Source: an uncultured Allomuricauda sp.
GTDB lineage: Bacteria; Bacteroidota; Bacteroidia; Flavobacteriales; Flavobacteriaceae
Direction: 5' to 3'
Length of the DNA stretch: 64,000 bases
NCBI RefSeq assembly: GCF_947501165.1
Contig: NZ_CANMUU010000002.1
Span: 496,001 to 560,000 of the forward strand
The translations under genes and the position numbers were made by a program. Positions 1 to 64,000 of this stretch are shown here, piece by piece. Within the stretch, counting starts at the first letter, position 1; each line of letters opens with the position of its first letter. The notes beneath the pieces were generated by a model that did not search any database, was not told the origin of the DNA, and saw only the letters and a list, made by a program, of their open reading frames with translations.

Positions 1-465
1 ACTGGGGTTTCTTTCGATGCCTTATCTGCTGCGGAAACCTCTGCTGATATGACCTTAGGATTGTTGTTGCACCCTGAACGTGCTTCACGTTTGATTCAAC
101 AAAAGAGCTTGGACGACAATCAAGTTGGGCTCAGTGATGTGTTTAAGGAGCTTACAATAAATACCCTTCAGAAGAAACACAGAGATGGATATTGGCAGGA
201 AGTACAAAATACCATCAATTTTAGGGTTTTGTATCATATCATGAACCTGGCAGTGCACACACAAGTACATCCTCAGGTGAATGGAATAGCTACTCAACAT
301 CTTAAAGAAGTTCGGAAAAACCTGTTAGGAGAGGCGAAAAATACAGTATCAGAAGAAATGGTAAGACGTATCGATGCTTTCCTCAAGACGCCAACTGCAT
401 TTAAAGTGATTGCTGCTCCAAAGATTCCGGATGGTTCACCCATTGGGATGGATTGTATGGAGTAA
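1..465 (+). CDS. Zinc-dependent metalloprotease, C-terminal fragment (5' end outside window)
   Basis: The reading frame is open from the first base, so the gene begins upstream and only the last ~154 residues are present. The fragment matches my recollection of the C-terminus of large secreted zinc metalloproteases of Bacteroidota (the DUF5117/DUF4953 type). These end in a helical segment such as INFRVLYHIMNLAVH followed by a region about removal of neighbouring subunits or helices and a short Pro/Gly tail (PKIPDGSPIG). The HExxH catalytic site would lie upstream and cannot be checked here. The internal ATG at 49 is not the start. A cupin gene follows 21 nt downstream on the same strand. The family call rests on the C-terminal pattern only. 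Confidence 0.6.
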   Translation, partial: TGVSFDALSAAETSADMTLGLLLHPERASRLIQQKSLDDNQVGLSDVFKELTINTLQKKHRDGYWQEVQNTINFRVLYHIMNLAVHTQVHPQVNGIATQHLKEVRKNLLGEAKNTVSEEMVRRIDAFLKTPTAFKVIAAPKIPDGSPIGMDCME

Positions 466-486
466 AGAGGAAACTTTAATAAACCC

Positions 487-837
487 ATGAAGAAAAACCG
501 GAAAAATTCAGAGCATTATTTGTGGGGTGAAAACTGTGAGGGTTGGCATTTGGTTAAAGGAAGTAAACTGAGTGTCATTGAGGAATTAATGCCTTCAAAG
601 ACAGAGGAGGCCAAACATTACCATTCTAAGGCTCAACAACTCTTTTATGTTTTGAAAGGAGAAGCAACTTTTGAGATTGAAAGTGAAATAGTTAGGGTGC
701 CAAGTAGAGAAGGGATTCATATCCAACCCAACCTTGCGCACCAAATGCGTAACGAAGGTGAAACGGATTTAGAATTTTTAGTTATCTCCCAACCCACAAC
801 AAGAGGTGACAGAACCAATGTGAATAATATAGAATAG
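487..837 (+). CDS. Small cupin-domain protein
   Basis: A 116-residue single-domain cupin. The beta-barrel signature is visible: a first metal-binding-like motif around KHYHSKAQQLFYVLKGE (residues ~42-58) and a second around GIHIQPNLAHQMRNEGE (~77-94). His43, His45, Gln49 and His88 are candidate metal ligands. Members of this fold range from isomerases and dioxygenases to simple ligand-binding proteins, so no reaction can be assigned. There is no signal peptide, so it is probably cytosolic. The stop codon abuts the ATG of the glucanase gene at 838, so the two are probably co-transcribed. Confidence 0.75.
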   Translation: MKKNRKNSEHYLWGENCEGWHLVKGSKLSVIEELMPSKTEEAKHYHSKAQQLFYVLKGEATFEIESEIVRVPSREGIHIQPNLAHQMRNEGETDLEFLVISQPTTRGDRTNVNNIE

Positions 838-1680
838 ATGACAGTAGTGAAGAAAGTAAGACTTTATACCATACTAATAGGTTGTTTACTATTCCAGTCC
901 TATTTAATCTCTCAAAAAAAAGCAACAACTGATGGAGCTTTTGCAAATCTTATTTGGTCTGATGAATTTGAAGGTGGGGGACCAGTTGACTCTGAAAAAT
1001 GGTTTCATCAAACACAACTTCCGCTTGGCGGTAGCTGGTGGGGTGGTATCATACAGCATTACACGGACCGCGAGGCCAATACGTTTGTAAAAGATGGTTA
1101 TTTGCACTTGGTGGCAAAAAAGGAGAAGTTTAGAGACCAAGGAATAAAAAAAGAGTATACTTCAGCTAGGCTTAATTCTAAATTTGCTTTCACCTATGGA
1201 AAGGTGGAGATAAGGGCTAAACTGCCAGAAGGAATAGGAACATGGCCTGCAATATGGATGTTAAACACCAATATTGATGAGGATGGGGCTTATTGGGATG
1301 AAAAATACGGAACGACCAAATGGCCTTATTGTGGTGAAATTGATATTGTAGAACATTGGGGGAAAAATCAAGATTTTGTTTCAAGTGCTGTCCACAATGG
1401 GGATAGTTATGGGGACAAAGTGAAGAACTTTGGAGAACAAAAAATAAAGAATGCTTCAAGTGAATTTCACATCTATACTATGGAATGGACCAAAGAAAAG
1501 ATGGTATTCAGTGTGGATGGCGGAACCCATTTCGAATATAATCCTAAGGTAAAAAATAAAGATACTTGGCCGTTTGATTCGAAGTATTACTTCATTCTAA
1601 ACATCGCTATTGAACCTGAAATTGACCCTAGCTTTACTGAAAGCTCAATGGTAGTTGATTACATTAGGGTGTTTCAGTAG
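838..1680 (+). CDS. GH16 family beta-glucanase (laminarinase-like), secreted
   Basis: A 280-residue glycoside hydrolase family 16 enzyme. The catalytic signature ExDxxE is seen as GEIDIVEHWG, with Glu167 (nucleophile), Asp169 and Glu172 (acid/base). The upstream block KVEIRAKLPEGIGTWPAIWML is split by substrate-cleft aromatics typical of beta-1,3-glucanases, and the protein ends in VVDYIRVFQ, the usual last strand. The N-terminus has a hydrophobic export signal (residues ~8-25). There is no T9SS C-terminal domain and no extra carbohydrate-binding module. The family hydrolyses beta-1,3(-1,4)-glucans; in marine flavobacteria algal laminarin is the expected substrate, which is inference. There is no SusC/SusD pair nearby, so it is not in a typical polysaccharide utilization locus. 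Confidence 0.88.
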   Translation: MTVVKKVRLYTILIGCLLFQSYLISQKKATTDGAFANLIWSDEFEGGGPVDSEKWFHQTQLPLGGSWWGGIIQHYTDREANTFVKDGYLHLVAKKEKFRDQGIKKEYTSARLNSKFAFTYGKVEIRAKLPEGIGTWPAIWMLNTNIDEDGAYWDEKYGTTKWPYCGEIDIVEHWGKNQDFVSSAVHNGDSYGDKVKNFGEQKIKNASSEFHIYTMEWTKEKMVFSVDGGTHFEYNPKVKNKDTWPFDSKYYFILNIAIEPEIDPSFTESSMVVDYIRVFQ

Positions 1681-1749
1681 GTTTTTATACTATTTTCAAA
1701 AAGGGAGTCCAATTGAAATCCCTTCATTCGTCATTTTAAAAAGAGTAAA

Positions 1750-2127
1750 ATGAACAGGTATTTTAGTTTCTTATTAATCTGGGTTTTACCTATTACGGTC
1801 TGTTTAGGACAAGCAGATAGTAAAACCAAAGTATTTGCGATGATTTATACTCCAGGTGAAAATTGGAACCATGAAATCACGTTTGATCAGCAACCTTTCT
1901 TTAATGCGCATTCCAAGCATATTCAAAAGTTAAGAAAAGAAGGCAGTATTGTAATTGGCGGGAGATATTCGGATAAAGGTTTTATGCTTTTGCGCGCAAA
2001 GGACAGTATTAAAGCCATTACCATAGTAGGGAAAGATCCCTCAGTAACAAATGGCATTTTTGATGTAGAATTGTTCGAGTTCAGTACTTTTTATAGTGGC
2101 TGCTTGGAAAGTAAACAAAGTAACTAG
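1750..2127 (+). CDS. Secreted YCII-related domain protein
   Basis: A 125-residue protein with an N-terminal signal peptide (hydrophobic residues 5-20, cleavage likely near CLGQA). It is followed by a ferredoxin-like alpha/beta domain of the YCII type: FAMIYTPGENW, then HSKHIQKLRKEGSIVIGGRYSD (read as two blocks) and GKDPSVTNGIFDVELFEF near the end. In YCII proteins a His and an Asp in the cleft are often conserved; here the His near residue 57 and the Asp at ~106 are candidates. An exported YCII protein is less common than the cytosolic form. Function unknown. The following ORF must start at 2135, after this stop. Confidence 0.65.
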   Translation: MNRYFSFLLIWVLPITVCLGQADSKTKVFAMIYTPGENWNHEITFDQQPFFNAHSKHIQKLRKEGSIVIGGRYSDKGFMLLRAKDSIKAITIVGKDPSVTNGIFDVELFEFSTFYSGCLESKQSN

Positions 2128-2134
2128 GATTGCT

Positions 2135-2497
2135 ATGGAGGACTTTAAGAATATGTTTGATGAAAATTCAGGTGCTCTTGAAATGGGCCTGATTCTTCGG
2201 GATATGGTGTATCAATCGTTTCAGAATATTGAAGAATCCATTGCTGGTGGCGCAAAGGTTAAATTGGCCCTGTACAGTAGGGGAGGTAAAGCAAATGTAC
2301 TTTGCGGAATTCAGAAAGGTTCTGGAGATACATGTATGCTTTATGTACATCATGTAGAATCCATAACCCATGATAGGCTTAAATTCAGTGGCAAAGGAAA
2401 ACATGCAAAAAGAATTAAGTTCTCTAGTCCTGAGGAAATTCTCAAGGAGGATATTGAATGGTTGTTCTCCCAAGTGAATCAAAACTCACCCTATTAA
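2135..2497 (+). CDS. DUF1801-like (YdhG-type) small protein
   Basis: A 120-residue cytosolic protein. The ATG at 2135 was chosen because an upstream ATG at 2096 would overlap the end of the preceding gene and add unrelated residues. The second half reads like the DUF1801 fold: KANVLCGIQKGSGDTCMLYV, then HHVESITHDRLKFSGKGKHA and a final helix with EDIEWLFSQV. No catalytic residues are known for this family. It lies 7 nt after the YCII-like gene, consistent with co-transcription. The family match is by overall pattern, so the assignment is moderate. Confidence 0.5.
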   Translation: MEDFKNMFDENSGALEMGLILRDMVYQSFQNIEESIAGGAKVKLALYSRGGKANVLCGIQKGSGDTCMLYVHHVESITHDRLKFSGKGKHAKRIKFSSPEEILKEDIEWLFSQVNQNSPY

Positions 2498-2560
2498 TGG
2501 CTCTTTGCCTAAGATGAGATACAATTATTTGCCTTAAATTTCACTTTTGAATCTTAGTTT

Positions 2561-3586
2561 ATGCAAATAAATCTCATTAGCGATACCGTTACTAAGCCCA
2601 CCCCAGGAATGTTGAAAGCCATAATGCATGCACAAGTTGGGGATGATGTTTTTAAAAATGACCCTTCAGTGAATGCTCTGGAAGAAAAAGTGGCCGATTT
2701 TTTTGGAACGGAATCTGCCCTTTACTTTCCTAGTGGTACTATGACCAACCAAACGGCTATAAAATTACATACCCAACCTGGGGACCAATTGATTTGTGAC
2801 AAATATGCCCATGTTTATAACTACGAAGGTGGTGGTGTTAGTTTCAATAGCGGGGTGTCTTGCAAGCTGGTGGATGGCAATCGGGGTATGATGACTGCTG
2901 AGCAGGTTGAAAAAGCAATCAATCCGCCAGACTTTTACCACAGTCCGCTTACAAGTCTGGTTTGTATTGAGAACACCACAAACAAGGGAGGTGGAGCCTG
3001 TTGGGATTTTACTGAACTTAAAAAAATCAAAACGGTTTGTGATAGGTATGGATTGAACTATCATTTGGATGGCGCTCGACTTTGGAATGCTTTGGTGAAA
3101 AAGGAAGAAAATCCCAAAGAGTATGGTAAACTCTTTGATTCCATAAGTGTTTGTTTTAGTAAGGGCTTAGGGTGCCCCGTTGGTTCTGTGTTGGTAGGTA
3201 GTGAAGAGCTGATTAACAAGGCGCTTCGAATACGAAAAGTCTTAGGCGGTGGTATGCGTCAATCTGGCTTTTTAGCTGCTGCTGCGATATATGCCTTGGA
3301 TTATCATATTGACCGACTTAAAGAAGATCATGAAAAAGCCCAAGAAATTGGCAAAGTTTTGAGCGAACACAGTTTTGTAAAAAAAGTGGAGCCCATAGAG
3401 ACCAATATCATCATTTTTGAGTTGGATGAGTCACGAGTGTCAGAGAAAGAGTTTTTGGACAAATTGGCGAAAAAGCACATTTCTATCATTGGTATGGGCC
3501 AAGGAAAGTTGCGAATGGTTACCCATCTGGATTATACGGATGAAATGCATTCAACACTTTTGAAAACCTTGATTGAATTGACTTAG
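2561..3586 (+). CDS. ltaE: Low-specificity L-threonine aldolase
   Basis: A 341-residue PLP-dependent fold-type I aldolase that splits L-threonine (and allo-threonine) into glycine and acetaldehyde. Visible motifs: the N-terminal INLISDTVTKPTPGM, the cofactor-stacking ESALYFPSGTMTNQ, the PLP-nitrogen aspartate in YHLDGARLWNA, and the Schiff-base lysine Lys201 in CFSKGLGCPVGSV. Length and motif order match the family. It starts 63 nt after the preceding gene and is convergent with ybaB, whose stop lies 13 nt downstream. Likely role: glycine supply or threonine breakdown in the cytosol. Confidence 0.93.
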   Translation: MQINLISDTVTKPTPGMLKAIMHAQVGDDVFKNDPSVNALEEKVADFFGTESALYFPSGTMTNQTAIKLHTQPGDQLICDKYAHVYNYEGGGVSFNSGVSCKLVDGNRGMMTAEQVEKAINPPDFYHSPLTSLVCIENTTNKGGGACWDFTELKKIKTVCDRYGLNYHLDGARLWNALVKKEENPKEYGKLFDSISVCFSKGLGCPVGSVLVGSEELINKALRIRKVLGGGMRQSGFLAAAAIYALDYHIDRLKEDHEKAQEIGKVLSEHSFVKKVEPIETNIIIFELDESRVSEKEFLDKLAKKHISIIGMGQGKLRMVTHLDYTDEMHSTLLKTLIELT

Positions 3587-3599
3587 TAATCCTTACTAA

Positions 3600-3926
3600 C
3601 TATTTGAAAAAAGAATCCATACCAGGAATACTGGGCATACCCTCTTTGGCCACAGCACCCAATTCGGCTTCGTTTACTTGAGTCGCCTTTTCTATAGCCT
3701 TATTCAACGTAAGTATTAGATAATCTTCCAATTGTTCCTTGTCTTGTAATAAGGATTCGTCCACACTGATGGATTTGATTTCACGGTTGGCCGTTAAGGT
3801 TACATGCAATAGTCCATCAGAAGACTTTTCATCTACCATAACGGTGTTTAGACGCTCCTTTGTTGCCTTTACTTTTTCTTGGGTTTCTTTCAATTTGCCC
3901 ATCATGCCCATTAAATCACCAAACAT
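3600..3926 (-). CDS. ybaB: YbaB/EbfC family nucleoid-associated protein
   Basis: A 108-residue protein of the YbaB/EbfC family, small dimeric DNA-binding proteins. It has the expected N-terminal helix ([20 protein letters not shown]) followed by a sheet with [20 protein letters not shown] and a second helical arm ([19 protein letters not shown]). The C-terminal tail [11 protein letters not shown] is short. In many bacteria ybaB sits next to recR/dnaX; here it stands alone on the minus strand between a threonine aldolase and an S9 peptidase, divergent from the latter. Confidence 0.88.
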
Positions 3927-3983
3927 ATTTTTTTATTAAGAAATTCATTGTTAAAAATAGTAAATTGAGCGAAATATAATTTT

Positions 3984-6119
3984 ATGAAACTTTACCAACC
4001 ACTGGTTTTATCTTTAATTTTCTGCCTTACTTTTGTCGGCTCTTGCAAAAAAAATAATGCCTCTATGGAAATAATGCCCCCTGTGGCCAAAAAAGTCCCT
4101 GTTTCGTTACAGAAGCATGGTGATATTCGTGTTGATGACTATTATTGGATGAACGATAGAACGGATCAAGAAGTACTGGATTACCTAAATGCGGAAAACG
4201 AGTATTACCAAAAAATGACTTCCCACACCAAGGCTTTTCAAGAAACTCTGTTTCAAGAGATGAAATCTAGAATAAAGGAAGACGATTCCTCTGTACCCTA
4301 CAAACTGAATGGCTACTGGTATAAGACCAGTTATGAAAAGGGCAAAGAGTATCCCATTTATTCAAGAAGTGTGGATTCCCTTGAAAATACCAATGAAGTT
4401 ATGTTTGATTGCAATGTTTTGGCGGAAGGTCATGACTTTTTCAATTTAAGAGGTATTTCCATAAGCCCTGATAACGAACTGGCTGCCTTCGCAGTTGATA
4501 CGGTTTCAAGAAGACAATATACCATTCAAATAAAGAATTTACAGACTGGTGAAGTTTTTCCAGATAAAATAGAAAATACTACCGGTAGTTCTGCATGGGC
4601 CGATGACAACAAGACTTTGTTCTACACGAAGAAGGACCCGGTCACCCTTCGTTCAGATAAGATTTACAAGCATGTTTTAGGTACTCCTTCAGAAAAAGAT
4701 GAGCTAGTTTTTCATGAAAAAGATGATACTTACAGCACCTTCGTTTATAAATCCAAATCCAGAGAATATATAATTATTGGTTCGGTGAGCACACTGACCA
4801 CAGAATACCAAATTCTTAAAGCTAGTGACCCAAACGGAGAGTTTAAAGTGTTTTCTCCAAGAGAAAGGGGTTTGGAATATTCCATATCACATTACCAAGA
4901 TAACTTTTACGTATTGACCAATAAAGATGGTGCAACCAATTTCAAACTGATGCAGACCACGTCAGGTAAAACGGAATCGTCTAATTGGAAAGAGTTTATT
5001 CCACACAGAGAAGATGTGCTTTTGGAAGATGTGGATATTTTTAAAGAGTATTATGTATTGTCCGAACGTAAAAATGGACTGAATGAATTGAAGATAACAA
5101 GATGGGATAACTCAAATTCCTATTATTTGCCCTTTGACAGCGAAACCTATGTGGCTGGAACTTCGGTTAATTTGGATTTTGATACCCAGGTTTTGCGTTA
5201 TTTTTATAATGAAATGGGCGCCCCTTATGCTATTATTGATTTTCATATGGCCACTAAGGATAAAAACATTTTAAAAGAGCTTGAAGTACTTGGCGGTAAA
5301 TTTGATAAGAATAATTATAAAACAAAACGTGTTTGGGCTACTGCGCGTGATGGTGTGCAGGTTCCAATTTCCATGGTATACCATAAAAACACGCCAATGG
5401 ATGGGACTAGTCCTTTGCTGCAATATGCATACGGTTCCTACGGTAATACCATTGACCCCTATTTTTCATCCATACGGTTAAGTTTATTGGATAGAGGCTT
5501 TGTGTATGCCATAGCGCATGTTCGAGGAGGGGAATACTTAGGTAGGCCTTGGTATGAGGACGGAAAGTTATTGCGCAAGAAAAACACCTTTACCGATTTC
5601 ATTGATTGTTCCAAGTTTTTGATTGCTAAAAACTACACTAGTGCCGAGCATTTATATGCTAGTGGCGGTTCTGCCGGAGGATTGTTAATGGGAGCTATAG
5701 TCAATATGGCCCCTGAGTTATACAACGGAGTAATTGCCTCCGTACCTTTTGTGGATGTGGTTACCACCATGTTGGATGATACCATTCCTCTTACAACCGG
5801 CGAATATGACGAATGGGGCAATCCCAATGAAAAGGAATACTACGATTATATGAAATCCTATTCTCCTTACGATAACGTCGAAGCAAAAGCATACCCTAAC
5901 CTTTATGTTTCCACAGGCTTGCACGATTCCCAAGTACAATATTGGGAGCCTGCTAAGTGGGTTGCAAAGTTGAGGGAGTTAAAAACAGATGACAATGTAT
6001 TGTTTCTGGATACTAATATGGAGGCCGGTCATGGAGGTGCTTCGGGTAGGTTTGAATCCCTAAAGGAAACAGCTAAAGATTATAGCTTTATACTGGACCT
6101 GGAAGGAAAAGCCCTGTAA
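3984..6119 (+). CDS. S9 family oligopeptidase (oligopeptidase B-like), lipoprotein
   Basis: A 711-residue prolyl-oligopeptidase-family serine peptidase. The N-terminus is a lipoprotein signal ending in the lipobox FVGSC, so it is probably membrane anchored. Residues ~35-440 form the seven-bladed propeller (KHGDIRVDDYYWMNDRTD is the usual opening) and ~445-711 the alpha/beta-hydrolase domain. The catalytic triad is visible: Ser563 in GGSAGG, Asp648 in GLHDSQV and His683 in EAGHGGASGR. The family cleaves short peptides after basic residues (PtrB type) or proline; Glu-rich S1 determinants cannot be judged by eye. Divergent from ybaB and followed by the PLP enzyme after 68 nt. Confidence 0.9.
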   Translation: MKLYQPLVLSLIFCLTFVGSCKKNNASMEIMPPVAKKVPVSLQKHGDIRVDDYYWMNDRTDQEVLDYLNAENEYYQKMTSHTKAFQETLFQEMKSRIKEDDSSVPYKLNGYWYKTSYEKGKEYPIYSRSVDSLENTNEVMFDCNVLAEGHDFFNLRGISISPDNELAAFAVDTVSRRQYTIQIKNLQTGEVFPDKIENTTGSSAWADDNKTLFYTKKDPVTLRSDKIYKHVLGTPSEKDELVFHEKDDTYSTFVYKSKSREYIIIGSVSTLTTEYQILKASDPNGEFKVFSPRERGLEYSISHYQDNFYVLTNKDGATNFKLMQTTSGKTESSNWKEFIPHREDVLLEDVDIFKEYYVLSERKNGLNELKITRWDNSNSYYLPFDSETYVAGTSVNLDFDTQVLRYFYNEMGAPYAIIDFHMATKDKNILKELEVLGGKFDKNNYKTKRVWATARDGVQVPISMVYHKNTPMDGTSPLLQYAYGSYGNTIDPYFSSIRLSLLDRGFVYAIAHVRGGEYLGRPWYEDGKLLRKKNTFTDFIDCSKFLIAKNYTSAEHLYASGGSAGGLLMGAIVNMAPELYNGVIASVPFVDVVTTMLDDTIPLTTGEYDEWGNPNEKEYYDYMKSYSPYDNVEAKAYPNLYVSTGLHDSQVQYWEPAKWVAKLRELKTDDNVLFLDTNMEAGHGGASGRFESLKETAKDYSFILDLEGKAL

Positions 6120-6131
6120 AATAAAAAATAC

Positions 6132-6140
6132 TATTTTTGC
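6132..6140 (+). promoter_or_regulatory. Bacteroidota -7 promoter element
   Basis: TATTTTTGC is an exact match to the TAnnTTTGC form of the Bacteroidota housekeeping -7 box, 48 nt before the ATG of the cysteine-synthase-like gene. The next three bases (ACC) are also identical to the box at 7321. No clear TTG was found at the -33 distance. Confidence 0.55.
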
Positions 6141-6187
6141 ACCGATGTTTTTTGAATTTTCAAAAATCATCCCTTATCTAAGCCAAT

Positions 6188-7228
6188 ATGAAGAAACAGA
6201 TAAATGCCTACAGCAGTATTCTTGACTTAATTGGAAGTACCCCCTTAGTTCGCCTTAATCGAATTGCTGAACCTTTGACCGGTAATTTTTATGCAAAACT
6301 GGAAGCCTTCAATCCAGGACATTCCGCAAAGGACAGAATCGCCTCTTATATAATAGAAGAAGCCGAAAGGAAAGGAATTTTAACACCTAACAGCACCATT
6401 ATAGAAACTACATCTGGAAATACTGGATTTAGTTTGGCGATGGTAAGTATTGTGAAAGGGTACGATTGTATTTTGGCGGTAAGCTCAAAATCATCTCCTG
6501 ATAAAATTGATATGTTGAGGTCTATGGGTGCCAAGGTGTACGTTTGCCCAGCGCACGTAAGTGCAGATGATCCACGTTCCTACTATGAAGTGGCCAAGCG
6601 ATTGCATAGCGAAATTGACAATTCAATTTATATCAATCAATATTTCAACGAATTGAATATTGAGGCGCATTATAAAACAACAGGACCTGAAATTTGGGAA
6701 CAAACCAATGGTCAAATCACCCATTTGGTGGCTTGCAATGGTACAGGAGGGACTATTTCAGGAATTGCCAGATACCTCAAAAAGCAAAATTCAAACATTC
6801 GAGTTTTGGGTGTGGATGCCTATGGTTCAGTACTTCAAAAATTTCATGAAACTGGAGAGTTTGACCGAAACGAGATTTATCCATACCGTATTGAAGGCCT
6901 GGGCAAAAACCTGATTCCTTCTGCCACAGACTTCGAAACCATTGATAAATATGTGAAGGTAACAGACTCTGAAAGTGCCCACATGGCTAGAAAAGTGGCA
7001 AAAACAGAAGGCATTTTTGGTGGATATACCACTGGTGCTGCTGTTCAAGCTTTATATCAATTGGATATGGAAGGTGAATTTACTGAAGAAAGCAACATAG
7101 TGGTTATTTTCCCAGACCACGGTTCACGCTACATGAGCAAGGTATACAGCAATGAATGGATGGAAAACCAAGGTTTCTTTGACCATAAGAACACAGATGT
7201 TGCGGAAAAGATAGAATATGTAAAGTAA
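6188..7228 (+). CDS. Cysteine-synthase-family PLP enzyme, candidate cysteate synthase
   Basis: A 346-residue fold-type II PLP enzyme. The Schiff-base lysine is Lys48 in [11 protein letters not shown], the substrate loop is TSGNTG (residues 75-80) and the phosphate-binding glycine loop is [10 protein letters not shown]. Cysteine synthases normally read NPxxSVKDR, so GHSAKDR marks a divergent member. It is followed, in the same direction, by an alpha-oxoamine synthase. In Capnocytophaga the capnine (sulfonolipid) pathway uses a CysK-like cysteate synthase (phosphoserine plus sulfite) and then an alpha-oxoamine synthase that acylates cysteate. The neighbourhood suggests the same role here; a cysteine or cystathionine synthase activity is the alternative. 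Confidence 0.8.
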
Positions 7229-7251
7229 GTCATTATACTTTTAAGATATTG

Positions 7252-7281
7252 AACGACAATGGTTGGCATTGTCGTTTTTTT
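7252..7281 (+). terminator. Rho-independent terminator
   Basis: A perfect 9-bp stem AACGACAAT / ATTGTCGTT with a 7-nt loop, followed directly by a run of seven T residues. It lies 24 nt after the stop of the cysteine-synthase-like gene and separates it transcriptionally from the next gene. Confidence 0.85.
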
Positions 7282-7320
7282 ATGGAAAAAATTCGATTAT
7301 GTGGGCAATCCAAAAATATA

Positions 7321-7329
7321 TATTTTTGC
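7321..7329 (+). promoter_or_regulatory. Bacteroidota -7 promoter element
   Basis: TATTTTTGC, exact TAnnTTTGC consensus, 23 nt before the ATG of the alpha-oxoamine synthase and just after the terminator at 7252-7281. The 12-nt string TATTTTTGCACC is identical to the one before the cysteine-synthase-like gene at 6132. Confidence 0.6.
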
Positions 7330-7351
7330 ACCTGAAACAACTATGCGGTAG

Positions 7352-8611
7352 ATGAGAGATTTATTTGACAGAATTATCGAGAATAAAGGTCCATTAGGAA
7401 AATGGGCTTCACAAGCTGAAGGCTATTTTGTATTTCCAAAATTGGAAGGACCTATATCCAATAGAATGAAGTTTCATGGAAAGGAAGTAATTACATGGAG
7501 CGTAAATGATTATCTCGGATTGGCAAATCTTCCAGAAGTGAAAAAAGTGGATGGAGATGCAGCGTATGAACATGGTTCTGCCTATCCAATGGGTGCTCGT
7601 ATGATGAGTGGACATACGGATTATCACGAGCAATTGGAGCAGGAATTGGCCGATTTTGTAAATAAAGAATCCTCTTATTTGTTGAACTTTGGCTATCAAG
7701 GAATCATGTCTGCTATTGATGCTTTGGTTTCCAAAGATGACATTATCGTATATGATGTGGATTGCCATGCCTGTATTATTGATGGTGTACGTTTACATGT
7801 CGGAAAACGATTTACGTTCAAACATAATGATGTTGAAAGTTTAGAAAAAAACTTGGAGCGTGCCACGAAACTTGCTCAAGAAACCGGGGGTGGAATTTTA
7901 GTGATTTCTGAAGGGGTTTTTGGAATGCGAGGAGAGCAGGGAATACTAAAAGAAATAGTGGCCCTGAAAGAAAAGTTCAAGTTTAGGTTATTGGTGGACG
8001 ATGCACATGGCTTTGGTACTCTTGGAAAAACAGGAGCAGGAGCAGGAGAGGAGCAGGGCGTTCAAGATGATATTGATGTTTATTTTGCCACTTTCGCCAA
8101 GTCCATGGCAGGAATTGGGGCATTTTTAGCTGCTGACAAAGAAATTATTGATTTCTTAAAATACAACCTACGTTCCCAAATGTTCGCAAAATCATTGCCC
8201 ATGATTTATGTAAAAGGAGCATTAAAGCGTTTGGATATGCTGCGTACCATGCCTGAGCTTAAGGCTAAGCTTTGGGAAAATGTGAATGCACTTCAAAATG
8301 GACTTAAAGAACGTGGTTTTGATATTGGTACAACTTCGAGTTGTGTTACACCTGTATATTTGAACGGTAGTATCCCTGAAGCAATGGCCCTGGTAAAGGA
8401 TTTGCGCGAAAACTATGGTATTTTTTGTTCAATTGTGGTGTATCCGGTAATTCCTAGGGGATTGATACTACTTCGTATGATTCCTACAGCTACCCATACC
8501 ATGCAGGACATAGTAGAAACCTTGGATGCTTTCTCCGCAATTCGCGAAAGACTGCAAAATGGTACGTACAAACGTCTTTCTGCTGCCGTTGCTGCAGCTA
8601 TGGGAGAGTAA
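7352..8611 (+). CDS. Alpha-oxoamine synthase, candidate cysteate C-fatty acyltransferase (or serine palmitoyltransferase)
   Basis: A 419-residue PLP fold-type I enzyme of the KBL/AONS/serine palmitoyltransferase family, which condenses an amino acid with an acyl thioester and releases CO2. Visible motifs: SVNDYLGLAN near residue 50, the His that stacks on PLP in YDVDCHACIIDG, the cofactor aspartate in VDDAHGFGTLG and the Schiff-base lysine Lys250 in FATFAKSMAGIG. The long N-terminus and the sequence around EGVFGMRGEQG fit the long-chain base-forming subgroup of Bacteroidota rather than BioF or KBL. Next to a cysteate-synthase candidate, the preferred reading is 3-ketocapnine formation. It has its own promoter box. 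Serine palmitoyltransferase remains possible. Confidence 0.82.
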   Translation: MRDLFDRIIENKGPLGKWASQAEGYFVFPKLEGPISNRMKFHGKEVITWSVNDYLGLANLPEVKKVDGDAAYEHGSAYPMGARMMSGHTDYHEQLEQELADFVNKESSYLLNFGYQGIMSAIDALVSKDDIIVYDVDCHACIIDGVRLHVGKRFTFKHNDVESLEKNLERATKLAQETGGGILVISEGVFGMRGEQGILKEIVALKEKFKFRLLVDDAHGFGTLGKTGAGAGEEQGVQDDIDVYFATFAKSMAGIGAFLAADKEIIDFLKYNLRSQMFAKSLPMIYVKGALKRLDMLRTMPELKAKLWENVNALQNGLKERGFDIGTTSSCVTPVYLNGSIPEAMALVKDLRENYGIFCSIVVYPVIPRGLILLRMIPTATHTMQDIVETLDAFSAIRERLQNGTYKRLSAAVAAAMGE

Positions 8612-8616
8612 TCTTT

Positions 8617-9489
8617 TTAGTGAAAGTACTTGTTGATGATGGCAAGCACCGAATTTCTATAGGAACTTCCAAATAGATTTAGGTGTACCAATAAATAGTA
8701 TAATTGGTAAATCTCTGCTATGTCTTTTTGTTTGTGGTGTGGAGGGATGATTTCATGATAGGCAGCATAAAAGGAAGGACCAAATCCTCCAAACAACCTG
8801 CTCATGGCCAAATCAACTTCTGAATGACCAACATACGTACTAGGGTCGATTAATACGGGAGTGCCGTCTTCAGCAATCAAAAAATTTCCTCCCCATAAGT
8901 CTCCATGCAAAAGGGCAGGTTTGACTTTACCAATAAGGGAAGTACAAACAGCTACTAGATTATTTTTTGAAGGAATGTCTTCTCTATTCAATAGGCTTTC
9001 TTCTTTGGCCGTTTGAATTTGAGGAATAAGTCGGTGTTTGACATAAAAAGTGGACCAATCATCTTCTATTGTATTGTTTTGGTGTAAATGCCCTATAAAA
9101 TTGTCAAATTGGCCACCAAATCTATTGGGTTGAGCAACAAGATGTAATTCTGCCAGCTTATGACCCAAACGCTCAAAATCATTAGAATCTGGTGTTTTAC
9201 TTTCTATAAATTCGAGAATCAAATAACAAGTCCGGTCAAATACACCTTCAGCATAAACCTTTGGAACCTTAATTGTTTGGGTAGCTTCCAACAGTTTCAA
9301 CCCTCTTGATTCAGAAATAAAAAGTTGTTCCGCCCAAGGTTTAGAAGAGGTTTTTACGAAGAAGCGATTAGAAGCGATTTCGATTATGTTAGCATTTGCA
9401 ATATCCCCTCCGCTAACAGATGTACTCCGTAAAATGGGGGAACCAAGAACAGCTTCGAGATGGGATTTTAGTTTAGGACTCACAATCAA
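8617..9489 (-). CDS. Fructosamine kinase family protein
   Basis: A 290-residue protein kinase-like enzyme of the fructosamine/ketosamine-3-kinase family. The catalytic loop is LLHGDLWGGNF and the metal-binding segment is VLIDPSTYVGHSEVDLAMS; the N-terminal lobe contains RFFVKTSSKPWAEQLFISE with the ATP-binding lysine. The family phosphorylates ketosamines on glycated proteins or small molecules, leading to their breakdown. Length agrees with the family. It converges with the oxoamine synthase (stops 5 nt apart). The gene upstream on the same strand is unrelated. Confidence 0.85.
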   Translation of the reverse strand: MIVSPKLKSHLEAVLGSPILRSTSVSGGDIANANIIEIASNRFFVKTSSKPWAEQLFISESRGLKLLEATQTIKVPKVYAEGVFDRTCYLILEFIESKTPDSNDFERLGHKLAELHLVAQPNRFGGQFDNFIGHLHQNNTIEDDWSTFYVKHRLIPQIQTAKEESLLNREDIPSKNNLVAVCTSLIGKVKPALLHGDLWGGNFLIAEDGTPVLIDPSTYVGHSEVDLAMSRLFGGFGPSFYAAYHEIIPPHHKQKDIAEIYQLYYLLVHLNLFGSSYRNSVLAIINKYFH

Positions 9490-9590
9490 GTATGATTCAT
9501 CTCCCTAAAAATAAGAAATACAAATCCTTTGGATATCTCCTCTTGATTGGAGTAACTAAGTAAAAACCGCTTCGCCTTTTTGAATAGTTA

Positions 9591-10688
9591 CTATGCTTTA
9601 ATCAACCGCTCAACCGAAGCTCCCCTTTTTTGGAGTTCTTTGGTGTTTTTCCTCAACAGTTTATTGGCGATACGATTGATTTTTTTTGGAGCAATCGTCT
9701 TCCAGCTTTCCACATCATTTTGAAAATCCATTTTAAATTGTACCCTTGAAAGGTCTCTTATTACGCAATAATTTGCGAGAGGATGAGGATTTTCACTGTT
9801 TTTGTTTGCGTTGGCGGTAAATGCCTCTATCAAGGGGTATATCCTATCTTGTGCCAAGCTGAGTTCCGAAAGCTTCGCCCGATACTCTAAATCCGGTCCT
9901 TTAAGATTTGGGTACTTTTTTTTATCTGCAAAATGTCTTCCTTCATGAGCTAAATAGCTAATTCTAAATTTCTCACTTTCTAAGTCGTATGCTTCCTCAA
10001 CACAATAAATAGCACTATCTGTGGCCCAACCCCCGGGATAACGATTACCAAAAGTGGCATACTCTTCCCACCCTAAGGTTACAAAATCGTTCATAAAGAC
10101 CACTTTTACTTGAATTTTTTCATCTTTCAATTCAAAAGTATATAAAGAGTCCCTTTGTGATTTCCAAACCAACAAATCAAATATTCGTCCAGTTCTGCCC
10201 ATTTCTTTGGTAGTATGATAGCCTTTACTTTTGATGTATTCACTTACTAGGTATCCGAGGGTGTCTCTTTCAATCTCCATATTCTTGGTGGGAGTATATT
10301 CTTTTTGAAGGAAAGCGTTTGTTTCTTTCGCCAAGATATCGTTGTAACTACCTTTTGGGTCCAACAATGATTTTCGCCAGTAGTTTCTAAGGATCAACTG
10401 TAAGTCATGTATTCTGGATTGATTATTTTTTAGATAATCTGAACGATCTTTATCGAATTTGAACCTTTTATTGAAATCTTCAATGAATAGAATATCTTTC
10501 TCACTTAATTCCATAGGATTCTTTTCTAGAAGCGGGAATATATCTTTCACATTGGCATCTAACGCAAGGGAGTAGATTCGCTTATAATCCAATGTTGCTC
10601 TTTTATCCATTGTTTTTTGGGCAAATACTCCATGGATTATAAGAAGTAGAAAGCCTAATTGAAATTTTTGATAATTAACCCTGTTCAT
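9591..10688 (-). CDS. Secreted protein of unknown function with an HExxH motif
   Basis: I do not recognise the family. The 365-residue product has an N-terminal signal peptide (hydrophobic residues ~10-24, cleavage near VFAQ). It contains AHEGRHFADKK (residues ~248-258), a canonical HExxH zinc-site core, followed ~13-20 residues later by LEYRAKLSEL with glutamates that could be the third ligand. This would make it a gluzincin-like metallopeptidase, but the active site is only inferred from the short motif. Charged helical regions flank it. It ends 101 nt from the fructosamine-kinase gene and lies downstream of an AraC-type regulator gene on the same strand. Confidence 0.6.
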   Translation of the reverse strand: MNRVNYQKFQLGFLLLIIHGVFAQKTMDKRATLDYKRIYSLALDANVKDIFPLLEKNPMELSEKDILFIEDFNKRFKFDKDRSDYLKNNQSRIHDLQLILRNYWRKSLLDPKGSYNDILAKETNAFLQKEYTPTKNMEIERDTLGYLVSEYIKSKGYHTTKEMGRTGRIFDLLVWKSQRDSLYTFELKDEKIQVKVVFMNDFVTLGWEEYATFGNRYPGGWATDSAIYCVEEAYDLESEKFRISYLAHEGRHFADKKKYPNLKGPDLEYRAKLSELSLAQDRIYPLIEAFTANANKNSENPHPLANYCVIRDLSRVQFKMDFQNDVESWKTIAPKKINRIANKLLRKNTKELQKRGASVERLIKA

Positions 10689-10746
10689 CCTATAAATATT
10701 TTAGGGTTAAAGATATATGGGTTGCCCAAGACAAAATTGTACGATA

Positions 10747-11547
10747 TCAACTATTTAGGTCACGTTTAAATCTAGCGGGAGACATGCCATAAACGGATTT
10801 GAAAGAACGTATAAAGTGGGAGTCATCATAGAAACCCAATTCAAACGAAATGGAGCTAACATTTTTTGTAGTGTTCAACAAGAGATGAATGGCTCTCTCA
10901 AGTTTAACCTTCATTTGGAATTCCTGTAACGTACATCCTGAGTATAATTTGAACGCTCTTGACAAATAAACTGGATGCACATAAACCTTATCTGATAATT
11001 CATTCAGAGAATGAAACTTATGCGTTTCCTCTTGAACAATTTCACAAACACTTTTGACCCAAGGTCGCACATTTGTTGTTGTGAAACGTGTTATTAATCG
11101 GGAATAAAAACTATAGACTTCATCAAAAATTATATCATTTGAAGGGTGCTTTTTAAGTTGTAAAAACAATTTGTAAAAAAAAGGATATTTGGCTGCGCTA
11201 AACTTTACAGGCCTATCTTTCACTGGTGCAGAGTGCTTTGCTAGGTGATTAAACCAATCTGGTTTGAACTCAATATTAAAACAGGTGCCATTATTTTTCT
11301 CAAAACAATTTCTATGGCCATATCCCTTCGGTCTGTAGAGTACCTCACCCGGAGCAATGGTTTGGGTTATTGCTTCTCCCTCTTCAAGATACTTTCCATT
11401 GACAAGGAGGCTGAGATATGGATTTTCGTGATTATGCGCTGCAATAATGGATTCAGGTGCATAGTTGGTAATGCAGAGTTTCAAATACTGATTTTCCAGC
11501 GTTTTGGTGCTGTTTCCAAAATATTCTCCTGTAGCTAAATTGAGCAT
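10747..11547 (-). CDS. AraC family transcriptional regulator with cupin sensor domain
   Basis: A 266-residue regulator. Residues ~15-110 form a cupin-like sensor (IIAAHNHENPYLSLLVNGKY, then IAPGEVLYRPKGYGHRN). Residues ~165-266 carry the two helix-turn-helix units of AraC proteins, with the family signature SISFELGFYDDSHFIRSFKS and the ending YGMSPARFKRDL. The product binds DNA in the cytosol in response to an unknown ligand. Its target is unclear; the HExxH protein gene directly downstream (58 nt) is a candidate because of position. Confidence 0.92.
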   Translation of the reverse strand: MLNLATGEYFGNSTKTLENQYLKLCITNYAPESIIAAHNHENPYLSLLVNGKYLEEGEAITQTIAPGEVLYRPKGYGHRNCFEKNNGTCFNIEFKPDWFNHLAKHSAPVKDRPVKFSAAKYPFFYKLFLQLKKHPSNDIIFDEVYSFYSRLITRFTTTNVRPWVKSVCEIVQEETHKFHSLNELSDKVYVHPVYLSRAFKLYSGCTLQEFQMKVKLERAIHLLLNTTKNVSSISFELGFYDDSHFIRSFKSVYGMSPARFKRDLNS

Positions 11548-11597
11548 ATGCTATTAGTGTATAATTAATAGAGTACTCAATAGGCCATTTTGTTACA

Positions 11598-12719
11598 TCA
11601 CATCAAATTTTTTCGATAAGTTCTTCTGCGCTTGTGGGTCACAGGGTTAAAGCTCTTCCACATTTGTCGAATTGCTATGTTATCTTCTAACTCAGGAGTT
11701 CTAATACAATTAACAATCCCTCTTTCTTGGAAGACTTTGTAGTATTCATTGAAGATAACTGCAGTTACTCCTTTGTTTTGATAATCGGGATGAATACCAA
11801 TCAAGTAGAAAATAACATCTTTACTATGTTTTTTTGCTTTTAGAAGATGAAAAACACCCGTGGGAAACAATTTTCCATTTGCTTTTTGCAAAGCTTTGGA
11901 AAACGAAGGCATTACAATAGCAAAGGCTACCAGATTTTCATCAGAGTCCACAACGAATTTGATGTACTCGGGATTGATAAAACTTATATATTTCTTTTTA
12001 AAATATTCCTTTTGTATATCAGTTATTTTAACAAAGGAGGATAGCTTGGAATAAGTCTCATTGAACAGGTCGAACATCTTGTCCACCCAAGGCATAATTT
12101 CTTTGCTAGTGGTAAAATTCATTTCTTTTAAACCATACCTTTTCTTGATGAGTAAATTGGCCTTGGTAAAAATCTTAGGGTCAGCACTGGCAAACAAGAA
12201 TTTGTTTTCCAAATATTCTTTTTCTTTGACCAAACCGTGATGTTCGTAATGCGATTGATAATAGGAGTGGTTGTACCATGTAATCATGGTTCCAATATGG
12301 TCAAAACCATCTATGAGCACACCTACCTTATCCAAATTGGAAAAACCTACCGGTCCTTCCATATAGTCCAAATTGTGTTCTTTTCCAATGCTGGCAACTT
12401 TATCCAACAGGGCTTTGGACACTTCTAGGTCATCTACAAAATCAAACCATCCAAAACGCATTTTAAGAAGTTTCTGCTCCTTTACCTCCAACCAGTTGAT
12501 AATGGCCGCGACTCTCCCAACCAGCTTTTTTCCTTCAAAGGCCAGAAAAAAAGTGGCTTCCGCATTTTTGAAGACGGGATTTTTGTCTGGATTAAAGGAT
12601 TCCATCTCGTCATTTATGATGGGAGGGACCCAGTATGGGGAGTTTTTATAAAGCGAAAAAGGAAACTTTACAAAGCGTTTTAAATCGGCTTTGTTTTCTA
12701 CCTTTTGAATAGTGATCAT
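11598..12719 (-). CDS. GNAT-superfamily acyltransferase-like protein (YghO type)
   Basis: A 373-residue protein with an N-terminal region typical of a conserved large GNAT-like family (FPFSLYKNSPYWVPPIINDE, then FFLAFEGKKLVGRVAAIIN). It has a C-terminal GNAT fold, recognisable from YLIGIHPDYQNKGVTAVIFNEYY read as beta4 and the acyl-CoA pyrophosphate-binding helix (Q/N-K-G-V-T). These proteins are usually annotated only as hypothetical or N-acetyltransferase. There are no transmembrane segments. Large GNAT proteins act as N-acyltransferases of sphingoid bases in some bacteria, so a link to the nearby candidate sulfonolipid genes is possible but unproven. Confidence 0.65.
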   Translation of the reverse strand: MITIQKVENKADLKRFVKFPFSLYKNSPYWVPPIINDEMESFNPDKNPVFKNAEATFFLAFEGKKLVGRVAAIINWLEVKEQKLLKMRFGWFDFVDDLEVSKALLDKVASIGKEHNLDYMEGPVGFSNLDKVGVLIDGFDHIGTMITWYNHSYYQSHYEHHGLVKEKEYLENKFLFASADPKIFTKANLLIKKRYGLKEMNFTTSKEIMPWVDKMFDLFNETYSKLSSFVKITDIQKEYFKKKYISFINPEYIKFVVDSDENLVAFAIVMPSFSKALQKANGKLFPTGVFHLLKAKKHSKDVIFYLIGIHPDYQNKGVTAVIFNEYYKVFQERGIVNCIRTPELEDNIAIRQMWKSFNPVTHKRRRTYRKNLM

Positions 12720-12787
12720 ATAATGAGTTTTCTAAACCCAATAATAGGAATAATTCCAGTCAGGATAGCAATGGAACGAATAAAACC

Positions 12788-13759
12788 TTAGAAGTCGTCT
12801 TTTTTCTTTTTCCTTTTACGACTTTTCTTAAAGTTCTGTTTTTGGATTTTCTTTTCTTTGGATGGTTTTTGGTCCGCAATAGGAACCAATTTATCCTTAT
12901 GAAAATCCAGACGGTAGGAAAACCCAAGCACAGCGAAGACGCGTGAGGGGTCATTTTTAAAATTGGAGCCTAGATGGAAATCTGCCTGAAAATTCTCGTT
13001 GAACAAATGAGCGACTCCTGTACGTAAGAGTATATCATTTTGTATTCCGCCCAAAAAACCCTGATTTTCAAAAAACACACTCCATTTGGGATTACGAAAT
13101 GCGTGTGTTAACGAAACTGCGTAGCTCCATTGGGAAAAATCAGTTCCAATTCGATCATAGGCTACATTAGAAATCAGTACAAATCTTGGCGTAAGACGGC
13201 TTTGGGTAGCGACCGCCACTCGTGGAGAAACCGTTGGTGCGCCTACAAAAAATGGATTTTCTCCTAGATTAAAAGTCGCTCCGGCATAGAGAGATATTGC
13301 AGGTATCAAGTTTTTTAGTTGGAAAACGTTATTGGCCCTCCAGCTGTACAGATTAGGCTTGTTGCTTTGAGGGTCTTTGAAAGGGTCAAATATTAAATAC
13401 TTTATCCCGGCCCTGTTTCGGGAAAAATCAGTTCTGGTATCTTCAAGACCTGTATCAATAAACGTAAGATTCTGATTGATGAAGGAACCTTCGTAGATAA
13501 TCTCGAGTTGCTCGAACAAAACCCCATAACGAATGGCAAAATCGGCACCAAAAATATTGGAGTCAGAATTCAGAGATGCATCGTCCTGTTGTTCATATAA
13601 AATCCCCACTTCTGCTTGCACAACACCTGTACCCACAGAATAGGCGCTCACCGCCCTACCAGGCCTATTTGAATTGATTACATCAGTATATTGGCCTATG
13701 GCCAAACAGGGAAGAAAAAGAAAAATAAAGAGTTTGCTACGTAAATGATTGATGTCCAT
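12788..13759 (-). CDS. Outer-membrane beta-barrel protein, MetA/phenol-degradation transporter-like
   Basis: A 323-residue protein with a signal peptide (hydrophobic residues ~10-22, cleavage near AIGQ). Repeated amphipathic strands follow, suggesting a small outer-membrane barrel of the type annotated as transporter or MetA-pathway of phenol degradation: TDVINSNRPGRAVSAYSVG at the start and strands such as WSYAVSLTHAFRN and VFAVLGFSYRLDF near the end. Unusually, the last ~35 residues form a very basic tail (KKSRKRKKKKDD), which would extend from the last strand into the periplasm. Substrate unknown. Divergent from the DUF4834 gene. Confidence 0.6.
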   Translation of the reverse strand: MDINHLRSKLFIFLFLPCLAIGQYTDVINSNRPGRAVSAYSVGTGVVQAEVGILYEQQDDASLNSDSNIFGADFAIRYGVLFEQLEIIYEGSFINQNLTFIDTGLEDTRTDFSRNRAGIKYLIFDPFKDPQSNKPNLYSWRANNVFQLKNLIPAISLYAGATFNLGENPFFVGAPTVSPRVAVATQSRLTPRFVLISNVAYDRIGTDFSQWSYAVSLTHAFRNPKWSVFFENQGFLGGIQNDILLRTGVAHLFNENFQADFHLGSNFKNDPSRVFAVLGFSYRLDFHKDKLVPIADQKPSKEKKIQKQNFKKSRKRKKKKDDF

Positions 13760-13841
13760 ATAACTTTTTAATACTATTTTAAGATACTTTATTGCTTTTG
13801 GATAGACTTACAAGGTAATTTTGATGCAATAGTTCAGTCAT

Positions 13842-14102
13842 ATGGTTTTAATACAAACGATTTTACTTCTCATATTAGTATACTACGCGGTGAAATTGCT
13901 TGCAAGATGGTTGGCGCCAAAGCTGTTTGGATATGCCATGAAGAAGACCCAAGAACGGTTTGGAGGTCAGTTTGCGCAACAGGATAATCAAGAAGCGAAT
14001 ACATCCAAAGAAGGAGAAACCTCGGTATTTACGAGACCTACCCGAAAATCGAACCCCTCAAAAAAAGTTGGAGAATATATAGATTTTGAAGAAATTGACT
14101 AA
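13842..14102 (+). CDS. DUF4834 family small membrane protein
   Basis: An 86-residue protein with one N-terminal transmembrane helix (residues ~4-22, ILLLILVYYAVKLLARWL region). A charged, disordered cytosolic tail follows and ends in the conserved KKVGEYIDFEEID. The layout matches the DUF4834 family of Bacteroidota, which commonly precedes a YfhO-like membrane protein gene, as here. First gene of a plus-strand run reaching to 19293. Function unknown. Confidence 0.8.
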   Translation: MVLIQTILLLILVYYAVKLLARWLAPKLFGYAMKKTQERFGGQFAQQDNQEANTSKEGETSVFTRPTRKSNPSKKVGEYIDFEEID

Positions 14103-14126
14103 TATTTGCTTTCTCAAAATCAGTTC

Positions 14127-16568
14127 ATGAAGCCATCTCCAAAATATGCTATTCCCCATCTTGGTGCTTTACTTTTCTTCATTCTAGTAGCTTTAATCTA
14201 CTTCTACCCAGTTTTACAGGGAAAGGCCATTTTTCAATCAGACATTGCCCAATACAAGGGTATGGCCAAAGAACGTAACGAATATAAAGAACTAACGGGC
14301 GAGGAGTCTTACTGGACCAATAGTGCTTTTGGGGGTATGCCAACGTATCAACTAGGGGCCAATTATCCGCATGATTACGTAAAGAAATTGGACCGCCTGA
14401 TACGTTTTTTACCACGCCCTGCTGATTATCTCTTTTTGTACTTCATTGGTTTTTATATTCTGATGTTGTGCCTTAAGGTAGAATTTAGGCTAGCTGTTTT
14501 GGGAGCGTTGGCCTTTGGATTTTCTACCTATCTCATAATCATACTCGGCGTTGGACATAACGCTAAGGCCCATGCTTTGGGATATATTCCTATGGTTTTG
14601 GGAGGAATAATATTGGTCTTCCGAAAAAAATACCTGCTCGGTTTTATTCTTACAGCTTTGGCTATGGCCTTGGAAATAAGTGCCAATCACTATCAAATGA
14701 CCTATTACTTTATGCTTCTGGTTTTAATTCTTGGGTTGGTCTATTTGGTGTATGCCATAAAGAAAAAAGAACTCAAGCATTACTTTCTTTCGGTAGGTCT
14801 TTTAATCCTGGCCGTGGCTCTTTCCATTGCCACAAATGCTACGGGTCTTTTAGCGACCAAGGAATATGCAGATTGGAGTACACGCGGCAAATCTGAACTT
14901 ACCATTAATCCAGATGGAAGTCCAAAAGCGGTATCCAATGGATTGGATAAGGAATACATTACCCAATATAGCTATGGTATAGCAGAGTCTCTGAATTTGT
15001 TTTCTCCAAGACTTTTTGGCGGTTCTGGGAATGAAGACTTGGGAACCAGTTCTAAAGCCTATGAGTACCTGGTGGGACAGGGATTACAGCCTACTAAGGC
15101 TTTAGAGTTTTCAAGTGGATTGCCCTTATATTGGGGAAGTCAGCCCATAGTGGCGGCGCCAGCGTATGTAGGAGCCATAGTGTTGTTCCTCTTTGTGCTA
15201 GGTCTATTTTTGGTTAAGGGGAAGCGCAAGTGGTGGTTGGCGCTAGGGGCATTACTTTCTTTGGTTCTTTCATGGGGTAAAAACTTTCCCGAGCTTACCA
15301 ATTTTATGATTGACTATTTCCCGTTGTACAATAAGTTTCGTGCTGTTTCATCCATTCAGGTTGTTCTGGAACTATGCTTACCCGTACTGGGTGTTTTAGG
15401 GCTATGGGAGATTTTTAGGGCCAAAATCCAAAAGAAGAATATGTTGAAGGCTCTAAAATGGAGTTTTTTCATCATGTTGGGATTGGTGGTTACCATCTTT
15501 CTGTTGATGGGCTTTTTTGATTTTGTGGGAATGCGGGATGAAACTTTCAGGTCTTATTTTGGAGATGAATTGGTTTCCATGATACAAAGGGATAGGGAAG
15601 CTGTTTATATAAACGATACCATACGTTCCCTCATTTATGTTGTGTTGGCCACATTGGTCATATGGTTATTGATAAAGGAAAAAATAAGTAAGAACATTGC
15701 AACCATTGCCTTGGGAGTACTTGTTTTGTTTGATTTGGTAGGTGTGGCATTACGTTATGTAAATGAAGACGATTTTGTAAGACAACGCCAAGTAAATACG
15801 CCTTTTCAGGCCAGTCAGATTGATAATGCCATTCAGCAGGATAAGGATATCTATCGGGTTTTTGACCCACAGGAGGGAATAAATGGGGCCAGGACTTCAT
15901 ATTTCCATAAATCCATTGGAGGTTATCATGCAGCCAAACCGAAGCGCCTTCAGGATTTATTTGAATACCATCTGTATAATAACAATACAGAAGTATTGGA
16001 TATGCTGAATGTAAAATATGTAATACAACAAGATGAAGAAGGAAATAGTGTTCCTGCCATCAACGACCAGAGAAATGGAAATGCATGGTTTGTGGAACGC
16101 ATAGTTCCTGTAAATTCTTCCAATGCCGAAATTCAGGGATTAGCCTCTTTTGAATCAAAAACGGAGGCAGTTGTCAATACCAAAATGTATCCAACACTAA
16201 CAAAGCACTATTACACGGTTGATTCTTTGGCCACAATTGATTTAACAGAGTACCGACCTAACTTCATAAAGTATCGTTCTAACAATAGCAACGAAGGATT
16301 TGCTGTTTTTTCAGAAATGCACTATCCAGAAGGTTGGGAGGTTACGATTGATGGAAAAGCACAAAATCATTTTAGGGTGAATTATGCCTTGCGAGGTTTG
16401 AGAATTCCACCAGGGCAGCATGATATTGTGTTTAAGTTTGAACCTAAAGTGGTTCAGATGGGCAGTCAAATAAGTCTGGCCAGTTGTATTGGTTTGGCCG
16501 TTATTATTTTAGCAGGCTTCGGATTCTCCATGTTTTCCTCAGGTAAAAGGAAAAAAAGCAAAACCTGA
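14127..16568 (+). CDS. YfhO-like polytopic membrane protein
   Basis: An 813-residue integral membrane protein with about a dozen hydrophobic segments between residues ~10 and ~535. It ends in an extracytoplasmic domain of ~240 residues and a final transmembrane helix (IGLAVIILAGFGFSMF). The pattern fits the YfhO family (bacterial membrane glycosyltransferase-like, GT-C fold). The conserved first loop contains FQSDIAQYKGMAKERNEYKE and a PTYQLGANYP turn. ATG 14127 was chosen; an alternative TTG at 14106 would add seven residues. The stop overlaps the next ATG by one base (TGATG), so translation is coupled. A role in cell-envelope glycan decoration is inferred. Confidence 0.8.
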   Translation: MKPSPKYAIPHLGALLFFILVALIYFYPVLQGKAIFQSDIAQYKGMAKERNEYKELTGEESYWTNSAFGGMPTYQLGANYPHDYVKKLDRLIRFLPRPADYLFLYFIGFYILMLCLKVEFRLAVLGALAFGFSTYLIIILGVGHNAKAHALGYIPMVLGGIILVFRKKYLLGFILTALAMALEISANHYQMTYYFMLLVLILGLVYLVYAIKKKELKHYFLSVGLLILAVALSIATNATGLLATKEYADWSTRGKSELTINPDGSPKAVSNGLDKEYITQYSYGIAESLNLFSPRLFGGSGNEDLGTSSKAYEYLVGQGLQPTKALEFSSGLPLYWGSQPIVAAPAYVGAIVLFLFVLGLFLVKGKRKWWLALGALLSLVLSWGKNFPELTNFMIDYFPLYNKFRAVSSIQVVLELCLPVLGVLGLWEIFRAKIQKKNMLKALKWSFFIMLGLVVTIFLLMGFFDFVGMRDETFRSYFGDELVSMIQRDREAVYINDTIRSLIYVVLATLVIWLLIKEKISKNIATIALGVLVLFDLVGVALRYVNEDDFVRQRQVNTPFQASQIDNAIQQDKDIYRVFDPQEGINGARTSYFHKSIGGYHAAKPKRLQDLFEYHLYNNNTEVLDMLNVKYVIQQDEEGNSVPAINDQRNGNAWFVERIVPVNSSNAEIQGLASFESKTEAVVNTKMYPTLTKHYYTVDSLATIDLTEYRPNFIKYRSNNSNEGFAVFSEMHYPEGWEVTIDGKAQNHFRVNYALRGLRIPPGQHDIVFKFEPKVVQMGSQISLASCIGLAVIILAGFGFSMFSSGKRKKSKT

Positions 16569-17851
16569 TGCAAAAGGTTTTGATCATAGCATATTACTGG
16601 CCGCCAGCCGGTGGGCCAGGAGTTCAGCGATGGCTAAAATTTGTGAAGTATTTACCGGATTTTGGAATTGACCCCATCGTCTATGTTCCAAAAAACCCAA
16701 ATTACCCCATACAGGATGCCCATTTAGAAGCCGAAGTGCCTAAAGGCATTCAGGTTTTAAAACACCCCATCAACGAACCTTACGCATTTGCCTCACTTCT
16801 CTCCAAGAAGAAAACAAAGAGCATTAGTTCAGGAGTGATTCCCGACAAAAAAGCATCACCTCTTTCAAAGCTCATGTTATGGGTACGCGGTAATTTCTTT
16901 ATTCCGGATGCTCGTAAATTCTGGATTAAACCCTCCATCACATATCTTTCAAATTTTATTGCAAAGGAAGGGATAGAAACCATAATCACGACAGGACCAC
17001 CCCATAGCGTACATCTTATTGGCTTGGGTCTTAAAAAGAAGCACAACGTTCAATGGCTTGCGGATTTTAGGGATCCATGGACTTCCATAGGGTATCACAA
17101 AAAGCTAAGATTGACCAAATCTTCTCAAAAAAAGCATAAGTATCTAGAGAAGACGGTACTGGATACAGCGGATAAGTTGATTGCGACCAGCAATACCACC
17201 AAAGCTGAGTTTGAAGAGATAACAAATACTCCTATTAAAACAATCACCAATGGTTTTGATGATGTTTCCGAAACAAAGAGATTAGATTCAAAATTTACTG
17301 TTTCCCATATTGGTTCGCTACTTACTGGGAGAAATCCTATTGGTTTATGGCAAGCACTAAGAGAACTGGTTGATGCCCAGATGGATTTTGCTGATGCTTT
17401 GAAGATTCAGTTGGTTGGAGTAGTGGGAGAGGAAGTTAAAGATTCAATCACCAATTTTGGATTAGCTGATTATGTAGATTTTATGGGCTATATATCCCAT
17501 GAAAATGTATTGCAATTGCAGCAACGGACCCAGGTTTTACTTTTGTTGGAGATAGATTCAGAGGAAACCAAAGGCATTATCCCAGGAAAACTTTTTGAAT
17601 ATTTTAAAGCCGGAAGACCAATTTTAGGTATTGGTCCCAAAGATTGGGAGGCGGGTCAAATGATTAATACCACACAATCTGGAGAAGTTTTTCGCCATTC
17701 AGAAACAGAATTAATTAAAGCTGTACTTTTGGATTGGTTTCAGCAATACCAGAACGAGGCACTATATTCAAAGGCAAAAGATATTGAAAAGTATCACAGA
17801 AAGGTATTGACAGAATCTTTGGCAAATTACATTCGATGGGAATCGTCCTGA
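16568..17851 (+). CDS. Glycosyltransferase family 4
   Basis: A 427-residue GT-B glycosyltransferase. The N-terminal domain opens with VLIIAYYWPPAGGPGVQRW, the donor-independent acceptor region. The C-terminal domain has the glycine turn VSHIGSLLTGRNP and the donor-binding EX7E-like region LLLLEIDSEETKGIIPGKLFEYF, which lies near residues 330-355. Cytosolic face of the inner membrane. The gene overlaps its neighbours on both sides (1 base with the YfhO-like gene, 16 bases with the flippase gene). This places it in one translational unit for glycan assembly. Sugar specificity cannot be read from the sequence. Confidence 0.88.
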   Translation: MQKVLIIAYYWPPAGGPGVQRWLKFVKYLPDFGIDPIVYVPKNPNYPIQDAHLEAEVPKGIQVLKHPINEPYAFASLLSKKKTKSISSGVIPDKKASPLSKLMLWVRGNFFIPDARKFWIKPSITYLSNFIAKEGIETIITTGPPHSVHLIGLGLKKKHNVQWLADFRDPWTSIGYHKKLRLTKSSQKKHKYLEKTVLDTADKLIATSNTTKAEFEEITNTPIKTITNGFDDVSETKRLDSKFTVSHIGSLLTGRNPIGLWQALRELVDAQMDFADALKIQLVGVVGEEVKDSITNFGLADYVDFMGYISHENVLQLQQRTQVLLLLEIDSEETKGIIPGKLFEYFKAGRPILGIGPKDWEAGQMINTTQSGEVFRHSETELIKAVLLDWFQQYQNEALYSKAKDIEKYHRKVLTESLANYIRWESS

Positions 17852-19293
17852 AGCAATCCTTAAAAAATGTGTTTACAACCTATCTAGGCTTTCTGTTCGG
17901 TGCGGTAAACACTGTTTTTTTATATACCAAGATTCTTCCTGATTCATATTACGGATTGGTTACTTTTATTCTTGCTTCCGGGGCAATTCTAATGCCATTA
18001 ATGGCTTTTGGAGTCCATAATACCATTGTAAAGTTCCATAGTCATTACCAAGAAACAGAAAAAGACGGTTTTCTTACCCTTATGCTTCTTACCCCTTTGC
18101 TGGGAACTATGCCGGTATGCTGTTTGGTTTTTTGCTTTTATGAACCTCTGGGGAATCTGGTATCTCGGGAAAACCCAATGGTAAAAGACTATTTGTGGTA
18201 TGTATTTTTTGTGGGATTGTCCATGGCATACTTTGAGGTTTTCTACGCCTGGTGTAAAGTACACTTAAAATCGGTTTTTGGTAATTTCATGAAAGAGGTA
18301 TTTGGAAGGGTAGGAGTTACTATTTTGCTGGTACTACTATATTTCGATGTGTTTTCGTTGGATACGTTCTTTAAGCTTTTGGTAGGATTATATATTCTTA
18401 GGGCCATTGTATTAAAGATATATGCATTCCGTATTCACTTTCCGAAGTTGGACTTTTCATTTCCAAATAATACCAAAGAAGTGTTGTTGTATTCTTTACT
18501 TCTTATTTTGGGAGGGTCTGCGGCACTTATACTTTTGGAGATAGACAAGGTAATGATAAATCAGTTTGTTCAAATTGAAAATGTAGCTTATTACGGGGTT
18601 GCAGTATACATTGCTACAGTCATTATTGTGCCATCTAGGGCAATGCATCAGATTACTTATCCGTTAACTGCCGAATTACTCAATAATGGGGATTCATTTG
18701 GTTTGGAAGCATTATATAAGAAAACTTCCCTGACCTTATTTATTGCTTCCGGTATTCTCTTTTTATTGATTGTTCTCAACTTGGAAGATTTATACCTGCT
18801 ATTGCCAGAAAATTACCGAGACGGGTTTTTCATTGTTTTTCTGATTGGAATGGCCAAGGTGTTCGATTCTCTGCTTGGAAACAACAATTCTATTCTATAC
18901 AATTCCAAGTATTACAAAACTATCTTGATTTTTGGGGTTGGACTGTCCGCTTTGACAATAACTCTAAATCTGCTTCTTATCCCTAAATATGGAATAGAAG
19001 GTGCGGCTTTGGCCAGCTTTATTTCCATTTTTTTATTCAATTTGACCAAAATAATATTTGTAAAACTAAAATTCGGAATATTACCGTTCACCAAATCCAC
19101 ATTCAAAGTCTTTGCTGCGTTGGTTTTATTGGGAGCGTTGTTTAGCGTATTCAATTTTGATTTCCATCCTATCTTGAACATCCTTTTAAAATCGGGCTTT
19201 ATTGTCATCATGTATTTGGGTATTTTGTATCGGTTTGAAATATCCGAGGATATATCAGGAGTGCTTTCCAAATGGTTGCGAAAACGCCAATGA
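17836..19293 (+). CDS. Oligosaccharide flippase (MOP superfamily, Wzx-like)
   Basis: A 485-residue protein with about 12-14 hydrophobic segments along its whole length. It matches polysaccharide biosynthesis flippases: LKNVFTTYLGFLFGAVNTV at the N-terminus, the central LLEIDKVMINQFVQIENVAYYG region (transmembrane 7-8, read in parts) and a C-terminal pair of helices ending in LYRFEISED. It would move lipid-linked glycans across the inner membrane, fitting the preceding GT4 and YfhO-like genes. The start overlaps the GT4 gene by 16 bases. Last gene of the operon. Confidence 0.88.
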   Translation: MGIVLKQSLKNVFTTYLGFLFGAVNTVFLYTKILPDSYYGLVTFILASGAILMPLMAFGVHNTIVKFHSHYQETEKDGFLTLMLLTPLLGTMPVCCLVFCFYEPLGNLVSRENPMVKDYLWYVFFVGLSMAYFEVFYAWCKVHLKSVFGNFMKEVFGRVGVTILLVLLYFDVFSLDTFFKLLVGLYILRAIVLKIYAFRIHFPKLDFSFPNNTKEVLLYSLLLILGGSAALILLEIDKVMINQFVQIENVAYYGVAVYIATVIIVPSRAMHQITYPLTAELLNNGDSFGLEALYKKTSLTLFIASGILFLLIVLNLEDLYLLLPENYRDGFFIVFLIGMAKVFDSLLGNNNSILYNSKYYKTILIFGVGLSALTITLNLLLIPKYGIEGAALASFISIFLFNLTKIIFVKLKFGILPFTKSTFKVFAALVLLGALFSVFNFDFHPILNILLKSGFIVIMYLGILYRFEISEDISGVLSKWLRKRQ

Positions 19294-19305
19294 TTTCAAA
19301 GAAAA

Positions 19306-19336
19306 ACCCCGTGGCGGATAAATCCAACCACGGGGT
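19306..19336 (-). terminator. Terminator hairpin between convergent genes
   Basis: A 9-bp perfect stem ACCCCGTGG / CCACGGGGT with a 13-nt loop. The minus-strand side is followed by a T-rich run (complement of 19301-19305), so it best serves the Arg-rich protein gene. It may also stop the flippase operon. Confidence 0.75.
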
Positions 19337-19365
19337 AAACAACTAACCAACCTAAAAACTACTTT

Positions 19366-20589
19366 TTATCTCGTTCTAGAACTTCTAGTTCTTGATTTCA
19401 AATTACTGTTACTTCTTCTTGAAGAAGTATTCCCAGAGCTTCTTTTAACCGTTGTTGAAGAACTTCTTTTTACCGTTCTGCTACCTGAGTTATTTCTGCT
19501 CGCAGTACTTCTTCTCGTACTGTTGGGCTCTTTATATGTTCGTGTCGTACTTCGTGTAACACTTCTACTTTTTGGAGTAGTGGTCACTTGTCGCCTGTTC
19601 ACGGTCCTTGTGCTGGGCGTACGAGATACTTCACGTTTGGTAACCGTTCTACTTACGGTATTACCACTTCTATTTCCATTTCTATTTGCACTTCTATTTA
19701 TGGTACGTCCGGAATTGTTATTCCTTCGAACCGTAGTCTCTGTGCGACTTACTGTGTTTCTTCTACCATCAGTAGATCTTCTTACTGCTCTATCTCGGCC
19801 TACGTTGGAAACCCTGTTTCCATTGGATCTAGAAATTGACCTTTCTGCTGAACGATTGGACCTTACCACATCGTTTCTTCTAAGGTTGTTACTTCTTACC
19901 GCAACTCTTCTATCATTTCTATAAATATTTGCTCTACGAACCCCTCGGTCATTTCTATGTGTTCTTCCAATTCTTGCGTAAGCTCTTCTATAATTGTTTC
20001 TATAAGGTCTATAATATGTATATCTCAAAGGCCTATAATATCTTCTATATGGTGTGCGCCATACGTTACAGAAACCTACAGCCGGTCTCACAAAGAATCT
20101 ATGGAAAGGTCTATATACGTATCGTCTGTTATATATATTGATGAACCCGGTATAGTGACTAAACACCCCTCCGTTATAGAATACATTTAATCCACCAACT
20201 CTTCGTACACGACCATTTCTATACCAAACGTCCACGCTTCCAATTTGGCTAACACGTCCCCAGTTATCATAGAAAATTGGAATGTTCTCAACCTGAATCA
20301 CAGCACCATAATCATCGTACTGAACAAAAGGGCTATAATTGAAACCAGAGTTAAAAGTGATTCCTACGTTGCCAATTTGTGCACCTACACCTACATTAAC
20401 TTGATTATTGATGAAGAAGTCAAACTCTCCATCTGGGTATACTGAAAAAGTTATCCCATCTTCCGCAAAGATGAAGGAGTTACCATATCGAAACGTAGCT
20501 GATGTGAATGAATCATCTACCTTAGTGGCTGCATTGGAAACAAAACTTCCAAACAGAACTGCTGTTAAAATGAGTACCAACTTTTTCAT
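19366..20589 (-). CDS. Exported protein with a very long Arg/Ser/Asn-rich tail
   Basis: A 407-residue protein with a clear signal peptide (KLVLILTAVLFGSFVSNAA). Residues ~22-165 form a beta-rich globular region with Tyr/Phe/Gly repeats (VYPDGEFDFFINNQVNVGVG and similar). From ~165 onward the chain is almost entirely R, S, N, T, V and Y, with many RR, RS and SR dipeptides, and ends in SRTRSSRTR. It contains few acidic residues there and must be strongly cationic. The N-terminal part resembles small conserved flavobacterial exported proteins; the tail could bind nucleic acid, LPS or anionic polysaccharide, which is speculative. A terminator follows and an independent start region precedes it. 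Confidence 0.75.
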   Translation of the reverse strand: MKKLVLILTAVLFGSFVSNAATKVDDSFTSATFRYGNSFIFAEDGITFSVYPDGEFDFFINNQVNVGVGAQIGNVGITFNSGFNYSPFVQYDDYGAVIQVENIPIFYDNWGRVSQIGSVDVWYRNGRVRRVGGLNVFYNGGVFSHYTGFINIYNRRYVYRPFHRFFVRPAVGFCNVWRTPYRRYYRPLRYTYYRPYRNNYRRAYARIGRTHRNDRGVRRANIYRNDRRVAVRSNNLRRNDVVRSNRSAERSISRSNGNRVSNVGRDRAVRRSTDGRRNTVSRTETTVRRNNNSGRTINRSANRNGNRSGNTVSRTVTKREVSRTPSTRTVNRRQVTTTPKSRSVTRSTTRTYKEPNSTRRSTASRNNSGSRTVKRSSSTTVKRSSGNTSSRRSNSNLKSRTRSSRTR

Positions 20590-20667
20590 ATCCTACTGAT
20601 TTAAGTTACTGAATGCAACTATTTACATTCTGATAACTACTAACCAAACAGCGTGCCAAAAAAATAA

Positions 20668-20699
20668 AAAAATTGACAATCAACTGATTGTCAATTTTT
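20668..20699 (-). terminator. Terminator, perfect 15-bp inverted repeat
   Basis: Arms at 20668-20682 and 20685-20699 are perfectly complementary (core TTGACAATCA / TGATTGTCAA) with only two bases between them. The hairpin is flanked by A/T runs on both sides, so it can act on either strand. It lies 26 nt past the stop of the OmpA-type gene and is the likely end of the T9SS-adhesin operon. Confidence 0.8.
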
Positions 20700-20724
20700 T
20701 ATATTTTTTATTATATGTTTGGAA

Positions 20725-22659
20725 TCAGTTTTTGATAATGAACATAGACCTTCTATTCAATTGGTGTTCTTTTTCCGAACATTTAACGCCATTCGAACAC
20801 TCGTTTTGTAGTTGAGATTCACCATAACCTTTAGAAGATAGCCTACTTCCATCAATACCTTTTCCAATGAGCCATTCCATCGTTGATTTTGCTCTTCTTT
20901 CTGAAAGGAGCTCATTGTACTTATCATTACCTCTGGAGTCCGTATGAGACTCTATGTGGATAATCAATTGTGGATATTCTTTCATTGCTGATAGAATTTT
21001 GGCTAATTCTACCTCAGCATCAAGTCTTATGTTGTGCTTGTCAAAGTCAAAGTACATGGGCTGTAAGTCTAACCTGCAACCCAAATCATGCACTGCGCAA
21101 TCTGGAGGAGTAAGAGCAATGTCAACCTTAACACTGTTTGAATCCAATGGAACAATCACTAATTTTTCATTAGGTTCATACTCTTTTGCGTCATTGGAGG
21201 CTCTAATTATATACTGTTTATTGCAATCCATATTACCTTGAAAACTATAACTACCATCCGATTCAGCCATTTGTTGTTCAACTACTTTGTTTTCGGTATC
21301 GATTAAAGATACAGTTGAACCATCCAATGGAGTTCCGGTTTTAGCGTCGGTAATAACACCATATATCCTTGGATTACAGATTTCAACCAAATAAATATTG
21401 TCTGCACTACTGCCACCCTTACCGTGCCTGTTAGAAGATAGATAAGCTACTTTTCCTGTTTCATTGACAATAAAACCAAAATCGTCTTTATTTGAATTGA
21501 TAGGTTGGCCAAGGTTTTCTACAGTTCCAAAACCTTTGGAATAACTGGAAGACACCTTGAAAATATCCAAGCCTCCCAGTCCCACATGGCCATCGCTTGA
21601 AAAGTAAAGCCTATCCATGTCACTAATAAAAGGAAAGGACTCGCGCTTTTCAGTATTTATTTCGGGTCCAAGATTTATAGGAATACCGTAATTTCCGTTT
21701 TTCAAGATATCTACATACCAAATATCCGATTCTCCTACGGTGCCTTCCATATTGGATGAAAAATACAGTCTAGTTTCATCAGGATTTAATGCTGGGTGTG
21801 CCACAGAATACGAATCATCATTGAACGGGAGTTCCTCAACATTGCCCCAGTTGCCATCATCGTCTTTAATGGCCTTATAGATTTTAAGACTCACCAATCT
21901 TTTCTTTCCCCTTTTCTTTTTGCCATCGATGTAATTGTTACGTGTAAAGTATATTGTTCTTCCATCTTTGGTAAATACCGCAGAAGATTCATGGTAGGGA
22001 GAATTGATTTCTCCATCAAGCTGTCTGATATTTTTTAGATTCCCATTTTCATCAATTTCTGCTTCAAAAAGATCCAAGTATGGAAGACCATTCCAATCAT
22101 GAACCTTATTACCTTTCGTATTAATTGATGAAGAGGCAAACACCAGTTTTTCTTCATAAAAAGATGGCCCAAAATCAGAACCTGACATATTAGGAGTTAT
22201 ATTAGTCACTTTAAAATTTTCGCCTGTCGAATTCATCAATTGTTCAAAAGACTGCAAATCATTTGATTGAATTTGGGCCAGTTTTGAACCATTAGATATA
22301 GCAGTGAATTTTTTCATAATGGTTTTTGAACGCTCATATTCACCAATACTTTTGAGTGTTTGTGCTAAACGAAAATAGTACACGGGTTTTACCTCATTCG
22401 GATAGTTGTTTACCAATTTTTCGTACCATACATTGGCCTCGGTGTATTCACTATTGAAATAATAGGTGTCCCCCAGTTTTTCAAATACTTGAGCAGATTC
22501 ATAACCATCCTCTACAACACTCAAATAGATTTTTCGCGCATCTATATATCCATAACTATCGAATTCTTTGTTTGCCTTTTTGATTTTGTTTTCCTGAGCA
22601 AAGGCGCTTCCGACCAATAAAAAGACGGAAATAAACAGGATGACTAATCTTATTTTCAT
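20725..22659 (-). CDS. OmpA family protein with TPR and PD40 repeats
   Basis: A 644-residue envelope protein. Order of parts: signal peptide (LVILFISVFLLVGSAFAQ), TPR-like helices (~25-125), WD40-like PD40 blades (~150-425; motifs such as RTIYFTRNNY, TRLYFSSNMEG and DRLYFSSDGHVG), a carboxypeptidase-regulatory-like domain (~430-515) and an OmpA peptidoglycan-binding domain (~530-644). The last is seen from YFDFDKHNIR, HTDSRGNDKYN and LSERRA. Same architecture as the PorE-type proteins encoded with PorP/SprF genes. It would tether the outer-membrane complex to peptidoglycan. It starts 10 nt after the PorP gene ends. Last gene of the operon. Confidence 0.9.
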   Translation of the reverse strand: MKIRLVILFISVFLLVGSAFAQENKIKKANKEFDSYGYIDARKIYLSVVEDGYESAQVFEKLGDTYYFNSEYTEANVWYEKLVNNYPNEVKPVYYFRLAQTLKSIGEYERSKTIMKKFTAISNGSKLAQIQSNDLQSFEQLMNSTGENFKVTNITPNMSGSDFGPSFYEEKLVFASSSINTKGNKVHDWNGLPYLDLFEAEIDENGNLKNIRQLDGEINSPYHESSAVFTKDGRTIYFTRNNYIDGKKKRGKKRLVSLKIYKAIKDDDGNWGNVEELPFNDDSYSVAHPALNPDETRLYFSSNMEGTVGESDIWYVDILKNGNYGIPINLGPEINTEKRESFPFISDMDRLYFSSDGHVGLGGLDIFKVSSSYSKGFGTVENLGQPINSNKDDFGFIVNETGKVAYLSSNRHGKGGSSADNIYLVEICNPRIYGVITDAKTGTPLDGSTVSLIDTENKVVEQQMAESDGSYSFQGNMDCNKQYIIRASNDAKEYEPNEKLVIVPLDSNSVKVDIALTPPDCAVHDLGCRLDLQPMYFDFDKHNIRLDAEVELAKILSAMKEYPQLIIHIESHTDSRGNDKYNELLSERRAKSTMEWLIGKGIDGSRLSSKGYGESQLQNECSNGVKCSEKEHQLNRRSMFIIKN

Positions 22660-22669
22660 GCTGAAAGTT

Positions 22670-23617
22670 TTAAAAGAATCTTGGGGTTACTATCCTATCT
22701 GATTTATTGAAAATGTCAAAGCGAAGAAACACTTCATACGAGCCATCACTAAATTGCTCTATTTGTGTGGTTTCGTAATCGTAAGCCATACCAACAAATA
22801 AGGAGTCTGTTATCTGAAATCCTGCTAAAGCGCTTAATGAGGCACTCCATCTATAAGATGCACCAAAGGTGAACTTCTCATTAAATAGAAAGTTTGCAGA
22901 AAGGTCCCACTGCAAAGGAGAACCTCCAACGGTTTTAAAAAGGGTGGCGGGTTTAAACTTTAGATTTGGGTTTAAGTCAAAAACATAGCCCGCAATTAAA
23001 AAGTAGTGCAATCTTTCCAATGCGATACCATCAGAATCCAGGTCCTCCCCTTCAAGGATACTTTCATCAAAATGCCTTGTTCTTAGAAAATTGGGAACAG
23101 AAGCACCCATATAAAATTTTTCCGTATTGAAATATAACCCAGCTCCTACCTGTGGCTGAATTCTATTGTCTACATTGTTTTGAAAGAGTATATCGGCCTC
23201 ATCGAAAATAGTCAACTCGTTATAATCAACGTTCAAGACATCAACACCGGCTTTAAGTCCAAACGAGAGTTTTCCCGTTCTAGAAACATCAATACGGTAT
23301 GAATAATCTGCTGTAATATTGGATTCTGAAGAGGGCCCTATTCTGTCATGTACAATAGATAAACCTAGCCCCATATTGTCATAAAGCCCTATTGGAGAAT
23401 TAACAGTAAATGTTCCCGATTCAGGGGATCCTTCTATACTTACCCATTGAGTTCTCCCTAGCAGTCCAAAACTAAGAGCCTCACGCGAACCACTATATGC
23501 TGGATTAATAATTTGGGTATTGTACATATATTGTGTGTACTGCGGGTTTTGTTGCGCCATGCACATTAGGCCAAGTATCATAAATACGATACTTACTATT
23601 AAGTGATTTCTTTTCAT
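22670..23617 (-). CDS. PorP/SprF family type IX secretion membrane protein
   Basis: A 315-residue outer-membrane protein. The mature N-terminus has the hallmark of the PorP/SprF family, QQNPQYTQYMYNTQIINPAY, followed by SGSREALSFGLLGRTQW; a barrel of repeated amphipathic strands follows. SprF-like proteins are needed for secretion and surface attachment of cognate T9SS cargo with a type B C-terminal domain. Such cargo is encoded immediately upstream (51 nt), which supports a dedicated pair. The signal peptide covers residues ~1-21. Confidence 0.93.
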   Translation of the reverse strand: MKRNHLIVSIVFMILGLMCMAQQNPQYTQYMYNTQIINPAYSGSREALSFGLLGRTQWVSIEGSPESGTFTVNSPIGLYDNMGLGLSIVHDRIGPSSESNITADYSYRIDVSRTGKLSFGLKAGVDVLNVDYNELTIFDEADILFQNNVDNRIQPQVGAGLYFNTEKFYMGASVPNFLRTRHFDESILEGEDLDSDGIALERLHYFLIAGYVFDLNPNLKFKPATLFKTVGGSPLQWDLSANFLFNEKFTFGASYRWSASLSALAGFQITDSLFVGMAYDYETTQIEQFSDGSYEVFLRFDIFNKSDRIVTPRFF

Positions 23618-23668
23618 TTTAGATTATAATTGTACGTTGGTTGCTTTTTCAATTATGGGCTTCTACCC

Positions 23669-26600
23669 TTAATCCCTGTTGATGTACAAGTAGCCAGAAT
23701 ATTCTTCGGAACCAGGGTTTTCACCTGTGAAGGTTAGGATATAAAAATAAGTTCCACTAGGTAGGTCTCGTGATTTATCAATGGTGGCCCTACCTTCTGA
23801 TACACCTCGGAAAACATTATTTCCCTGACCATAATTATCACTATTATATATCTCAACTCCCCATCTGTTGAATATTTTCATATTATTATTCGGATAGTCT
23901 TCGATACCTACAATGCGGAAGTAGTCATTAAAGCCATCTCCGTTAGGAGTAATTCCATTGTAAATTCTAAAACTGGAATCATCATTGCCTGTAGGTTCAC
24001 AGAAATTGGATACATTAAGTATTGTTGCATCATCCTCTTGGTAGCTGTCATCGTCAGACAAATCGAAAACATTATCAAGCAACCCTTCTATATTGGCAGT
24101 TACTAGAGCTTGATTTTCCAAGAATATGGCATCAATGTTTTGTTGGGTTACATTGTATAAGGCAGTGAAAACCCATACTTCTCCTGTCTGTAGAATACCG
24201 TCTCCGGTCTCCTCAGTAATTTCCAATCCATTCACAATACCCCCTAGAAGGTCATCAGTGACTTGTATATTTTCGAGGTTGACCACTCCTGTATTAGTTA
24301 CGGTAAAATCGTATCTTATGCTATCATCGCAACCGTCATTGTCAGTATCAATAGGTACTCCAGTTTTGATGACTCCAATACCGAACAGCGGTGTTCCACC
24401 ATCATCGCCAGGACAGGCATCATCCGGCACTTCGGTTCTTGTCGGATTGTTTTCAAAATTGCTATCGTCATCTGACAAGTCAACGACCTTTCCGTCGGAA
24501 TCCACTGGTTCTGCCGAGACCAGAGCCTGATTAACCACTGTAATGGCATCAATATCGGCTTGGGTAATGGCATAAAGAGCCATATATATCCAGACTTCAC
24601 CTACCTGTAAGACTCCATTTTCTTCAATACTCTCAGAATCCGGACCTGGAATCTCCAATTGTTCAAAGAGGGTCTCATCTGTAAGTGATAAGTTCTCCAA
24701 ATCCACATCACCTAGATTAGTGACCGTAAAAGTGTAACGTATACTTTCGATACAGCCATCGTTATCCAAATCGACCAACACCCCTTCTTTGACAAGACCT
24801 ATTGATGCGCCCCCTTCGGTACAGGCGTCGTCTGGCACCTCAGTCCTTGTTGGTTGATTTTCCAGGTTGCTATCGTCATCAGATAAATCTACCACTTGGC
24901 CGTCTAACCCAACAGGCTCAGCACTTACAATAGCTTGATTTACAACCACTGTAGCTTCTATATCCGTTTGGGTAATGGAATATAGGGTGGTATAAACCCA
25001 GACTTCACCAACCTGTAAAATCTCATTTTCTTCAATGCTCTCTGAATCGGGACCGGGAATTTCTGCTTGTCCAAAGAGCGTTTCATCAACCAAGGAAACA
25101 TTTTCCAAGTCCACGTTGCCCAGATTGGTAACGGTGAAGGTGAACAAGATGCTTTCGATGCAACCATCATCGTCGACATCAACCAACTGACCCTCTTTAA
25201 TAAGTCCTATAGATCCTCCTCCATCAGTACAGGCGTCATCGGGAACTTCAGTCCTTGTTGGTTGATTTTCAAAATTGCTATCATCATCTGATTGATCAAT
25301 AACTTGATTATTGGAGCCCATAGGTTCTGCTGTTACAATGGCTTGATTGACCACTATCGTGGCATCAATATCATCCTGCGTAATTTCATAAAGTGCAGTA
25401 TAGACCCATATCTCATCAACTTGCAATATTCCGTTCTCTGCTATGCTCTCGGAATCAGGACCAGGAATCTCTGCCTGCCCAAATAATGTCTCATCTATCA
25501 ATGAAACATCTTCTAAATCCACATCACCCAAATTGGTTATCGTAAAGGTGTACAGAATACTTTCTATACAACCATCACCGTCCACATCTACCAATTCTCC
25601 TTGCTTGATAAGTCCGATTTCTGGAGCGCCATCAGGACATGAATCGGGCTGGACTCTGGTAGATGTTTCTTGGTCTTCCGCAAAACTATCATCATCTGAT
25701 ACGTCTTGTACTTGGTCATCGGTTCCTACGGGTTCGGCATAGACAATAGCCTGGTTGAATACTATTTCTGCATCTATGTCTTCTTGTTCTAATGCATATA
25801 CTGCAGTATAAGTCCAAAATTCATTTACTTGGAGAATATTATTCACATCCAAACTTTCAAATTGAGGTCCGGGAATTTCACCATTAAACAGTTCGTCTTC
25901 CAGAACGACTTCTTCTAAATCTATATTTCCCAAGTTTGCAACGGTAAAGGTGTAGAGAATACTGTCCTCACAGCCATCGCCATCAAAGTCTATCAGTTCA
26001 CCTTCTTTAATAAGTCCTATTTCGGGAGCTCCTTCTGGGCATGAATCTGGGAAGACCCTAGTTGACGTTTCTTGGTCCTCCGTAAAACTATCATCATCCG
26101 AGGTATCCACAACTTGATTGTCGGATCCCACAGGTTCAGCATAAACAATGGCCTGGTTTATTACGATTTCTGCGTCTATGTCCTCTTGCTTTAAAGCATA
26201 TAGGGCGGTATAAGTCCATACTTCGCTGACTTGTAGAATATTGTTTTCATCCAAACTTTCCGATTGTGGTCCTGGAATCTGGCCGTTGAACAAATTATCT
26301 TCAAGTACCACTTCTTCCAAATCGACATCTCCTAAGTTTGCTACGGTAAACGTATAGCGTATGCTATCTTCACAACCATCACCATCATAATCTATTAGCT
26401 CACCTTCTTTTATAAGTCCAATTTCTGGTGCACCTTCTGTACAGGCATCATTCGGCACTTCAGTTCTTGTAGGTTGGTCTTGGAAGTTACTGTCGTCGTC
26501 AGATTGGTCTGTGACCTGTCCGTCAGTATCTACAGATTCGGCTGTAACCGTCGCTTGATTGATCACAACGGTAGCGTCAATATCTGCTTGGGTGATGGCA

Positions 26601-28198
26601 TATATGGCAGTATAAATCCATACTTCGTCAACTTGCAATATTCCGTTTTCAGCAATGCTCTCCGAATCAGGTCCAGGTATAGGCCCACCAAAGAGAGGAT
26701 CTTCAAGCAATACTTCGTCCAAATCTACATCGCCCAAATTGGTCACGGTAAAAGTATACAGTATGCTCTCAATACAACCGTCACCATCGAAGTCTATGGG
26801 CTGTCCCTCTTTTATGAGACCTATTCCAGGACCTTGATCGCAATCACTTAAATCAATTATGGTGGGGTCATCCTCTAAAATGCTGTTGTCATCAGAGAAA
26901 TCATTAACTGAAACACCAGTACCTTGAATCTCGGCAGAAGCAGTGGCTTGGTTCTCTACAAAACCGTCATTGATATTCTCTGGAGTAATTTCATAGTTAG
27001 CGACATAAAACCATGTTTCGTCCGGATGTAGGAAATTGTCATTATTGTCATCGCCAGCAATTGGGCCGTCTATATTACCACCCAAAAGTGGGTCATTCAA
27101 CACTACGTTCTCTAAAATTTGGGCGCCAAGATTGGTTACTTCAAACTGGTAAATTATAAAGTTGCAACCAAGTCCTGCATCAACAGCTTCAACGGCAATC
27201 CCTGTTTTTATTACCGCAATATCAGATTGGCAAAACGTCAAATCAATGATTGTGGTGTCATCTTCTAATACACTATTATCATCTGAGAGATCTTGAACGG
27301 TGTTTCCTGGTTGCCCGAATACGTCAGCGGTTGTAGTTGCTTGATTTTCTACAAACCCATTGTTGATGTCAGTATCCTGTATGGCATAAACTGCGGAATA
27401 TATCCAAATTTCATCAAGATCTAGAAGACTGTTGTTGTTCTCATCACCAGATAGGGGACCCGCAACATCTCCACCAACCAGGGGGTCATTAAGGACAACA
27501 TTTTCTAATATTGTACCACCTTCATTGGAAATCTGGAATTCATATATGATTAAATTACAACCAGGACCTTGTTCTATATCCTCAATAGCGGTACCAGCCT
27601 TTATCACCGCAATTCGTGGTTGGCAAGCAGATAGATTAATAATAGTAGGGTCGCTTCCGGCTACATCTATAGGGTCGGAAACATCATCAACACTAACCAA
27701 GGGTAGGCCTACGGGATTTGAGGTGACGTTTGCAGGCAAAGTTCCAAATGAGCCATTGTCAATGTCTGTCTGTGTAATGATATAAATGAATTCGTACGTC
27801 CATGTTTCCCCTGGATCCAGTTGTACGTTGAAATTCAAATCACCAGAGGCAGGCGGCCCATTGAGAATGACTCCTCCTAAATCTGTATCTGTAATCTCTA
27901 TGTTTTCAAGTACCTCTCCTGCAGTGCTCTCATTAGAAACAGTATAGGTAAAAATAATTTGGCCGCAATTCGAACCACCAGGGAGCGGGGCTACGACTCC
28001 CGTTTTGATAAGACCGATGCCAGGGACGAACATATTTGTAGAATTAATATTCTTTTCAAAACTCGTTTCACTACTGGTAGATTCTTTTTTGTTACTGGAT
28101 GTTCCGGCGGCGTTTACACTTAAAATAAATATGAATAAGATGGCAATTAAAAGAAAAGGAGTTCTATTCTTTGCAAATTGATAGTTCTCAATGGACAT
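23669..28198 (-). CDS. Giant T9SS type B surface protein with ten DUF7507-like repeats
   Basis: A 1509-residue secreted protein. Signal region ~1-31, a short Ser/Thr linker, then ten tandem units from residue 61 to 1407, each opening with IGLIKxG or a close variant. Residues 1408-1509 form the gliding-motility-associated (type B, CHU_C) C-terminal domain: ITPNGDGFNDYFRI, IFNRWGVEIY and a final GYLYINRD. Units 4-10 have D-x-D-x-DGC loops near residue 11 of the unit, resembling calcium-binding loops, and conserved SDDDS motifs. Exported by the T9SS and probably bound at the cell surface through the downstream PorP/SprF protein. Likely an adhesin or surface filament; the ligand is unknown. Confidence 0.9.
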   Translation of the reverse strand: MSIENYQFAKNRTPFLLIAILFIFILSVNAAGTSSNKKESTSSETSFEKNINSTNMFVPGIGLIKTGVVAPLPGGSNCGQIIFTYTVSNESTAGEVLENIEITDTDLGGVILNGPPASGDLNFNVQLDPGETWTYEFIYIITQTDIDNGSFGTLPANVTSNPVGLPLVSVDDVSDPIDVAGSDPTIINLSACQPRIAVIKAGTAIEDIEQGPGCNLIIYEFQISNEGGTILENVVLNDPLVGGDVAGPLSGDENNNSLLDLDEIWIYSAVYAIQDTDINNGFVENQATTTADVFGQPGNTVQDLSDDNSVLEDDTTIIDLTFCQSDIAVIKTGIAVEAVDAGLGCNFIIYQFEVTNLGAQILENVVLNDPLLGGNIDGPIAGDDNNDNFLHPDETWFYVANYEITPENINDGFVENQATASAEIQGTGVSVNDFSDDNSILEDDPTIIDLSDCDQGPGIGLIKEGQPIDFDGDGCIESILYTFTVTNLGDVDLDEVLLEDPLFGGPIPGPDSESIAENGILQVDEVWIYTAIYAITQADIDATVVINQATVTAESVDTDGQVTDQSDDDSNFQDQPTRTEVPNDACTEGAPEIGLIKEGELIDYDGDGCEDSIRYTFTVANLGDVDLEEVVLEDNLFNGQIPGPQSESLDENNILQVSEVWTYTALYALKQEDIDAEIVINQAIVYAEPVGSDNQVVDTSDDDSFTEDQETSTRVFPDSCPEGAPEIGLIKEGELIDFDGDGCEDSILYTFTVANLGNIDLEEVVLEDELFNGEIPGPQFESLDVNNILQVNEFWTYTAVYALEQEDIDAEIVFNQAIVYAEPVGTDDQVQDVSDDDSFAEDQETSTRVQPDSCPDGAPEIGLIKQGELVDVDGDGCIESILYTFTITNLGDVDLEDVSLIDETLFGQAEIPGPDSESIAENGILQVDEIWVYTALYEITQDDIDATIVVNQAIVTAEPMGSNNQVIDQSDDDSNFENQPTRTEVPDDACTDGGGSIGLIKEGQLVDVDDDGCIESILFTFTVTNLGNVDLENVSLVDETLFGQAEIPGPDSESIEENEILQVGEVWVYTTLYSITQTDIEATVVVNQAIVSAEPVGLDGQVVDLSDDDSNLENQPTRTEVPDDACTEGGASIGLVKEGVLVDLDNDGCIESIRYTFTVTNLGDVDLENLSLTDETLFEQLEIPGPDSESIEENGVLQVGEVWIYMALYAITQADIDAITVVNQALVSAEPVDSDGKVVDLSDDDSNFENNPTRTEVPDDACPGDDGGTPLFGIGVIKTGVPIDTDNDGCDDSIRYDFTVTNTGVVNLENIQVTDDLLGGIVNGLEITEETGDGILQTGEVWVFTALYNVTQQNIDAIFLENQALVTANIEGLLDNVFDLSDDDSYQEDDATILNVSNFCEPTGNDDSSFRIYNGITPNGDGFNDYFRIVGIEDYPNNNMKIFNRWGVEIYNSDNYGQGNNVFRGVSEGRATIDKSRDLPSGTYFYILTFTGENPGSEEYSGYLYINRD
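23978..28018 (-). repeat. Ten tandem ~134-residue repeat units within the T9SS surface protein
   Basis: Approximate unit boundaries on the minus strand: 28018-27614, 27613-27221, 27220-26825, 26824-26423, 26422-26021, 26020-25619, 25618-25211, 25210-24803, 24802-24380 and 24379-23978. Units are 131-141 residues. Units 5/6 and 7/8 are the closest pairs; units 1-3 and 10 lack the longer loop or vary. Each unit has exactly two cysteines, one ~17-19 residues in and one near the end. Confidence 0.88.
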
Positions 28199-28545
28199 AG
28201 TAGAAGATTTTGTATTGGTATGATAAGATGTAGGTCATATAAGTAACTGTTCCAACAAAACCGATTTATTATTGGTTATTGTCTTAGTTGGAAACCCTTT
28301 ACAATTGCCAGCAAATATGCAGGAAAAAAAAACTCAAAAAGGTGAGACTTTTTAAATGAGCTATTTCAGTGGACAGATGCAGTGTTTGATTTGACGAATG
28401 AATTACCTAAGAAAGAAAAAAAAATAGTCTTTTTTTAATGTCAGGATGTATCAAATAATAGAAACCTTGGCAATTCATACTACTACTTTTGATATCAGAT
28501 TATTGAGTTGATTTCAAAAGAAGCCAAACTTTGGCAAACCGTTTT
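28199..28545 (-). other. 347-bp intergenic region upstream of the T9SS surface protein gene
   Basis: AT-rich spacer between uvrA (stop at 28546) and the start of the surface protein gene. It must hold the operon promoter on the minus strand, but no clean TAnnTTTG box was found; the nearest are one-base variants around 28450. No ORF, RNA gene or strong hairpin was seen. Confidence 0.4.
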
Positions 28546-31323
28546 CTAGAGCTTTTCTGCCAAATATTTTGCGGTAGAAGATTGTTTATTTTTAGCAATC
28601 TCTTCTGGTGTACCTTCCGCTACCAGATTACCTCCATTTTCACCACCTTCGGGCCCTAGATCTATAATGTAGTCTGCACATTTGATAAGGTCAATGTTGT
28701 GTTCTATAACAATAACTGAATGCCCTTTACCTATTAATTCGTTAAAGGATTTGAGTAGTTTATTGATATCGTGAAAATGTAGTCCAGTGGTGGGTTCATC
28801 AAAGATGAACAAGGCTTTTTCCTTAGTGTTTCCTTTTATAAGAAATGAAGCTAGCTTTATACGTTGTGCCTCTCCTCCGGATAGGGTAGATGAGGACTGA
28901 CCTAAGGTAACGTAGCCTAATCCTACATCCTGGAGAGGTTGAAGTTTAGAAACTATTTTTTGTTGTTTATGATGCTTAAAATGTTCTATAGCATCATCAA
29001 TGGTCATATTGAGAATGTCATCGATGTTTTTACCTTCAAATTGAACTTCCAAAATTTCTTTTTTGAAGCGCTTACCATCACATACATCACATACTAAATG
29101 CACATCGGCCATAAACTGCATCTCTACTGTAATTTCCCCTTCTCCCTTACATTTTTCACAACGACCCCCATCCACATTAAAAGAGAAATGTTTGGCTTGA
29201 TACCCTCTGAGTTTGCTGAGTTTTTGAGATGCAAAAAGAGAGCGAATATCATCATAAGCCTTAATATAGGTCACGGGGTTTGACCTAGAAGAACGACCAA
29301 TCGGATTTTGGTCAACAAATTCAACATGTTTGATATGAGCGTATTTCCCTTCAATTTTGGTGAATTGTCCGGCTTTTTCTCCATACCCACCAATTTCCTT
29401 TAGTATAGAAGGATATAAAATACGCTTAACTAAAGTACTTTTTCCGCTTCCAGATACACCGGTAACCACCGTAAGCATGTTCAGTGGAAAAGTTACATTG
29501 ATATTCTTGAGATTGTTCTCGCGGGCACCGATGATTTGAATATGACTTTTAGAAGTTCTGCGCTCGTTGGGTACTTCTATGGCCAAGGTTCCATTTAGGT
29601 ATTCGGCTGTTAATGTTTTGGCCATAAGCATTTCAGTAAAGGTTCCTTCGGCTACCAATTGTCCGCCTAGTGTTCCTGCCTCAGGTCCAATATCAATTAT
29701 TTTGTCCGCAGCTTTCATGATATCTTCATCATGTTCCACTACAATTACCGTATTGCCCAAATCGCGAAGCGATTTTAATACCTCGATAAGATTTTCGGTA
29801 TCCTTAGGGTGTAATCCTATACTTGGTTCGTCCAAAATGTACATGGAACCTACCAAACTACTTCCTAAGGAGGTGGCCAGGTTGATTCTTTGACTTTCTC
29901 CTCCGGACAATGAGTTCGATTTCCTATTAAGGGTAAGGTAACTGAGACCTACCTTATAGAGAAAGTCCAGCCGTGTATTAATTTCTTTGAGTAAACGTTG
30001 TGCTATTTGTGAGTCATGCTCAGATAATCGTAGATTTTCAAAAAAGGGAATTAGTTTTTTAATAGGTTGTTCTATAAGTTCAGAAATGGATTTTCCATCA
30101 ACCTTCACATAATCTGCCTCTTTTCTCAATCGCCTCCCTTTGCATGTCGGACATTTGGTTTTTCCTCTATAACGGGAAAGCATCACTCGATTTTGAATTT
30201 TATAGCTCTTTTCTTCCAATTGTTCAAAGAACTTATGGATTCCTATAAAATGATCGTTGCCGTTCCAGACCAATTCTTTTTGTTCCTCGCTAAGTTCGTA
30301 CCAAGGTTTATGGATGGGGAAATTAAACTTGTAAGCCGAATTGACCAATTGGTCTTTGTACCAACTCATACTTTCACCTCTCCAGGGAAAAACGGCACTT
30401 TCATAAATAGATAGGGAGGTATCCGGAATTACTAAATCTGTATCTATACCAATAATGTCTCCATATCCTTCACACTTAGGACAAGCGCCATAAGGATTAT
30501 TGAAGCTGAATAGGTGGACGTTAGGTTCCATAAACTTCATCCCATCCAATTCAAATTGATTACTGAAGCTTTTAGTGGTGTTATCCGTCAAACTTTCAAT
30601 ACCACACCGTCCTTTTCCCTCAAAAAAAGCGTTGTCCACGGCATTACCCAGACGATTGTAGAAATCCTCATCTTCTTTTACGATGATTCGGTCTACTACC
30701 AATTCAAATTCCCGTCCTATATCTTTAGGTGCCTGATCTATTCTTAGTACCTCATTATTGTATTTGATTCTTGCGTATCCTTGTTTTGAAAAAAGTTGAA
30801 GTGATTTTTGTGGATCTCTATCTTCTTTAATTACAATTGGAGCAAGCAGCAAAAGCTTGGTCCCCTCAGGAAAAGACCGCACATGGTCTACCACATCACT
30901 GACTGTATTTTTCTTTACTTCATTTCCAGAAATTGGAGATATGGTTTTCCCGATGCGCGCATATAACAATTTAAGATAATCGTATATTTCTGTGGTTGTC
31001 CCAACCGTGGAACGCGGATTGGTTGAATTCACTTTTTGTTCTATGGCAATTGCGGGAGCAATACCTTTTATATAATCTACTTTGGGTTTATCCAACTTAC
31101 CCAAAAACTGCCTCGCATAGGAGGAAAGACTCTCAACATATCTCCGTTGGCCTTCGGCATACAGGGTATCGAATGCTAAACTGGACTTACCTGAACCGGA
31201 TAAACCGGTAATAACAACAAGTTGATTTCTCGGAATAACAACATCAATGTTTTTAAGGTTATGAAGTTTGGCACCTTTAATGATAATATTCTTCTTGGAA
31301 TCTATGTTCTGAATGGAGGCCAT
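28546..31323 (-). CDS. uvrA: Excinuclease ABC subunit A
   Basis: A 925-residue UvrA, the damage-recognition ATPase of nucleotide excision repair. Two ABC modules are visible: Walker A GLSGSGKSSLAF (near residue 40) and GVSGSGKSTLVK (~625), and signature motifs LSGGESQR and LSGGEAQR. Zinc-finger cysteines appear in CPKCEGYGDI/CPTCKGRR and in CEKCKGEG/CDVCDGKRF. Length is close to the usual ~940. The start codon at 31321-31323 gives MASIQNIDSKKNIIIKGA, the usual opening of flavobacterial UvrA. It is divergent from the sigma factor gene. Confidence 0.97.
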   Translation of the reverse strand: MASIQNIDSKKNIIIKGAKLHNLKNIDVVIPRNQLVVITGLSGSGKSSLAFDTLYAEGQRRYVESLSSYARQFLGKLDKPKVDYIKGIAPAIAIEQKVNSTNPRSTVGTTTEIYDYLKLLYARIGKTISPISGNEVKKNTVSDVVDHVRSFPEGTKLLLLAPIVIKEDRDPQKSLQLFSKQGYARIKYNNEVLRIDQAPKDIGREFELVVDRIIVKEDEDFYNRLGNAVDNAFFEGKGRCGIESLTDNTTKSFSNQFELDGMKFMEPNVHLFSFNNPYGACPKCEGYGDIIGIDTDLVIPDTSLSIYESAVFPWRGESMSWYKDQLVNSAYKFNFPIHKPWYELSEEQKELVWNGNDHFIGIHKFFEQLEEKSYKIQNRVMLSRYRGKTKCPTCKGRRLRKEADYVKVDGKSISELIEQPIKKLIPFFENLRLSEHDSQIAQRLLKEINTRLDFLYKVGLSYLTLNRKSNSLSGGESQRINLATSLGSSLVGSMYILDEPSIGLHPKDTENLIEVLKSLRDLGNTVIVVEHDEDIMKAADKIIDIGPEAGTLGGQLVAEGTFTEMLMAKTLTAEYLNGTLAIEVPNERRTSKSHIQIIGARENNLKNINVTFPLNMLTVVTGVSGSGKSTLVKRILYPSILKEIGGYGEKAGQFTKIEGKYAHIKHVEFVDQNPIGRSSRSNPVTYIKAYDDIRSLFASQKLSKLRGYQAKHFSFNVDGGRCEKCKGEGEITVEMQFMADVHLVCDVCDGKRFKKEILEVQFEGKNIDDILNMTIDDAIEHFKHHKQQKIVSKLQPLQDVGLGYVTLGQSSSTLSGGEAQRIKLASFLIKGNTKEKALFIFDEPTTGLHFHDINKLLKSFNELIGKGHSVIVIEHNIDLIKCADYIIDLGPEGGENGGNLVAEGTPEEIAKNKQSSTAKYLAEKL

Positions 31324-31340
31324 TTGTTAAAATTAGGGGT

Positions 31341-31349
31341 GTAAAGATA
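31341..31349 (-). promoter_or_regulatory. Possible -7 element of uvrA
   Basis: On the minus strand this reads TATCTTTAC, one base from TAnnTTTG-type boxes, 18-26 nt before the uvrA start. A -33 TTG was not clearly located. Confidence 0.35.
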
Positions 31350-31442
31350 CAATACCCCCCACTTAATACGTATATTGTTTGAGTTAACATCTAAAAATGC
31401 CCAAATCACAACATAAGTTTTCATCTGGGTACCTGATTTATA

Positions 31443-31450
31443 TATCTTTG
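31443..31450 (+). promoter_or_regulatory. -7 promoter element of the sigma factor gene
   Basis: TATCTTTG is an exact TAnnTTTG match, about 120 nt before the chosen ATG (31572). It implies an untranslated leader of roughly 110 nt. Confidence 0.45.
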
Positions 31451-31571
31451 AGTTGTAATTAAAAACCTGATAGGCCTATACAGCGATAATTACTTTTTTT
31501 TAAATAACTAATTAACAATGCCGCCCTTATTGGTAAGGAGGCACCTAGTGTTAACCAAAAAAGTAATTTGT

Positions 31572-32153
31572 ATGGAACTACAGATTGACGACTCGATATT
31601 AGTAAAGAACTACATTGCAGGCGACGAAAAAGCTCTCGAAGTACTCATTAATCGTTACAACCAAAGAATTTCAAGTTTTATTTACTCCAAAGTATTGGAT
31701 AGAGATGTTGCAGAGGACATCTTTCAAGATACTTTCATTAAAGTGATTAAAACGCTCAAGAGAGGGTCTTATAGTGAAGAAGGAAAATTTCTTCCGTGGG
31801 TGATGCGAATTGCACACAACCTTATTATTGACCACTTCAGAAAGAATAAAAGAATGCCCAAGTTTGAAGGTAGTGATGACTTCAACATCTTTTCTGTTAT
31901 TAAGGATGATAAGCTTAATGCAGAAAAAAGAATCATAAAAGACCAGATTGATAGAGACTTGACTCTTTTGATAGATGAATTACCAGACGACCAAAAGGAA
32001 GTATTGGTTATGCGAATCTATAAGGATATGAGTTTCAAGGAAATATCTGAAAATACTGGAGTAAGCATTAATACTGCATTAGGAAGAATGCGATATGCCT
32101 TGATCAACCTAAGAAAAATCGTAGATAGGCATAATATCGTTTTAACGAATTAA
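31572..32153 (+). CDS. RNA polymerase sigma-70 factor, ECF-like
   Basis: A 193-residue sigma factor with region 2 (AEDIFQDTFIKVIKTL, then FLPWVMRIAHNLIIDHFRK) and region 4 (LPDDQKEVLVMRIYKDMSFK, then EISENTGVSINTALGRMRYA). The ATG at 31572 was preferred to an upstream ATG at 31518 because the family starts near MELQIDDSILVKNY. No membrane anti-sigma gene follows; instead a 47-residue ORF is 72 nt downstream. Close relatives are widely conserved single-copy sigma factors of Flavobacteriaceae, suggesting a general rather than a transport-linked (FecI type) role; this is inference. Confidence 0.92.
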   Translation: MELQIDDSILVKNYIAGDEKALEVLINRYNQRISSFIYSKVLDRDVAEDIFQDTFIKVIKTLKRGSYSEEGKFLPWVMRIAHNLIIDHFRKNKRMPKFEGSDDFNIFSVIKDDKLNAEKRIIKDQIDRDLTLLIDELPDDQKEVLVMRIYKDMSFKEISENTGVSINTALGRMRYALINLRKIVDRHNIVLTN

Positions 32154-32225
32154 TCTGCATTCCATCGAAGGTTGCAATATTTCCAATTCAGCGCCGTTAT
32201 CTAAGTGTAACATTAATGCTGAAAT

Positions 32226-32369
32226 ATGGAAAATATTTACTCTGAAGAACAAAGACTTACCAGAACAGTAAAAGCGAGTCAGGGAACCGTCAAGTTTTTA
32301 CTGAGCTATTCTAAGTCACTACAAGTAGTAGATTGCCAAAATCAAAAGTTCGAGCTTAACTTGAACTAA
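32226..32369 (+). CDS. Conserved-looking 47-residue protein downstream of the sigma factor
   Basis: An ORF too short for usual callers: ATG at 32226, TAA at 32367-32369. It encodes 47 residues, opening MENIYSEEQRLTRTVKASQG and containing TVKFLLSYSKSLQVV. The pattern T-V/I-x-FLLxYSKxL resembles small proteins I recall from flavobacterial genomes near sigma-factor genes, which supports it being real. It has no membrane segment. A perfect terminator follows 18 nt downstream, so the sigma gene and this ORF form one transcript. It could modulate the sigma factor, but nothing in the sequence proves that. Confidence 0.6.
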   Translation: MENIYSEEQRLTRTVKASQGTVKFLLSYSKSLQVVDCQNQKFELNLN

Positions 32370-32387
32370 GACTTGTAGACCGTACAT

Positions 32388-32417
32388 AAAAAGGACCGCT
32401 ATTTAGCGGTCCTTTTT
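32388..32417. terminator. Bidirectional terminator
   Basis: Perfect 14-bp stem (arms 32388-32401 and 32404-32417, core AGGACCGCTA / TAGCGGTCCT) with a 2-nt gap, flanked by A and T runs. It ends both the sigma-factor transcript (+) and nth (-), whose stop codon lies inside it. Confidence 0.88.
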
Positions 32418-33065
32418 ATTTTTATAATAGTCGTTGAGCACGGTTTTTCTACCTATTGTCTTGGTGATGATGTCATTTTCCAAGTTCCAACCCCTCGCTG
32501 GGGAATACTCCCTGCCGTACCATATTATTTGAAGGTGTAATCGATTCCATATATCCTTGGGAAACAACCTCTTACAATCCTTTTCTGTTTGAACTACGTT
32601 TTTACCATTGCTTAATCCCCATCTATAAATAAGACGATGGATATGGGTATCAACCGGAAATGCGGGAATCCCAAAAGCTTGGGAAACTACAACACTTGCT
32701 GTTTTGTGCCCTACAGCCGGTAGCTCTTCCAATAGTTCTATTTGTTGAGGTACTTGTCCGTCATATTTATCAATCAAAATTTGGGATAACCCGTGAATCC
32801 CTTTGGATTTCATAGGGGAGAGACCTACAGGTTTGATAATTTCACGAATTTCCTCTACCGTTAATTTTACCATAGCGTAAGGATTATCTGCCCTAGCAAA
32901 TAGCAAAGGTGTAATCTGATTTACCCGAACATCTGTACTTTGGGCAGATAAAAGTACGGCAATCAATAAAGTATAAGGGTCTCTATGGTCAAGCGGTATG
33001 GGAATAGTGGGATAAAGTTCGTCCAATGTGGTAATTATAAAATTTACTTTATCCTGTTTTGTCAT
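32403..33065 (-). CDS. nth: Endonuclease III (HhH-GPD), lacking the iron-sulfur cluster cysteines
   Basis: A 220-residue bifunctional DNA glycosylase/AP lyase that removes oxidised pyrimidines. The helix-hairpin-helix LPAVGHKTASVVV supplies the catalytic lysine, and the catalytic aspartate is in FPVDTHIHRL. Classical Nth has a C-terminal [4Fe-4S] loop with four cysteines (C-x6-C-x2-C-x5-C). Here the corresponding stretch reads WYGREYSPARGWNLEND and has none; the only cysteine is in KDCKRLF. The rest of the fold is intact, so it is probably an active cluster-free variant rather than a decayed gene. Confidence 0.9.
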   Translation of the reverse strand: MTKQDKVNFIITTLDELYPTIPIPLDHRDPYTLLIAVLLSAQSTDVRVNQITPLLFARADNPYAMVKLTVEEIREIIKPVGLSPMKSKGIHGLSQILIDKYDGQVPQQIELLEELPAVGHKTASVVVSQAFGIPAFPVDTHIHRLIYRWGLSNGKNVVQTEKDCKRLFPKDIWNRLHLQIIWYGREYSPARGWNLENDIITKTIGRKTVLNDYYKNKKDR

Positions 33066-33120
33066 TTTTGTTTAAATTTACTTGAAATAAGTTAAACAAT
33101 ATTAAATCAAGAAGACTATT

Positions 33121-33573
33121 ATGAATATGCTCAAGGCAGGAGATAAAGTACCTGAATTTTCCGCAAAAGACCAAGACGGCAATACAATTAATTTACAGGA
33201 TTATCAAGGTAAAAAACTAGTGGTTTTTTTCTATCCACGGGCCAATACACCTGGATGTACTGCGGAGGCTTGTAATCTTAGGGATAACTACAGTTTGTTG
33301 CAGGAAGAAGGCTATGAACTTTTGGGAGTAAGTGAAGATTCTCAAAAAAAGCAAGCGAATTTCAGGAATAAATATGATTTCCCTTTTCCGCTATTGGCTG
33401 ACGAAGACCATACCGTTATAGATACGTTTGGCGTATGGGGACCTAAAAAATTTATGGGCAAGGAATATGATGGTTTACACAGAACCACCTTTGTGATAGA
33501 TGAAGAAGGGATTATAGATCGCGTAATAGAAAAAGTAAAAACCAAAGACCACGCAGCGCAATTGCTCAACTAA
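33121..33573 (+). CDS. bcp: Thioredoxin-dependent thiol peroxidase (Bcp-type peroxiredoxin)
   Basis: A 150-residue atypical 2-Cys peroxiredoxin that reduces hydroperoxides. The peroxidatic cysteine lies in NTPGCTAEACNLRD, with the resolving cysteine five residues later, the alpha-type arrangement. KVPEFSAKDQDGN at the start and FRNKYDFPFPLLADED are family markers. Divergent from nth (55-nt spacer). An ATG two codons downstream (33127) is an equally possible start. A strong terminator follows. Confidence 0.94.
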   Translation: MNMLKAGDKVPEFSAKDQDGNTINLQDYQGKKLVVFFYPRANTPGCTAEACNLRDNYSLLQEEGYELLGVSEDSQKKQANFRNKYDFPFPLLADEDHTVIDTFGVWGPKKFMGKEYDGLHRTTFVIDEEGIIDRVIEKVKTKDHAAQLLN

Positions 33574-33578
33574 ACAAA

Positions 33579-33606
33579 AACGGCACCTAAAAGGTGCCGT
33601 TATCTT
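33579..33606 (+). terminator. Rho-independent terminator of bcp
   Basis: Stem AACGGCACCT / AGGTGCCGTT (33579-33588 and 33592-33601) with a 3-nt loop, followed by ATCTTTT. It starts 6 nt after the bcp stop. Confidence 0.85.
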
Positions 33607-33622
33607 TTCGTAGCCGGTAAAA

Positions 33623-35080
33623 CTAAGCTTTCGGTTTTTCTGCTAGCTCTTTTCTTTGGAAAAGACCTTTTTCCTTTATCATTTCGGCAATACCTTCTGG
33701 TAACATTTCTTCCCAGCCACCTTCACCGTTGGCAATTTTTTTCAATACATCTCTGGAGAAGATATTCATAATGTCTGGGTCATAATCAATTATATCCATG
33801 ACTTTTCCATTGTACTTGAAGAACTTGTAAAGTTCTTTCATCCGTGGATGCACTTTTACATTGTTGCTGGTCATTATTTGACCTGTTTGCGGGTCTTTCA
33901 TGGGATAGAGGTAGACCTTCAAATCCTTAAAGAACAACTTTCCGAAGGCCTCCAATATTCCGCCACTTAAATGACGATAGTATTTTTCATCAAAAACATC
34001 AATCAAGTTGTTGATGCCCATGGTCAACCCAAGCTTTTCCTTGGTATAGTTGTTGAAATATTCCACCAATTTGTAGTACTCCTGGAAATTTGAAATGAGC
34101 ACGGTATGTCCCAAAGAACTGAGCAATTCTGCTCTATCCATGAAGTCTTGTTCGTCAATTTCCCCAGCGGCTTTTAGGTTGGACAAGGTAATCTCAAAAA
34201 CCACAATTGTATTTTCATATTCCACGGTTTGTTCACGAATGAAAATATCATAGGACTTCTGGAACATATCCATATTTACCTTAGTAACAGGCCGGAAGCT
34301 ACCTCTAAGGGCGAGAATATTCTTTTTATAAAGTACCGCTGCAGGTAACAAATTATTTCCATCAGGTCCGAACATCACGGCATCCGTCATTCCGTTTCTG
34401 ATAAGCTGTAGGCTCATCAAACGGTTATCCACATCCTTAAAACTGGGACCTATAAAGTTTACCATATCAATTTCCAAGGTATCCTTATCAATATGGTCGT
34501 ATAGTTCTTTTAGTAATACCCGTGGTTCGCTATGCTTGAAAAAAGCACCGTAGATTAAATTGACACCTAAGGTTCCCAGTGTTTCTTGTTGTAATCTGGC
34601 TTCATTTTGTTTAAACCGCACGTGAAGTACGATTTCGTCGAATTCTTTCTGTTTGGGATTTAGCTGAAATCGTATCCCAATCCATCCGTGGCCTTTGTAG
34701 CGTTTGGAAAAATCGATGGTGGCCACAGTATTGGCATACGTAAAGAACAGATAGTCAGGATTGGTCTCTCGGCTAATGCGCTTTTCCACCAAATCCATCT
34801 CATGAACCAGCATGCGTTTCAATCTGGCCTGTGTTACATAACGTCCGTCATGTTCTACACCGTAAATAGCATCACTAAACGCTTTGTCGTAGGCACTCAT
34901 CGCTTTCGCTATGGTCCCTGAAGCACCGCCAGCCCTAAAAAATTGTCTAGCAGTTTCCTGTCCCGCCCCAATTTCCGCAAAGGTTCCGTAAATATTCTTA
35001 TTAAGATTTATTCGTAGTGTTTTTGCCTTTATGGAGAGAATATTCTCAAAAGCGTTTTCTTCGCTGGCAACAGTAGACAT
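33623..35080 (-). CDS. Highly conserved cytosolic protein of unknown function (often mis-annotated as TonB receptor)
   Basis: A 485-residue protein with no signal peptide or beta-barrel features. It opens with a short linker, then ENILSIKAKTLRINLNKNIY and GTFAEIGAGQETARQFFRAG; later blocks include LGVNLIYGAFF, NGMTDAVMFGPDGNNLLPAA and YYRHLSGGILEAFGKLFF. I recognise this as a family strongly conserved in flavobacteria whose database names (TonB-dependent receptor, nicotinate-nucleotide adenylyltransferase) do not fit the sequence. The GPDGN and GAGQET turns suggest ligand binding. It stands alone, convergent with bcp and divergent from the MBL hydrolase gene. No function can be assigned. Confidence 0.85.
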   Translation of the reverse strand: MSTVASEENAFENILSIKAKTLRINLNKNIYGTFAEIGAGQETARQFFRAGGASGTIAKAMSAYDKAFSDAIYGVEHDGRYVTQARLKRMLVHEMDLVEKRISRETNPDYLFFTYANTVATIDFSKRYKGHGWIGIRFQLNPKQKEFDEIVLHVRFKQNEARLQQETLGTLGVNLIYGAFFKHSEPRVLLKELYDHIDKDTLEIDMVNFIGPSFKDVDNRLMSLQLIRNGMTDAVMFGPDGNNLLPAAVLYKKNILALRGSFRPVTKVNMDMFQKSYDIFIREQTVEYENTIVVFEITLSNLKAAGEIDEQDFMDRAELLSSLGHTVLISNFQEYYKLVEYFNNYTKEKLGLTMGINNLIDVFDEKYYRHLSGGILEAFGKLFFKDLKVYLYPMKDPQTGQIMTSNNVKVHPRMKELYKFFKYNGKVMDIIDYDPDIMNIFSRDVLKKIANGEGGWEEMLPEGIAEMIKEKGLFQRKELAEKPKA

Positions 35081-35158
35081 AAGTGAATGGTTTAGCTAAA
35101 AACAAAGTTACATTTTCATTCCTTCAATTTACATAAATAAGTTATAATTTTGATTTTA

Positions 35159-35944
35159 ATGGATGATATGATGACCATTACTTTTTTAGGAACAGGTACC
35201 TCCCAGGGAATTCCCGTTATTGGCAGCAATCATCCAGTCTGCTTGAGCAAAGATTCGAGGGACAAACGGTTGCGGGTCTCTGTTTTGGTTTCATGGAACG
35301 ATAAGAACTACGTGATCGACTGTGGTCCTGATTTTAGACAACAAATGTTGACCAATTCCGTGAATAGTCTGGATGGAATTCTATTTACCCATGAGCATGC
35401 AGACCATACGGCCGGTATTGATGATATTCGACCATTTTTCTTCCGACAAGGTGATATTCCAGTATATGCCCACCAAAGGGTAATCGATTCTTTAAAACGT
35501 CGGTTCGATTACATATTCGCTGACGAAAACAGATATCCTGGAGCACCGGCGGTTCAAGTGAACGAGGTTGTAAAAGACGTCTCGTTTGAGTTGGGGGATT
35601 TGCAAGTTGTTCCCATAGAAGTGTACCATAATAGGCTTCAGGTTTTTGGTTACCGCTTAGGTGATTTTGTGTATTTGACCGATGTGAAGCGTGTTGAAGA
35701 AGATCAGATACAGAAAATTCTGGGTGCCAAGGTTTTAGTAGTAAATGCACTTCGAGAGGAACCGCACCATTCGCATTTTAATTTGGAAGAAGCACTCGAA
35801 TTTGCTCAGATGGTTGACGCGGAAAAAACCTATTTTACACACATAAGCCATATGCTGGGTTTCCACGAAGAGGTAGAAAAAAAACTACCGGACAACGTGT
35901 TCCTAGCTTATGACAACCTTACTTTGAACATACCTATTTCATGA
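35159..35944 (+). CDS. MBL-fold metallo-hydrolase (PhnP/RNase Z-like)
   Basis: A 261-residue metallo-beta-lactamase-fold hydrolase. The start MTITFLGTGTSQGIPVIG and the binuclear metal motif FTHEHADHTAGIDDIRP are diagnostic; further ligands are in VYHNRLQVFGYR and the aspartate of FVYLTDVKRV, with a late His in YFTHISHMLGFH. The nearest named relatives are PhnP-type phosphodiesterases. ATG 35159 was chosen; 35168 and 35171 are also possible. The stop overlaps the following gene (ATGA), so the two are translationally coupled. Confidence 0.9.
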   Translation: MDDMMTITFLGTGTSQGIPVIGSNHPVCLSKDSRDKRLRVSVLVSWNDKNYVIDCGPDFRQQMLTNSVNSLDGILFTHEHADHTAGIDDIRPFFFRQGDIPVYAHQRVIDSLKRRFDYIFADENRYPGAPAVQVNEVVKDVSFELGDLQVVPIEVYHNRLQVFGYRLGDFVYLTDVKRVEEDQIQKILGAKVLVVNALREEPHHSHFNLEEALEFAQMVDAEKTYFTHISHMLGFHEEVEKKLPDNVFLAYDNLTLNIPIS

Positions 35945-36435
35945 AGAACAAGATATTTTTGTACCTATTTGTTTTTGCGGCCTTGATTGCTTTATACCAA
36001 TTTGTCAGCACAAACAACCTTCAAAAAGCAATGAATGCTGATATCAATACGTTGCAAACGGAAAATCAATCACTAAAAGATTCTATTCAGAATGCACAAC
36101 TCAAGATTCTGGATATTCAGTATTTCTCTTTGGAAAATAATGATGATGCTTTGGCCTATTATGACCATCTGGATTTACAAAACCCCTCTCGCTATATTGC
36201 GGATAAGCTATTGGAGACCAATGAGCGCTCAGGGGATAATCTTTTGATTCCTTATGAAGGAATGAACAGTGATTTTAAAATCAACAAAATAAAAGTACTG
36301 AACCATAAATGGCTATTGGCAGACTTCTCTGATGGAAAATTCTGGGGTGACTTGATTATCAAATATGAACTTAAAGATGATTTGAGTATTGACTTCACTC
36401 TTGTGGACCACCTTCTCTATGCCCGAAGTAATTAA
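35941..36435 (+). CDS. Membrane-anchored protein of unknown function, coupled to the MBL hydrolase
   Basis: A 164-residue protein with one N-terminal hydrophobic segment (residues ~5-22), a predicted coiled coil (~28-58, NADINTLQTENQSLKDSIQN) and a beta-rich extracytoplasmic domain (KINKIKVLNHKWLLADFSDG). The start overlaps the MBL gene by four bases (ATGA). The coupling suggests joint function, and relatives occur in the same position in other flavobacteria as far as I recall. No enzymatic motif is seen. Convergent with the alpha/beta hydrolase, overlapping four bases at the stops. Confidence 0.7.
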   Translation: MKNKIFLYLFVFAALIALYQFVSTNNLQKAMNADINTLQTENQSLKDSIQNAQLKILDIQYFSLENNDDALAYYDHLDLQNPSRYIADKLLETNERSGDNLLIPYEGMNSDFKINKIKVLNHKWLLADFSDGKFWGDLIIKYELKDDLSIDFTLVDHLLYARSN

Positions 36436-37091
36436 AGATGTTCCTCTAACCAAGTCTTAAACGAATAGAAGTTTTGTGGAGAAACTCCATGTCCTACGGG
36501 AAATTCTTCATACTTACATGAAACACCTAGTTTTTTTAGGAATTCTGGTGTCTTTTGTGCCCATTCCAAAGGTATTACTTGGTCAACCTGACCATGGGAG
36601 GCGTAAAAACTCAAATGTTTCAAACTCTTGGTTTCATACCCTTCCAGTATAATTTTTTCATTGATATACCCGCTTAGGGCCACTACATTTTTGACTTTTT
36701 CCGGATATGATAAAGCCACGGAATAACTTAGTATGGTTCCTTGGCTAAATCCTAAAAGGGTAATATTGTTCGCATCGAGCTGGTAGGTTTCTATAGCTTC
36801 TTCTATAAAAATCAAAATCTTTTCCCGAGATTCAATCGCTTGTTCATCATCGCTCCATTTTCCATATTCCGCATCAAAATTAATAGAATACCACGCATAG
36901 CCAAAGGGCTCCAAAGAATAGGGTGCCCTAACCGAAAAAATGGTAAACTCTTCTGGAAGCTCTGGGGCGAACGAAAACAAATCTTCTTCGTTGCTACCGT
37001 ACCCGTGAAACATAAAAATTGCAGGAGCTTTAGAGTTTTGGGTCTTGGAAGGTTGTACCAGGTAGGTCAGTGATAGTGGGGTGGGGGACAT
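36432..37091 (-). CDS. Alpha/beta hydrolase, phospholipase/carboxylesterase family
   Basis: A 219-residue serine esterase of the phospholipase/carboxylesterase family. Visible: oxyanion strand FMFHGYGSNEEDLFSFAPEL, nucleophile elbow GFSQG, catalytic aspartate in ASHGQVDQVIP and histidine in FPVGHGVSP. Cytosolic, with no signal peptide. Substrate unknown; relatives cleave short-chain esters or lysophospholipids. The next gene on the same strand is 10 nt upstream, suggesting co-transcription. Confidence 0.88.
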   Translation of the reverse strand: MSPTPLSLTYLVQPSKTQNSKAPAIFMFHGYGSNEEDLFSFAPELPEEFTIFSVRAPYSLEPFGYAWYSINFDAEYGKWSDDEQAIESREKILIFIEEAIETYQLDANNITLLGFSQGTILSYSVALSYPEKVKNVVALSGYINEKIILEGYETKSLKHLSFYASHGQVDQVIPLEWAQKTPEFLKKLGVSCKYEEFPVGHGVSPQNFYSFKTWLEEHL

Positions 37092-37101
37092 GAATGAAAA
37101 T

Positions 37102-37425
37102 TTATGAAATAAAGGTAAACCATTTTTGAAAATAGGTACCTATTACGGGAATGGATTGTTTTTTTTGGTTTAGCGCACTAAGCAATCCATACAATGCCGC
37201 AACAATGTAAGTAATAAATAACCAAAAAGATGCCTGAACAATACCAGCAAAAGTAAGAACAATTGCTAGGCCATGATAGAGCAAATGAATTCCAAATGCT
37301 TGCCGAATATGAAAGCGGGCAAAGGTATTCTTGGGTTCCATGTTCATGGTTATAGCAATTAAACTGCCCACAATGGTCAAATAAGCAATTGATGCTGTAG
37401 TTCTTCCCTCTTTTTCGGTTGTCAA
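37102..37425 (-). CDS. Small polytopic membrane protein (DUF4870-like)
   Basis: A 107-residue protein with about three hydrophobic segments (SIAYLTIVGSLIAITMNM, FGIHLLYHGLAIVLTFAG and FWLFITYIVAALYGLLSA). The FARFHIRQAFGIHL loop between helices 1 and 2 is typical of the DUF4870/Tic20-like small membrane proteins. Function unknown. It lies 4 nt from the end of the dihydroorotase-like gene and 10 nt before the alpha/beta hydrolase gene, inside a minus-strand operon (38683-40611 through 36432). Confidence 0.7.
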   Translation of the reverse strand: MTTEKEGRTTASIAYLTIVGSLIAITMNMEPKNTFARFHIRQAFGIHLLYHGLAIVLTFAGIVQASFWLFITYIVAALYGLLSALNQKKQSIPVIGTYFQKWFTFIS

Positions 37426-37429
37426 AATC

Positions 37430-38686
37430 CTATAGGGTTAAAATGTTATTCGAAATTGTTCCCAAAACCTTTCCTTTTTGGGCTGCGTTCAGAAACATAC
37501 TGTTCTTTGAAGTAGAACCGATATCGTTAGCCGTAAAGTCCCATTCTTCATTAGGTTCAAATAGCGTGAGACAGGCAGGATTACCAGTTTCTATTTTTGG
37601 TTTTTCAATATTGAAACGTTCCCAGCCCTTGGTAAGAAATTGTATGGTCTCTTCCAGCTCAAATATTTGGTTTAGACTACCAAAAGCGGATTCTAGCCCT
37701 ATCGTACCATCAAGGGCGTTGTCAAACTCCAAACGCTTTTCTTCCACATCCAAAGGAACATGATCGGAGGTTACAAAATCAATAGTTCCATCCCTTAGTC
37801 CTTTGATCAATGCCTTGGTGTCCGATTTTGTTCGTAAAGGAGGACTTACCTTAAAAGCGGTATCAAAATGGGAGAGACTATCATCTGTAAACAAAAGGTT
37901 ATGGATGGCCACGCTACAGCTTACATCCAATCCCCTTTTCTTTGCTGCGGAAATCAATTTAACAGAATTGGCAGTTGAAATGGTTGGAATATGTAATTTC
38001 CCGCCTGTGTACTCTAAAATGAAAAGGTCTCTGGAAATCTGAAGTTCTTCCGCTAATCCTGGAATTCCCTTTAATCCCAAAGATGTTGACATTGCTCCCT
38101 CATTTACAACACCTTTTCCTTTGATTTGTATGTCTTCAGGAAATGAAAAAATAAGCCCATTAAAACTTTGCGCATATAGTAACGCTATTTTCAAAAGGTT
38201 AGGATTGGTAATTTGACTTTTGAAATCGTAGAAACCTACAGCACCTGCATTCTGCATATCGAAAAGCTCGGCTAAATCTACTTCTTTTGCATTTTTGGAC
38301 AAACTGCCTAGCGGATGTAATTGCGTAGCACTGCTTTTAGCTCTTTCTATAAGAAAAACAATATCAGAACTGGTGTCTGGAACAGGAGTCGTGGTGGGGT
38401 TTAAAACAACGTTTGTAAACCCACTTTTTGCAGCAACTAAAAGCCCGTTTTCGATGGTTTCGCGTTCTTCGTGTCCGGGTTCTCCAAAGCTAACTCCAGT
38501 ATCGAACCACCCGATGGATATGTGAAGGTTTTTATGGTCTATTATTTTTGTGCCTGAGGGAATGTTATCAATAGAAGCCGCTATTTTTTCAATAATCCCC
38601 TTTTTAATGAAAATATCCCTTTTTTTTAAGTGCAGTGCCGAGTTTTCTGGTGAAACTATTTTGGCTGACTTTAATAGGATGTTCAT
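37430..38686 (-). CDS. Dihydroorotase homologue without metal-ligand histidines (PyrX-like pseudoenzyme)
   Basis: A 418-residue member of the class I dihydroorotase family (amidohydrolase fold); ATG 38686 overlaps the upstream gene by four bases. The usual DxHxHLREPG reads here DTGVSFGEPG, losing both metal-binding histidines and the substrate arginine. HCEE reads SFPED and the C-H-V-S-T motif reads PTIST, so the other two histidine ligands are lost as well. The catalytic aspartate site is kept (VTSDHVPLD). The family's hydrolysis of carbamoyl-aspartate therefore looks impossible. Inactive homologues (PyrX/PyrC') act as structural partners of aspartate carbamoyltransferase in other bacteria. 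Confidence 0.85.
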   Translation of the reverse strand: MNILLKSAKIVSPENSALHLKKRDIFIKKGIIEKIAASIDNIPSGTKIIDHKNLHISIGWFDTGVSFGEPGHEERETIENGLLVAAKSGFTNVVLNPTTTPVPDTSSDIVFLIERAKSSATQLHPLGSLSKNAKEVDLAELFDMQNAGAVGFYDFKSQITNPNLLKIALLYAQSFNGLIFSFPEDIQIKGKGVVNEGAMSTSLGLKGIPGLAEELQISRDLFILEYTGGKLHIPTISTANSVKLISAAKKRGLDVSCSVAIHNLLFTDDSLSHFDTAFKVSPPLRTKSDTKALIKGLRDGTIDFVTSDHVPLDVEEKRLEFDNALDGTIGLESAFGSLNQIFELEETIQFLTKGWERFNIEKPKIETGNPACLTLFEPNEEWDFTANDIGSTSKNSMFLNAAQKGKVLGTISNNILTL

Positions 38687-40611
38687 GAAACAAATTTTTG
38701 GATGATTACCTCCACTAACGCAAATAGCAGCGCAAAAATAACAAACCATTTCCAATATGAGGTAATACTGCTTTCTTTCTCCAATAGCTCAAACAAAGAA
38801 CCAAGAGATTCTTTCAAGGTTACATTTTGGAAGTTTTCCATATCTAGATACTGCAGCTCACTTTCATTTCGGGGATAATTGAAGCTGATTTTTCGAATAA
38901 CTTTTTCGTCATTGACAACTTCATAAACTCCGTCTGTTGTAGGATTTTCTTCAAAGGTCAACCGTACTTTATTTGGAAAGGATTGCTGCAAGGGGATAAA
39001 CTGATTTTCAGAGTTTTTTACTTGCACAATGTTTTCGCTGCCCAATTCAATACCAATGTCCACTATATTGGTCTTACCTAGCGTGTGAAACAAATCTGGT
39101 GCTTGAAGGCCTGATAGTGCCATATTATAAAATGTGGGTACTATAAGTGACGACCCTTTAAAATTGCATACTTCTTTTTTAAGTGAAGAAGTGAAAAAAT
39201 AAAATCCGCTACTTCCAATTAAAAAGGGGTCGTTTCCATCAAATGAAAGGATACTCGGTGCTCTGGAACTAATTTTATAATAGTGATTAGTTTGAGGATA
39301 TTGGAAATTCTCAATCCGTTTTTCGAACACATTTTGATACAAAGGGTGGTCATATGATATAGTCGTAATTCTTTTTTGAACAGCTAAATCGTGTAAAACA
39401 GTTGTGTTAAAATGTTGTAACAGGAATTGGTTGTACGATTGAACATCAATCGTTTCTGAAGGGATTACCACAAGACTGCCTCCATTGCTTTTGAATACAG
39501 ATAAAATTCGAGATAGCCCTGTGGGTATTGACGCTAAATTGTCTAGGATAATAAAATTTTGAGTATCAATCAGACTATAATCCAATGCATTTAGAGGATA
39601 TTGGGAAAGGATAAACTCTTCATCACCAAATAGTCTTTCCAAATAATTATTGGGTTCCACCGTATCTGAAATACTTAAAATTTTGGTCTTTTCTTTGGTA
39701 TCTAGATTTAAATAAAATTGATTGTCAAAAGACAGTCCGCCATCTGAAAGTTTGAGTTGTCCATCGATAGTCCCCGTGTTCGGAATTGAAAAATCCAAGG
39801 TTGTCCTTTGATTTTCATTAAAATCCGCAGCGGATTTTGCAATCAATGTTTCTCCGTCGAACAAGGAAACAGGAACAGGCTCAAAAACATTGGTGCCACT
39901 AAGAAAAACAGTAAGCTTTAATTGTTCGTTATTGGTGTCTTCTATAGCTACTGAATCAATGGATACGTTCACCAACTTATCTGATTTAATGGGTACTAAA
40001 TACGTGCTATTTCGCGTAATGAAATCTCGATTTTCGGATTCCATTATGTTTTGAAAATCGGATATCAGAATAAGATTTTTTTTGGAATTCCTATCTTGGG
40101 AAAATAAGGTATTAGCCTTTAAAACAATATCATCCAAACCCAACTGCTTAAAGGTAAATGGCAGTGACAACAGGGTGTTTTGAATGTCTTTCACCGAAAC
40201 GCCTTTATACGTATTGCTGTTGGTAAATAGATTAATGGTCTGTTCGTTATCTATATGCTTTAATAAGTCCTGAGTAGCCTTTTCAAGTAAGTTGACCCCA
40301 TTGTTCATGGCCTGCATACTGAACGAATTGTCTAAGTAAATGACGGTTTCCTTTTCCCGTAATGCATCATTATTGGCAACGAAAGGTTGTGCGAAAGCGA
40401 TAATGATACTGGCTAAGAGCAGCAATCTAGTAAGTAGCAGCAGCCACTTTTTCAAGGTATTGCTCTTGCGGGATTCAATTACCACCGTTTGTAACATGGC
40501 AACATTGGTAAAAGGAGTTTTCTTAAATCGCCTTAGTTGAAAAAGATGAATGATTATTGGAATGAAGAGCAAAAGAAGGGCCCATAGAATTTCCGGATGT
40601 TTTAATTGCAT
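38683..40611 (-). CDS. BatA-domain membrane protein (vWFA-like)
   Basis: A 642-residue protein. It opens with the conserved double-transmembrane BatA N-terminus MQLKHPEILWALLLLFIPII, then HLFQLRRFKKTPFTNVAM and a second helix (residues ~55-77). A von Willebrand A-like domain follows (VIYLDNSFSMQA, the MIDAS-like DxSxS). A long periplasmic region and a last transmembrane helix close the chain. An upstream ATG at 40713 was rejected because the family start is 40611. Typical first gene before a dihydroorotase-like gene in flavobacteria. Possible role in cell-envelope homeostasis; not established. Confidence 0.85.
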   Translation of the reverse strand: MQLKHPEILWALLLLFIPIIIHLFQLRRFKKTPFTNVAMLQTVVIESRKSNTLKKWLLLLTRLLLLASIIIAFAQPFVANNDALREKETVIYLDNSFSMQAMNNGVNLLEKATQDLLKHIDNEQTINLFTNSNTYKGVSVKDIQNTLLSLPFTFKQLGLDDIVLKANTLFSQDRNSKKNLILISDFQNIMESENRDFITRNSTYLVPIKSDKLVNVSIDSVAIEDTNNEQLKLTVFLSGTNVFEPVPVSLFDGETLIAKSAADFNENQRTTLDFSIPNTGTIDGQLKLSDGGLSFDNQFYLNLDTKEKTKILSISDTVEPNNYLERLFGDEEFILSQYPLNALDYSLIDTQNFIILDNLASIPTGLSRILSVFKSNGGSLVVIPSETIDVQSYNQFLLQHFNTTVLHDLAVQKRITTISYDHPLYQNVFEKRIENFQYPQTNHYYKISSRAPSILSFDGNDPFLIGSSGFYFFTSSLKKEVCNFKGSSLIVPTFYNMALSGLQAPDLFHTLGKTNIVDIGIELGSENIVQVKNSENQFIPLQQSFPNKVRLTFEENPTTDGVYEVVNDEKVIRKISFNYPRNESELQYLDMENFQNVTLKESLGSLFELLEKESSITSYWKWFVIFALLFALVEVIIQKFVS

Positions 40612-40777
40612 TCCCAATATTGTTGAACAAATATATTGATTAAAATAGATAGGCTGGAATCCAAATGCTGTTAAGACTTCCCTAATTTCAATGAAAAATT
40701 CGGCAATCGTCAATTAACAATAGACAATAACCATTTAAAATCATCCTAAATGTTCATTTATAATTGTCAATTGTATG

Positions 40778-41785
40778 TCAGCAAAAAAAGAAGTAATCCA
40801 TACTCATAACATGGCCCAACTCATTAAAAAATGATATAATCTTTTTTTGTTCATCTTCGTTAGCAACTGTGATAATGCTCTGTGGCTGACTAATAGAAGA
40901 TATTCTGGAAAAGTGATGGAGTGGTTGGTCATATATCTTTTTGCCAATCTTTTTAGGGTTATCGCATAGCCAAACAAAATCAACGTCCTTTTCTAGGAGT
41001 CCTTTAGCAATGCTTTTTCCTTTAAATCCCGCACCCCAAATCACAAGAGGCCTATCGGGATTATAATCCAACTTTAGAAAATAATGCAGCTTTATATCTA
41101 GAAAATAATTTTGCGCGTAATGTTCACTTGTTCTGGATGTTCTGTTATCGTAATCCCGCCATAGATGTAAAATTTCATTACAGGGAACAATCTTTAACCC
41201 ATTCTGATAAAACCTAAAAGTTAGGTCGTAATCTTCTGGGTATCTATTTGAATTGAACCCTCCACATTGCTCAAAATCGCTTCTGAAAACCATCCAACAA
41301 GGGGAGGGGACAACGCACTCTTTATAAATTTCTTTATAGTTTGTCCCACTTGAGGTCAATCGATTAAGCCAAGCTTCATACCTTTCGTAACCATTGCTTA
41401 TGCCTCTATCTGAAAAATACTTTACTTGACCTACCGCCAAATGACCTTCTCCGGATATAACCAAAGAATCCATCATTTTCTTAAGACGTTGGGGTAACAT
41501 AATATCATCAGAATCCATGCGTGTAATGAATTGACCGTTACAATTTTTGTAAGCCGTTTGTAGAGCAGGGATAATTCCTTGACCGTTGTTAGCAAAGACT
41601 TTTATTCTGGTATCTTTTTTTTTGTATTGGGAAACAATTTCTAAACTTGAATCGGTTGAGGCATCGTCAATTAAGATGGCTTCCCAATGGGTATAGGTTT
41701 GCTTCAAAATAGAATCCAAACAGTCTTTAAGAAAAAGCTCAGTGTTCTTGAAGGGTATTAAAATGCTAATCAATCCGCTTTGCAC
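40778..41785 (-). CDS. Glycosyltransferase family 2 with extra C-terminal Rossmann-like domain
   Basis: A 335-residue GT-A glycosyltransferase. Motifs: LISILIPFKNTELFLKDCLD at the N-terminus, IDDASTDSS and the DxD metal site in TRMDSDDIMLPQRL, then a C-terminal catalytic region YPEDYDLTFRFY (ED motif). Unlike ordinary GT2 enzymes, the last ~90 residues form a separate part, opening with PLVIWGAGFKGKSIAKGL, a nucleotide-binding-like G-x-G-x-x-G/K turn. This may be a sugar-recognition or tethering domain. Donor and acceptor are unknown. Confidence 0.88.
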   Translation of the reverse strand: MQSGLISILIPFKNTELFLKDCLDSILKQTYTHWEAILIDDASTDSSLEIVSQYKKKDTRIKVFANNGQGIIPALQTAYKNCNGQFITRMDSDDIMLPQRLKKMMDSLVISGEGHLAVGQVKYFSDRGISNGYERYEAWLNRLTSSGTNYKEIYKECVVPSPCWMVFRSDFEQCGGFNSNRYPEDYDLTFRFYQNGLKIVPCNEILHLWRDYDNRTSRTSEHYAQNYFLDIKLHYFLKLDYNPDRPLVIWGAGFKGKSIAKGLLEKDVDFVWLCDNPKKIGKKIYDQPLHHFSRISSISQPQSIITVANEDEQKKIISFFNELGHVMSMDYFFFC

Positions 41786-41821
41786 AGAGGGAAGTTAAGA
41801 AAACAACCCAACAGATAAAAT

Positions 41822-42748
41822 TTAAGGTGCCTCCAATGCTTTACTGCGCAAAAGCGAATTTCTGCCCTCATGATGTGTTAAGACATACCGCATCCTTTCA
41901 ATCTGGTCTTTTGAAAACATATTCATTACATCATCATGAGACCAATTCATATAGTTTTCAATCTGAACCATTTCCCCTTGGCATCCTTGAAAAGCTGTTC
42001 GCCCGTAGACCGGAGTGTCCACGGCTGGGGTATCATCGCAATAATCATTAAACTCGCAGGTTGACCCTCCCCATGTGTGCAACAAGCCTAAATAATGACC
42101 CATTTCGTGGGTCAGTGTTCTTCCAAATCTTGCATGACATTCTATTTCGGATTCTCCAAAATGCATCCAACTCACAAGAATTCCTTCCGCATCACCTGGC
42201 TGTGGAATGGCCAAATGGTTAATTCCGGGTAAATCGACGTCAGGGCCAGTGGCTATGCCTAATGCCAAACATTCAGTCGAGCGCGGAACGGGTGTGGTCC
42301 ATATATTAATATACTGCTCTGGATTCCAATAGGCGTATTGCGCATAATGATTGGGTCCATACCCAAGGATATCGACTACGACCGATGTGGTATCTATTCG
42401 ATTTATGCCATTGAAAGAGGTGCCATCCGGGGTCTGTTTTGCCAAAACAAACTCGATTTTGGAGTCTGCTCCATCAATATGCGTGTTGGATCCCCGTGTA
42501 CCGAGCTTCCTTCTGAAATCCTCATTTAATATTTGAATCTGTCTTCTAATTCTCTCTTCGGAAAGATTGTTTTCTTCTCCAATAACATATCCTGAATGGA
42601 TGACATGGACCACTAAAGGTATTCGCATTATCTCTTCGTTGACCGGATTTTCTTCTTCAGGAACTTGAACACTTTCATCTCGGGAACATGATTGGCTTAG
42701 AACCAATACTAAAATAATTTGGATTAATCGTGAATTTATTTTTTTCAA
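41822..42748 (-). CDS. M43 family (pappalysin-like) zinc metalloprotease, lipoprotein
   Basis: A 308-residue secreted protease. The signal ends in the lipobox LSQSC. The zinc site is the extended metzincin motif HEMGHYLGLLHTW, and the Met-turn follows in ENYMNWSHDDVMNMF. Cysteines around the site (CEFNDYCDD, FQGCQG) are typical disulfides. M43 enzymes cleave extracellular proteins; the substrate is unknown. Followed (37 nt) by the GT2 gene on the same strand. Confidence 0.93.
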   Translation of the reverse strand: MKKINSRLIQIILVLVLSQSCSRDESVQVPEEENPVNEEIMRIPLVVHVIHSGYVIGEENNLSEERIRRQIQILNEDFRRKLGTRGSNTHIDGADSKIEFVLAKQTPDGTSFNGINRIDTTSVVVDILGYGPNHYAQYAYWNPEQYINIWTTPVPRSTECLALGIATGPDVDLPGINHLAIPQPGDAEGILVSWMHFGESEIECHARFGRTLTHEMGHYLGLLHTWGGSTCEFNDYCDDTPAVDTPVYGRTAFQGCQGEMVQIENYMNWSHDDVMNMFSKDQIERMRYVLTHHEGRNSLLRSKALEAP

Positions 42749-42813
42749 ACTATTCGTTTTAATTGATTGATTTTGATGATGTATTAAGTAGGTAATCGGT
42801 AGGAACTAGTGCA

Positions 42814-43764
42814 CTAAAAGAGATTATTAGTGAAAAACTTCAGAATTTCAGGCAGATTGGAACTATTTCCATTGACTTCTCTAAAATCGTCATAGTATTG
42901 GTCCGTAATGGGTAAAAACTTTTCTGCTTGCTTTGCCTCGGACCATCCATCCTTTACTGCTTTCAACGCTTCGGGATTTGTCTTGTGCAAGTTTGATAAA
43001 AATCCAATTAGGCTCTTCTTTTCTGAATCCTTGATTCTTTTATTCAAGAGAACTGGACCTAAAGGGATTTCTTCGGACATCCAAAGAACGGAAGTTGATT
43101 GAGATAGGCTAGAATCAAGTTGTAATTGCCTAAAATATTCATTGCTTCCCACTGCACAAATATCGGTTTTACCGTTCAATAGGTTTTTTATTGCAGCTTG
43201 ATGGTTCCCCGAATAGTCTACTTTTTTGAATACTTTTTCAGGAAACCGAAAGCCTATGGAACTTAAAAAAAGTCGCGGAATCAAGTTTCCGGAGGTTGAA
43301 CCTGGTGCCACAAAACTTATTGATACATCTTCAGGGTTATCCTTGATAAAGGTTAAATCATCAATTGTTTTGGAATTTGCTAAAAGAACTGTTTTATAGT
43401 TATCCTTTGCATTCTCCTTCACCTTTAGCGTTGCTACAGGGTCCATATTCTCATTATCCAAAGACAACAACAAATAACCTAATGTGTTTATAAACCCAAT
43501 ATCCACTTGGTTGGATTTAATACCCTGTATAAAGGAAGGTACATCGGGATAGCTTTTAACTTCAATAGCTCTGTTGAGCTGCTGCCCCAATGCTTTTGAA
43601 AGAGGTTCCAAATTCGCTATTCGATTGTTGGTTGAATAGGTATATGTTGCCATGACCAACGGTTTGCTATTCTTATCAATTTTACTGTTACACCCAGAAA
43701 ATGAAAAACACCATAGCAATGACAAACACAATACCCTACTCCAAAAATGAAACCCCTTTTTCAT
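42814..43764 (-). CDS. PhnD-like substrate-binding lipoprotein, orphan
   Basis: A 316-residue periplasmic binding protein of the phosphate/phosphite/phosphonate family. It has a lipoprotein signal (LLWCFSFSGC), MATYTYSTNNRIANLEPL at the start of lobe 1, the TLGYLL hinge, and the phosphate-loop segment VAPGSTSGNLIPRLFL (S-T-S-G). The final helix carries a YYDDFREV ending. The ATG 43764 was chosen; upstream ATGs would precede the signal sequence. No permease or ATPase gene is near, so it is an orphan. Its start lies 4 nt downstream of the sterol desaturase stop, so the two are tightly co-transcribed. Confidence 0.85.
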   Translation of the reverse strand: MKKGFHFWSRVLCLSLLWCFSFSGCNSKIDKNSKPLVMATYTYSTNNRIANLEPLSKALGQQLNRAIEVKSYPDVPSFIQGIKSNQVDIGFINTLGYLLLSLDNENMDPVATLKVKENAKDNYKTVLLANSKTIDDLTFIKDNPEDVSISFVAPGSTSGNLIPRLFLSSIGFRFPEKVFKKVDYSGNHQAAIKNLLNGKTDICAVGSNEYFRQLQLDSSLSQSTSVLWMSEEIPLGPVLLNKRIKDSEKKSLIGFLSNLHKTNPEALKAVKDGWSEAKQAEKFLPITDQYYDDFREVNGNSSNLPEILKFFTNNLF

Positions 43765-43768
43765 TGTT

Positions 43769-44545
43769 CTAACTTTCTTTTTTTGAAATATCCTTAAACA
43801 AGAGCATTTCTCCAACTTTTTCGGATGCTCCATGATAGAACCCAGCTTCATGGTCGTAGCCTTTGGGATTTTTGAATGTACCAAATACGATATCAAAAAA
43901 TGAAATGTCCGAATAATTGTAAGCGTGTATGCCTTTGGCATGGTGAATGGCATGAGCTTCGGGGCGCTGAATAAAGTATCCTATCCAAACAGGTGTTTTG
44001 ACGTTACTATGTTGAAATATGGCCAGAAATGTAGTAATCAAGATAATCCAAGTTGTCGCTTCGGCTGTAAAACCTGCAATTACCACTAGACATAAACTTC
44101 CCAAGAAGGTAAAACCAATCATATCCATGGGACTGAAATAAAAGGCCCCATAGCTGTCCATACGTTCTGCACTATGATGCATTTGATGGAATACTTTCCA
44201 GAGTCTTTCACTTTTATGCATGCTTCTGTGCCAAACATAGACACCAAATTCATACAACAGAACACCAACTACCGCACCCCAAGCGGTACCAAGTAATGTT
44301 AAATCAAATAGTTGATATTCTACCAAATAGGTATCCCAAATCATAGGCAAGTAGGATGACAAAAAGAAAAATAAGGTAAAGGCTATAAACCCTTTTAGTC
44401 TCCAATATTTGATTTTAGGTAGCTTTCTTGCAGGAAAGAGAGCTTCCCACGCTATAAGTACGGTGTAAATCCCGTACACCACATAAGAGATAGGGTCTAA
44501 AATTAACTCCAAAGGGGTTGGCAAGTTTAAAAGTATATTTTCCAT
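43769..44545 (-). CDS. Sterol desaturase/fatty acid hydroxylase family protein
   Basis: A 258-residue integral membrane di-iron enzyme. Three or four hydrophobic segments enclose the histidine clusters HRSMH, HQMHH and HAIHH that bind iron. Members insert hydroxyls or double bonds into sterols, fatty acids or sphingoid bases. The substrate is not known here; bacteria of this group make sulfonolipids and sphingolipids, so an alkyl chain or long-chain base is plausible. The -7 box at 44663-44671 probably drives it. The PhnD-like lipoprotein gene follows after 4 nt. Confidence 0.92.
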   Translation of the reverse strand: MENILLNLPTPLELILDPISYVVYGIYTVLIAWEALFPARKLPKIKYWRLKGFIAFTLFFFLSSYLPMIWDTYLVEYQLFDLTLLGTAWGAVVGVLLYEFGVYVWHRSMHKSERLWKVFHQMHHSAERMDSYGAFYFSPMDMIGFTFLGSLCLVVIAGFTAEATTWIILITTFLAIFQHSNVKTPVWIGYFIQRPEAHAIHHAKGIHAYNYSDISFFDIVFGTFKNPKGYDHEAGFYHGASEKVGEMLLFKDISKKES

Positions 44546-44652
44546 ATAAAAAGCTTTTTGTTCAACATCGTTCTTAGGTTTGATTTACGTCTTGGCCGAT
44601 AGGCTTCTATCGGAACATGTCCTTCCATTTGTTTGATTAAATTGTTTTTCAT
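44527..44652 (-). CDS. Possible 41-residue leader ORF before the sterol desaturase
   Basis: A short frame, ATG at 44650-44652 and TAA at 44527-44529, overlapping the desaturase start by 19 nt. The product is basic (many K and R: MEGHVPIEAYRPRRKSN in the middle). It starts 11 nt after the -7 box. It contains a hairpin in its middle (44596-44613). It may be a regulatory leader or a chance frame; no homologue was recognised. Confidence 0.25.
   Translation of the reverse strand: MKNNLIKQMEGHVPIEAYRPRRKSNLRTMLNKKLFIWKIYF
44596..44613 (-). promoter_or_regulatory. Hairpin in the 5' leader of the sterol desaturase
   Basis: Perfect 7-bp stem CCGATAG / CTATCGG with a 4-nt loop, in the 118-nt stretch between promoter box and start codon. 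No T-run follows, so it is not a terminator; it may affect translation or mRNA stability. Confidence 0.35.
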
Positions 44653-44662
44653 GTTTTTTTTT

Positions 44663-44671
44663 GCAAAACTA
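44663..44671 (-). promoter_or_regulatory. -7 promoter element of the sterol desaturase gene
   Basis: Minus-strand sequence TAGTTTTGC, an exact TAnnTTTGC match. It gives a leader of about 115 nt before the desaturase ATG. Confidence 0.55.
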
Positions 44672-44853
44672 TGGATGAGGATGCCCCAGTTAAGGAATTC
44701 ACGGGCTACCTGAGGTGAACCTTATACCGATAAAGGGTAGACAAATTTTAAGGCACGTTAATAATTGGGGTACAATGGGGGAACATCAAATTTTAAAAAC
44801 TTGATTTTTAGGCTTTTATATCAAATCAATTTTAAGAAAGAAAGAGCTTCTTT
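44672..44853. other. Rest of the intergenic region between the sterol desaturase and the TPR/HTH regulator genes
   Basis: The spacer from 44546 to 44853 holds the short ORF, hairpin and promoter listed separately. In this remaining part I see no ORF, RNA gene or strong terminator beyond AT-rich sequence. Confidence 0.4.
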
Positions 44854-46521
44854 TTACTGCTCCAATTCCAGTAGATAATCCAATAATTCAGTTTCTGGCG
44901 GTAAATCTAGTTTTTTACGCAGTCGATAGCGTGCTGTTTTGGCACTTTCAGGAGAGATACCCATAACACTGGCGGTCTCTTTAATGCTCAGGTTCAACCG
45001 GGCCAAAGAGCAAATTTTTAAATCGTTGGAACTTAAGTCCGGATGCTTCTCTTTAAGCGTGGTATAAAAGCCTTTGTGCACTTCTTCAAAATACCGCTTA
45101 AAATCTTCCCAATCGCGGTCTAGGTTGGTGTGGCTTTTAATTTTCTTTCGAAGTTCGTTCAGTATTTTGGATTGTTTTGAAGGTGTGGCGGATTGCAGGG
45201 ATTCTATTTTTTCCAAGAGTTCACCAAAAAGCTCGTTTTTTTGCGTGAAATTTAGGGTGTAAGAGGTCAGTTCTTTGTTTTTAAAATCTAATTCTTGTTC
45301 CAACTCCCGTTGCCTTAATTGCGCATTTTCCAGTTCGGTTTGGGTTAGTTTTTCGTTTGACTTTAATAACTCTATCTCCCTTTTTTCACGTTGTTTTTGA
45401 TGTCTCAGCATAAGTATAGCTATGCAGGATAAAAGAAGTAAGCCAATGGACAAGCTTAGATTGATGATATTCCTAGTTTTCTTGGTCTCTTTCAGAAGTT
45501 CGATCTCGGCTTCCTTTTCCGCTAATTCATTATTGAATTCCATCGCGGCAATTTGTTTCGCTTTCTCGTTGTTGATAATGGAATCCTTCAATTGTATAAA
45601 CCCATCGTAATACTCCAAGGATTCTGGAAGCTTCCCTTCTTGACGTTTAAGAAGCTTCAATTCCTTTAAGGCGCGTAGTTGGTATTTTTTAAGGCCTTTT
45701 TTCTTTGATGTTTCTAACGCAGCCAATAAATGGGAGTTTGCCAGCTCATACCTATTTTGCAATCGATATAATTTTCCAATTTGAATAAGATTACTCAATT
45801 CCCCGTCCTCGTCATTCAGGGCAACCACAATCTCCATGGACTTTTTGATGTGGTATTCACCCAATTCCAGCTCGTTTTGCATTAGTGAAAGGATTCCCAA
45901 ACGGTTGTGCGCTTCGGAAACTCCATATTCATATCCATCATCCGAATGCATGTTAAGGGCATTCGTTAAATAGCCTTTTGCTTCCTCAAGTTTATTTTGT
46001 TGGATTAAAACAGAACCGATTTTTGTAAAAGTGGTGGCTATGCGACGCTTCAAATCCAATTGCCTAAACTTTTCAATCGATTGCTCATAAATTTTTAGTG
46101 CCCTGTCAAATTCACCAATATCGGCATAGACCATTCCTGAATTCATAAGTGCATTGGCTGCTCCCACTTTATCGGAAACTAATTCGTAAAGCTCTTGAGA
46201 TTCTTTTAAGCTTTCCAATGCCTTTTTTGGCTCGCCAAATGTCCAATAGGAAACACCCAATATTCTTTGGGCCATTGCCATACCTGAGATATACTTAAGA
46301 TTTTGGGCAATCCCTAAAGCCTCTTCACCATACTTCGCTGAAGTTTTCGAATCTCGAACCCAAAATTGATAACCAAGACCGTTTAAAAGATCTACGTATT
46401 CCTTGGAATCCTTTGGGGTATTTTGGAGTTGGAGTTCAAGACTATCAATGGTTGTTTGAAGTTGTGCGTTTAGCATCCCAAGTCCAAAAAAGAAAAGAAA
46501 GATGTGGGTTACCCATTTCAT
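44854..46521 (-). CDS. TPR-containing membrane regulator with C-terminal LuxR-type HTH
   Basis: A 555-residue protein. Signal peptide-like start, then about 6-8 tetratricopeptide repeats (residues ~25-310; ALESLKESQELYELVSDKVG and similar), and one transmembrane helix (~350-370, IINLSLSIGLLLLSCIAIL). A cytosolic coiled coil (~375-440) and a helix-turn-helix with a LuxR-like signature follow (LSSNDLKICSLARLNLSIKE, then TASVMGISPESAKTARYRL). There is no kinase domain. Such TPR-HTH proteins are common flavobacterial sensors that signal directly to DNA. The start overlaps the stop of the upstream SGNH gene by four bases. Confidence 0.9.
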   Translation of the reverse strand: MKWVTHIFLFFFGLGMLNAQLQTTIDSLELQLQNTPKDSKEYVDLLNGLGYQFWVRDSKTSAKYGEEALGIAQNLKYISGMAMAQRILGVSYWTFGEPKKALESLKESQELYELVSDKVGAANALMNSGMVYADIGEFDRALKIYEQSIEKFRQLDLKRRIATTFTKIGSVLIQQNKLEEAKGYLTNALNMHSDDGYEYGVSEAHNRLGILSLMQNELELGEYHIKKSMEIVVALNDEDGELSNLIQIGKLYRLQNRYELANSHLLAALETSKKKGLKKYQLRALKELKLLKRQEGKLPESLEYYDGFIQLKDSIINNEKAKQIAAMEFNNELAEKEAEIELLKETKKTRNIINLSLSIGLLLLSCIAILMLRHQKQREKREIELLKSNEKLTQTELENAQLRQRELEQELDFKNKELTSYTLNFTQKNELFGELLEKIESLQSATPSKQSKILNELRKKIKSHTNLDRDWEDFKRYFEEVHKGFYTTLKEKHPDLSSNDLKICSLARLNLSIKETASVMGISPESAKTARYRLRKKLDLPPETELLDYLLELEQ

Positions 46522-47213
46522 TGCTTCTTCAATACTTCTTTTATTGCTTTTTGGAACACATTTTCCATAACCGCATAACCTTCCTTGGTTAGATGGACCT
46601 CATCGGTCGTGTACTTTTCTTGTAATCCATTCCGACTGTCCGCCATCTCAGAAAAATAGTCTAAGTAAGTAACACTATTTTCACTAGCCATTTTTGCTAG
46701 CATGGCATTCAATTTCGGAATCTTAATATTGGGGTTTTTACCAAGTCTCCAAGGATAATCATAAGCAGGTAAAACAGAGCAAACAATGGGTTCAATGTCA
46801 TTGGCTTTTGCCAATTGTACCATGGAAAGGATGTTATCTCTAATTTGTTCCAATGAAATAGGTCCTGTGTTTTCGGCAATATCATTAGTTCCGGCTAATA
46901 TGTGCACTACGGTAGGCTTTAAGCTGATAACATCCTGTCTAAATCGCAACAACATTTGTGGTGTGGTTTGGCCACCGATTCCTCTGTTGATATGAGATTT
47001 ATTATCAAAAAAAATTGGATTCGCAGTGGACCAACCCTCCGTAATGGAATTACCCATGAAGACTATTCTGTTCACGTTGTTTGAATCTAATTTTAAGGTC
47101 TCATTTTCCTTCTGATATCGAGAAAGATTAGGCCAATCTTGTGCCTCGGCTTTTTTGTTTGGAAACAGGCCGAAAAAGGAAAATGCTATCAAAATCAAAA
47201 CCCTATTCATCAA
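46518..47213 (-). CDS. SGNH/GDSL family hydrolase, secreted
   Basis: A 231-residue esterase/acetylhydrolase with a signal peptide (VLILIAFSFFGLFPN). The four SGNH blocks are visible: Ser in FMGNSITEGW, Gly in RGIGGQTTPQM, Asn in ILAGTNDIAENTG, and Asp/His in DEVHLTKEGY. Substrates are often O-acetylated glycans, so an acetylesterase role on algal or cell-wall sugars is plausible. The gene overlaps the TPR-HTH gene by four bases (ATGA), an unusual coupling of an enzyme with a membrane regulator. Confidence 0.92.
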   Translation of the reverse strand: MMNRVLILIAFSFFGLFPNKKAEAQDWPNLSRYQKENETLKLDSNNVNRIVFMGNSITEGWSTANPIFFDNKSHINRGIGGQTTPQMLLRFRQDVISLKPTVVHILAGTNDIAENTGPISLEQIRDNILSMVQLAKANDIEPIVCSVLPAYDYPWRLGKNPNIKIPKLNAMLAKMASENSVTYLDYFSEMADSRNGLQEKYTTDEVHLTKEGYAVMENVFQKAIKEVLKKQ

Positions 47214-47384
47214 TTATTGAAATTCTTGGCTAAAAGTAAGGAATTTAATTTGCCAAAGCCTTTGTGGCATTAACCAGAATAGGGATGACCTTGTTAGACA
47301 AGAGTCTTATCTCTTCGTATTTTAGTATTCAAAGAAACTCCTAGATTTAACTAGCCGTTTTAAATAAGTTTTTTCCAAAACACA

Positions 47385-47963
47385 TCAATTCTTTGGCGGA
47401 GTGATCATAATATGCGCCCTATGGGTGCCAGGGTCCATTAACCACGCATGGCCAGGAGGTGTGGGAGTTGTAGGTAACCCTGTGGATTTTCCGGTGGCGT
47501 AGGGAATGTAAAAAACATAACGCACATAGGGATTCTCAATTTCTTTGGTTTCTTGATTTACTGTTCCTGTAAAAACACATAGGGTTGCCTTGTCGGGCAT
47601 TTTTAGTTTCCCGGATTTCACCTCGTTCTCTCGGATATCAAAAATCTCTTTGAATTCTTTTCCATCGGCCTTCAACGCTCTTCCCCGGGCCATAAAAGGC
47701 TCTAAATCTTGGTGATAAGCTGCTGTAGAGAATTTGTTGTCCCTGGGGTCGTCTGCCAAAGCGATATAGTCATTTGTTCCCTCCTGAAGGGTTGCGAAGT
47801 TCCCTTCAGCATCATATCCATAGACTTTAGCTCCTTCTTTATAATCGTCTGGTACGGCCATTAGAGCAGTTTTAATCTGCCATGCTTTGGACGGAATTTC
47901 TTGGGAAACCCCAATACTAATGCTCAATAAAAAAAATAAGGTTGGAACGAATAGTGTTTTCAT
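47385..47963 (-). CDS. Small secreted protein of unknown function next to the S10 peptidase
   Basis: A 192-residue protein; ATG 47963 gives a normal signal peptide (TLFVPTLFFLLSISIGVSQ), whereas the upstream ATG at 47987 overlaps the peptidase gene. The mature part has a compact beta-rich region (CVFTGTVNQETKEIENPYVRY) and a Pro/Thr-rich segment PTTPTPPGHAWLMDPGTHRA with His residues that might bind metal. No family recognised. It follows the carboxypeptidase gene by 10 nt and so is co-transcribed; it may be a periplasmic partner. Confidence 0.65.
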   Translation of the reverse strand: MKTLFVPTLFFLLSISIGVSQEIPSKAWQIKTALMAVPDDYKEGAKVYGYDAEGNFATLQEGTNDYIALADDPRDNKFSTAAYHQDLEPFMARGRALKADGKEFKEIFDIRENEVKSGKLKMPDKATLCVFTGTVNQETKEIENPYVRYVFYIPYATGKSTGLPTTPTPPGHAWLMDPGTHRAHIMITPPKN

Positions 47964-47973
47964 AAGACGTTGT

Positions 47974-49461
47974 TTAATATTTAGCACTCTTTCCTTTGGT
48001 AGTTGTCCTTAATATAAAAGCCCGAATATCCTCATTGGCTTTTTTTAGGTCTTCCCGTCTCAGGTACATCATATGACCGGAGCGGTATCCTTTAAACTCA
48101 AAACGGTCTTTCATTCTACCACTTGGGTCAACTTGCCACATGGTATATTTTGCATTGAAATACGTGGTAGCCCCATCATAATAACCAGATTGGACCAAAA
48201 CATTCAGATATGGATTTTGAGCCATAGCTTGCCTAAGGTCGTCACGGGTATTATCATCCTCATTGTTCCAAGGCCTTACCGGACCGAACATGTTGTATTT
48301 GATATCGGTTTTAAAATTTAGTTCTTCTTGTAAATAGTAATTAATTGCAGGAGTAAAACTATGTAGCCATGAAGTGATTTCTGAATTGTAATCTGGCCGC
48401 TCCCCGAACAATTGCTTGTCTATACCTCGGTACCTGCTATCTAATCTACCTACTGTGTATCCCCCTTTATCCTTCAATAGGTTTTTCCAAAAGAATCGGG
48501 TGGGAACAACCAAATTTTGGTCCAGAATATCCTTTTCTTTTAAGCCAGTATAATAAGCCATCTTTTTGGCAACTTCAGCTCTATCTGTATCCTGTATGAA
48601 TCCGCCTTTAGCTATAGCAGGTATAAGTGTATTTACCGTGTATTCTTCAGCTTCGGGAAGTACATCCAACAAATCTTTACTTTGTAACTCAGAAGGAAGT
48701 GCTTTATGATGCCAAGCAGCCGCTGTAAAATAGGGTAGGTTCAATGCATCCGATACAGGTCCGCCAACACGAATTACCTTATAATCTGCTGGAGAAACCA
48801 TAATTACACCATTCAAATACATCCATTGCTGGTTTTGTAGCGCTAGTGAAAGCCCCATCACTCGAGTGCCTCCGTAGCTTTCACCAATGATATATTTAGG
48901 TGAGCGCCAACGATTGTTTCTTGTCACAAAAGTATTTAACCATTCTGCCAAGTATTTAATGTCTGCGTTTATTCCGAAGAATTTGTCCCTATCGACTTTG
49001 TCTCCAGTCTCTGGAATGGTCCTGGAGTATCCAGTATTTGCAGGATTTACGTAAACAATATCCGTTACATCCAAAACAGAAAAAGGATTTTGCTTTACCC
49101 CATAGGGCTGGACCGGATAACCTTCATCATCAATCTTTAATACTCTTGGACCAGTATATGCCAAATGCATCCATACAGAACCCGAACCGGGCCCACCATT
49201 AAAAGAAATCAATAATGGTCGTTCTGCTCTGTTTTTTACCCCATTTCTAGTGTAATAGGTATAGTGTAAGGAGGCAATGGGTTTACCCATATCATCCCAA
49301 ACGGGTTGCGTACCTGTAGTGGCCGTGTAGTTGAAAGAAGTACCGTTTACTGTTACACTATGTTGCGTAGTGACCGTGGTGTCAACGGGTAATTTTCTGT
49401 TTTGTGAAAAAATATAGGTAAAGGATAGAAGAAGACATACAAAGGAAATGTTTTGTTTCAT
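47974..49461 (-). CDS. S10 family serine carboxypeptidase-like peptidase
   Basis: A 495-residue secreted peptidase with a signal peptide (FVCLLLSFTYIFSQ). The family motifs are seen: GGPGSGSVWMHL (oxyanion region), nucleophile Ser in GESYGGTR, aspartate in GYYDGATTYF and histidine in GYRSGHMMYL. S10 enzymes remove C-terminal residues at acidic pH. Bacterial members such as this are periplasmic or extracellular. Length is normal. Divergent from the Tat oxidoreductase gene. Confidence 0.92.
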   Translation of the reverse strand: MKQNISFVCLLLSFTYIFSQNRKLPVDTTVTTQHSVTVNGTSFNYTATTGTQPVWDDMGKPIASLHYTYYTRNGVKNRAERPLLISFNGGPGSGSVWMHLAYTGPRVLKIDDEGYPVQPYGVKQNPFSVLDVTDIVYVNPANTGYSRTIPETGDKVDRDKFFGINADIKYLAEWLNTFVTRNNRWRSPKYIIGESYGGTRVMGLSLALQNQQWMYLNGVIMVSPADYKVIRVGGPVSDALNLPYFTAAAWHHKALPSELQSKDLLDVLPEAEEYTVNTLIPAIAKGGFIQDTDRAEVAKKMAYYTGLKEKDILDQNLVVPTRFFWKNLLKDKGGYTVGRLDSRYRGIDKQLFGERPDYNSEITSWLHSFTPAINYYLQEELNFKTDIKYNMFGPVRPWNNEDDNTRDDLRQAMAQNPYLNVLVQSGYYDGATTYFNAKYTMWQVDPSGRMKDRFEFKGYRSGHMMYLRREDLKKANEDIRAFILRTTTKGKSAKY

Positions 49462-49603
49462 TGAGTGATAGATTAGTTGTTTTAAAAATAACCATTTTGG
49501 ATGACTTCTGATTTTTGTTATAATTTTTATAAATAATTGGAAATCAGTTATGGTAACTTTCTTTAAACCTTAATTTTAGAGGACTTCACAAAAAACTAAG
49601 ACC

Positions 49604-50743
49604 ATGAGTAAACTATCAAGAAGACAATTCAACACAAAAATGACCAGAGGAGTGGGAGCAGTCACCATAGCTGCCTCATTGCCCATTAACTGTATAGTGG
49701 CCAATCCTTCTCAGAAGAAAAAATTAGGGGTTGCCCTTGTGGGTTTGGGGGGATACAGCACATACCAACTCGCTCCAGCACTTCAGGATACCGAGCATTG
49801 CTATCTTGCTGGAATTGTTACCGGAACTCCTTCCAAAGAACAAGTTTGGTCTGACAATTACGGTATTCCCAAGAAGAACATCTATAACTATGAGAATTTT
49901 GATGAAATAGTAAACAATGAAGATATTGATATTGTTTATGTGGTATTACCCAATAGCATGCACGCCGATTTCTGTATTAGAGCAGCAAAGGCTGGAAAGC
50001 ATGTGATATGCGAAAAACCTATGGCAATGAATGTTGAAGAGTGTGATGCTATTATTGATGCTTGTAAGGATGCCGGTGTGAAATTGGGAATGGGATACAG
50101 GTTGCATTCCGAACCCTATACCCAAGAAGTTAAACGATTGGTTAGGGAAAAGACTTTTGGGAAGGTCAATTTTGTAACGGCCGAAGCTGCTTATCGTTCA
50201 TTGGGCAGTCCCAATCAATGGAGGTTGGATAAAAAATTATCTGGAGGAGGTGCTTTAGTCAACATGGGAGTATATGCCATTCAGAGCCTAATTTATGGTA
50301 CAGGTGAAAACCCAATTTCAGTTTCTGCTCAAGAATTTAGCACGCGACCTAAATATTTCAAAGAAACGGATGAAACCATAACAGCCCAATTTGAATTCGA
50401 ATCCGGTGTGGTTGGCAACATGATGACCTCACATAACATTCGTGCGAACCGATTGTTCGGTTCCTGCGAAAGAGGTTGGTACGAACTTGACCCGGCTAGC
50501 ACATATATTCCTTTGGCGGGAAGAACTTCAAATGGTGAGCTCAATTTTGAACAAGAGAGCCAACAAAAACTCCAAATGGACGATTTCGCCAAACACATAC
50601 TTTTTGATACACCCAACCTTGCTCCTGGTGAAATGGGGAAACGGGATATGATGATTATAGCTGCGATTTATGCCTCTATCAAGAACGGTGGTACAAAACA
50701 ATCACTGAATTTTGAATCTAACTTTGGATTTGGGGTAAAGTAA
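49604..50743 (+). CDS. Gfo/Idh/MocA family oxidoreductase, Tat-exported
   Basis: A 379-residue NAD(P)-dependent oxidoreductase. The twin-arginine signal SRRQFNTKM is followed by a hydrophobic stretch (VGAVTIAASLPINCIVA). The Rossmann domain reads VALVGLGGYSTYQLAP, and the conserved EKP is in CEKPMAMNVEECD. The C-terminal alpha/beta domain has GGGALVNMGVYAIQS. It resembles periplasmic glucose-fructose oxidoreductase. Export by Tat means that the cofactor is bound before transport. Substrate unknown, probably a sugar. Confidence 0.92.
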   Translation: MSKLSRRQFNTKMTRGVGAVTIAASLPINCIVANPSQKKKLGVALVGLGGYSTYQLAPALQDTEHCYLAGIVTGTPSKEQVWSDNYGIPKKNIYNYENFDEIVNNEDIDIVYVVLPNSMHADFCIRAAKAGKHVICEKPMAMNVEECDAIIDACKDAGVKLGMGYRLHSEPYTQEVKRLVREKTFGKVNFVTAEAAYRSLGSPNQWRLDKKLSGGGALVNMGVYAIQSLIYGTGENPISVSAQEFSTRPKYFKETDETITAQFEFESGVVGNMMTSHNIRANRLFGSCERGWYELDPASTYIPLAGRTSNGELNFEQESQQKLQMDDFAKHILFDTPNLAPGEMGKRDMMIIAAIYASIKNGGTKQSLNFESNFGFGVK

Positions 50744-50909
50744 ATCTTGGGAAAAACTTGTTTCAAATGATTGTTTAGGTCTTGGTTATATCTTAAGATT
50801 AAAAAAAATGTAAATATTTGTAAATCAATTCATTAAATCTATTTGTATCAATATTTTGGGCAGTTCTCAGTAAACATTTTGATTCATTATTAAGACTTGG
50901 TTTAAATAA

Positions 50910-50931
50910 TAACATTCAATTAACCATTTAA
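50910..50931 (+). promoter_or_regulatory. Candidate operator, two 11-nt direct repeats
   Basis: TAACATTCAAT followed directly by TAACCATTTAA, two tandem units of 11 nt sharing TAAC at the same position, then an adjacent TTTAAC. The 11-nt spacing is that of Pho-box-type operators bound by PhoB-like regulators. Located ~70 nt before the -7 box of a PhoX-like gene. A candidate site only. Confidence 0.35.
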
Positions 50932-50998
50932 CTTTAAAATGAACTTTATTTTCATTTATAACCACATTTTGTTAACGAGGTGAACCTTACTACAGAAG

Positions 50999-51006
50999 TA
51001 CATTTG
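50999..51006 (+). promoter_or_regulatory. -7 promoter element of the PhoX-like gene
   Basis: TACATTTG, an exact TAnnTTTG match, about 47 nt before the ATG. A TTTG at 50968-50971 is the nearest upstream box but the spacing is somewhat long. Confidence 0.5.
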
Positions 51007-51052
51007 TTAAGAATCCTATAAAAACAAATTACTTTCTAAACCTTAAAAACAA

Positions 51053-52576
51053 ATGAGAACACTTAAAAATTTGTTGTTACTGTCCGGTTTGATAGCTGTA
51101 ACCTCATGCGATAAAATTGATGATTTTATCGGTGGTGGCGATGACGATGACCAACCCACAGGAACAATTTTTGAAAACAAATCAAACCTTGAACCTTTAG
51201 TAGCGATTACACCGCAATTCAACTTTGTCCAGGCTTATTCTTTAATAAGTTCAAGCGATGTCTTAGATGATGGCTTCCGTTTTGTTGGAGCTGCTGACGG
51301 AGCTGGACTTGTGAAAGATCCAAACAGTGATGGCTTCATCTACATGTTGAACGCTGAAGATGATTATGCAGTAGCTAGAATTGAATTGGATGCTAACTTG
51401 ACACCAACTGGTGGCCAGTGGGTTTTAAATTCTGGCGTAGCTGATTTTGCCCGTCAATGTTCCGGAACCATGTTACGTAAAGATGTTCACGGTGGTTCGC
51501 GTGACATTTATCTATCAGCTTCGGAAAGCTTTAATTACGATGTTAAGGGATTAGACCCTTACCAAACTAGCCCAACGCCAACCGCCGATTTCGGATTGGA
51601 TGCACTTGGTGAATTCCAATGGGAAAATGCTGTACCCCTTCCTATGTCTGCCTATATTGGTGAAACAGTAATTATTGGTGGAGATGATGATTCTAGTAAC
51701 TCTTTAGGACAAATCACATTGTATCACTCTACACACGGAGAGGCAGACTTAGAAGGAGGAGAGATTTACGTGATGAAAATTACTGAAATGTCTGATGGAA
51801 ATGGTGGTGTTGTTTCAGCGCCTGCTGACATGATAGTTGATGAAAGCATGTTGGACTTCGGGGTAACATATAGGTATGAGTTCGTGAAAATTGAAAATGG
51901 GGCCGCATTGACCAAAGATGAAATGGAAGACGCTTGTATCGCTGTTGGGGCCTCCGCTTTCATGAGAGTGGAAGATGTAGATTATAGAAAGGGTAATGCA
52001 GCGAATAACAGACAAGTATTTGTAGCCGTTACCGGTAGAGGCCCTGGAAGAGATACTTTCAATGATTGGGGTACTGCCTATAGAATGGATATGGATACAG
52101 ATAGCGCTCTTACAGGTTCCATTACACAAATTATTTCAGGTAATACAGATACCAACAATATGGACGGTAATCTACCTGAGCTTCAAAGTCCTGACAATAT
52201 TACTGTTACTGAAAACTTTATTTACCTTCAAGAAGATCCAAATTCTTTTTCTAGAGGTCATAACGCATATATCTATCAAACTGATTTGAATGGAAATAAT
52301 GCCAGAGTAGTTTTGGAGTTCGTTACGCGTCAGGATTTAGACCCAACAGGAAGCTCCGGCCCCAGTGGTGAATACGGCGCTTTAGAAGATATTTCTGATT
52401 TGGTTGGTGTTCCAAATACATTTTTGTTAAACCTTCAACCACACTATTGGGAAAGTGATGATTTTAAAGGAGTAGATGGTCACGACTTTGAAACCAGACC
52501 AGAGTTTGCGGCTGGAAGAGGTCGTGAGGATGATCAAGGCGGACAAGTTGTTATCCTAAGAGGCCTACCTAGATAA
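51053..52576 (+). CDS. PhoX-like (DUF839) alkaline-phosphatase-family lipoprotein
   Basis: A 507-residue lipoprotein (lipobox AVTSC, then a strongly acidic linker with GGGDDDD). The later part has PhoX-type landmarks: FMRVEDVDYRKG and SPDNITVTENFIYLQEDPN, the E-D and P-D-N segments that in PhoX coordinate iron and calcium. PhoX enzymes are secreted monoesterases for phosphate scavenging. The first ~200 residues are less similar, so activity is not certain. The gene is followed by a di-heme peroxidase lipoprotein gene. The operator-like repeat upstream is consistent with phosphate control. Confidence 0.7.
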   Translation: MRTLKNLLLLSGLIAVTSCDKIDDFIGGGDDDDQPTGTIFENKSNLEPLVAITPQFNFVQAYSLISSSDVLDDGFRFVGAADGAGLVKDPNSDGFIYMLNAEDDYAVARIELDANLTPTGGQWVLNSGVADFARQCSGTMLRKDVHGGSRDIYLSASESFNYDVKGLDPYQTSPTPTADFGLDALGEFQWENAVPLPMSAYIGETVIIGGDDDSSNSLGQITLYHSTHGEADLEGGEIYVMKITEMSDGNGGVVSAPADMIVDESMLDFGVTYRYEFVKIENGAALTKDEMEDACIAVGASAFMRVEDVDYRKGNAANNRQVFVAVTGRGPGRDTFNDWGTAYRMDMDTDSALTGSITQIISGNTDTNNMDGNLPELQSPDNITVTENFIYLQEDPNSFSRGHNAYIYQTDLNGNNARVVLEFVTRQDLDPTGSSGPSGEYGALEDISDLVGVPNTFLLNLQPHYWESDDFKGVDGHDFETRPEFAAGRGREDDQGGQVVILRGLPR

Positions 52577-52597
52577 GCCTGAACAAAACAGTTTACT

Positions 52598-52630
52598 AGA
52601 CCTCTGTCGAAAGATGGGGGTCTTTGTTTA
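52598..52630 (+). terminator. Weak terminator-like hairpin between the PhoX-like and peroxidase genes
   Basis: An 8-bp stem (AGACCTCT with GGGGGTCT, two G-U pairs) and a 10-nt loop followed by TTGTTTA. It lies after the PhoX-like stop and might reduce, not block, read-through into the peroxidase gene. Confidence 0.45.
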
Positions 52631-52644
52631 TCAAAAAAAATGCT

Positions 52645-54486
52645 ATGAAGTACCGTATTGTATTTGTCATCTTTTTTTCCATATTGATTGTTTCATGTAG
52701 ACAAGCTCCAAAGGAAAAGGAAATTGTGAAGACCCAAAATAATTCCAATGGAATTAACTGGACGGCTGCGCAAGATTACTATTTGGCCAATATGTCAGAA
52801 GCTCTTGATTACTTGAGTGAATTGGATTCGCTTCCAATGACTGGCGATGCTACTAAAGAAGCTTTTAGAAAAGCTAGAATTTCCTTCAAAAAAGCTGAAC
52901 CCTACGGATCTTATCTTAATCCTGAAGTAGGTCATAAGGCCAATGGACCTGCTTTACCTACTGTAACGGACGATACGCAAAAACTACTGCCTCCGGTTGG
53001 ATTCCAAAAAATTGAAGAAAGTATTTATAATGGTGAGGAATCTGAAGAAAACTACAGATATGAGGTTTCTATAACAAAAGGAATGCTCCGTAACTTACAA
53101 CACAATATTCAGAAAAGGGAATTGACCCCGCAACGTTTTTTCATAGCCACCCATCAACAATTAATGCGAATTGTAAGTTTAGGTATTTCTGGATTTGATA
53201 CCCCAGTAAGTCAATTAGGCCTAGGGGAAACCGTTGTTTCCTTACAAGGTTTGGCTGATGTCTATCAATTGACCCTAAAAGACATTATTCAAGAAAAAAA
53301 TAAGACTCTAGATTCAACTTTTTTGGAATCCATCAAATTGGCTAAAGAATTCATTGGAGACAATCCTGACTTTGAAACTTTCGACCGATTCACCTTTCTC
53401 AGAGATTATATGAATCCCGTTACCCGTAATTGGGTAAATATTAGAAAGACTTCAAATATCTGGGACCCTGTGGATAACAAGCCTTTTAATTTTGATGCCG
53501 ACACCTTTTTTGATGCGGATGCTTTTAACCTTGAGTTTTTTGCTCCCATAACTAATCAGAATCCTAGTGAGGAAAAAATAGAACTTGGAAGAAAACTCTT
53601 TTTTGACAAAAAACTATCCCAAAAGGGAGATATGGCCTGTGCGACATGTCATAGCCCCAAAAAAGCATGGGCAGATGGTCTTGTGGTCAATATGGGCAAT
53701 GACAAGAAGGAACTGGACCGCAATACTCCAACTTTAATTAACTCTGCTTATCAGCAAGCATTTTTTTGGGATGGACGTGCCCCTAGCATAGTGGCACAAA
53801 TTACCGCCGTGTTCAATAACGATAGAGAGTTTAACAGTTCGGTTCATAAATTCTCCACAGAAATTCTTACTGATACCACATATATAAAATTGTTTGAAGA
53901 GGCCTATGGAGGTATTTCAAAAAGGAATACAGAAGTAATCAAGGCGATTTCATCATATATTTCCACCTTGAATGGATTTAATTCCAAATTTGACAGGAAT
54001 ATTCGTGCCGAGGAAGTGACATTTACCAAAGAGGAAAAGCTAGGATTTAACTTGTATATGGGAAAAGCGCTATGTGCCACTTGCCATTTTATTCCATTAA
54101 CCAATGGTACCGTTCCTCCATTTTTTACCGGCCATGAAAAGGAAGTAATTGGTGTTCCTGAAACAGCTGCCAATAGGGAGTTAGATGATGATTTGGGTTT
54201 TTACTGGCGGCATAACGAAGAATTGGAAGTACATAGAGGAATGTTCAAAACTCCAACAGTACGTAATTCGGAACTCACCGCACCCTATATGCACAATGGG
54301 GTTTACAATACGTTGGAAGAGGTAATGAATTTTTATAATCTTGGAGGAGGAGGAGGAATGGGCTTTGACCTTCCCTATCAAACGCTGCCATTTGATAACC
54401 TCCAACTCACAAAAGAGGAAGAGAAAGCATTGGTTGCATTCATGAAAACCTTAACCGATACAAATGTAGGGGAGGAGGTATACTAG
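52645..54486 (+). CDS. Di-heme cytochrome c peroxidase (MauG/CcpA family) lipoprotein with long N-terminal domain
   Basis: A 613-residue lipoprotein (signal FFSILIVSC). The C-terminal half is a di-heme peroxidase: CxxCH hemes at C332-A-T-C335-H336 and C477-A-T-C480-H481, the NTPTLINSAYQQAFFWDGRA segment and ELTAPYMHNGVYNTLEEV. The N-terminal ~280 residues are helical and unusual for this family; helical bundles of this sort occur fused to such peroxidases in Bacteroidota. The enzyme would reduce peroxide or oxidise a protein partner at the outer face. ATG 52645 was chosen over an upstream TTG (52624). Its neighbour is PhoX-like. Confidence 0.9.
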   Translation: MKYRIVFVIFFSILIVSCRQAPKEKEIVKTQNNSNGINWTAAQDYYLANMSEALDYLSELDSLPMTGDATKEAFRKARISFKKAEPYGSYLNPEVGHKANGPALPTVTDDTQKLLPPVGFQKIEESIYNGEESEENYRYEVSITKGMLRNLQHNIQKRELTPQRFFIATHQQLMRIVSLGISGFDTPVSQLGLGETVVSLQGLADVYQLTLKDIIQEKNKTLDSTFLESIKLAKEFIGDNPDFETFDRFTFLRDYMNPVTRNWVNIRKTSNIWDPVDNKPFNFDADTFFDADAFNLEFFAPITNQNPSEEKIELGRKLFFDKKLSQKGDMACATCHSPKKAWADGLVVNMGNDKKELDRNTPTLINSAYQQAFFWDGRAPSIVAQITAVFNNDREFNSSVHKFSTEILTDTTYIKLFEEAYGGISKRNTEVIKAISSYISTLNGFNSKFDRNIRAEEVTFTKEEKLGFNLYMGKALCATCHFIPLTNGTVPPFFTGHEKEVIGVPETAANRELDDDLGFYWRHNEELEVHRGMFKTPTVRNSELTAPYMHNGVYNTLEEVMNFYNLGGGGGMGFDLPYQTLPFDNLQLTKEEEKALVAFMKTLTDTNVGEEVY

Positions 54487-55247
54487 AATTTCTCGAATAC
54501 TCCCAGTCCAAAAAGCGCAAAATCATATTTAACTGGATCCAATGGGTCCAGTTTTTTTAGCTTTTTATCAAGTTCCTCTAGGGCTTTGGCATCATTTTGT
54601 TTTCTCTTTATAAGTTTTAGCTTTCGAGCAACATTTCCTGAATGTACGTCCAGTGGACAGGACAATTGACTGGGTTTTAGGGTCTTCCATAGACCGAAGT
54701 CCACACCAGCTTTGTTATCACGCACCATCCACCTGAGAAACATGTTTATGCGCTTGGCGGCTGAGCCTTTACTAGGGTCCGAAACATGTTTTTCTGTTCT
54801 TTTGAGATGGGGTAGTTCAAAAAAAAGACTTTTGAATTCTCTTATGGAATTCTGTAACGATTGTACTTGTTGATTTTTAGAAAATACCGACTCCAATCCG
54901 CCATGTTTGGAATAAATCTGCCCTAGCCCTTGAATAAAAAAAGATAAATCCTCCCCATTAAAAGTTCTGTGCACAAAGGAACGCAACGAATCTAAATCTT
55001 TTTGAATGTGGTTACTTATGAAATCGTGAGGTGCTTGATCCAATAGCTCCATCAATCTAGAGGCATTATTGATGATGCTTTTTCGATTTCCCCAAGCAAT
55101 AGTGGCTGTCAAAAAAGCGCTGATTTCTATATCCTCCTTTTTTGAAAATCGATGGGGGATTTGTAGCGGGTCATCCTCTAAAAACTTTGGGTTTTCATAG
55201 AATGCAGCTTTTTCATCCAAGAATTCTTTGAGTTCCGCTTTGGTCAT
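54483..55247 (-). CDS. TIGR02757 (DUF2400) family protein
   Basis: A 254-residue protein of a family conserved across Bacteroidota and some other phyla, of unknown function. Opening TKAELKEFLDEKAAFYENPK and the later DNKAGVDFGLWKTLKPSQLS, then CPLDVHSGNVARKLKLI are hallmarks. It overlaps the peroxidase stop by four bases (convergent). Next on the strand is a LolD-like ATPase gene 10 nt upstream, suggesting an operon. No catalytic residues recognised. Confidence 0.88.
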   Translation of the reverse strand: MTKAELKEFLDEKAAFYENPKFLEDDPLQIPHRFSKKEDIEISAFLTATIAWGNRKSIINNASRLMELLDQAPHDFISNHIQKDLDSLRSFVHRTFNGEDLSFFIQGLGQIYSKHGGLESVFSKNQQVQSLQNSIREFKSLFFELPHLKRTEKHVSDPSKGSAAKRINMFLRWMVRDNKAGVDFGLWKTLKPSQLSCPLDVHSGNVARKLKLIKRKQNDAKALEELDKKLKKLDPLDPVKYDFALFGLGVFEKF

Positions 55248-55257
55248 AAATAAAAAA

Positions 55258-55920
55258 TCAAGAAACTATAAGACCATCTACCATAGTCAACTTTCTATCA
55301 GCCATATTGGCCAATTCTGAATTGTGGGTGACCAAAATAAAGGTTTGTCCAAATTCATCTCTCAGTTGAAAGAAAAGTTTATGAAGCCTATCCGCACTTT
55401 CAGAATCCAAATTACCACTGGGTTCGTCTGCAAAAATCACAGAAGGATTATTGATAAGTGATCTAGCCACAGCCACGCGTTGTTGTTCTCCTCCGGAAAG
55501 TTCGCTGGGTTTATGCGAATATCTATCGGTCAAATCAAGAAAATCCAAAAGCTCTTTAGCTCGCTTCTCTGCTTCAGGTTTTGGAGTTTTTTTAATAAAG
55601 GCAGGAATGCAAACATTTTCCAAAGCATTGAATTCTGGTAGTAATTGATGAAACTGAAAAATAAAACCAATATGTGCATTTCTGAACCGCGCCAATTCCT
55701 TATCTGTGAGTTCTGTAACATCCACATTGTTGATAAGCAGGGAGCTATCTTTCAAATTTGAAGGGGAATCCAAAGTTCCCAAAATTTGAAGTAATGTGGT
55801 TTTACCTGCTCCCGAAGCCCCTACAATGGATACCACTTCTCCTTTATCAACTGATAAATCAACTCCTTTTAGGACATCGAGGTCACCAAAGGATTTTTTA
55901 ATGTTCGTAGCCTTAATCAT
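55258..55920 (-). CDS. lolD: ABC transporter ATP-binding protein, LolD-like
   Basis: A 220-residue ATPase with Walker [14 protein letters not shown]-loop [12 protein letters not shown], signature [14 protein letters not shown] and Walker [14 protein letters not shown]. The [14 protein letters not shown] segment is characteristic of LolD, which drives lipoprotein release from the inner membrane, or of MacB-like exporters. No LolC/E permease gene is adjacent, which is common in flavobacteria. The gene lies upstream of the TIGR02757 gene and divergent from msrA. Confidence 0.85.
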
Positions 55921-56079
55921 AGGTATACTTTGGATAGGTGAAAGTAATCATTCCGAATGAGAGCCAAAAGCTGAAAATTTGAAAAGAAGGTTTTTAGATT
56001 TTTACCGACAAATTAAGGATAAACAATGACGTTTTGTGATATTGTAGAACCAAGAACTTTGTTTAATTTTATAATTAGG

Positions 56080-56640
56080 ATGGATAAACAAAATAATTCA
56101 ACAGATGCGATTGCAATTTTTGCTGGAGGATGCTTCTGGTGTACCGAAGCTGTTTTTCAAAGATTGGATGGTGTAAAAGAAGTAATTTCAGGATATACTG
56201 GAGGAGCTATTAAGAATCCGGCATATCGAGAAATTTGTACAGGTAGAACGGGGCATGCAGAGGCTGTTAAAATAGTATATGATGCTTCCAAGGTTTCGTA
56301 CACGGAGCTTTTGGAGGTTTTTTTCGCCACACACGACCCCACCACGCTAAATCGACAAGGTAATGATGTGGGCACACAGTACAGGAGCGAGATTTTTTAC
56401 ACTTCGTCAGAGCAAAAAGCACAAGCAGAAGGCTTTATTTCTTTACTGGAGGAAGAGAGGGTTTTCGGTTCTCCTATAGTTACTGCTATTTCGGAAGAGA
56501 AACCTTTTTATAAGGCTGAAATTGAGCATCAAAACTACTACAATGATAACAAGATGCAACCGTACTGTCAGTTTATCATTAACCCCAAATTAAAGAAGCT
56601 AAATCAGCATTTTTCAAACAAATTAAATACGGCCCAATAG
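56080..56640 (+). CDS. msrA: Peptide-methionine (S)-S-oxide reductase
   Basis: A 186-residue repair enzyme that reduces methionine-S-sulfoxide in proteins. Catalytic cysteine in the signature GGCFWCTEAVFQ; YTGGAIKNPAYREICTGRTG is the conserved loop and THDPTTLNRQGNDVGTQYRS, then EIFYTS are the next. ATG 56080 preferred over ATG 56026 because the family begins a few residues before the signature. Only MsrA is present; no msrB in the window. Confidence 0.95.
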   Translation: MDKQNNSTDAIAIFAGGCFWCTEAVFQRLDGVKEVISGYTGGAIKNPAYREICTGRTGHAEAVKIVYDASKVSYTELLEVFFATHDPTTLNRQGNDVGTQYRSEIFYTSSEQKAQAEGFISLLEEERVFGSPIVTAISEEKPFYKAEIEHQNYYNDNKMQPYCQFIINPKLKKLNQHFSNKLNTAQ

Positions 56641-56851
56641 TTAATTGTTAGTAAAGCTTTGCCTTGGTTATGGAAGCATTGCTTGTCTGAATAGTGATGT
56701 GTGGGGTATAAAACAAAATTCGGTAAGAAAAACTTCTGGATTCATGTACCGGTTTGAAAAGATTGAGACCCGAAATGAATTTCAAAAGCTTATTAACTCC
56801 GATTTGCCCTAACTATTTTTCTCTTTCATACTGTTTTGCTATTTTTCAGCA

Positions 56852-57133
56852 ATGGCGAAAGAAAATAAATCAAAGTATCAGGACTTATTTTTGGGATTAT
56901 TATTTGATGGTATTGGTATGCTATCCTTTGCAATACCTGGAATAGGGGAGTTCTCCGATGTTATTTGGGCTCCGCTTGCAGGTTGGCTAATGACCCGAAT
57001 GTATAAAGGGAAAATGGGTCAGGTTGCCGGAGTGGTCACATTTATAGAGGAATTAGTGCCAGGATGGGATTTTGTCCCCAGTTTTACCTTAATGTGGTTA
57101 TATACCCACCTTTTCTCCAAAAGAAAAAAATAA
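56852..57133 (+). CDS. Small conserved membrane protein
   Basis: A 93-residue protein with hydrophobic stretches near residues 13-30 (LGLLFDGIGMLSFAIPG) and 65-85 (VPSFTLMWLYTHLFS). A central region reads WAPLAGWLMTRMYKGK, and the C-terminus is a basic KRKK. Function unknown; similar short proteins occur in other flavobacteria as far as I can tell. An overlapping frame starting at 56754 was rejected. A terminator lies at its stop. Confidence 0.7.
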   Translation: MAKENKSKYQDLFLGLLFDGIGMLSFAIPGIGEFSDVIWAPLAGWLMTRMYKGKMGQVAGVVTFIEELVPGWDFVPSFTLMWLYTHLFSKRKK

Positions 57134-57157
57134 GGGAGCCAACAATGGGCTCCCTTA
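57131..57157 (-). terminator. Terminator hairpin between convergent genes
   Basis: Perfect 10-bp stem TAAGGGAGCC / GGCTCCCTTA with a 7-nt loop. On the minus strand it is followed by a T-run (complement of the A-run at 57124-57130), so it ends the lipoprotein gene; it overlaps the stop of the plus-strand membrane protein. Confidence 0.8.
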
Positions 57158-57207
57158 TACGGAAAACTAACAAACCTCACGTTTGTTTTTTTCAAACTAA
57201 ACATGAT

Positions 57208-57843
57208 TTATTGAATCGTCAAATCAAAAGTTAGATTAAAATCAGCATCACCATCCTCAGAAGTAGAGGTGGCTGTTTTTACAGCAGTATCGTTTACAGG
57301 CGGTTGGTGCTGCAATCTCGCTGTAAAAGTACCCATAGTTGTACCTGTGGCTGCAGTGGTCCAATTTGTACTTAAACCTACTGGGTTGCCATTATCATCC
57401 GTATCATTGTAGTTTATGGCACCTGTAGCAGGAGCAATATTACCGGTACCTGTTGGACTATCAAAAGCACCATCGGTAAAGCTAAAGAAGAATTGGTGTT
57501 CATCATCTTCCTCCAATATTTCTTCACCTATATCTTCTATATCATCCGGATCTAAAGCGTTAAAAATCACAAAGGTCAAAGTATATTGGGTGTCGGCCGC
57601 TAGGGCGATTCCACCTTGTACTTGTAATGGTGTTATACCTTCTCCATCTGGATCTATGGCTGTGGCAGTTATTACATCCATAGGGTCGGCATTGTTTGTA
57701 AATTGCAAAGTCACACTGGTGATAACCTCCAACTCTTCTTCTTCTTCAGGGGCATCATCATCATCACTACAGCTTACCACCATAACGGATAGAAATAAAA
57801 TGGCCAATAGCCTTACATTCTTGAGTGTTTCAATCGTTTTCAT
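57208..57843 (-). CDS. Acidic lipoprotein encoded with the TonB receptor
   Basis: A 211-residue lipoprotein: signal ending at FLSVMVVSCS followed by an acidic stretch (DDDDAPEEEEELE) that is typical of surface-exported Bacteroidota lipoproteins. The mature domain is beta-rich, with Ca-loop-like EDDEHQFFFSF and IDPDGEG turns. I recall such proteins after TonB-dependent receptor genes, often labelled type 1 periplasmic binding fold, without experimental support. It follows the receptor gene by 117 nt. It may be the surface-exposed partner of the receptor. Confidence 0.75.
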   Translation of the reverse strand: MKTIETLKNVRLLAILFLSVMVVSCSDDDDAPEEEEELEVITSVTLQFTNNADPMDVITATAIDPDGEGITPLQVQGGIALAADTQYTLTFVIFNALDPDDIEDIGEEILEEDDEHQFFFSFTDGAFDSPTGTGNIAPATGAINYNDTDDNGNPVGLSTNWTTAATGTTMGTFTARLQHQPPVNDTAVKTATSTSEDGDADFNLTFDLTIQ

Positions 57844-57960
57844 TTTTCTTTTTTTAAAGGTTTTATTATGTTAAGATTTAAAATTGTTCGTAAAGTTACT
57901 GTTGATTTTTCATTTAACCATGTTTTTGCAACTGAGTTGCATTAACATTTTTGTTTTTCA

Positions 57961-60378
57961 TTATCTTTTTTTTGCTTTAAATGAATAGTTCAGGGTAAAT
58001 AGTATATTTCTACCGGGTTCATCCGCATAGTATCTCAAATCGTTAAGATAATTACGGTAACTAGTGTTTAAAAGATTGTTTGCGCTAATACTGGCGCTTA
58101 GACTTTTCCAATCGAAATTCCAAGTCAAATCCAAAAGAAAGTAGCCTTCAGGAGGGTCCAGGAAATCAAAAATTTCAGAATCGGTTGTAATTATCGCAGA
58201 ACCATCAGCTAAACTTTGTGGGGATATCGTTCGCGGTGCTTGAAACTGTTCAAAGGTATAACTGGGCCTTAAACTGAGGCGAGACGAATCCATAAACCAT
58301 AATTTGCCTTGATTCCATTGCAGTTCAAAACTTGTTGATATAGGAGGTTGATTTATTAAAGGTTCATCATCCCCAATGTTTCTTGACCATAAATAACTGA
58401 ACCCAAAAATTCCTGAGATTCGCTCGGTCCATTCACTTTTCCAAGTATAGTCCACGCCTAGAAAGAGTGCATCTGCTTGGTCAAAGAAAAATGCAGTATT
58501 GGGCCCTCTAATGCCTCCGAAAACACCTAAAGGCCTATCAAACACATAGTTGTCAATGTAGTGGGAATAGAAGGTGATATTGTGAGAATTGCCCTTTTTA
58601 TAGGTTTGGAATTCGTTTACGAATTTATATCCTCTCTCTGGTTCTACTCCACTGTCTTCCAAGGTAGTGACTTCACTGGTACTTGGGGTACCATCATTGT
58701 CCGAAAATCGTAAGAGACCAAAGATGGTCTCAACACCTTGTTGTCCAAAACTAAATAATTCATAGACATTCGGCGTACGCCAGGCGGTTCCAATATTGCT
58801 TCTAAATGTACTATTGGTACCAAGTTGGCGGATATAGCCTAATGAAAGGGTAAGATTGGTAAAACTGTAATTATCCCGAAATATATCTTGATTGGTCTCC
58901 CTTCCCCTAACATCGTTGGTTTCAAAATCAAACCTAAGCCCTGCTTCCAAGGTATTGTTGCCGAAACTAAAATTCTCAACGGCAAAAGCACTATACCTAT
59001 CCGTATTGTAATTGGGAATGAAAGGAGTAGTTTGGGTACCAGGATTATTGTCGTTGTTTTGACTAAAATATTGTATACCTATAAGACCATCTAAGCCATT
59101 CCATTTGGGATGCTCCCATTCCAACTGATAATCATAGGTAAGCAAATCAAGGTCTATGATGGGCAATTCGGAGTTTCTACGTACATCAAATTCGTCTCTT
59201 TTATTGAGCTGAACGCCACCTCTAAACGTTAGTTTTCCTTCATCGGAATACCACCAATTTATCTCTGCTTTAGCCAAATGGTGTTGAACCGTTTGATTTG
59301 GCACATCGATATTATAAGAAAAGGGTTGTATAATCAAGGGTCTATCCGTATTGATAGCTCTGATAAAATTATCTGGACTGGTTTGAAATGTAGCCCTTAG
59401 TAAGGCTAAATTTTGATCAATAAAGCTGTATTGCAATTTAAAGTCCCAATTTTCTAGATGTCTAAGGACCCCAAAACTGAAAGCTTTTTCTTCTTTCCCT
59501 GAATTGGTCAAATTGTAATCTGGTGCATTGCGGTCACCAATCTTTGCGAAGCTTCCGTTGAGAAAATAACTCCAATTTTCAGTACCGTTTCCAATTTCCA
59601 AATTGGCATTATAGCCCCTGCCGTTGGTTTGATAACCCGTACCGATGTTTGCATAAAGCGGATTGTTCAATAGCAAGGGGTTGGATTCTACAATAATAGC
59701 TCCACCCAGTGCCTCGGGACCAAAACGTACACCTGCTGCTCCCTTAACAACTGTAATGTTATTTGCAGAGTTTATGTCTATTTCAGGGGCATGGTCTCTA
59801 CCCCAATTTTGAAAACCATGTTTGAGGCCATTATTTAAAACGAGGATACGATTGCCATAAAGCCCGTGGATAACCGGTAATTCTACATTTGTACCCGTAG
59901 ATGTGAAGGTAACTCCTTGGATAGTGGATAGTGCACTGGCCAGAGATTGTGTTGGGTCGCTCACAATATCTGCCTTATTTACTTTTACTTGAGAAATGGT
60001 CTCGGTACCTTTTTCCTTTCTTTTTTCTGCCTGAATGGTAACTTCATCCAGACCTACGAGCTTCGGGGTTAAAAATATATTTGGAATTGAGCCGTGTTCA
60101 TGTCTATGTTCACTTGTAGCTTCCGAATATCCTAAGCTCGAGATAACCAGTGTGTTCACATCAGAGCACAAGCCTTCCAGATAAAAACTACCATCTTTTT
60201 TGGTAAGGGTATATTTTTCTGAGCCTTTTACTTTAACCGTGACATAAGGTATGGGTGCTTTAGTTTCTGCATCCAGAATCTTTCCATGTATCGAGTGTGT
60301 ACAAGGCTTACTTTGAGCACATGTGAAGAACGAGACAAGTAAAAATACTAAAAAGGTTAATTGAGGCCTTAGCTTCAT
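57961..60378 (-). CDS. TonB-dependent receptor with carboxypeptidase-like N-terminal domain
   Basis: An 805-residue outer-membrane receptor. Signal peptide (FLVFLLVSFFTCAQ), then a CarboxypepD_reg-like domain (~25-110, IHGKILDAETKAPIPYVTVK). The plug follows (~130-240, with LASALSTIQGVTF, then GLYGNRILVLNNG and GAAGVRFGPEALGGAII), then a 22-strand barrel to the C-terminus (ILFTLNYSFK). The N-terminal region has a histidine cluster (HRHEHGS), and the operon partner upstream is His/Cys-rich. This supports a metal cargo, by inference. It is not a SusC, as no SusD gene follows. Confidence 0.9.
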   Translation of the reverse strand: MKLRPQLTFLVFLLVSFFTCAQSKPCTHSIHGKILDAETKAPIPYVTVKVKGSEKYTLTKKDGSFYLEGLCSDVNTLVISSLGYSEATSEHRHEHGSIPNIFLTPKLVGLDEVTIQAEKRKEKGTETISQVKVNKADIVSDPTQSLASALSTIQGVTFTSTGTNVELPVIHGLYGNRILVLNNGLKHGFQNWGRDHAPEIDINSANNITVVKGAAGVRFGPEALGGAIIVESNPLLLNNPLYANIGTGYQTNGRGYNANLEIGNGTENWSYFLNGSFAKIGDRNAPDYNLTNSGKEEKAFSFGVLRHLENWDFKLQYSFIDQNLALLRATFQTSPDNFIRAINTDRPLIIQPFSYNIDVPNQTVQHHLAKAEINWWYSDEGKLTFRGGVQLNKRDEFDVRRNSELPIIDLDLLTYDYQLEWEHPKWNGLDGLIGIQYFSQNNDNNPGTQTTPFIPNYNTDRYSAFAVENFSFGNNTLEAGLRFDFETNDVRGRETNQDIFRDNYSFTNLTLSLGYIRQLGTNSTFRSNIGTAWRTPNVYELFSFGQQGVETIFGLLRFSDNDGTPSTSEVTTLEDSGVEPERGYKFVNEFQTYKKGNSHNITFYSHYIDNYVFDRPLGVFGGIRGPNTAFFFDQADALFLGVDYTWKSEWTERISGIFGFSYLWSRNIGDDEPLINQPPISTSFELQWNQGKLWFMDSSRLSLRPSYTFEQFQAPRTISPQSLADGSAIITTDSEIFDFLDPPEGYFLLDLTWNFDWKSLSASISANNLLNTSYRNYLNDLRYYADEPGRNILFTLNYSFKAKKR

Positions 60379-60510
60379 TATAATGAAATAGAAAAAAATA
60401 GTTCAAAATCGTTTGTTTATTAAGATGAGGAAAAACAGTAAGCAAGGATTGCTTAAACGGTAATTCTTGTTTAACCTATGGTAATCCTCAATTGATTGAT
60501 TTTTGAATTT

Positions 60511-60810
60511 TTATATTAAAGGAGGAGGTCTACAAAAGAGATGATTAAATTTGGAATCATAAAAGAATACAGGTGAAGTAAAATCTGCAGTCTCTTGAGA
60601 AATGATCAATTGAAAGATATCAATTGGTATAGGTTGTGGAATGTCTACATTGGAAGTTTGGTTATCCAATACAATATCACAGATTTCACAATTTTCTATT
60701 GAGTCACAATCATCGTAATGATCATGCGTGTAAACATGGAAAGCTGAAACTTTCAAGAGCATTAGCCCAATAAAAAATAAAAGACCTAAAGTCTTCTTTT
60801 CCTGCAACAT
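60511..60810 (-). CDS. Small His/Cys-rich exported protein upstream of the TonB receptor
   Basis: A 99-residue protein with an N-terminal hydrophobic signal (LGLLFFIGLMLLKVSAF) followed by FHVYTHDHYDDCDS and IENCEICDIV. These form a compact metal-ligand cluster of His, Asp and Cys (HxDH, CxxC). It precedes the TonB receptor on the same strand by 132 nt. Similar small proteins occur in this position in related genomes as far as I recall; a role in metal sensing or capture is an inference. Confidence 0.7.
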   Translation of the reverse strand: MLQEKKTLGLLFFIGLMLLKVSAFHVYTHDHYDDCDSIENCEICDIVLDNQTSNVDIPQPIPIDIFQLIISQETADFTSPVFFYDSKFNHLFCRPPPLI

Positions 60811-60861
60811 GCTGCAAATCTATGTAAATTGATAGAGTAAATAATGTTAATAAAACTATAA

Positions 60862-61380
60862 TTAGGGGATTAGGAACCCTAAACCCATACGCTTGAGCAT
60901 TTTTTTCTCAAAATTCCAGAAAAATGCGAATTGACCAAACAACCATCCAAAGAAAACCAAGAGTACTTGATAAATGGGAAAGATAAGTAGGATACGGACT
61001 GTCCAAAAAATCCAATTATTAGTTGTTCCTTGCTTTAGGCCTATCAGTTCGGTTAAAGGACCAGCCAACTTTCCCGAAATGCTTCCAGTAATGGCAAAGA
61101 CAATGAAGATGGCAATCATTTCCCAACGTTCTTCAACAGGCCATTTTTTTGATAATTTTTTAAAACTCCACAGAAAAAACTTTACCATTATATAATATCC
61201 TATAGCACCCACTCCAAGAGTAAAAAACCATTCAAAAAATGTATTATCAAGGTCAAAAAGATGTAGTAATCGTCTTGAGATTAAATACGAAGTAATTGCA
61301 GTCAAAATGACTCCAAGTATTGGGAACAGTAGTTGCCAGTTTTGGGAAATATCCCACCGTCTTTTAATTTTCTCCATCAA
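60862..61380 (-). CDS. DUF6787 family membrane protein
   Basis: A 172-residue protein with four hydrophobic segments (LFPILGVILTAITSYLI, FTLGVGAIGYYIMVKF, MIAIFIVFAITGSISGKLAG and VRILLIFPIYQVLLVFFGWL). The opening KIKRRWDISQNWQLL and the WEMIAIFIVFAITGS block match the DUF6787 family found in flavobacteria. Function unknown; some databases label these diacylglyceryl transferase, but the catalytic motif of Lgt is not present. A second ATG one codon in (61377) is equally possible. Confidence 0.7.
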   Translation of the reverse strand: MMEKIKRRWDISQNWQLLFPILGVILTAITSYLISRRLLHLFDLDNTFFEWFFTLGVGAIGYYIMVKFFLWSFKKLSKKWPVEERWEMIAIFIVFAITGSISGKLAGPLTELIGLKQGTTNNWIFWTVRILLIFPIYQVLLVFFGWLFGQFAFFWNFEKKMLKRMGLGFLIP

Positions 61381-61407
61381 AGTAAATTCGATGGCAAAAA
61401 TAGTATA

Positions 61408-61866
61408 TTAAATTCTTGGAATGAACGGGCCAAGACGTTGGTTGTACTTTCTCTGAAAAAAAATAAAATAGTTGTAGAGTTTGTAGTTAACCTCATAACC
61501 ATAATCTATTCCAGTCCTGTAATCAATTTCGAACTGATACAACTGAGGATCAAAATTGAAAGGCTGCTGAACGCGTATATTCCAATTTGTTACCAAGATT
61601 TTATTTCTGTTTTCAAGAAATTGTTGGGAATAGAAGCCTTCAGGAAGGGCAATGCTTTTTAACCAAGCATTAAAACCAGGTTCAAGAATCATTATTTCAT
61701 ATTCGGTTTTTTCATCCGATATTTCGACGGGGTCATCATCTTCCAACTCAAAATAGGCTTTCTCCTCTTTAGAAATATTCAAAGAGTCTTTTTGCGAAAA
61801 TGTTTGCAAAGTGAAAAAAATGCATATTCCTATTGGAATGCATTTAATTAGGTTTTTCTTTTTCAT
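61408..61866 (-). CDS. DUF6146 family secreted protein
   Basis: A 152-residue protein with a signal peptide (CIPIGICIFFTLQTFSQ) and an acidic linker (FELEDDDPVEISDE). The conserved core EYEIMILEPGFNAWLKS and LPEGFYSQQFLENRN define the DUF6146 family; a Tyr-rich end YQFEIDYRTGIDYGYEVN closes it. Found in flavobacteria and of unknown function. The DUF6787 gene follows on the same strand after 27 nt. Confidence 0.8.
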   Translation of the reverse strand: MKKKNLIKCIPIGICIFFTLQTFSQKDSLNISKEEKAYFELEDDDPVEISDEKTEYEIMILEPGFNAWLKSIALPEGFYSQQFLENRNKILVTNWNIRVQQPFNFDPQLYQFEIDYRTGIDYGYEVNYKLYNYFIFFQRKYNQRLGPFIPRI

Positions 61867-61880
61867 ACATCAAAAGATAC

Positions 61881-61910
61881 AAAAAAAGCCATTTGAAAAA
61901 TCAAATGGCT
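61881..61910 (-). terminator. Terminator downstream of the DUF937 gene
   Basis: Perfect 10-bp stem AGCCATTTGA / TCAAATGGCT (arms 61887-61896 and 61901-61910) with an AAAA loop; on the minus strand the hairpin is followed by a T-run. Confidence 0.8.
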
Positions 61911-61934
61911 GTGTTAAAATGAGTTAAGGAATTC

Positions 61935-62573
61935 TTACTTTCCAAAAAGACCTCCAAGCAGTCCTCCAAGGCCACCACTTTTCTGACCTCCACTGTTCAA
62001 GACCATGCCAGCTAAGTCATCAATCACGCTGCCATCACCATCAGAATCCAGAAAAGATTCAATTAGAGATTGCTCCTTTTGGGTATTGCTCCCTCCCATA
62101 AGTCCGCCTAAAAGACCAGTCAAGGCATCGGGACTGCTAAGGTTCTGTTGTTTAGTTTGTTTACCCAAATATCCAAGAACTATAGGTGCTGCTATTTTAA
62201 GAATTTGCGAAATAGAACCCGCATCAATACCGGACTTGCTGCTCAAAGCATTTTCTACTTGTGGTTGCTTGGTTCCGAATACATGTCCCAATATACCTGC
62301 TCCATCATCCATAACCCCTTGGTCAACACCACCACCGAAAAGACCTCCCAAATCATCTAAAATACTTCCATCATGCTTTGAAGATAAGGCATTCATAAGT
62401 CCTTGTGCACCTCCTGGGGTTGAGGCGTTTTTTTTCATCGCTCCCATAAGCAATGGCATAGCCATGCTAAGAACATCGGCCGTTTGGTTCTCTGATTGTC
62501 CTGTTTGTCCGGCAACCCCGCTTATCAATTGTTTGCCCATAGGGCTATTCAGTAAATCTAATAATCCTGACAT
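61935..62573 (-). CDS. DUF937 domain-containing protein
   Basis: A 212-residue Gly/Ser/Leu-rich protein. It opens MSGLLDLLNSPMGKQLISGV and has two similar halves with QVENALSSKSGIDAGSISQI and VIDDLAGMVLNSGGQ; the end GGLGGLLGGLFGK is almost pure Gly/Leu. DUF937 proteins are related to YidB. Function unknown. Cytosolic by lack of signal. A terminator follows its stop. Confidence 0.88.
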   Translation of the reverse strand: MSGLLDLLNSPMGKQLISGVAGQTGQSENQTADVLSMAMPLLMGAMKKNASTPGGAQGLMNALSSKHDGSILDDLGGLFGGGVDQGVMDDGAGILGHVFGTKQPQVENALSSKSGIDAGSISQILKIAAPIVLGYLGKQTKQQNLSSPDALTGLLGGLMGGSNTQKEQSLIESFLDSDGDGSVIDDLAGMVLNSGGQKSGGLGGLLGGLFGK

Positions 62574-62647
62574 TTTAAAAAGTGTTTAGTATGAAATGGT
62601 AATGTACAAAAAAGAAGGAATACCCAAACGGATTGCTTAAAAACACT

Positions 62648-63604
62648 TTAATTTAAGAGTGTAATTATTTGAGTGGCCAACTCCAAACCAATTCTATCCT
62701 GAGCTTCATTTGTAGAGGCACCAATATGAGGGGATAACGATATCTTGGGATGCATTAAAATCTTGATTTCCGGATTGGGTTCGGACTCAAAAACATCAAG
62801 TCCTGCAAATGCCAGTTTTTCCGAATTCAAGGCTTCAACTAAAGCTACTTCATCTATAGTGCCACCTCTTGAAGCATTGACAATTCCTGCGCCTGCTTTC
62901 ATCATGTCGTATTCTTTTTTGCCCAAAACATAGCCATTTTTTTGAGCAGGTACATGAATGCTAATGAAATCAGATTGTTTTAAAAGTTCTTCCAATTTGG
63001 ATGCAGCCAATTTGACGGTAACAGATTGCCCATCAAAAAAATCTAGAGTCAAATCCGCCTCTTTATGATGATGGTCGTTAAAAAGTACTTTCATCCCCAT
63101 TCCAAGACCCATTTGAGCCGTGGCTCTGCCTATTCTTCCAAAACCTATAATACCCAAGGTTTTACCTTTGAGTTCATGACCTTTTGCGTATCCCTTTTTA
63201 AGCTGTTTAAAATTACTGTCGCCCTCCAAAGGCATATCTCGATTGGCGTTATGCAAAAAGCGCACGCCATTAAGCAAATGTCCAAAAACCAACTCTGCTA
63301 CGGATTGCGATGAAGATGCTGGTGTGTTGATCACATGGATTCCTTTGGATTTGGCATAGTCCACATCAATATTATCCATACCAACACCACCACGTCCAAT
63401 TAACTTTAGTCCAGGACATGCATCTATCAATGATTTTGTCACTTTGGTTGCGCTTCTGACCAAAAGAACACTAATTTCATTTTGGTTGATGTAATTTTCA
63501 AGTTGCTCCTGAGCAACTTTGGTAGTATTTACTTCAAACCCTTTTTTTTCCAATGCATCAATCCCAGATTGGGAGATACCATCATTGGCCAAAACTTTAT
63601 GCAT
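62648..63604 (-). CDS. serA: D-3-phosphoglycerate dehydrogenase
   Basis: A 318-residue D-2-hydroxyacid dehydrogenase, the first enzyme of serine synthesis. NAD-binding GIIGFGRIGRATAQMGLGMG, the R-G-G-V-G-M-D-N site in LIGRGGVGMDNIDV, the catalytic His in SPHIGASTNEAQ, and ASRGGTIDEVALV. It lacks the ACT domain of E. coli SerA, so it is the short type. ATG 63604 was selected over 63628, which overlaps the serC stop. It follows serC after one base. Confidence 0.9.
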   Translation of the reverse strand: MHKVLANDGISQSGIDALEKKGFEVNTTKVAQEQLENYINQNEISVLLVRSATKVTKSLIDACPGLKLIGRGGVGMDNIDVDYAKSKGIHVINTPASSSQSVAELVFGHLLNGVRFLHNANRDMPLEGDSNFKQLKKGYAKGHELKGKTLGIIGFGRIGRATAQMGLGMGMKVLFNDHHHKEADLTLDFFDGQSVTVKLAASKLEELLKQSDFISIHVPAQKNGYVLGKKEYDMMKAGAGIVNASRGGTIDEVALVEALNSEKLAFAGLDVFESEPNPEIKILMHPKISLSPHIGASTNEAQDRIGLELATQIITLLN

Positions 63605-63605
63605 A

Positions 63606-64000
63606 TTATCCTTTTTTCTCCAATTCACTCATAATGTCAACAAGCACACCGACACTTTCCAAAGACATGGCATTATACATAGATGCACGATAGCCACCAA
63701 CGGAACGGTGCCCATTGATGCCATTAATTCCGGCTTCCTTACACTTTTCATCGAAAAGCTCCTTTAAGGTATCATCTGTGATGTTGAATGTAGCGTTCAT
63801 TGTTGAGCGATCTTCTTTGGCCGCGAATCCTGAAAAAACGGGATTTAATTCAATTTCAGAATAAATGAGATTGGCTTTCTTCTCATTAATCTCTTCAATG
63901 GCGGCAATGCCTCCCAAGTCTTTCAACCACTGTAAAGTGAGCATGGAAACATAAACTGCAAATACCGGTGGAGTATTGAACATACTATCTTTTTCTGCAT
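63606..64000 (-). CDS. serC: 3-phosphoserine aminotransferase, C-terminal part (5' end outside window)
   Basis: The frame is open to the right edge (residues before the internal Met read AEKDS), so only the last ~131 residues are present. FNTPPVFAVYVSMLTLQWLK and MNATFNITDD, then HRSVGGYRASMYNAM match SerC, which turns 3-phosphohydroxypyruvate into phosphoserine. The gene is followed by serA with a one-base gap, forming the usual serine operon. Confidence 0.93.
   Translation of the reverse strand, partial: AEKDSMFNTPPVFAVYVSMLTLQWLKDLGGIAAIEEINEKKANLIYSEIELNPVFSGFAAKEDRSTMNATFNITDDTLKELFDEKCKEAGINGINGHRSVGGYRASMYNAMSLESVGVLVDIMSELEKKG

Follow-up and report, generated by a model that had tools for sequence, protein, structure and literature searches.

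A probable zinc-uptake locus of Allomuricauda sp. with a candidate ribosome-arrest leader as first gene

Locus organization

A 64,000-nucleotide stretch of DNA from an uncultured Allomuricauda sp. (the window) carries a three-gene locus that is likely a zinc-uptake unit, with a leader peptide of the CruR arrest type as the putative product of its first gene. The assignment draws on gene calls, conservation of the receptor-lipoprotein pair, a ZnuD-like receptor fold, two aligned zinc ligands, an operator sequence and the geometry of the leader, all obtained by computation. The features are as follows:

60511-60810, minus strand: small upstream ORF, 99 aa, with a hydrophobic N-terminal export-type segment, a His/Cys/Asp cluster, CEIC and the C-terminal end RPPP-LI-stop (ORF call)
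57961-60378, minus strand: ZnuD-like TonB-dependent receptor, 805 aa, with an N-terminal CarboxypepD_reg extension (domain models, phmmer, fold)
57208-57843, minus strand: partner lipoprotein, 211 aa, with a hydrophobic start, Cys25 and the acidic run CSDDDDAPEEEEE (ORF call)
60679-60690, minus strand: conserved CxxC motif, CEIC in this protein (codons of residues 41-44; alignment)
60520-60531, minus strand: codons of RPPP (residues 94-97), which resembles the RAPP arrest motif and is followed by two residues and the stop (sequence)
60815-60850, minus strand: promoter element TTAACA-N22-TAGATTTG with its 3' end 4 nt from the small-ORF ATG, common to the second leader of the genome
60379-60510, minus strand: leader-receptor intergenic region, 132 nt, where attenuation would have to act (fold z -0.39)
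59791-59796, minus strand: codons of D195-H196, which align with Asp-99/His-100, zinc ligands of ZnuD (receptor alignment)
57927-57941, no strand assigned: perfect palindrome TGCAACTCAGTTGCA, 83 nt upstream of the lipoprotein start codon and a candidate Zur box (motif search)
57130-57158, minus strand: hairpin of 11 pairs followed by a T run, terminator-like, 3' of the lipoprotein gene (terminator search)

The preliminary description had announced three minus-strand genes of a metal-uptake locus, and all three are found at the positions it gave (first three lines above). The small protein does contain HDHYDDCDS (residues 29-37) and CEIC, and metal uptake is supported, with a dedicated receptor-lipoprotein pair of conserved synteny. 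The locus had also been described as free of SusD and siderophore genes; none was seen on reading the translations listed for 50000-64000.

The small ORF as a regulatory leader

The product of the first gene is probably no working part of the transporter but a short sensor peptide, which by stalling the ribosome that makes it would switch the zinc receptor on or off. Its product has no Pfam or NCBIfam match at E <= 1, and DUF2946 (PF11162) matches none of 17 leaders at E <= 1 and nothing in the whole genome at E <= 10; assignment to a known family was rejected on these grounds. The conserved core of the leaders consists of the CxxC, Lys20 and the C-terminal RPPP: in 32 aligned copies, which were chosen for having RPPP, only Lys20, C41 and C44 are invariant besides that motif. 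The CxxC is thus present in 32/32 and a hydrophobic N-terminal stretch is visible across the alignment, while most of the His/Cys/Asp cluster is unconserved.

The spacing of the two motifs is kept. In the window the RPPP Arg lies 53 residues after the first Cys of the CxxC, and the distance is 53-55 residues in all 65 distinct RPPP leaders, the linker itself being unconserved. Two CxxC are found in the L141 leader only (at 54 and 51), and the leaders of L146 and L151, both missed by the position filter, have a distance of 55 each (L151 counted by hand). The distance is 47-50 in the ten RGPP/RAPP leaders that have a CxxC. Among 81 distinct leaders, a set gathered with RxPP as criterion, the C-terminal motif is RPPP in 65, RGPP in 14 and RAPP in two; KPPP ends the leader of L009 and LPPP that of L160. 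The CxxC occurs in 25 of 31 leaders gathered without a CxxC criterion and is absent from six RGPP forms. The L120 leader has RPPP and has lost one Cys of the CxxC.

For comparison between genomes 80 of 86 relatives were kept; L026, whose receptor is cut at the contig start, was left out, giving 79 loci, or 80 with the window. An RxPP ORF stands upstream of the receptor in 31/79 loci, against 13/1457 other mechanically called ORFs. The receptor and lipoprotein are together in 78/80 loci (see below), but the small ORF is present in those 31 only, so the receptor does not need the leader; among the 48 loci without one there is at least one, L080, whose upstream DNA is too short for judgement. Judged by eye from translations, this type of leader is found before other receptors and ABC-2 transporters as well, once before the lipoprotein alone and, in L115, before a gene resembling alanine racemase. 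Since it stands before receptors of unknown metal and before the alanine racemase-like gene, the leader itself names no metal. Elsewhere in the genome an ABC-2 operon begins with a second leader, which shares the promoter of the first. This operon lies directly 3' of the lipoprotein gene in six leader-bearing relatives; their leader-receptor-lipoprotein-ABC-2 cluster is here in two parts, each with a same-promoter leader.

Sparse invariant residues, the fixed spacing of 53-55 residues and the varied downstream genes together fit an upstream ORF with a regulatory role, as in CruR/CutF. The small His/Cys protein had previously been taken for a metal-binding working part, a claim that is not supported, as only the core and its spacing are kept and the same leader precedes other genes. 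We consider it unlikely that the protein is a stable periplasmic metal-binding partner in a three-part uptake system with the receptor and lipoprotein. Its export-type N-terminus, its His/Cys/Asp cluster and its place upstream of the receptor in the 31 loci agree with such a role, but the linker and most of the cluster vary where CxxC, RPPP and spacing are kept, and the ORF is missing beside many receptors and found before other transporters. Moreover, proteomics did not yield a CruR peptide, and exported CutF is rapidly degraded.

Comparison with known arrest leaders

The closest parallel is the CruR-BfrG (CrtA)-bp2921 operon of Bordetella pertussis, which opens with a small exported CxxC leader with a RAPP-type end directly before a TonB-dependent receptor (PMC9426467), as the present locus opens with a putatively exported one. 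The distance from CxxC to motif is also conserved there (C90 to R139, 49 residues, against 53-55 here) and the intergenic region is long in both cases (162 bp in the CruR operon, 132 nt here; PMC9426467). The present locus differs by RPPP in place of RAPP, by having no DUF2946 match, by a ZnuD-like receptor, by its inferred metal, zinc, and by its third gene, which codes for a lipoprotein and not for PepSY_TM (PMC9426467). RAPP and CxxC are both needed in CruR, for which arrest was demonstrated in vitro. A RAPP-like motif alone is said to be insufficient for arrest; RPPP is arrest-permissive in an ApdP reporter and partly so in ApdA, and no change of the RAPG Ala is tolerated in ApcA, a third arrest peptide.

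A census reported small exported RAPP/RGPP proteins before TonB receptors to be universal in Gram-negative bacteria (PMC12992588). The leaders described here resemble them as small, putatively exported proteins with a C-terminal arrest-type motif before such a receptor, and would be outside that census because it counted RAPP and RGPP only (PMC12992588). The list of CutF-like proteins comprises 5,334 entries, 19% of them from Bacteroidota, with TonB-type neighbours (PMC9973294). CutF-CutO shares with our locus the small protein, exported in CutF and putatively so here, the Cys motif and the proline-rich, stall-like C-terminal motif, but there the presence of copper raises expression of a copper oxidase, while an uptake gene lies downstream here (PMC9973294). 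For that reason the polarity of CruR would be expected, unlike that of CutF.

Receptor

The 805-aa receptor is matched over cut-off by the Pfam models CarbopepD_reg_2, Plug and TonB_dep_Rec_b-barrel. Its designation as a non-SusC receptor holds because it reaches only 51.9 bits with the SusC/RagA model, whose cut-off is 368.25. The HRHEHG cluster previously pointed out is present (residues 91-96), but it is outside plug and barrel, inside the carboxypeptidase-like N-terminal extension (residues 30-115), and differs from relative to relative.

ZnuD of Neisseria meningitidis is the best phmmer match and the closest solved fold, ranking first in Foldseek and VIA-align (Z 36.9, 581 residues, 2.4 A; PMC4557270; 4RDR, 4RDT, 4RVW). 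The receptor-family profile ranks 9gbc, another TonB-linked receptor, over ZnuD, via the N-terminal extension and plug. Two of the four ZnuD zinc ligands align: H196 is found in 80/80 and D195 in 67/80 aligned receptors. Where His aligns with ZnuD His-499 (62/80 receptors) the window has Q547, and ZnuD Glu-340 falls outside the aligned stretches. Differences from ZnuD are the identity of ~19%, the N-terminal extension, the dedicated lipoprotein and the score of the NCBIfam ZnuD model NF038289, 56.1 bits against a curated cut-off of 950 (PMC4557270).

Partner lipoprotein

A lipoprotein relative adjoins the receptor in 78/80 loci, the two misses being loci that end at contig ends; this neighbourhood is beyond chance. 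H116, H179, D147 and D149 are invariant (78/78). The protein has no Pfam or NCBIfam family over cut-off, and its predicted fold is beta-rich without a clear solved match: Foldseek gave none at E <= 0.001, and the best VIA-align hit, RhoGDI at Z 7.4, is inside the range that the tool notes call uninformative. Of the acidic, surface-type lipoprotein proposed earlier the gene, Cys25 and the acidic run are present, and the acidic start resembles a Bacteroidota surface-export signal more than a metal site. If the zinc assignment is true, a lipoprotein family of unknown role acquires a context, travelling with a zinc-type receptor.

Candidate Zur operator

The sequence TGCAAC-N3-GTTGCA occurs with zero mismatches at 57927-57941, between the receptor and lipoprotein genes. 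A search for an operator upstream of 60810 had been suggested; no perfect site is found there, and the perfect one precedes the lipoprotein gene. The palindrome emerged from a motif-free search upstream of relatives. With a spacer of 3 it occurs 21 times within 300 nt upstream of 80 operons (other spacers, 0-1); target DNA totalling 30.4 kb has 30 sites and 990 kb of other DNA has 45, discovery and enrichment count having used the same loci.

The three other perfect sites of the genome all adjoin metal-homeostasis genes: one is between MerC-FolE and a MacB-type ABC operon with a Fur gene, one before a DUF6660-receptor-Fur-P-type-ATPase cluster, and one before the gene of a His-rich lipoprotein that matches ZrgA below threshold. 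Among 30 perfect-site loci (29 of the family sample and one of the home genome, flanks <= 1.5 kb each side), 14 have a Fur, MerC, FolE, cobW or receptor neighbour according to our own small models; 16 have none of these, two of them standing before DUF6660-like genes (by eye). The perfect site is absent from 67/100 family genomes. The predicted Zur box of Desulfovibrio, ATGCAACNNNGTTGCAT, which stands before znuABC-zur, is identical in palindrome and spacer to the site at 57927-57941 (PMC545781); here the box precedes receptor, lipoprotein and other Bacteroidota genes. If its function is as proposed, a candidate Zur box is now named for Bacteroidota.

The operator with at most one mismatch is found in only 3/59 genus and family leader loci (short flanks); these leaders come from the best matches with loci (58 loci). 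A Fur gene lies within 1.6 kb in 1/29 loci with a leader against 16/38 without (p 2e-4), and an operon-upstream operator in 3/32 against 17/48 (p 0.009), both tests being uncorrected for relatedness between clades that differ. Mutual exclusion of the leader with the Fur gene and with the operator is suggestive only.

Which metal

Among 204 near-neighbour proteins of 57 loci, all scanned (112 picked partly by hand and the remaining 92), the Pfam families include FUR (at least 15), GTP cyclohydrolase I (11), MerC (9), cobW (at least 5) and PRA-CH (at least 3). Of two adjacent Fur proteins compared, one is slightly closer to iron Fur than to Zur. By sequence and model comparison the metal is most likely zinc. 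The choice between zinc and copper left by the preliminary description is thereby narrowed, the ZnuD fold, ligands, operator and neighbours making zinc more likely and copper less so.

A role in copper handling, as for the CruR-BfrG/CrtA operon of Bordetella with its CxxC leader and receptor, seems rather improbable. CxxC/RAPP leaders sense copper in CruR, and the copper receptor OprC is the next-best fold (Z 34.0 vs 36.9) with a His-Asp pair opposite D195-H196, but its order is reversed, Asp-His being the order of ZnuD, and the Zur-type operator and zinc-type neighbours argue against copper. Transport of an iron compound such as heme, the lipoprotein serving as hemophore, is very improbable: a homology with haem receptors is described for ZnuD itself, and the TonB-hemin and hemoglobin models outscore the ZnuD model among NCBIfam hits, but at 94-96 bits they are, like it, far under cut-off (316.85 and 323.75), the lipoprotein belongs to no family over cut-off, and operator and neighbours indicate zinc.

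Zinc TonB receptors under Zur, ZnuK, ZnuL and ZnuM, are known from Caulobacter crescentus (PMC4176598). There the ABC-2 genes znuGHI, also Zur-controlled, adjoin znuK, a likeness of gene set to the six relatives with their ABC-2 operon 3' of the lipoprotein gene; the Caulobacter Zur box differs, and the passages used here describe neither a partner lipoprotein nor an arrest leader for these genes (PMC4176598).

Proposed mechanism

The ZnuD-like receptor would import zinc, free or as a small chelate, across the outer membrane, energised by TonB. The dedicated lipoprotein, probably located at the surface, would help it, and its invariant His and Asp residues may capture or pass on zinc. The nascent leader would be exported, its CxxC/His cluster binding metal, and its C-terminal RPPP would halt translation shortly ahead of the stop codon. 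The arrest, zinc as ligand of the leader, the direction of the switch and the role of the lipoprotein are inferred. On the model of CruR, scarce zinc would leave the ribosome stalled on the leader and the receptor gene expressed, while zinc, when present, would bind the chain leaving ribosome or translocon, relieve the stall and turn receptor expression off. A candidate Zur operator at the lipoprotein gene itself would let two signals feed in, zinc in the cytoplasm (via Zur) and metal at the nascent chain.

More tentatively, the zinc receptor of Flavobacteriaceae may have been freed from direct Zur control and placed under a nascent exported peptide that senses zinc beyond the cytoplasm, RPPP being an arrest motif of wide occurrence. 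At arrest the CxxC would lie 53-55 residues from the peptidyl-transferase centre, roughly the estimated combined length of exit tunnel and translocon, so that the metal site would just reach the periplasm. The periplasm, which the receptor fills, would then control the receptor, and Zur in the cytoplasm the lipoprotein and other zinc genes. Receptor, lipoprotein and ABC-2 transporter would form a single arrest-controlled regulon, split in this genome into two operons with twin leaders. If this is true, zinc joins the metals controlled by ribosome-arresting leaders, a single motif variant, RPPP, has spread through Flavobacteriaceae, and control of outer-membrane import from the periplasm rather than the cytoplasm becomes testable.

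Promoter, RNA structure and terminators

The element TTATGTT-N6-AACATAA before the leader was rejected as a Zur box: its window copy has three mismatches (our own count), its left half overlaps the end of a DUF6787 gene in the genus, and it was replaced by TGCAAC-N3-GTTGCA. TGCAGCATGTTGCA, at the leader start codon, was not counted as an operator either (one mismatch, spacer 2). TTAACA before the lipoprotein gene is not conserved (5/27).

The leader-receptor intergenic region of the window has no significant fold (z -0.39). In 30 such regions the mean z is -0.72; five fall below -2.3, neither consistent with each other nor including the window. RNA structure as the switch was rejected on these results. 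Visual inspection of 16 aligned paralogous regions shows short hairpins ~20 nt 3' of the stop. The terminator search found no clear terminator in the leader-receptor intergenic region and did not call the window hairpin AAGCAATCCTTGCTT. The hairpin at 57130-57158 is the strongest of the five it found, against 3.7 (sd 2.0) expected by chance.

Organization of the locus

Three minus-strand genes, for a small ORF, a TonB receptor and a lipoprotein, had been noted in the preliminary description and are present at those positions. The features of the locus are:

60810-60511, minus strand: small ORF (putative leader), 99 aa
60378-57961, minus strand: TonB-dependent receptor, 805 aa
57927-57941: perfect candidate Zur operator, between the receptor and lipoprotein genes
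57843-57208, minus strand: lipoprotein, 211 aa
57158-57130, minus strand: terminator-like hairpin 3′ of the lipoprotein gene

The home genome assembly (3.73 Mb) has a completeness of 99.99%. Genes coding DUF6787 and DUF6146 proteins are found immediately upstream of the leader (window 60862-61866, minus strand). A longer transcript including them is possible because DUF6787 also occurs close to the locus in several relatives, accounting for 7 of the first 112 neighbour proteins. The window also codes a CxxCH-motif protein, judged by eye to be di-heme cytochrome c peroxidase-like (52624-54486, plus strand), with a large acidic lipoprotein-like protein ahead of it (51053-52576).

The receptor and its lipoprotein

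A scan of species genomes identified 86 relatives, of which 80 were kept; 79 of these were used and make up 80 loci together with the window. The receptor resembles ZnuD, which is its top phmmer match and ranks first in structure comparison (Foldseek, VIA-align), the copper receptor OprC being among the next. In a profile search 9gbc, another TonB-linked receptor, scores above ZnuD via the N-terminal half. Receptor residues D195-H196 align pairwise with ZnuD Asp-99 and His-100, which are two of the four published zinc ligands (PMC4557270; chain numbering was converted to that of the paper by counting); OprC has His-Asp at this place. H171, H187, H196 and E199 are invariant (80/80); the position aligned with ZnuD His-499 is H in 62 of the 80 receptors and Q in the window. 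The HRHEHG cluster noted earlier is present but sits in an N-terminal extension and varies among relatives.

The receptor and the lipoprotein form a pair. A relative of the lipoprotein lies beside the receptor in 78 of the 80 loci (68 downstream, 9 upstream in the group of locus L052, and 1 in locus L060, where it overlaps the matched receptor stretch), so that this part of the synteny is conserved. In the two loci where none was found, downstream sequence amounts to just 4 and 1 nt. Searches of open-licence papers gave no account of the pair. Eight residues are invariant in the 78 aligned lipoproteins (Cys25, His116, Gln117, Asp147, Asp149, His179, Lys189, Asp201). AlphaFold predicts with confidence (mean pLDDT 89.4) a beta-rich domain that has no clear match among solved structures. 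The lipid Cys is followed by an acidic run that resembles the Bacteroidota surface-export signal for lipoproteins; three or more acidic residues were counted there in at least 64 of 75 lipoproteins, a crude lower bound because the count sometimes took an earlier Cys.

Candidate Zur operator and zinc context

Exact inverted repeats were searched, with no preset motif, in the 300 nt before receptors without a leader. The top repeat was TGCAAC-N3-GTTGCA, exact in four loci. With at most one mismatch, 21 sites of spacer 3 precede the 80 operons; other spacers give 0 or 1. Operon-upstream regions and receptor-lipoprotein gaps hold 30 sites in 30.4 kb versus 45 in 990 kb elsewhere, an enrichment that is partly circular because the motif was derived from these same loci. 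The placement of the 24 perfect sites found in the 79 loci is less circular: 8 precede the receptor or lipoprotein, and 12 of the other 16, judged by eye on the first residues of the proteins, stand before genes for MerC, Fur, COG0523 or ABC proteins. The identical palindrome is predicted as a Zur box in Desulfovibrio (PMC545781). An operator search had been proposed upstream of 60810; no perfect site is there, but the perfect candidate Zur box lies between receptor and lipoprotein, as it does in relatives L020, L021 and L023.

The home genome carries four perfect sites, the window's among them, and 11 places match with at most one mismatch versus 2 for the reversed pattern. On contig C1 (L176:4819-9236), one perfect operator stands between MerC-FolE and a divergent MacB-type ABC operon that codes Fur as well as two small CFFCG proteins; this segment is a probable core zinc regulon. 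On contig C2 (L177:4660-10002), a perfect operator is followed by genes for a small Cys/His DUF6660 protein, a TonB receptor, Fur and a P-type ATPase. The DUF6660 protein also has a terminal PP motif (LQPPQSIG). A His-rich lipoprotein is encoded behind a perfect operator at L178:6809-7267, its match to ZrgA being sub-threshold (20.4 bits; cut-off 27.4).

Up to two ORFs on either side of the receptor were collected from 57 long-flank loci, and all 204 proteins were submitted to Pfam in two parts. The neighbours include FUR (at least 15), GTP cyclohydrolase I (11), MerC (9), ABC_tran (at least 9), cobW (at least 5), DUF3526 (4), PRA-CH (at least 3) and LCIB-type carbonic anhydrase (3); TonB Plug was found 9 times in the second part. 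Zinc-starvation regulons typically hold additional copies of FolE, HisI and COG0523. Two adjacent Fur proteins were compared with solved structures: E. coli Zur is closest to one (7.8e-10), and for the other iron Fur is marginally ahead of Zur (1.6e-7 vs. 5.4e-7). Metal uptake had been proposed for this locus, and the ZnuD-like receptor, the zinc-type neighbours and the candidate Zur operator make zinc uptake likely.

The small ORF as a putative arrest leader

The receptor is preceded in 31 of 79 loci by an ORF (60-160 aa) carrying RxPP within its last 25 residues (RPPP in 15, RGPP in 14, RAPP in 2); among the other mechanical ORFs of these loci the count is 13 of 1457. Leader matches were found in 42 of 60 genomes of the genus at E ≤ 1, weak matches included, and in 52 of 199 genomes of the family at E ≤ 0.001. 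A script recovered a CxxC + RxPP leader in 54 of 58 best-match loci; L146 and L151 also carry one, near contig ends and outside the position filter. The leader of L120 keeps RPPP and has lost one Cys, that of L160 has LPPP, and that of L094 (same genus) is identical to the leader of Flagellimonas sp. 389 (L011), which makes Flagellimonas/Allomuricauda the probable genus of the home genome.

Among 81 distinct leaders, the window's included, RxPP ends 1-4 residues ahead of the stop in 74. The CxxC-to-Arg distance is 53-55 in all 65 RPPP leaders (53 in 26, 54 in 20, 55 in 19) and 47-50 in the ten RGPP/RAPP leaders that have CxxC; six RGPP leaders lack it. Because RxPP was a collection criterion, as was CxxC for the genus and family sets, finding these motifs is in part a product of the selection, but the distance between them is not. 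Lys20 is the sole further invariant residue of 32 leader copies, His29 and Gln51 being nearly so.

The leader class is already known, since CruR, a RAPP/RGPP census and a CutF-like catalogue are published. In CruR, RAPP is needed for receptor expression and CxxC for the copper response; in the proposed model copper lifts the arrest and Rho then terminates transcription (PMC9426467). Its C90-R139 distance is 49, versus 53-55 in RPPP and 47-50 in RGPP/RAPP leaders, and altering the spacing by five residues strongly weakens the response (PMC9426467). CruR arrest was later demonstrated in vitro (PMC12992588). With RPPP in place of RAPP, arrest of ApdP is close to the wild-type level in B. subtilis (2.4 vs. 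1.9 units); in E. coli it is partial (491 vs. 152), as is arrest of ApdA, while ApcA tolerates no change at the same residue (PMC12992588). The census counted RAPP and RGPP, and such leaders precede TonB receptors across Gram-negative bacteria (PMC12992588); RPPP was also sought among the proteins of E. coli and B. subtilis (PMC10987492). Many catalogued CutF-like proteins are from Bacteroidota, with TonB among their neighbours (PMC9973294).

By analogy with these systems, the small gene is likely to code an arrest leader. Zinc is a plausible, slightly favoured candidate for the metal that it would sense; no zinc-linked leader was found in searches of open-licence papers. Structure and terminator searches supported no RNA structure or terminator for the step from leader to receptor. 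In the alignment of intergenic regions L099-L114, which stand before another receptor type, small hairpins of differing sequence were seen by eye ~20 nt after the leader stop; a conserved structure is possible there. In L141 an RPPP leader directly precedes, by 183 nt, a protein whose beginning resembles that of the lipoprotein family (by eye). In L046, L049, L050, L051 and L057 the receptor follows another kind of small His/Cys protein, whose end is xPPP with no Arg; that of L050 has a perfect operator 45 nt upstream.

A second leader in the home genome

G000:C2:1168261-1168569 (= L121:6262-6570): second RPPP leader of the home genome

This leader heads genes for an ABC ATPase, two ABC-2/DUF3526 permeases and a DUF5916 protein. 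All four proteins (58-85% identity) are encoded downstream of the lipoprotein, on the same strand, in leader-bearing relatives L010, L016, L020, L021, L066 and L085. Because the ABC-2 set follows the lipoprotein in these six, each home leader probably serves one part of a single importer. A Bacteroidota-type TAnnTTTG box is found 4-8 nt before the start of 21 of the 57 leaders examined (other ORFs: 28 of 606). Eighteen of the 21 also have TTAACA at a constant distance upstream (by eye). Among eight matches of a looser pattern, the pair TTAACAT...TAGATTTG is found before the home leaders only.
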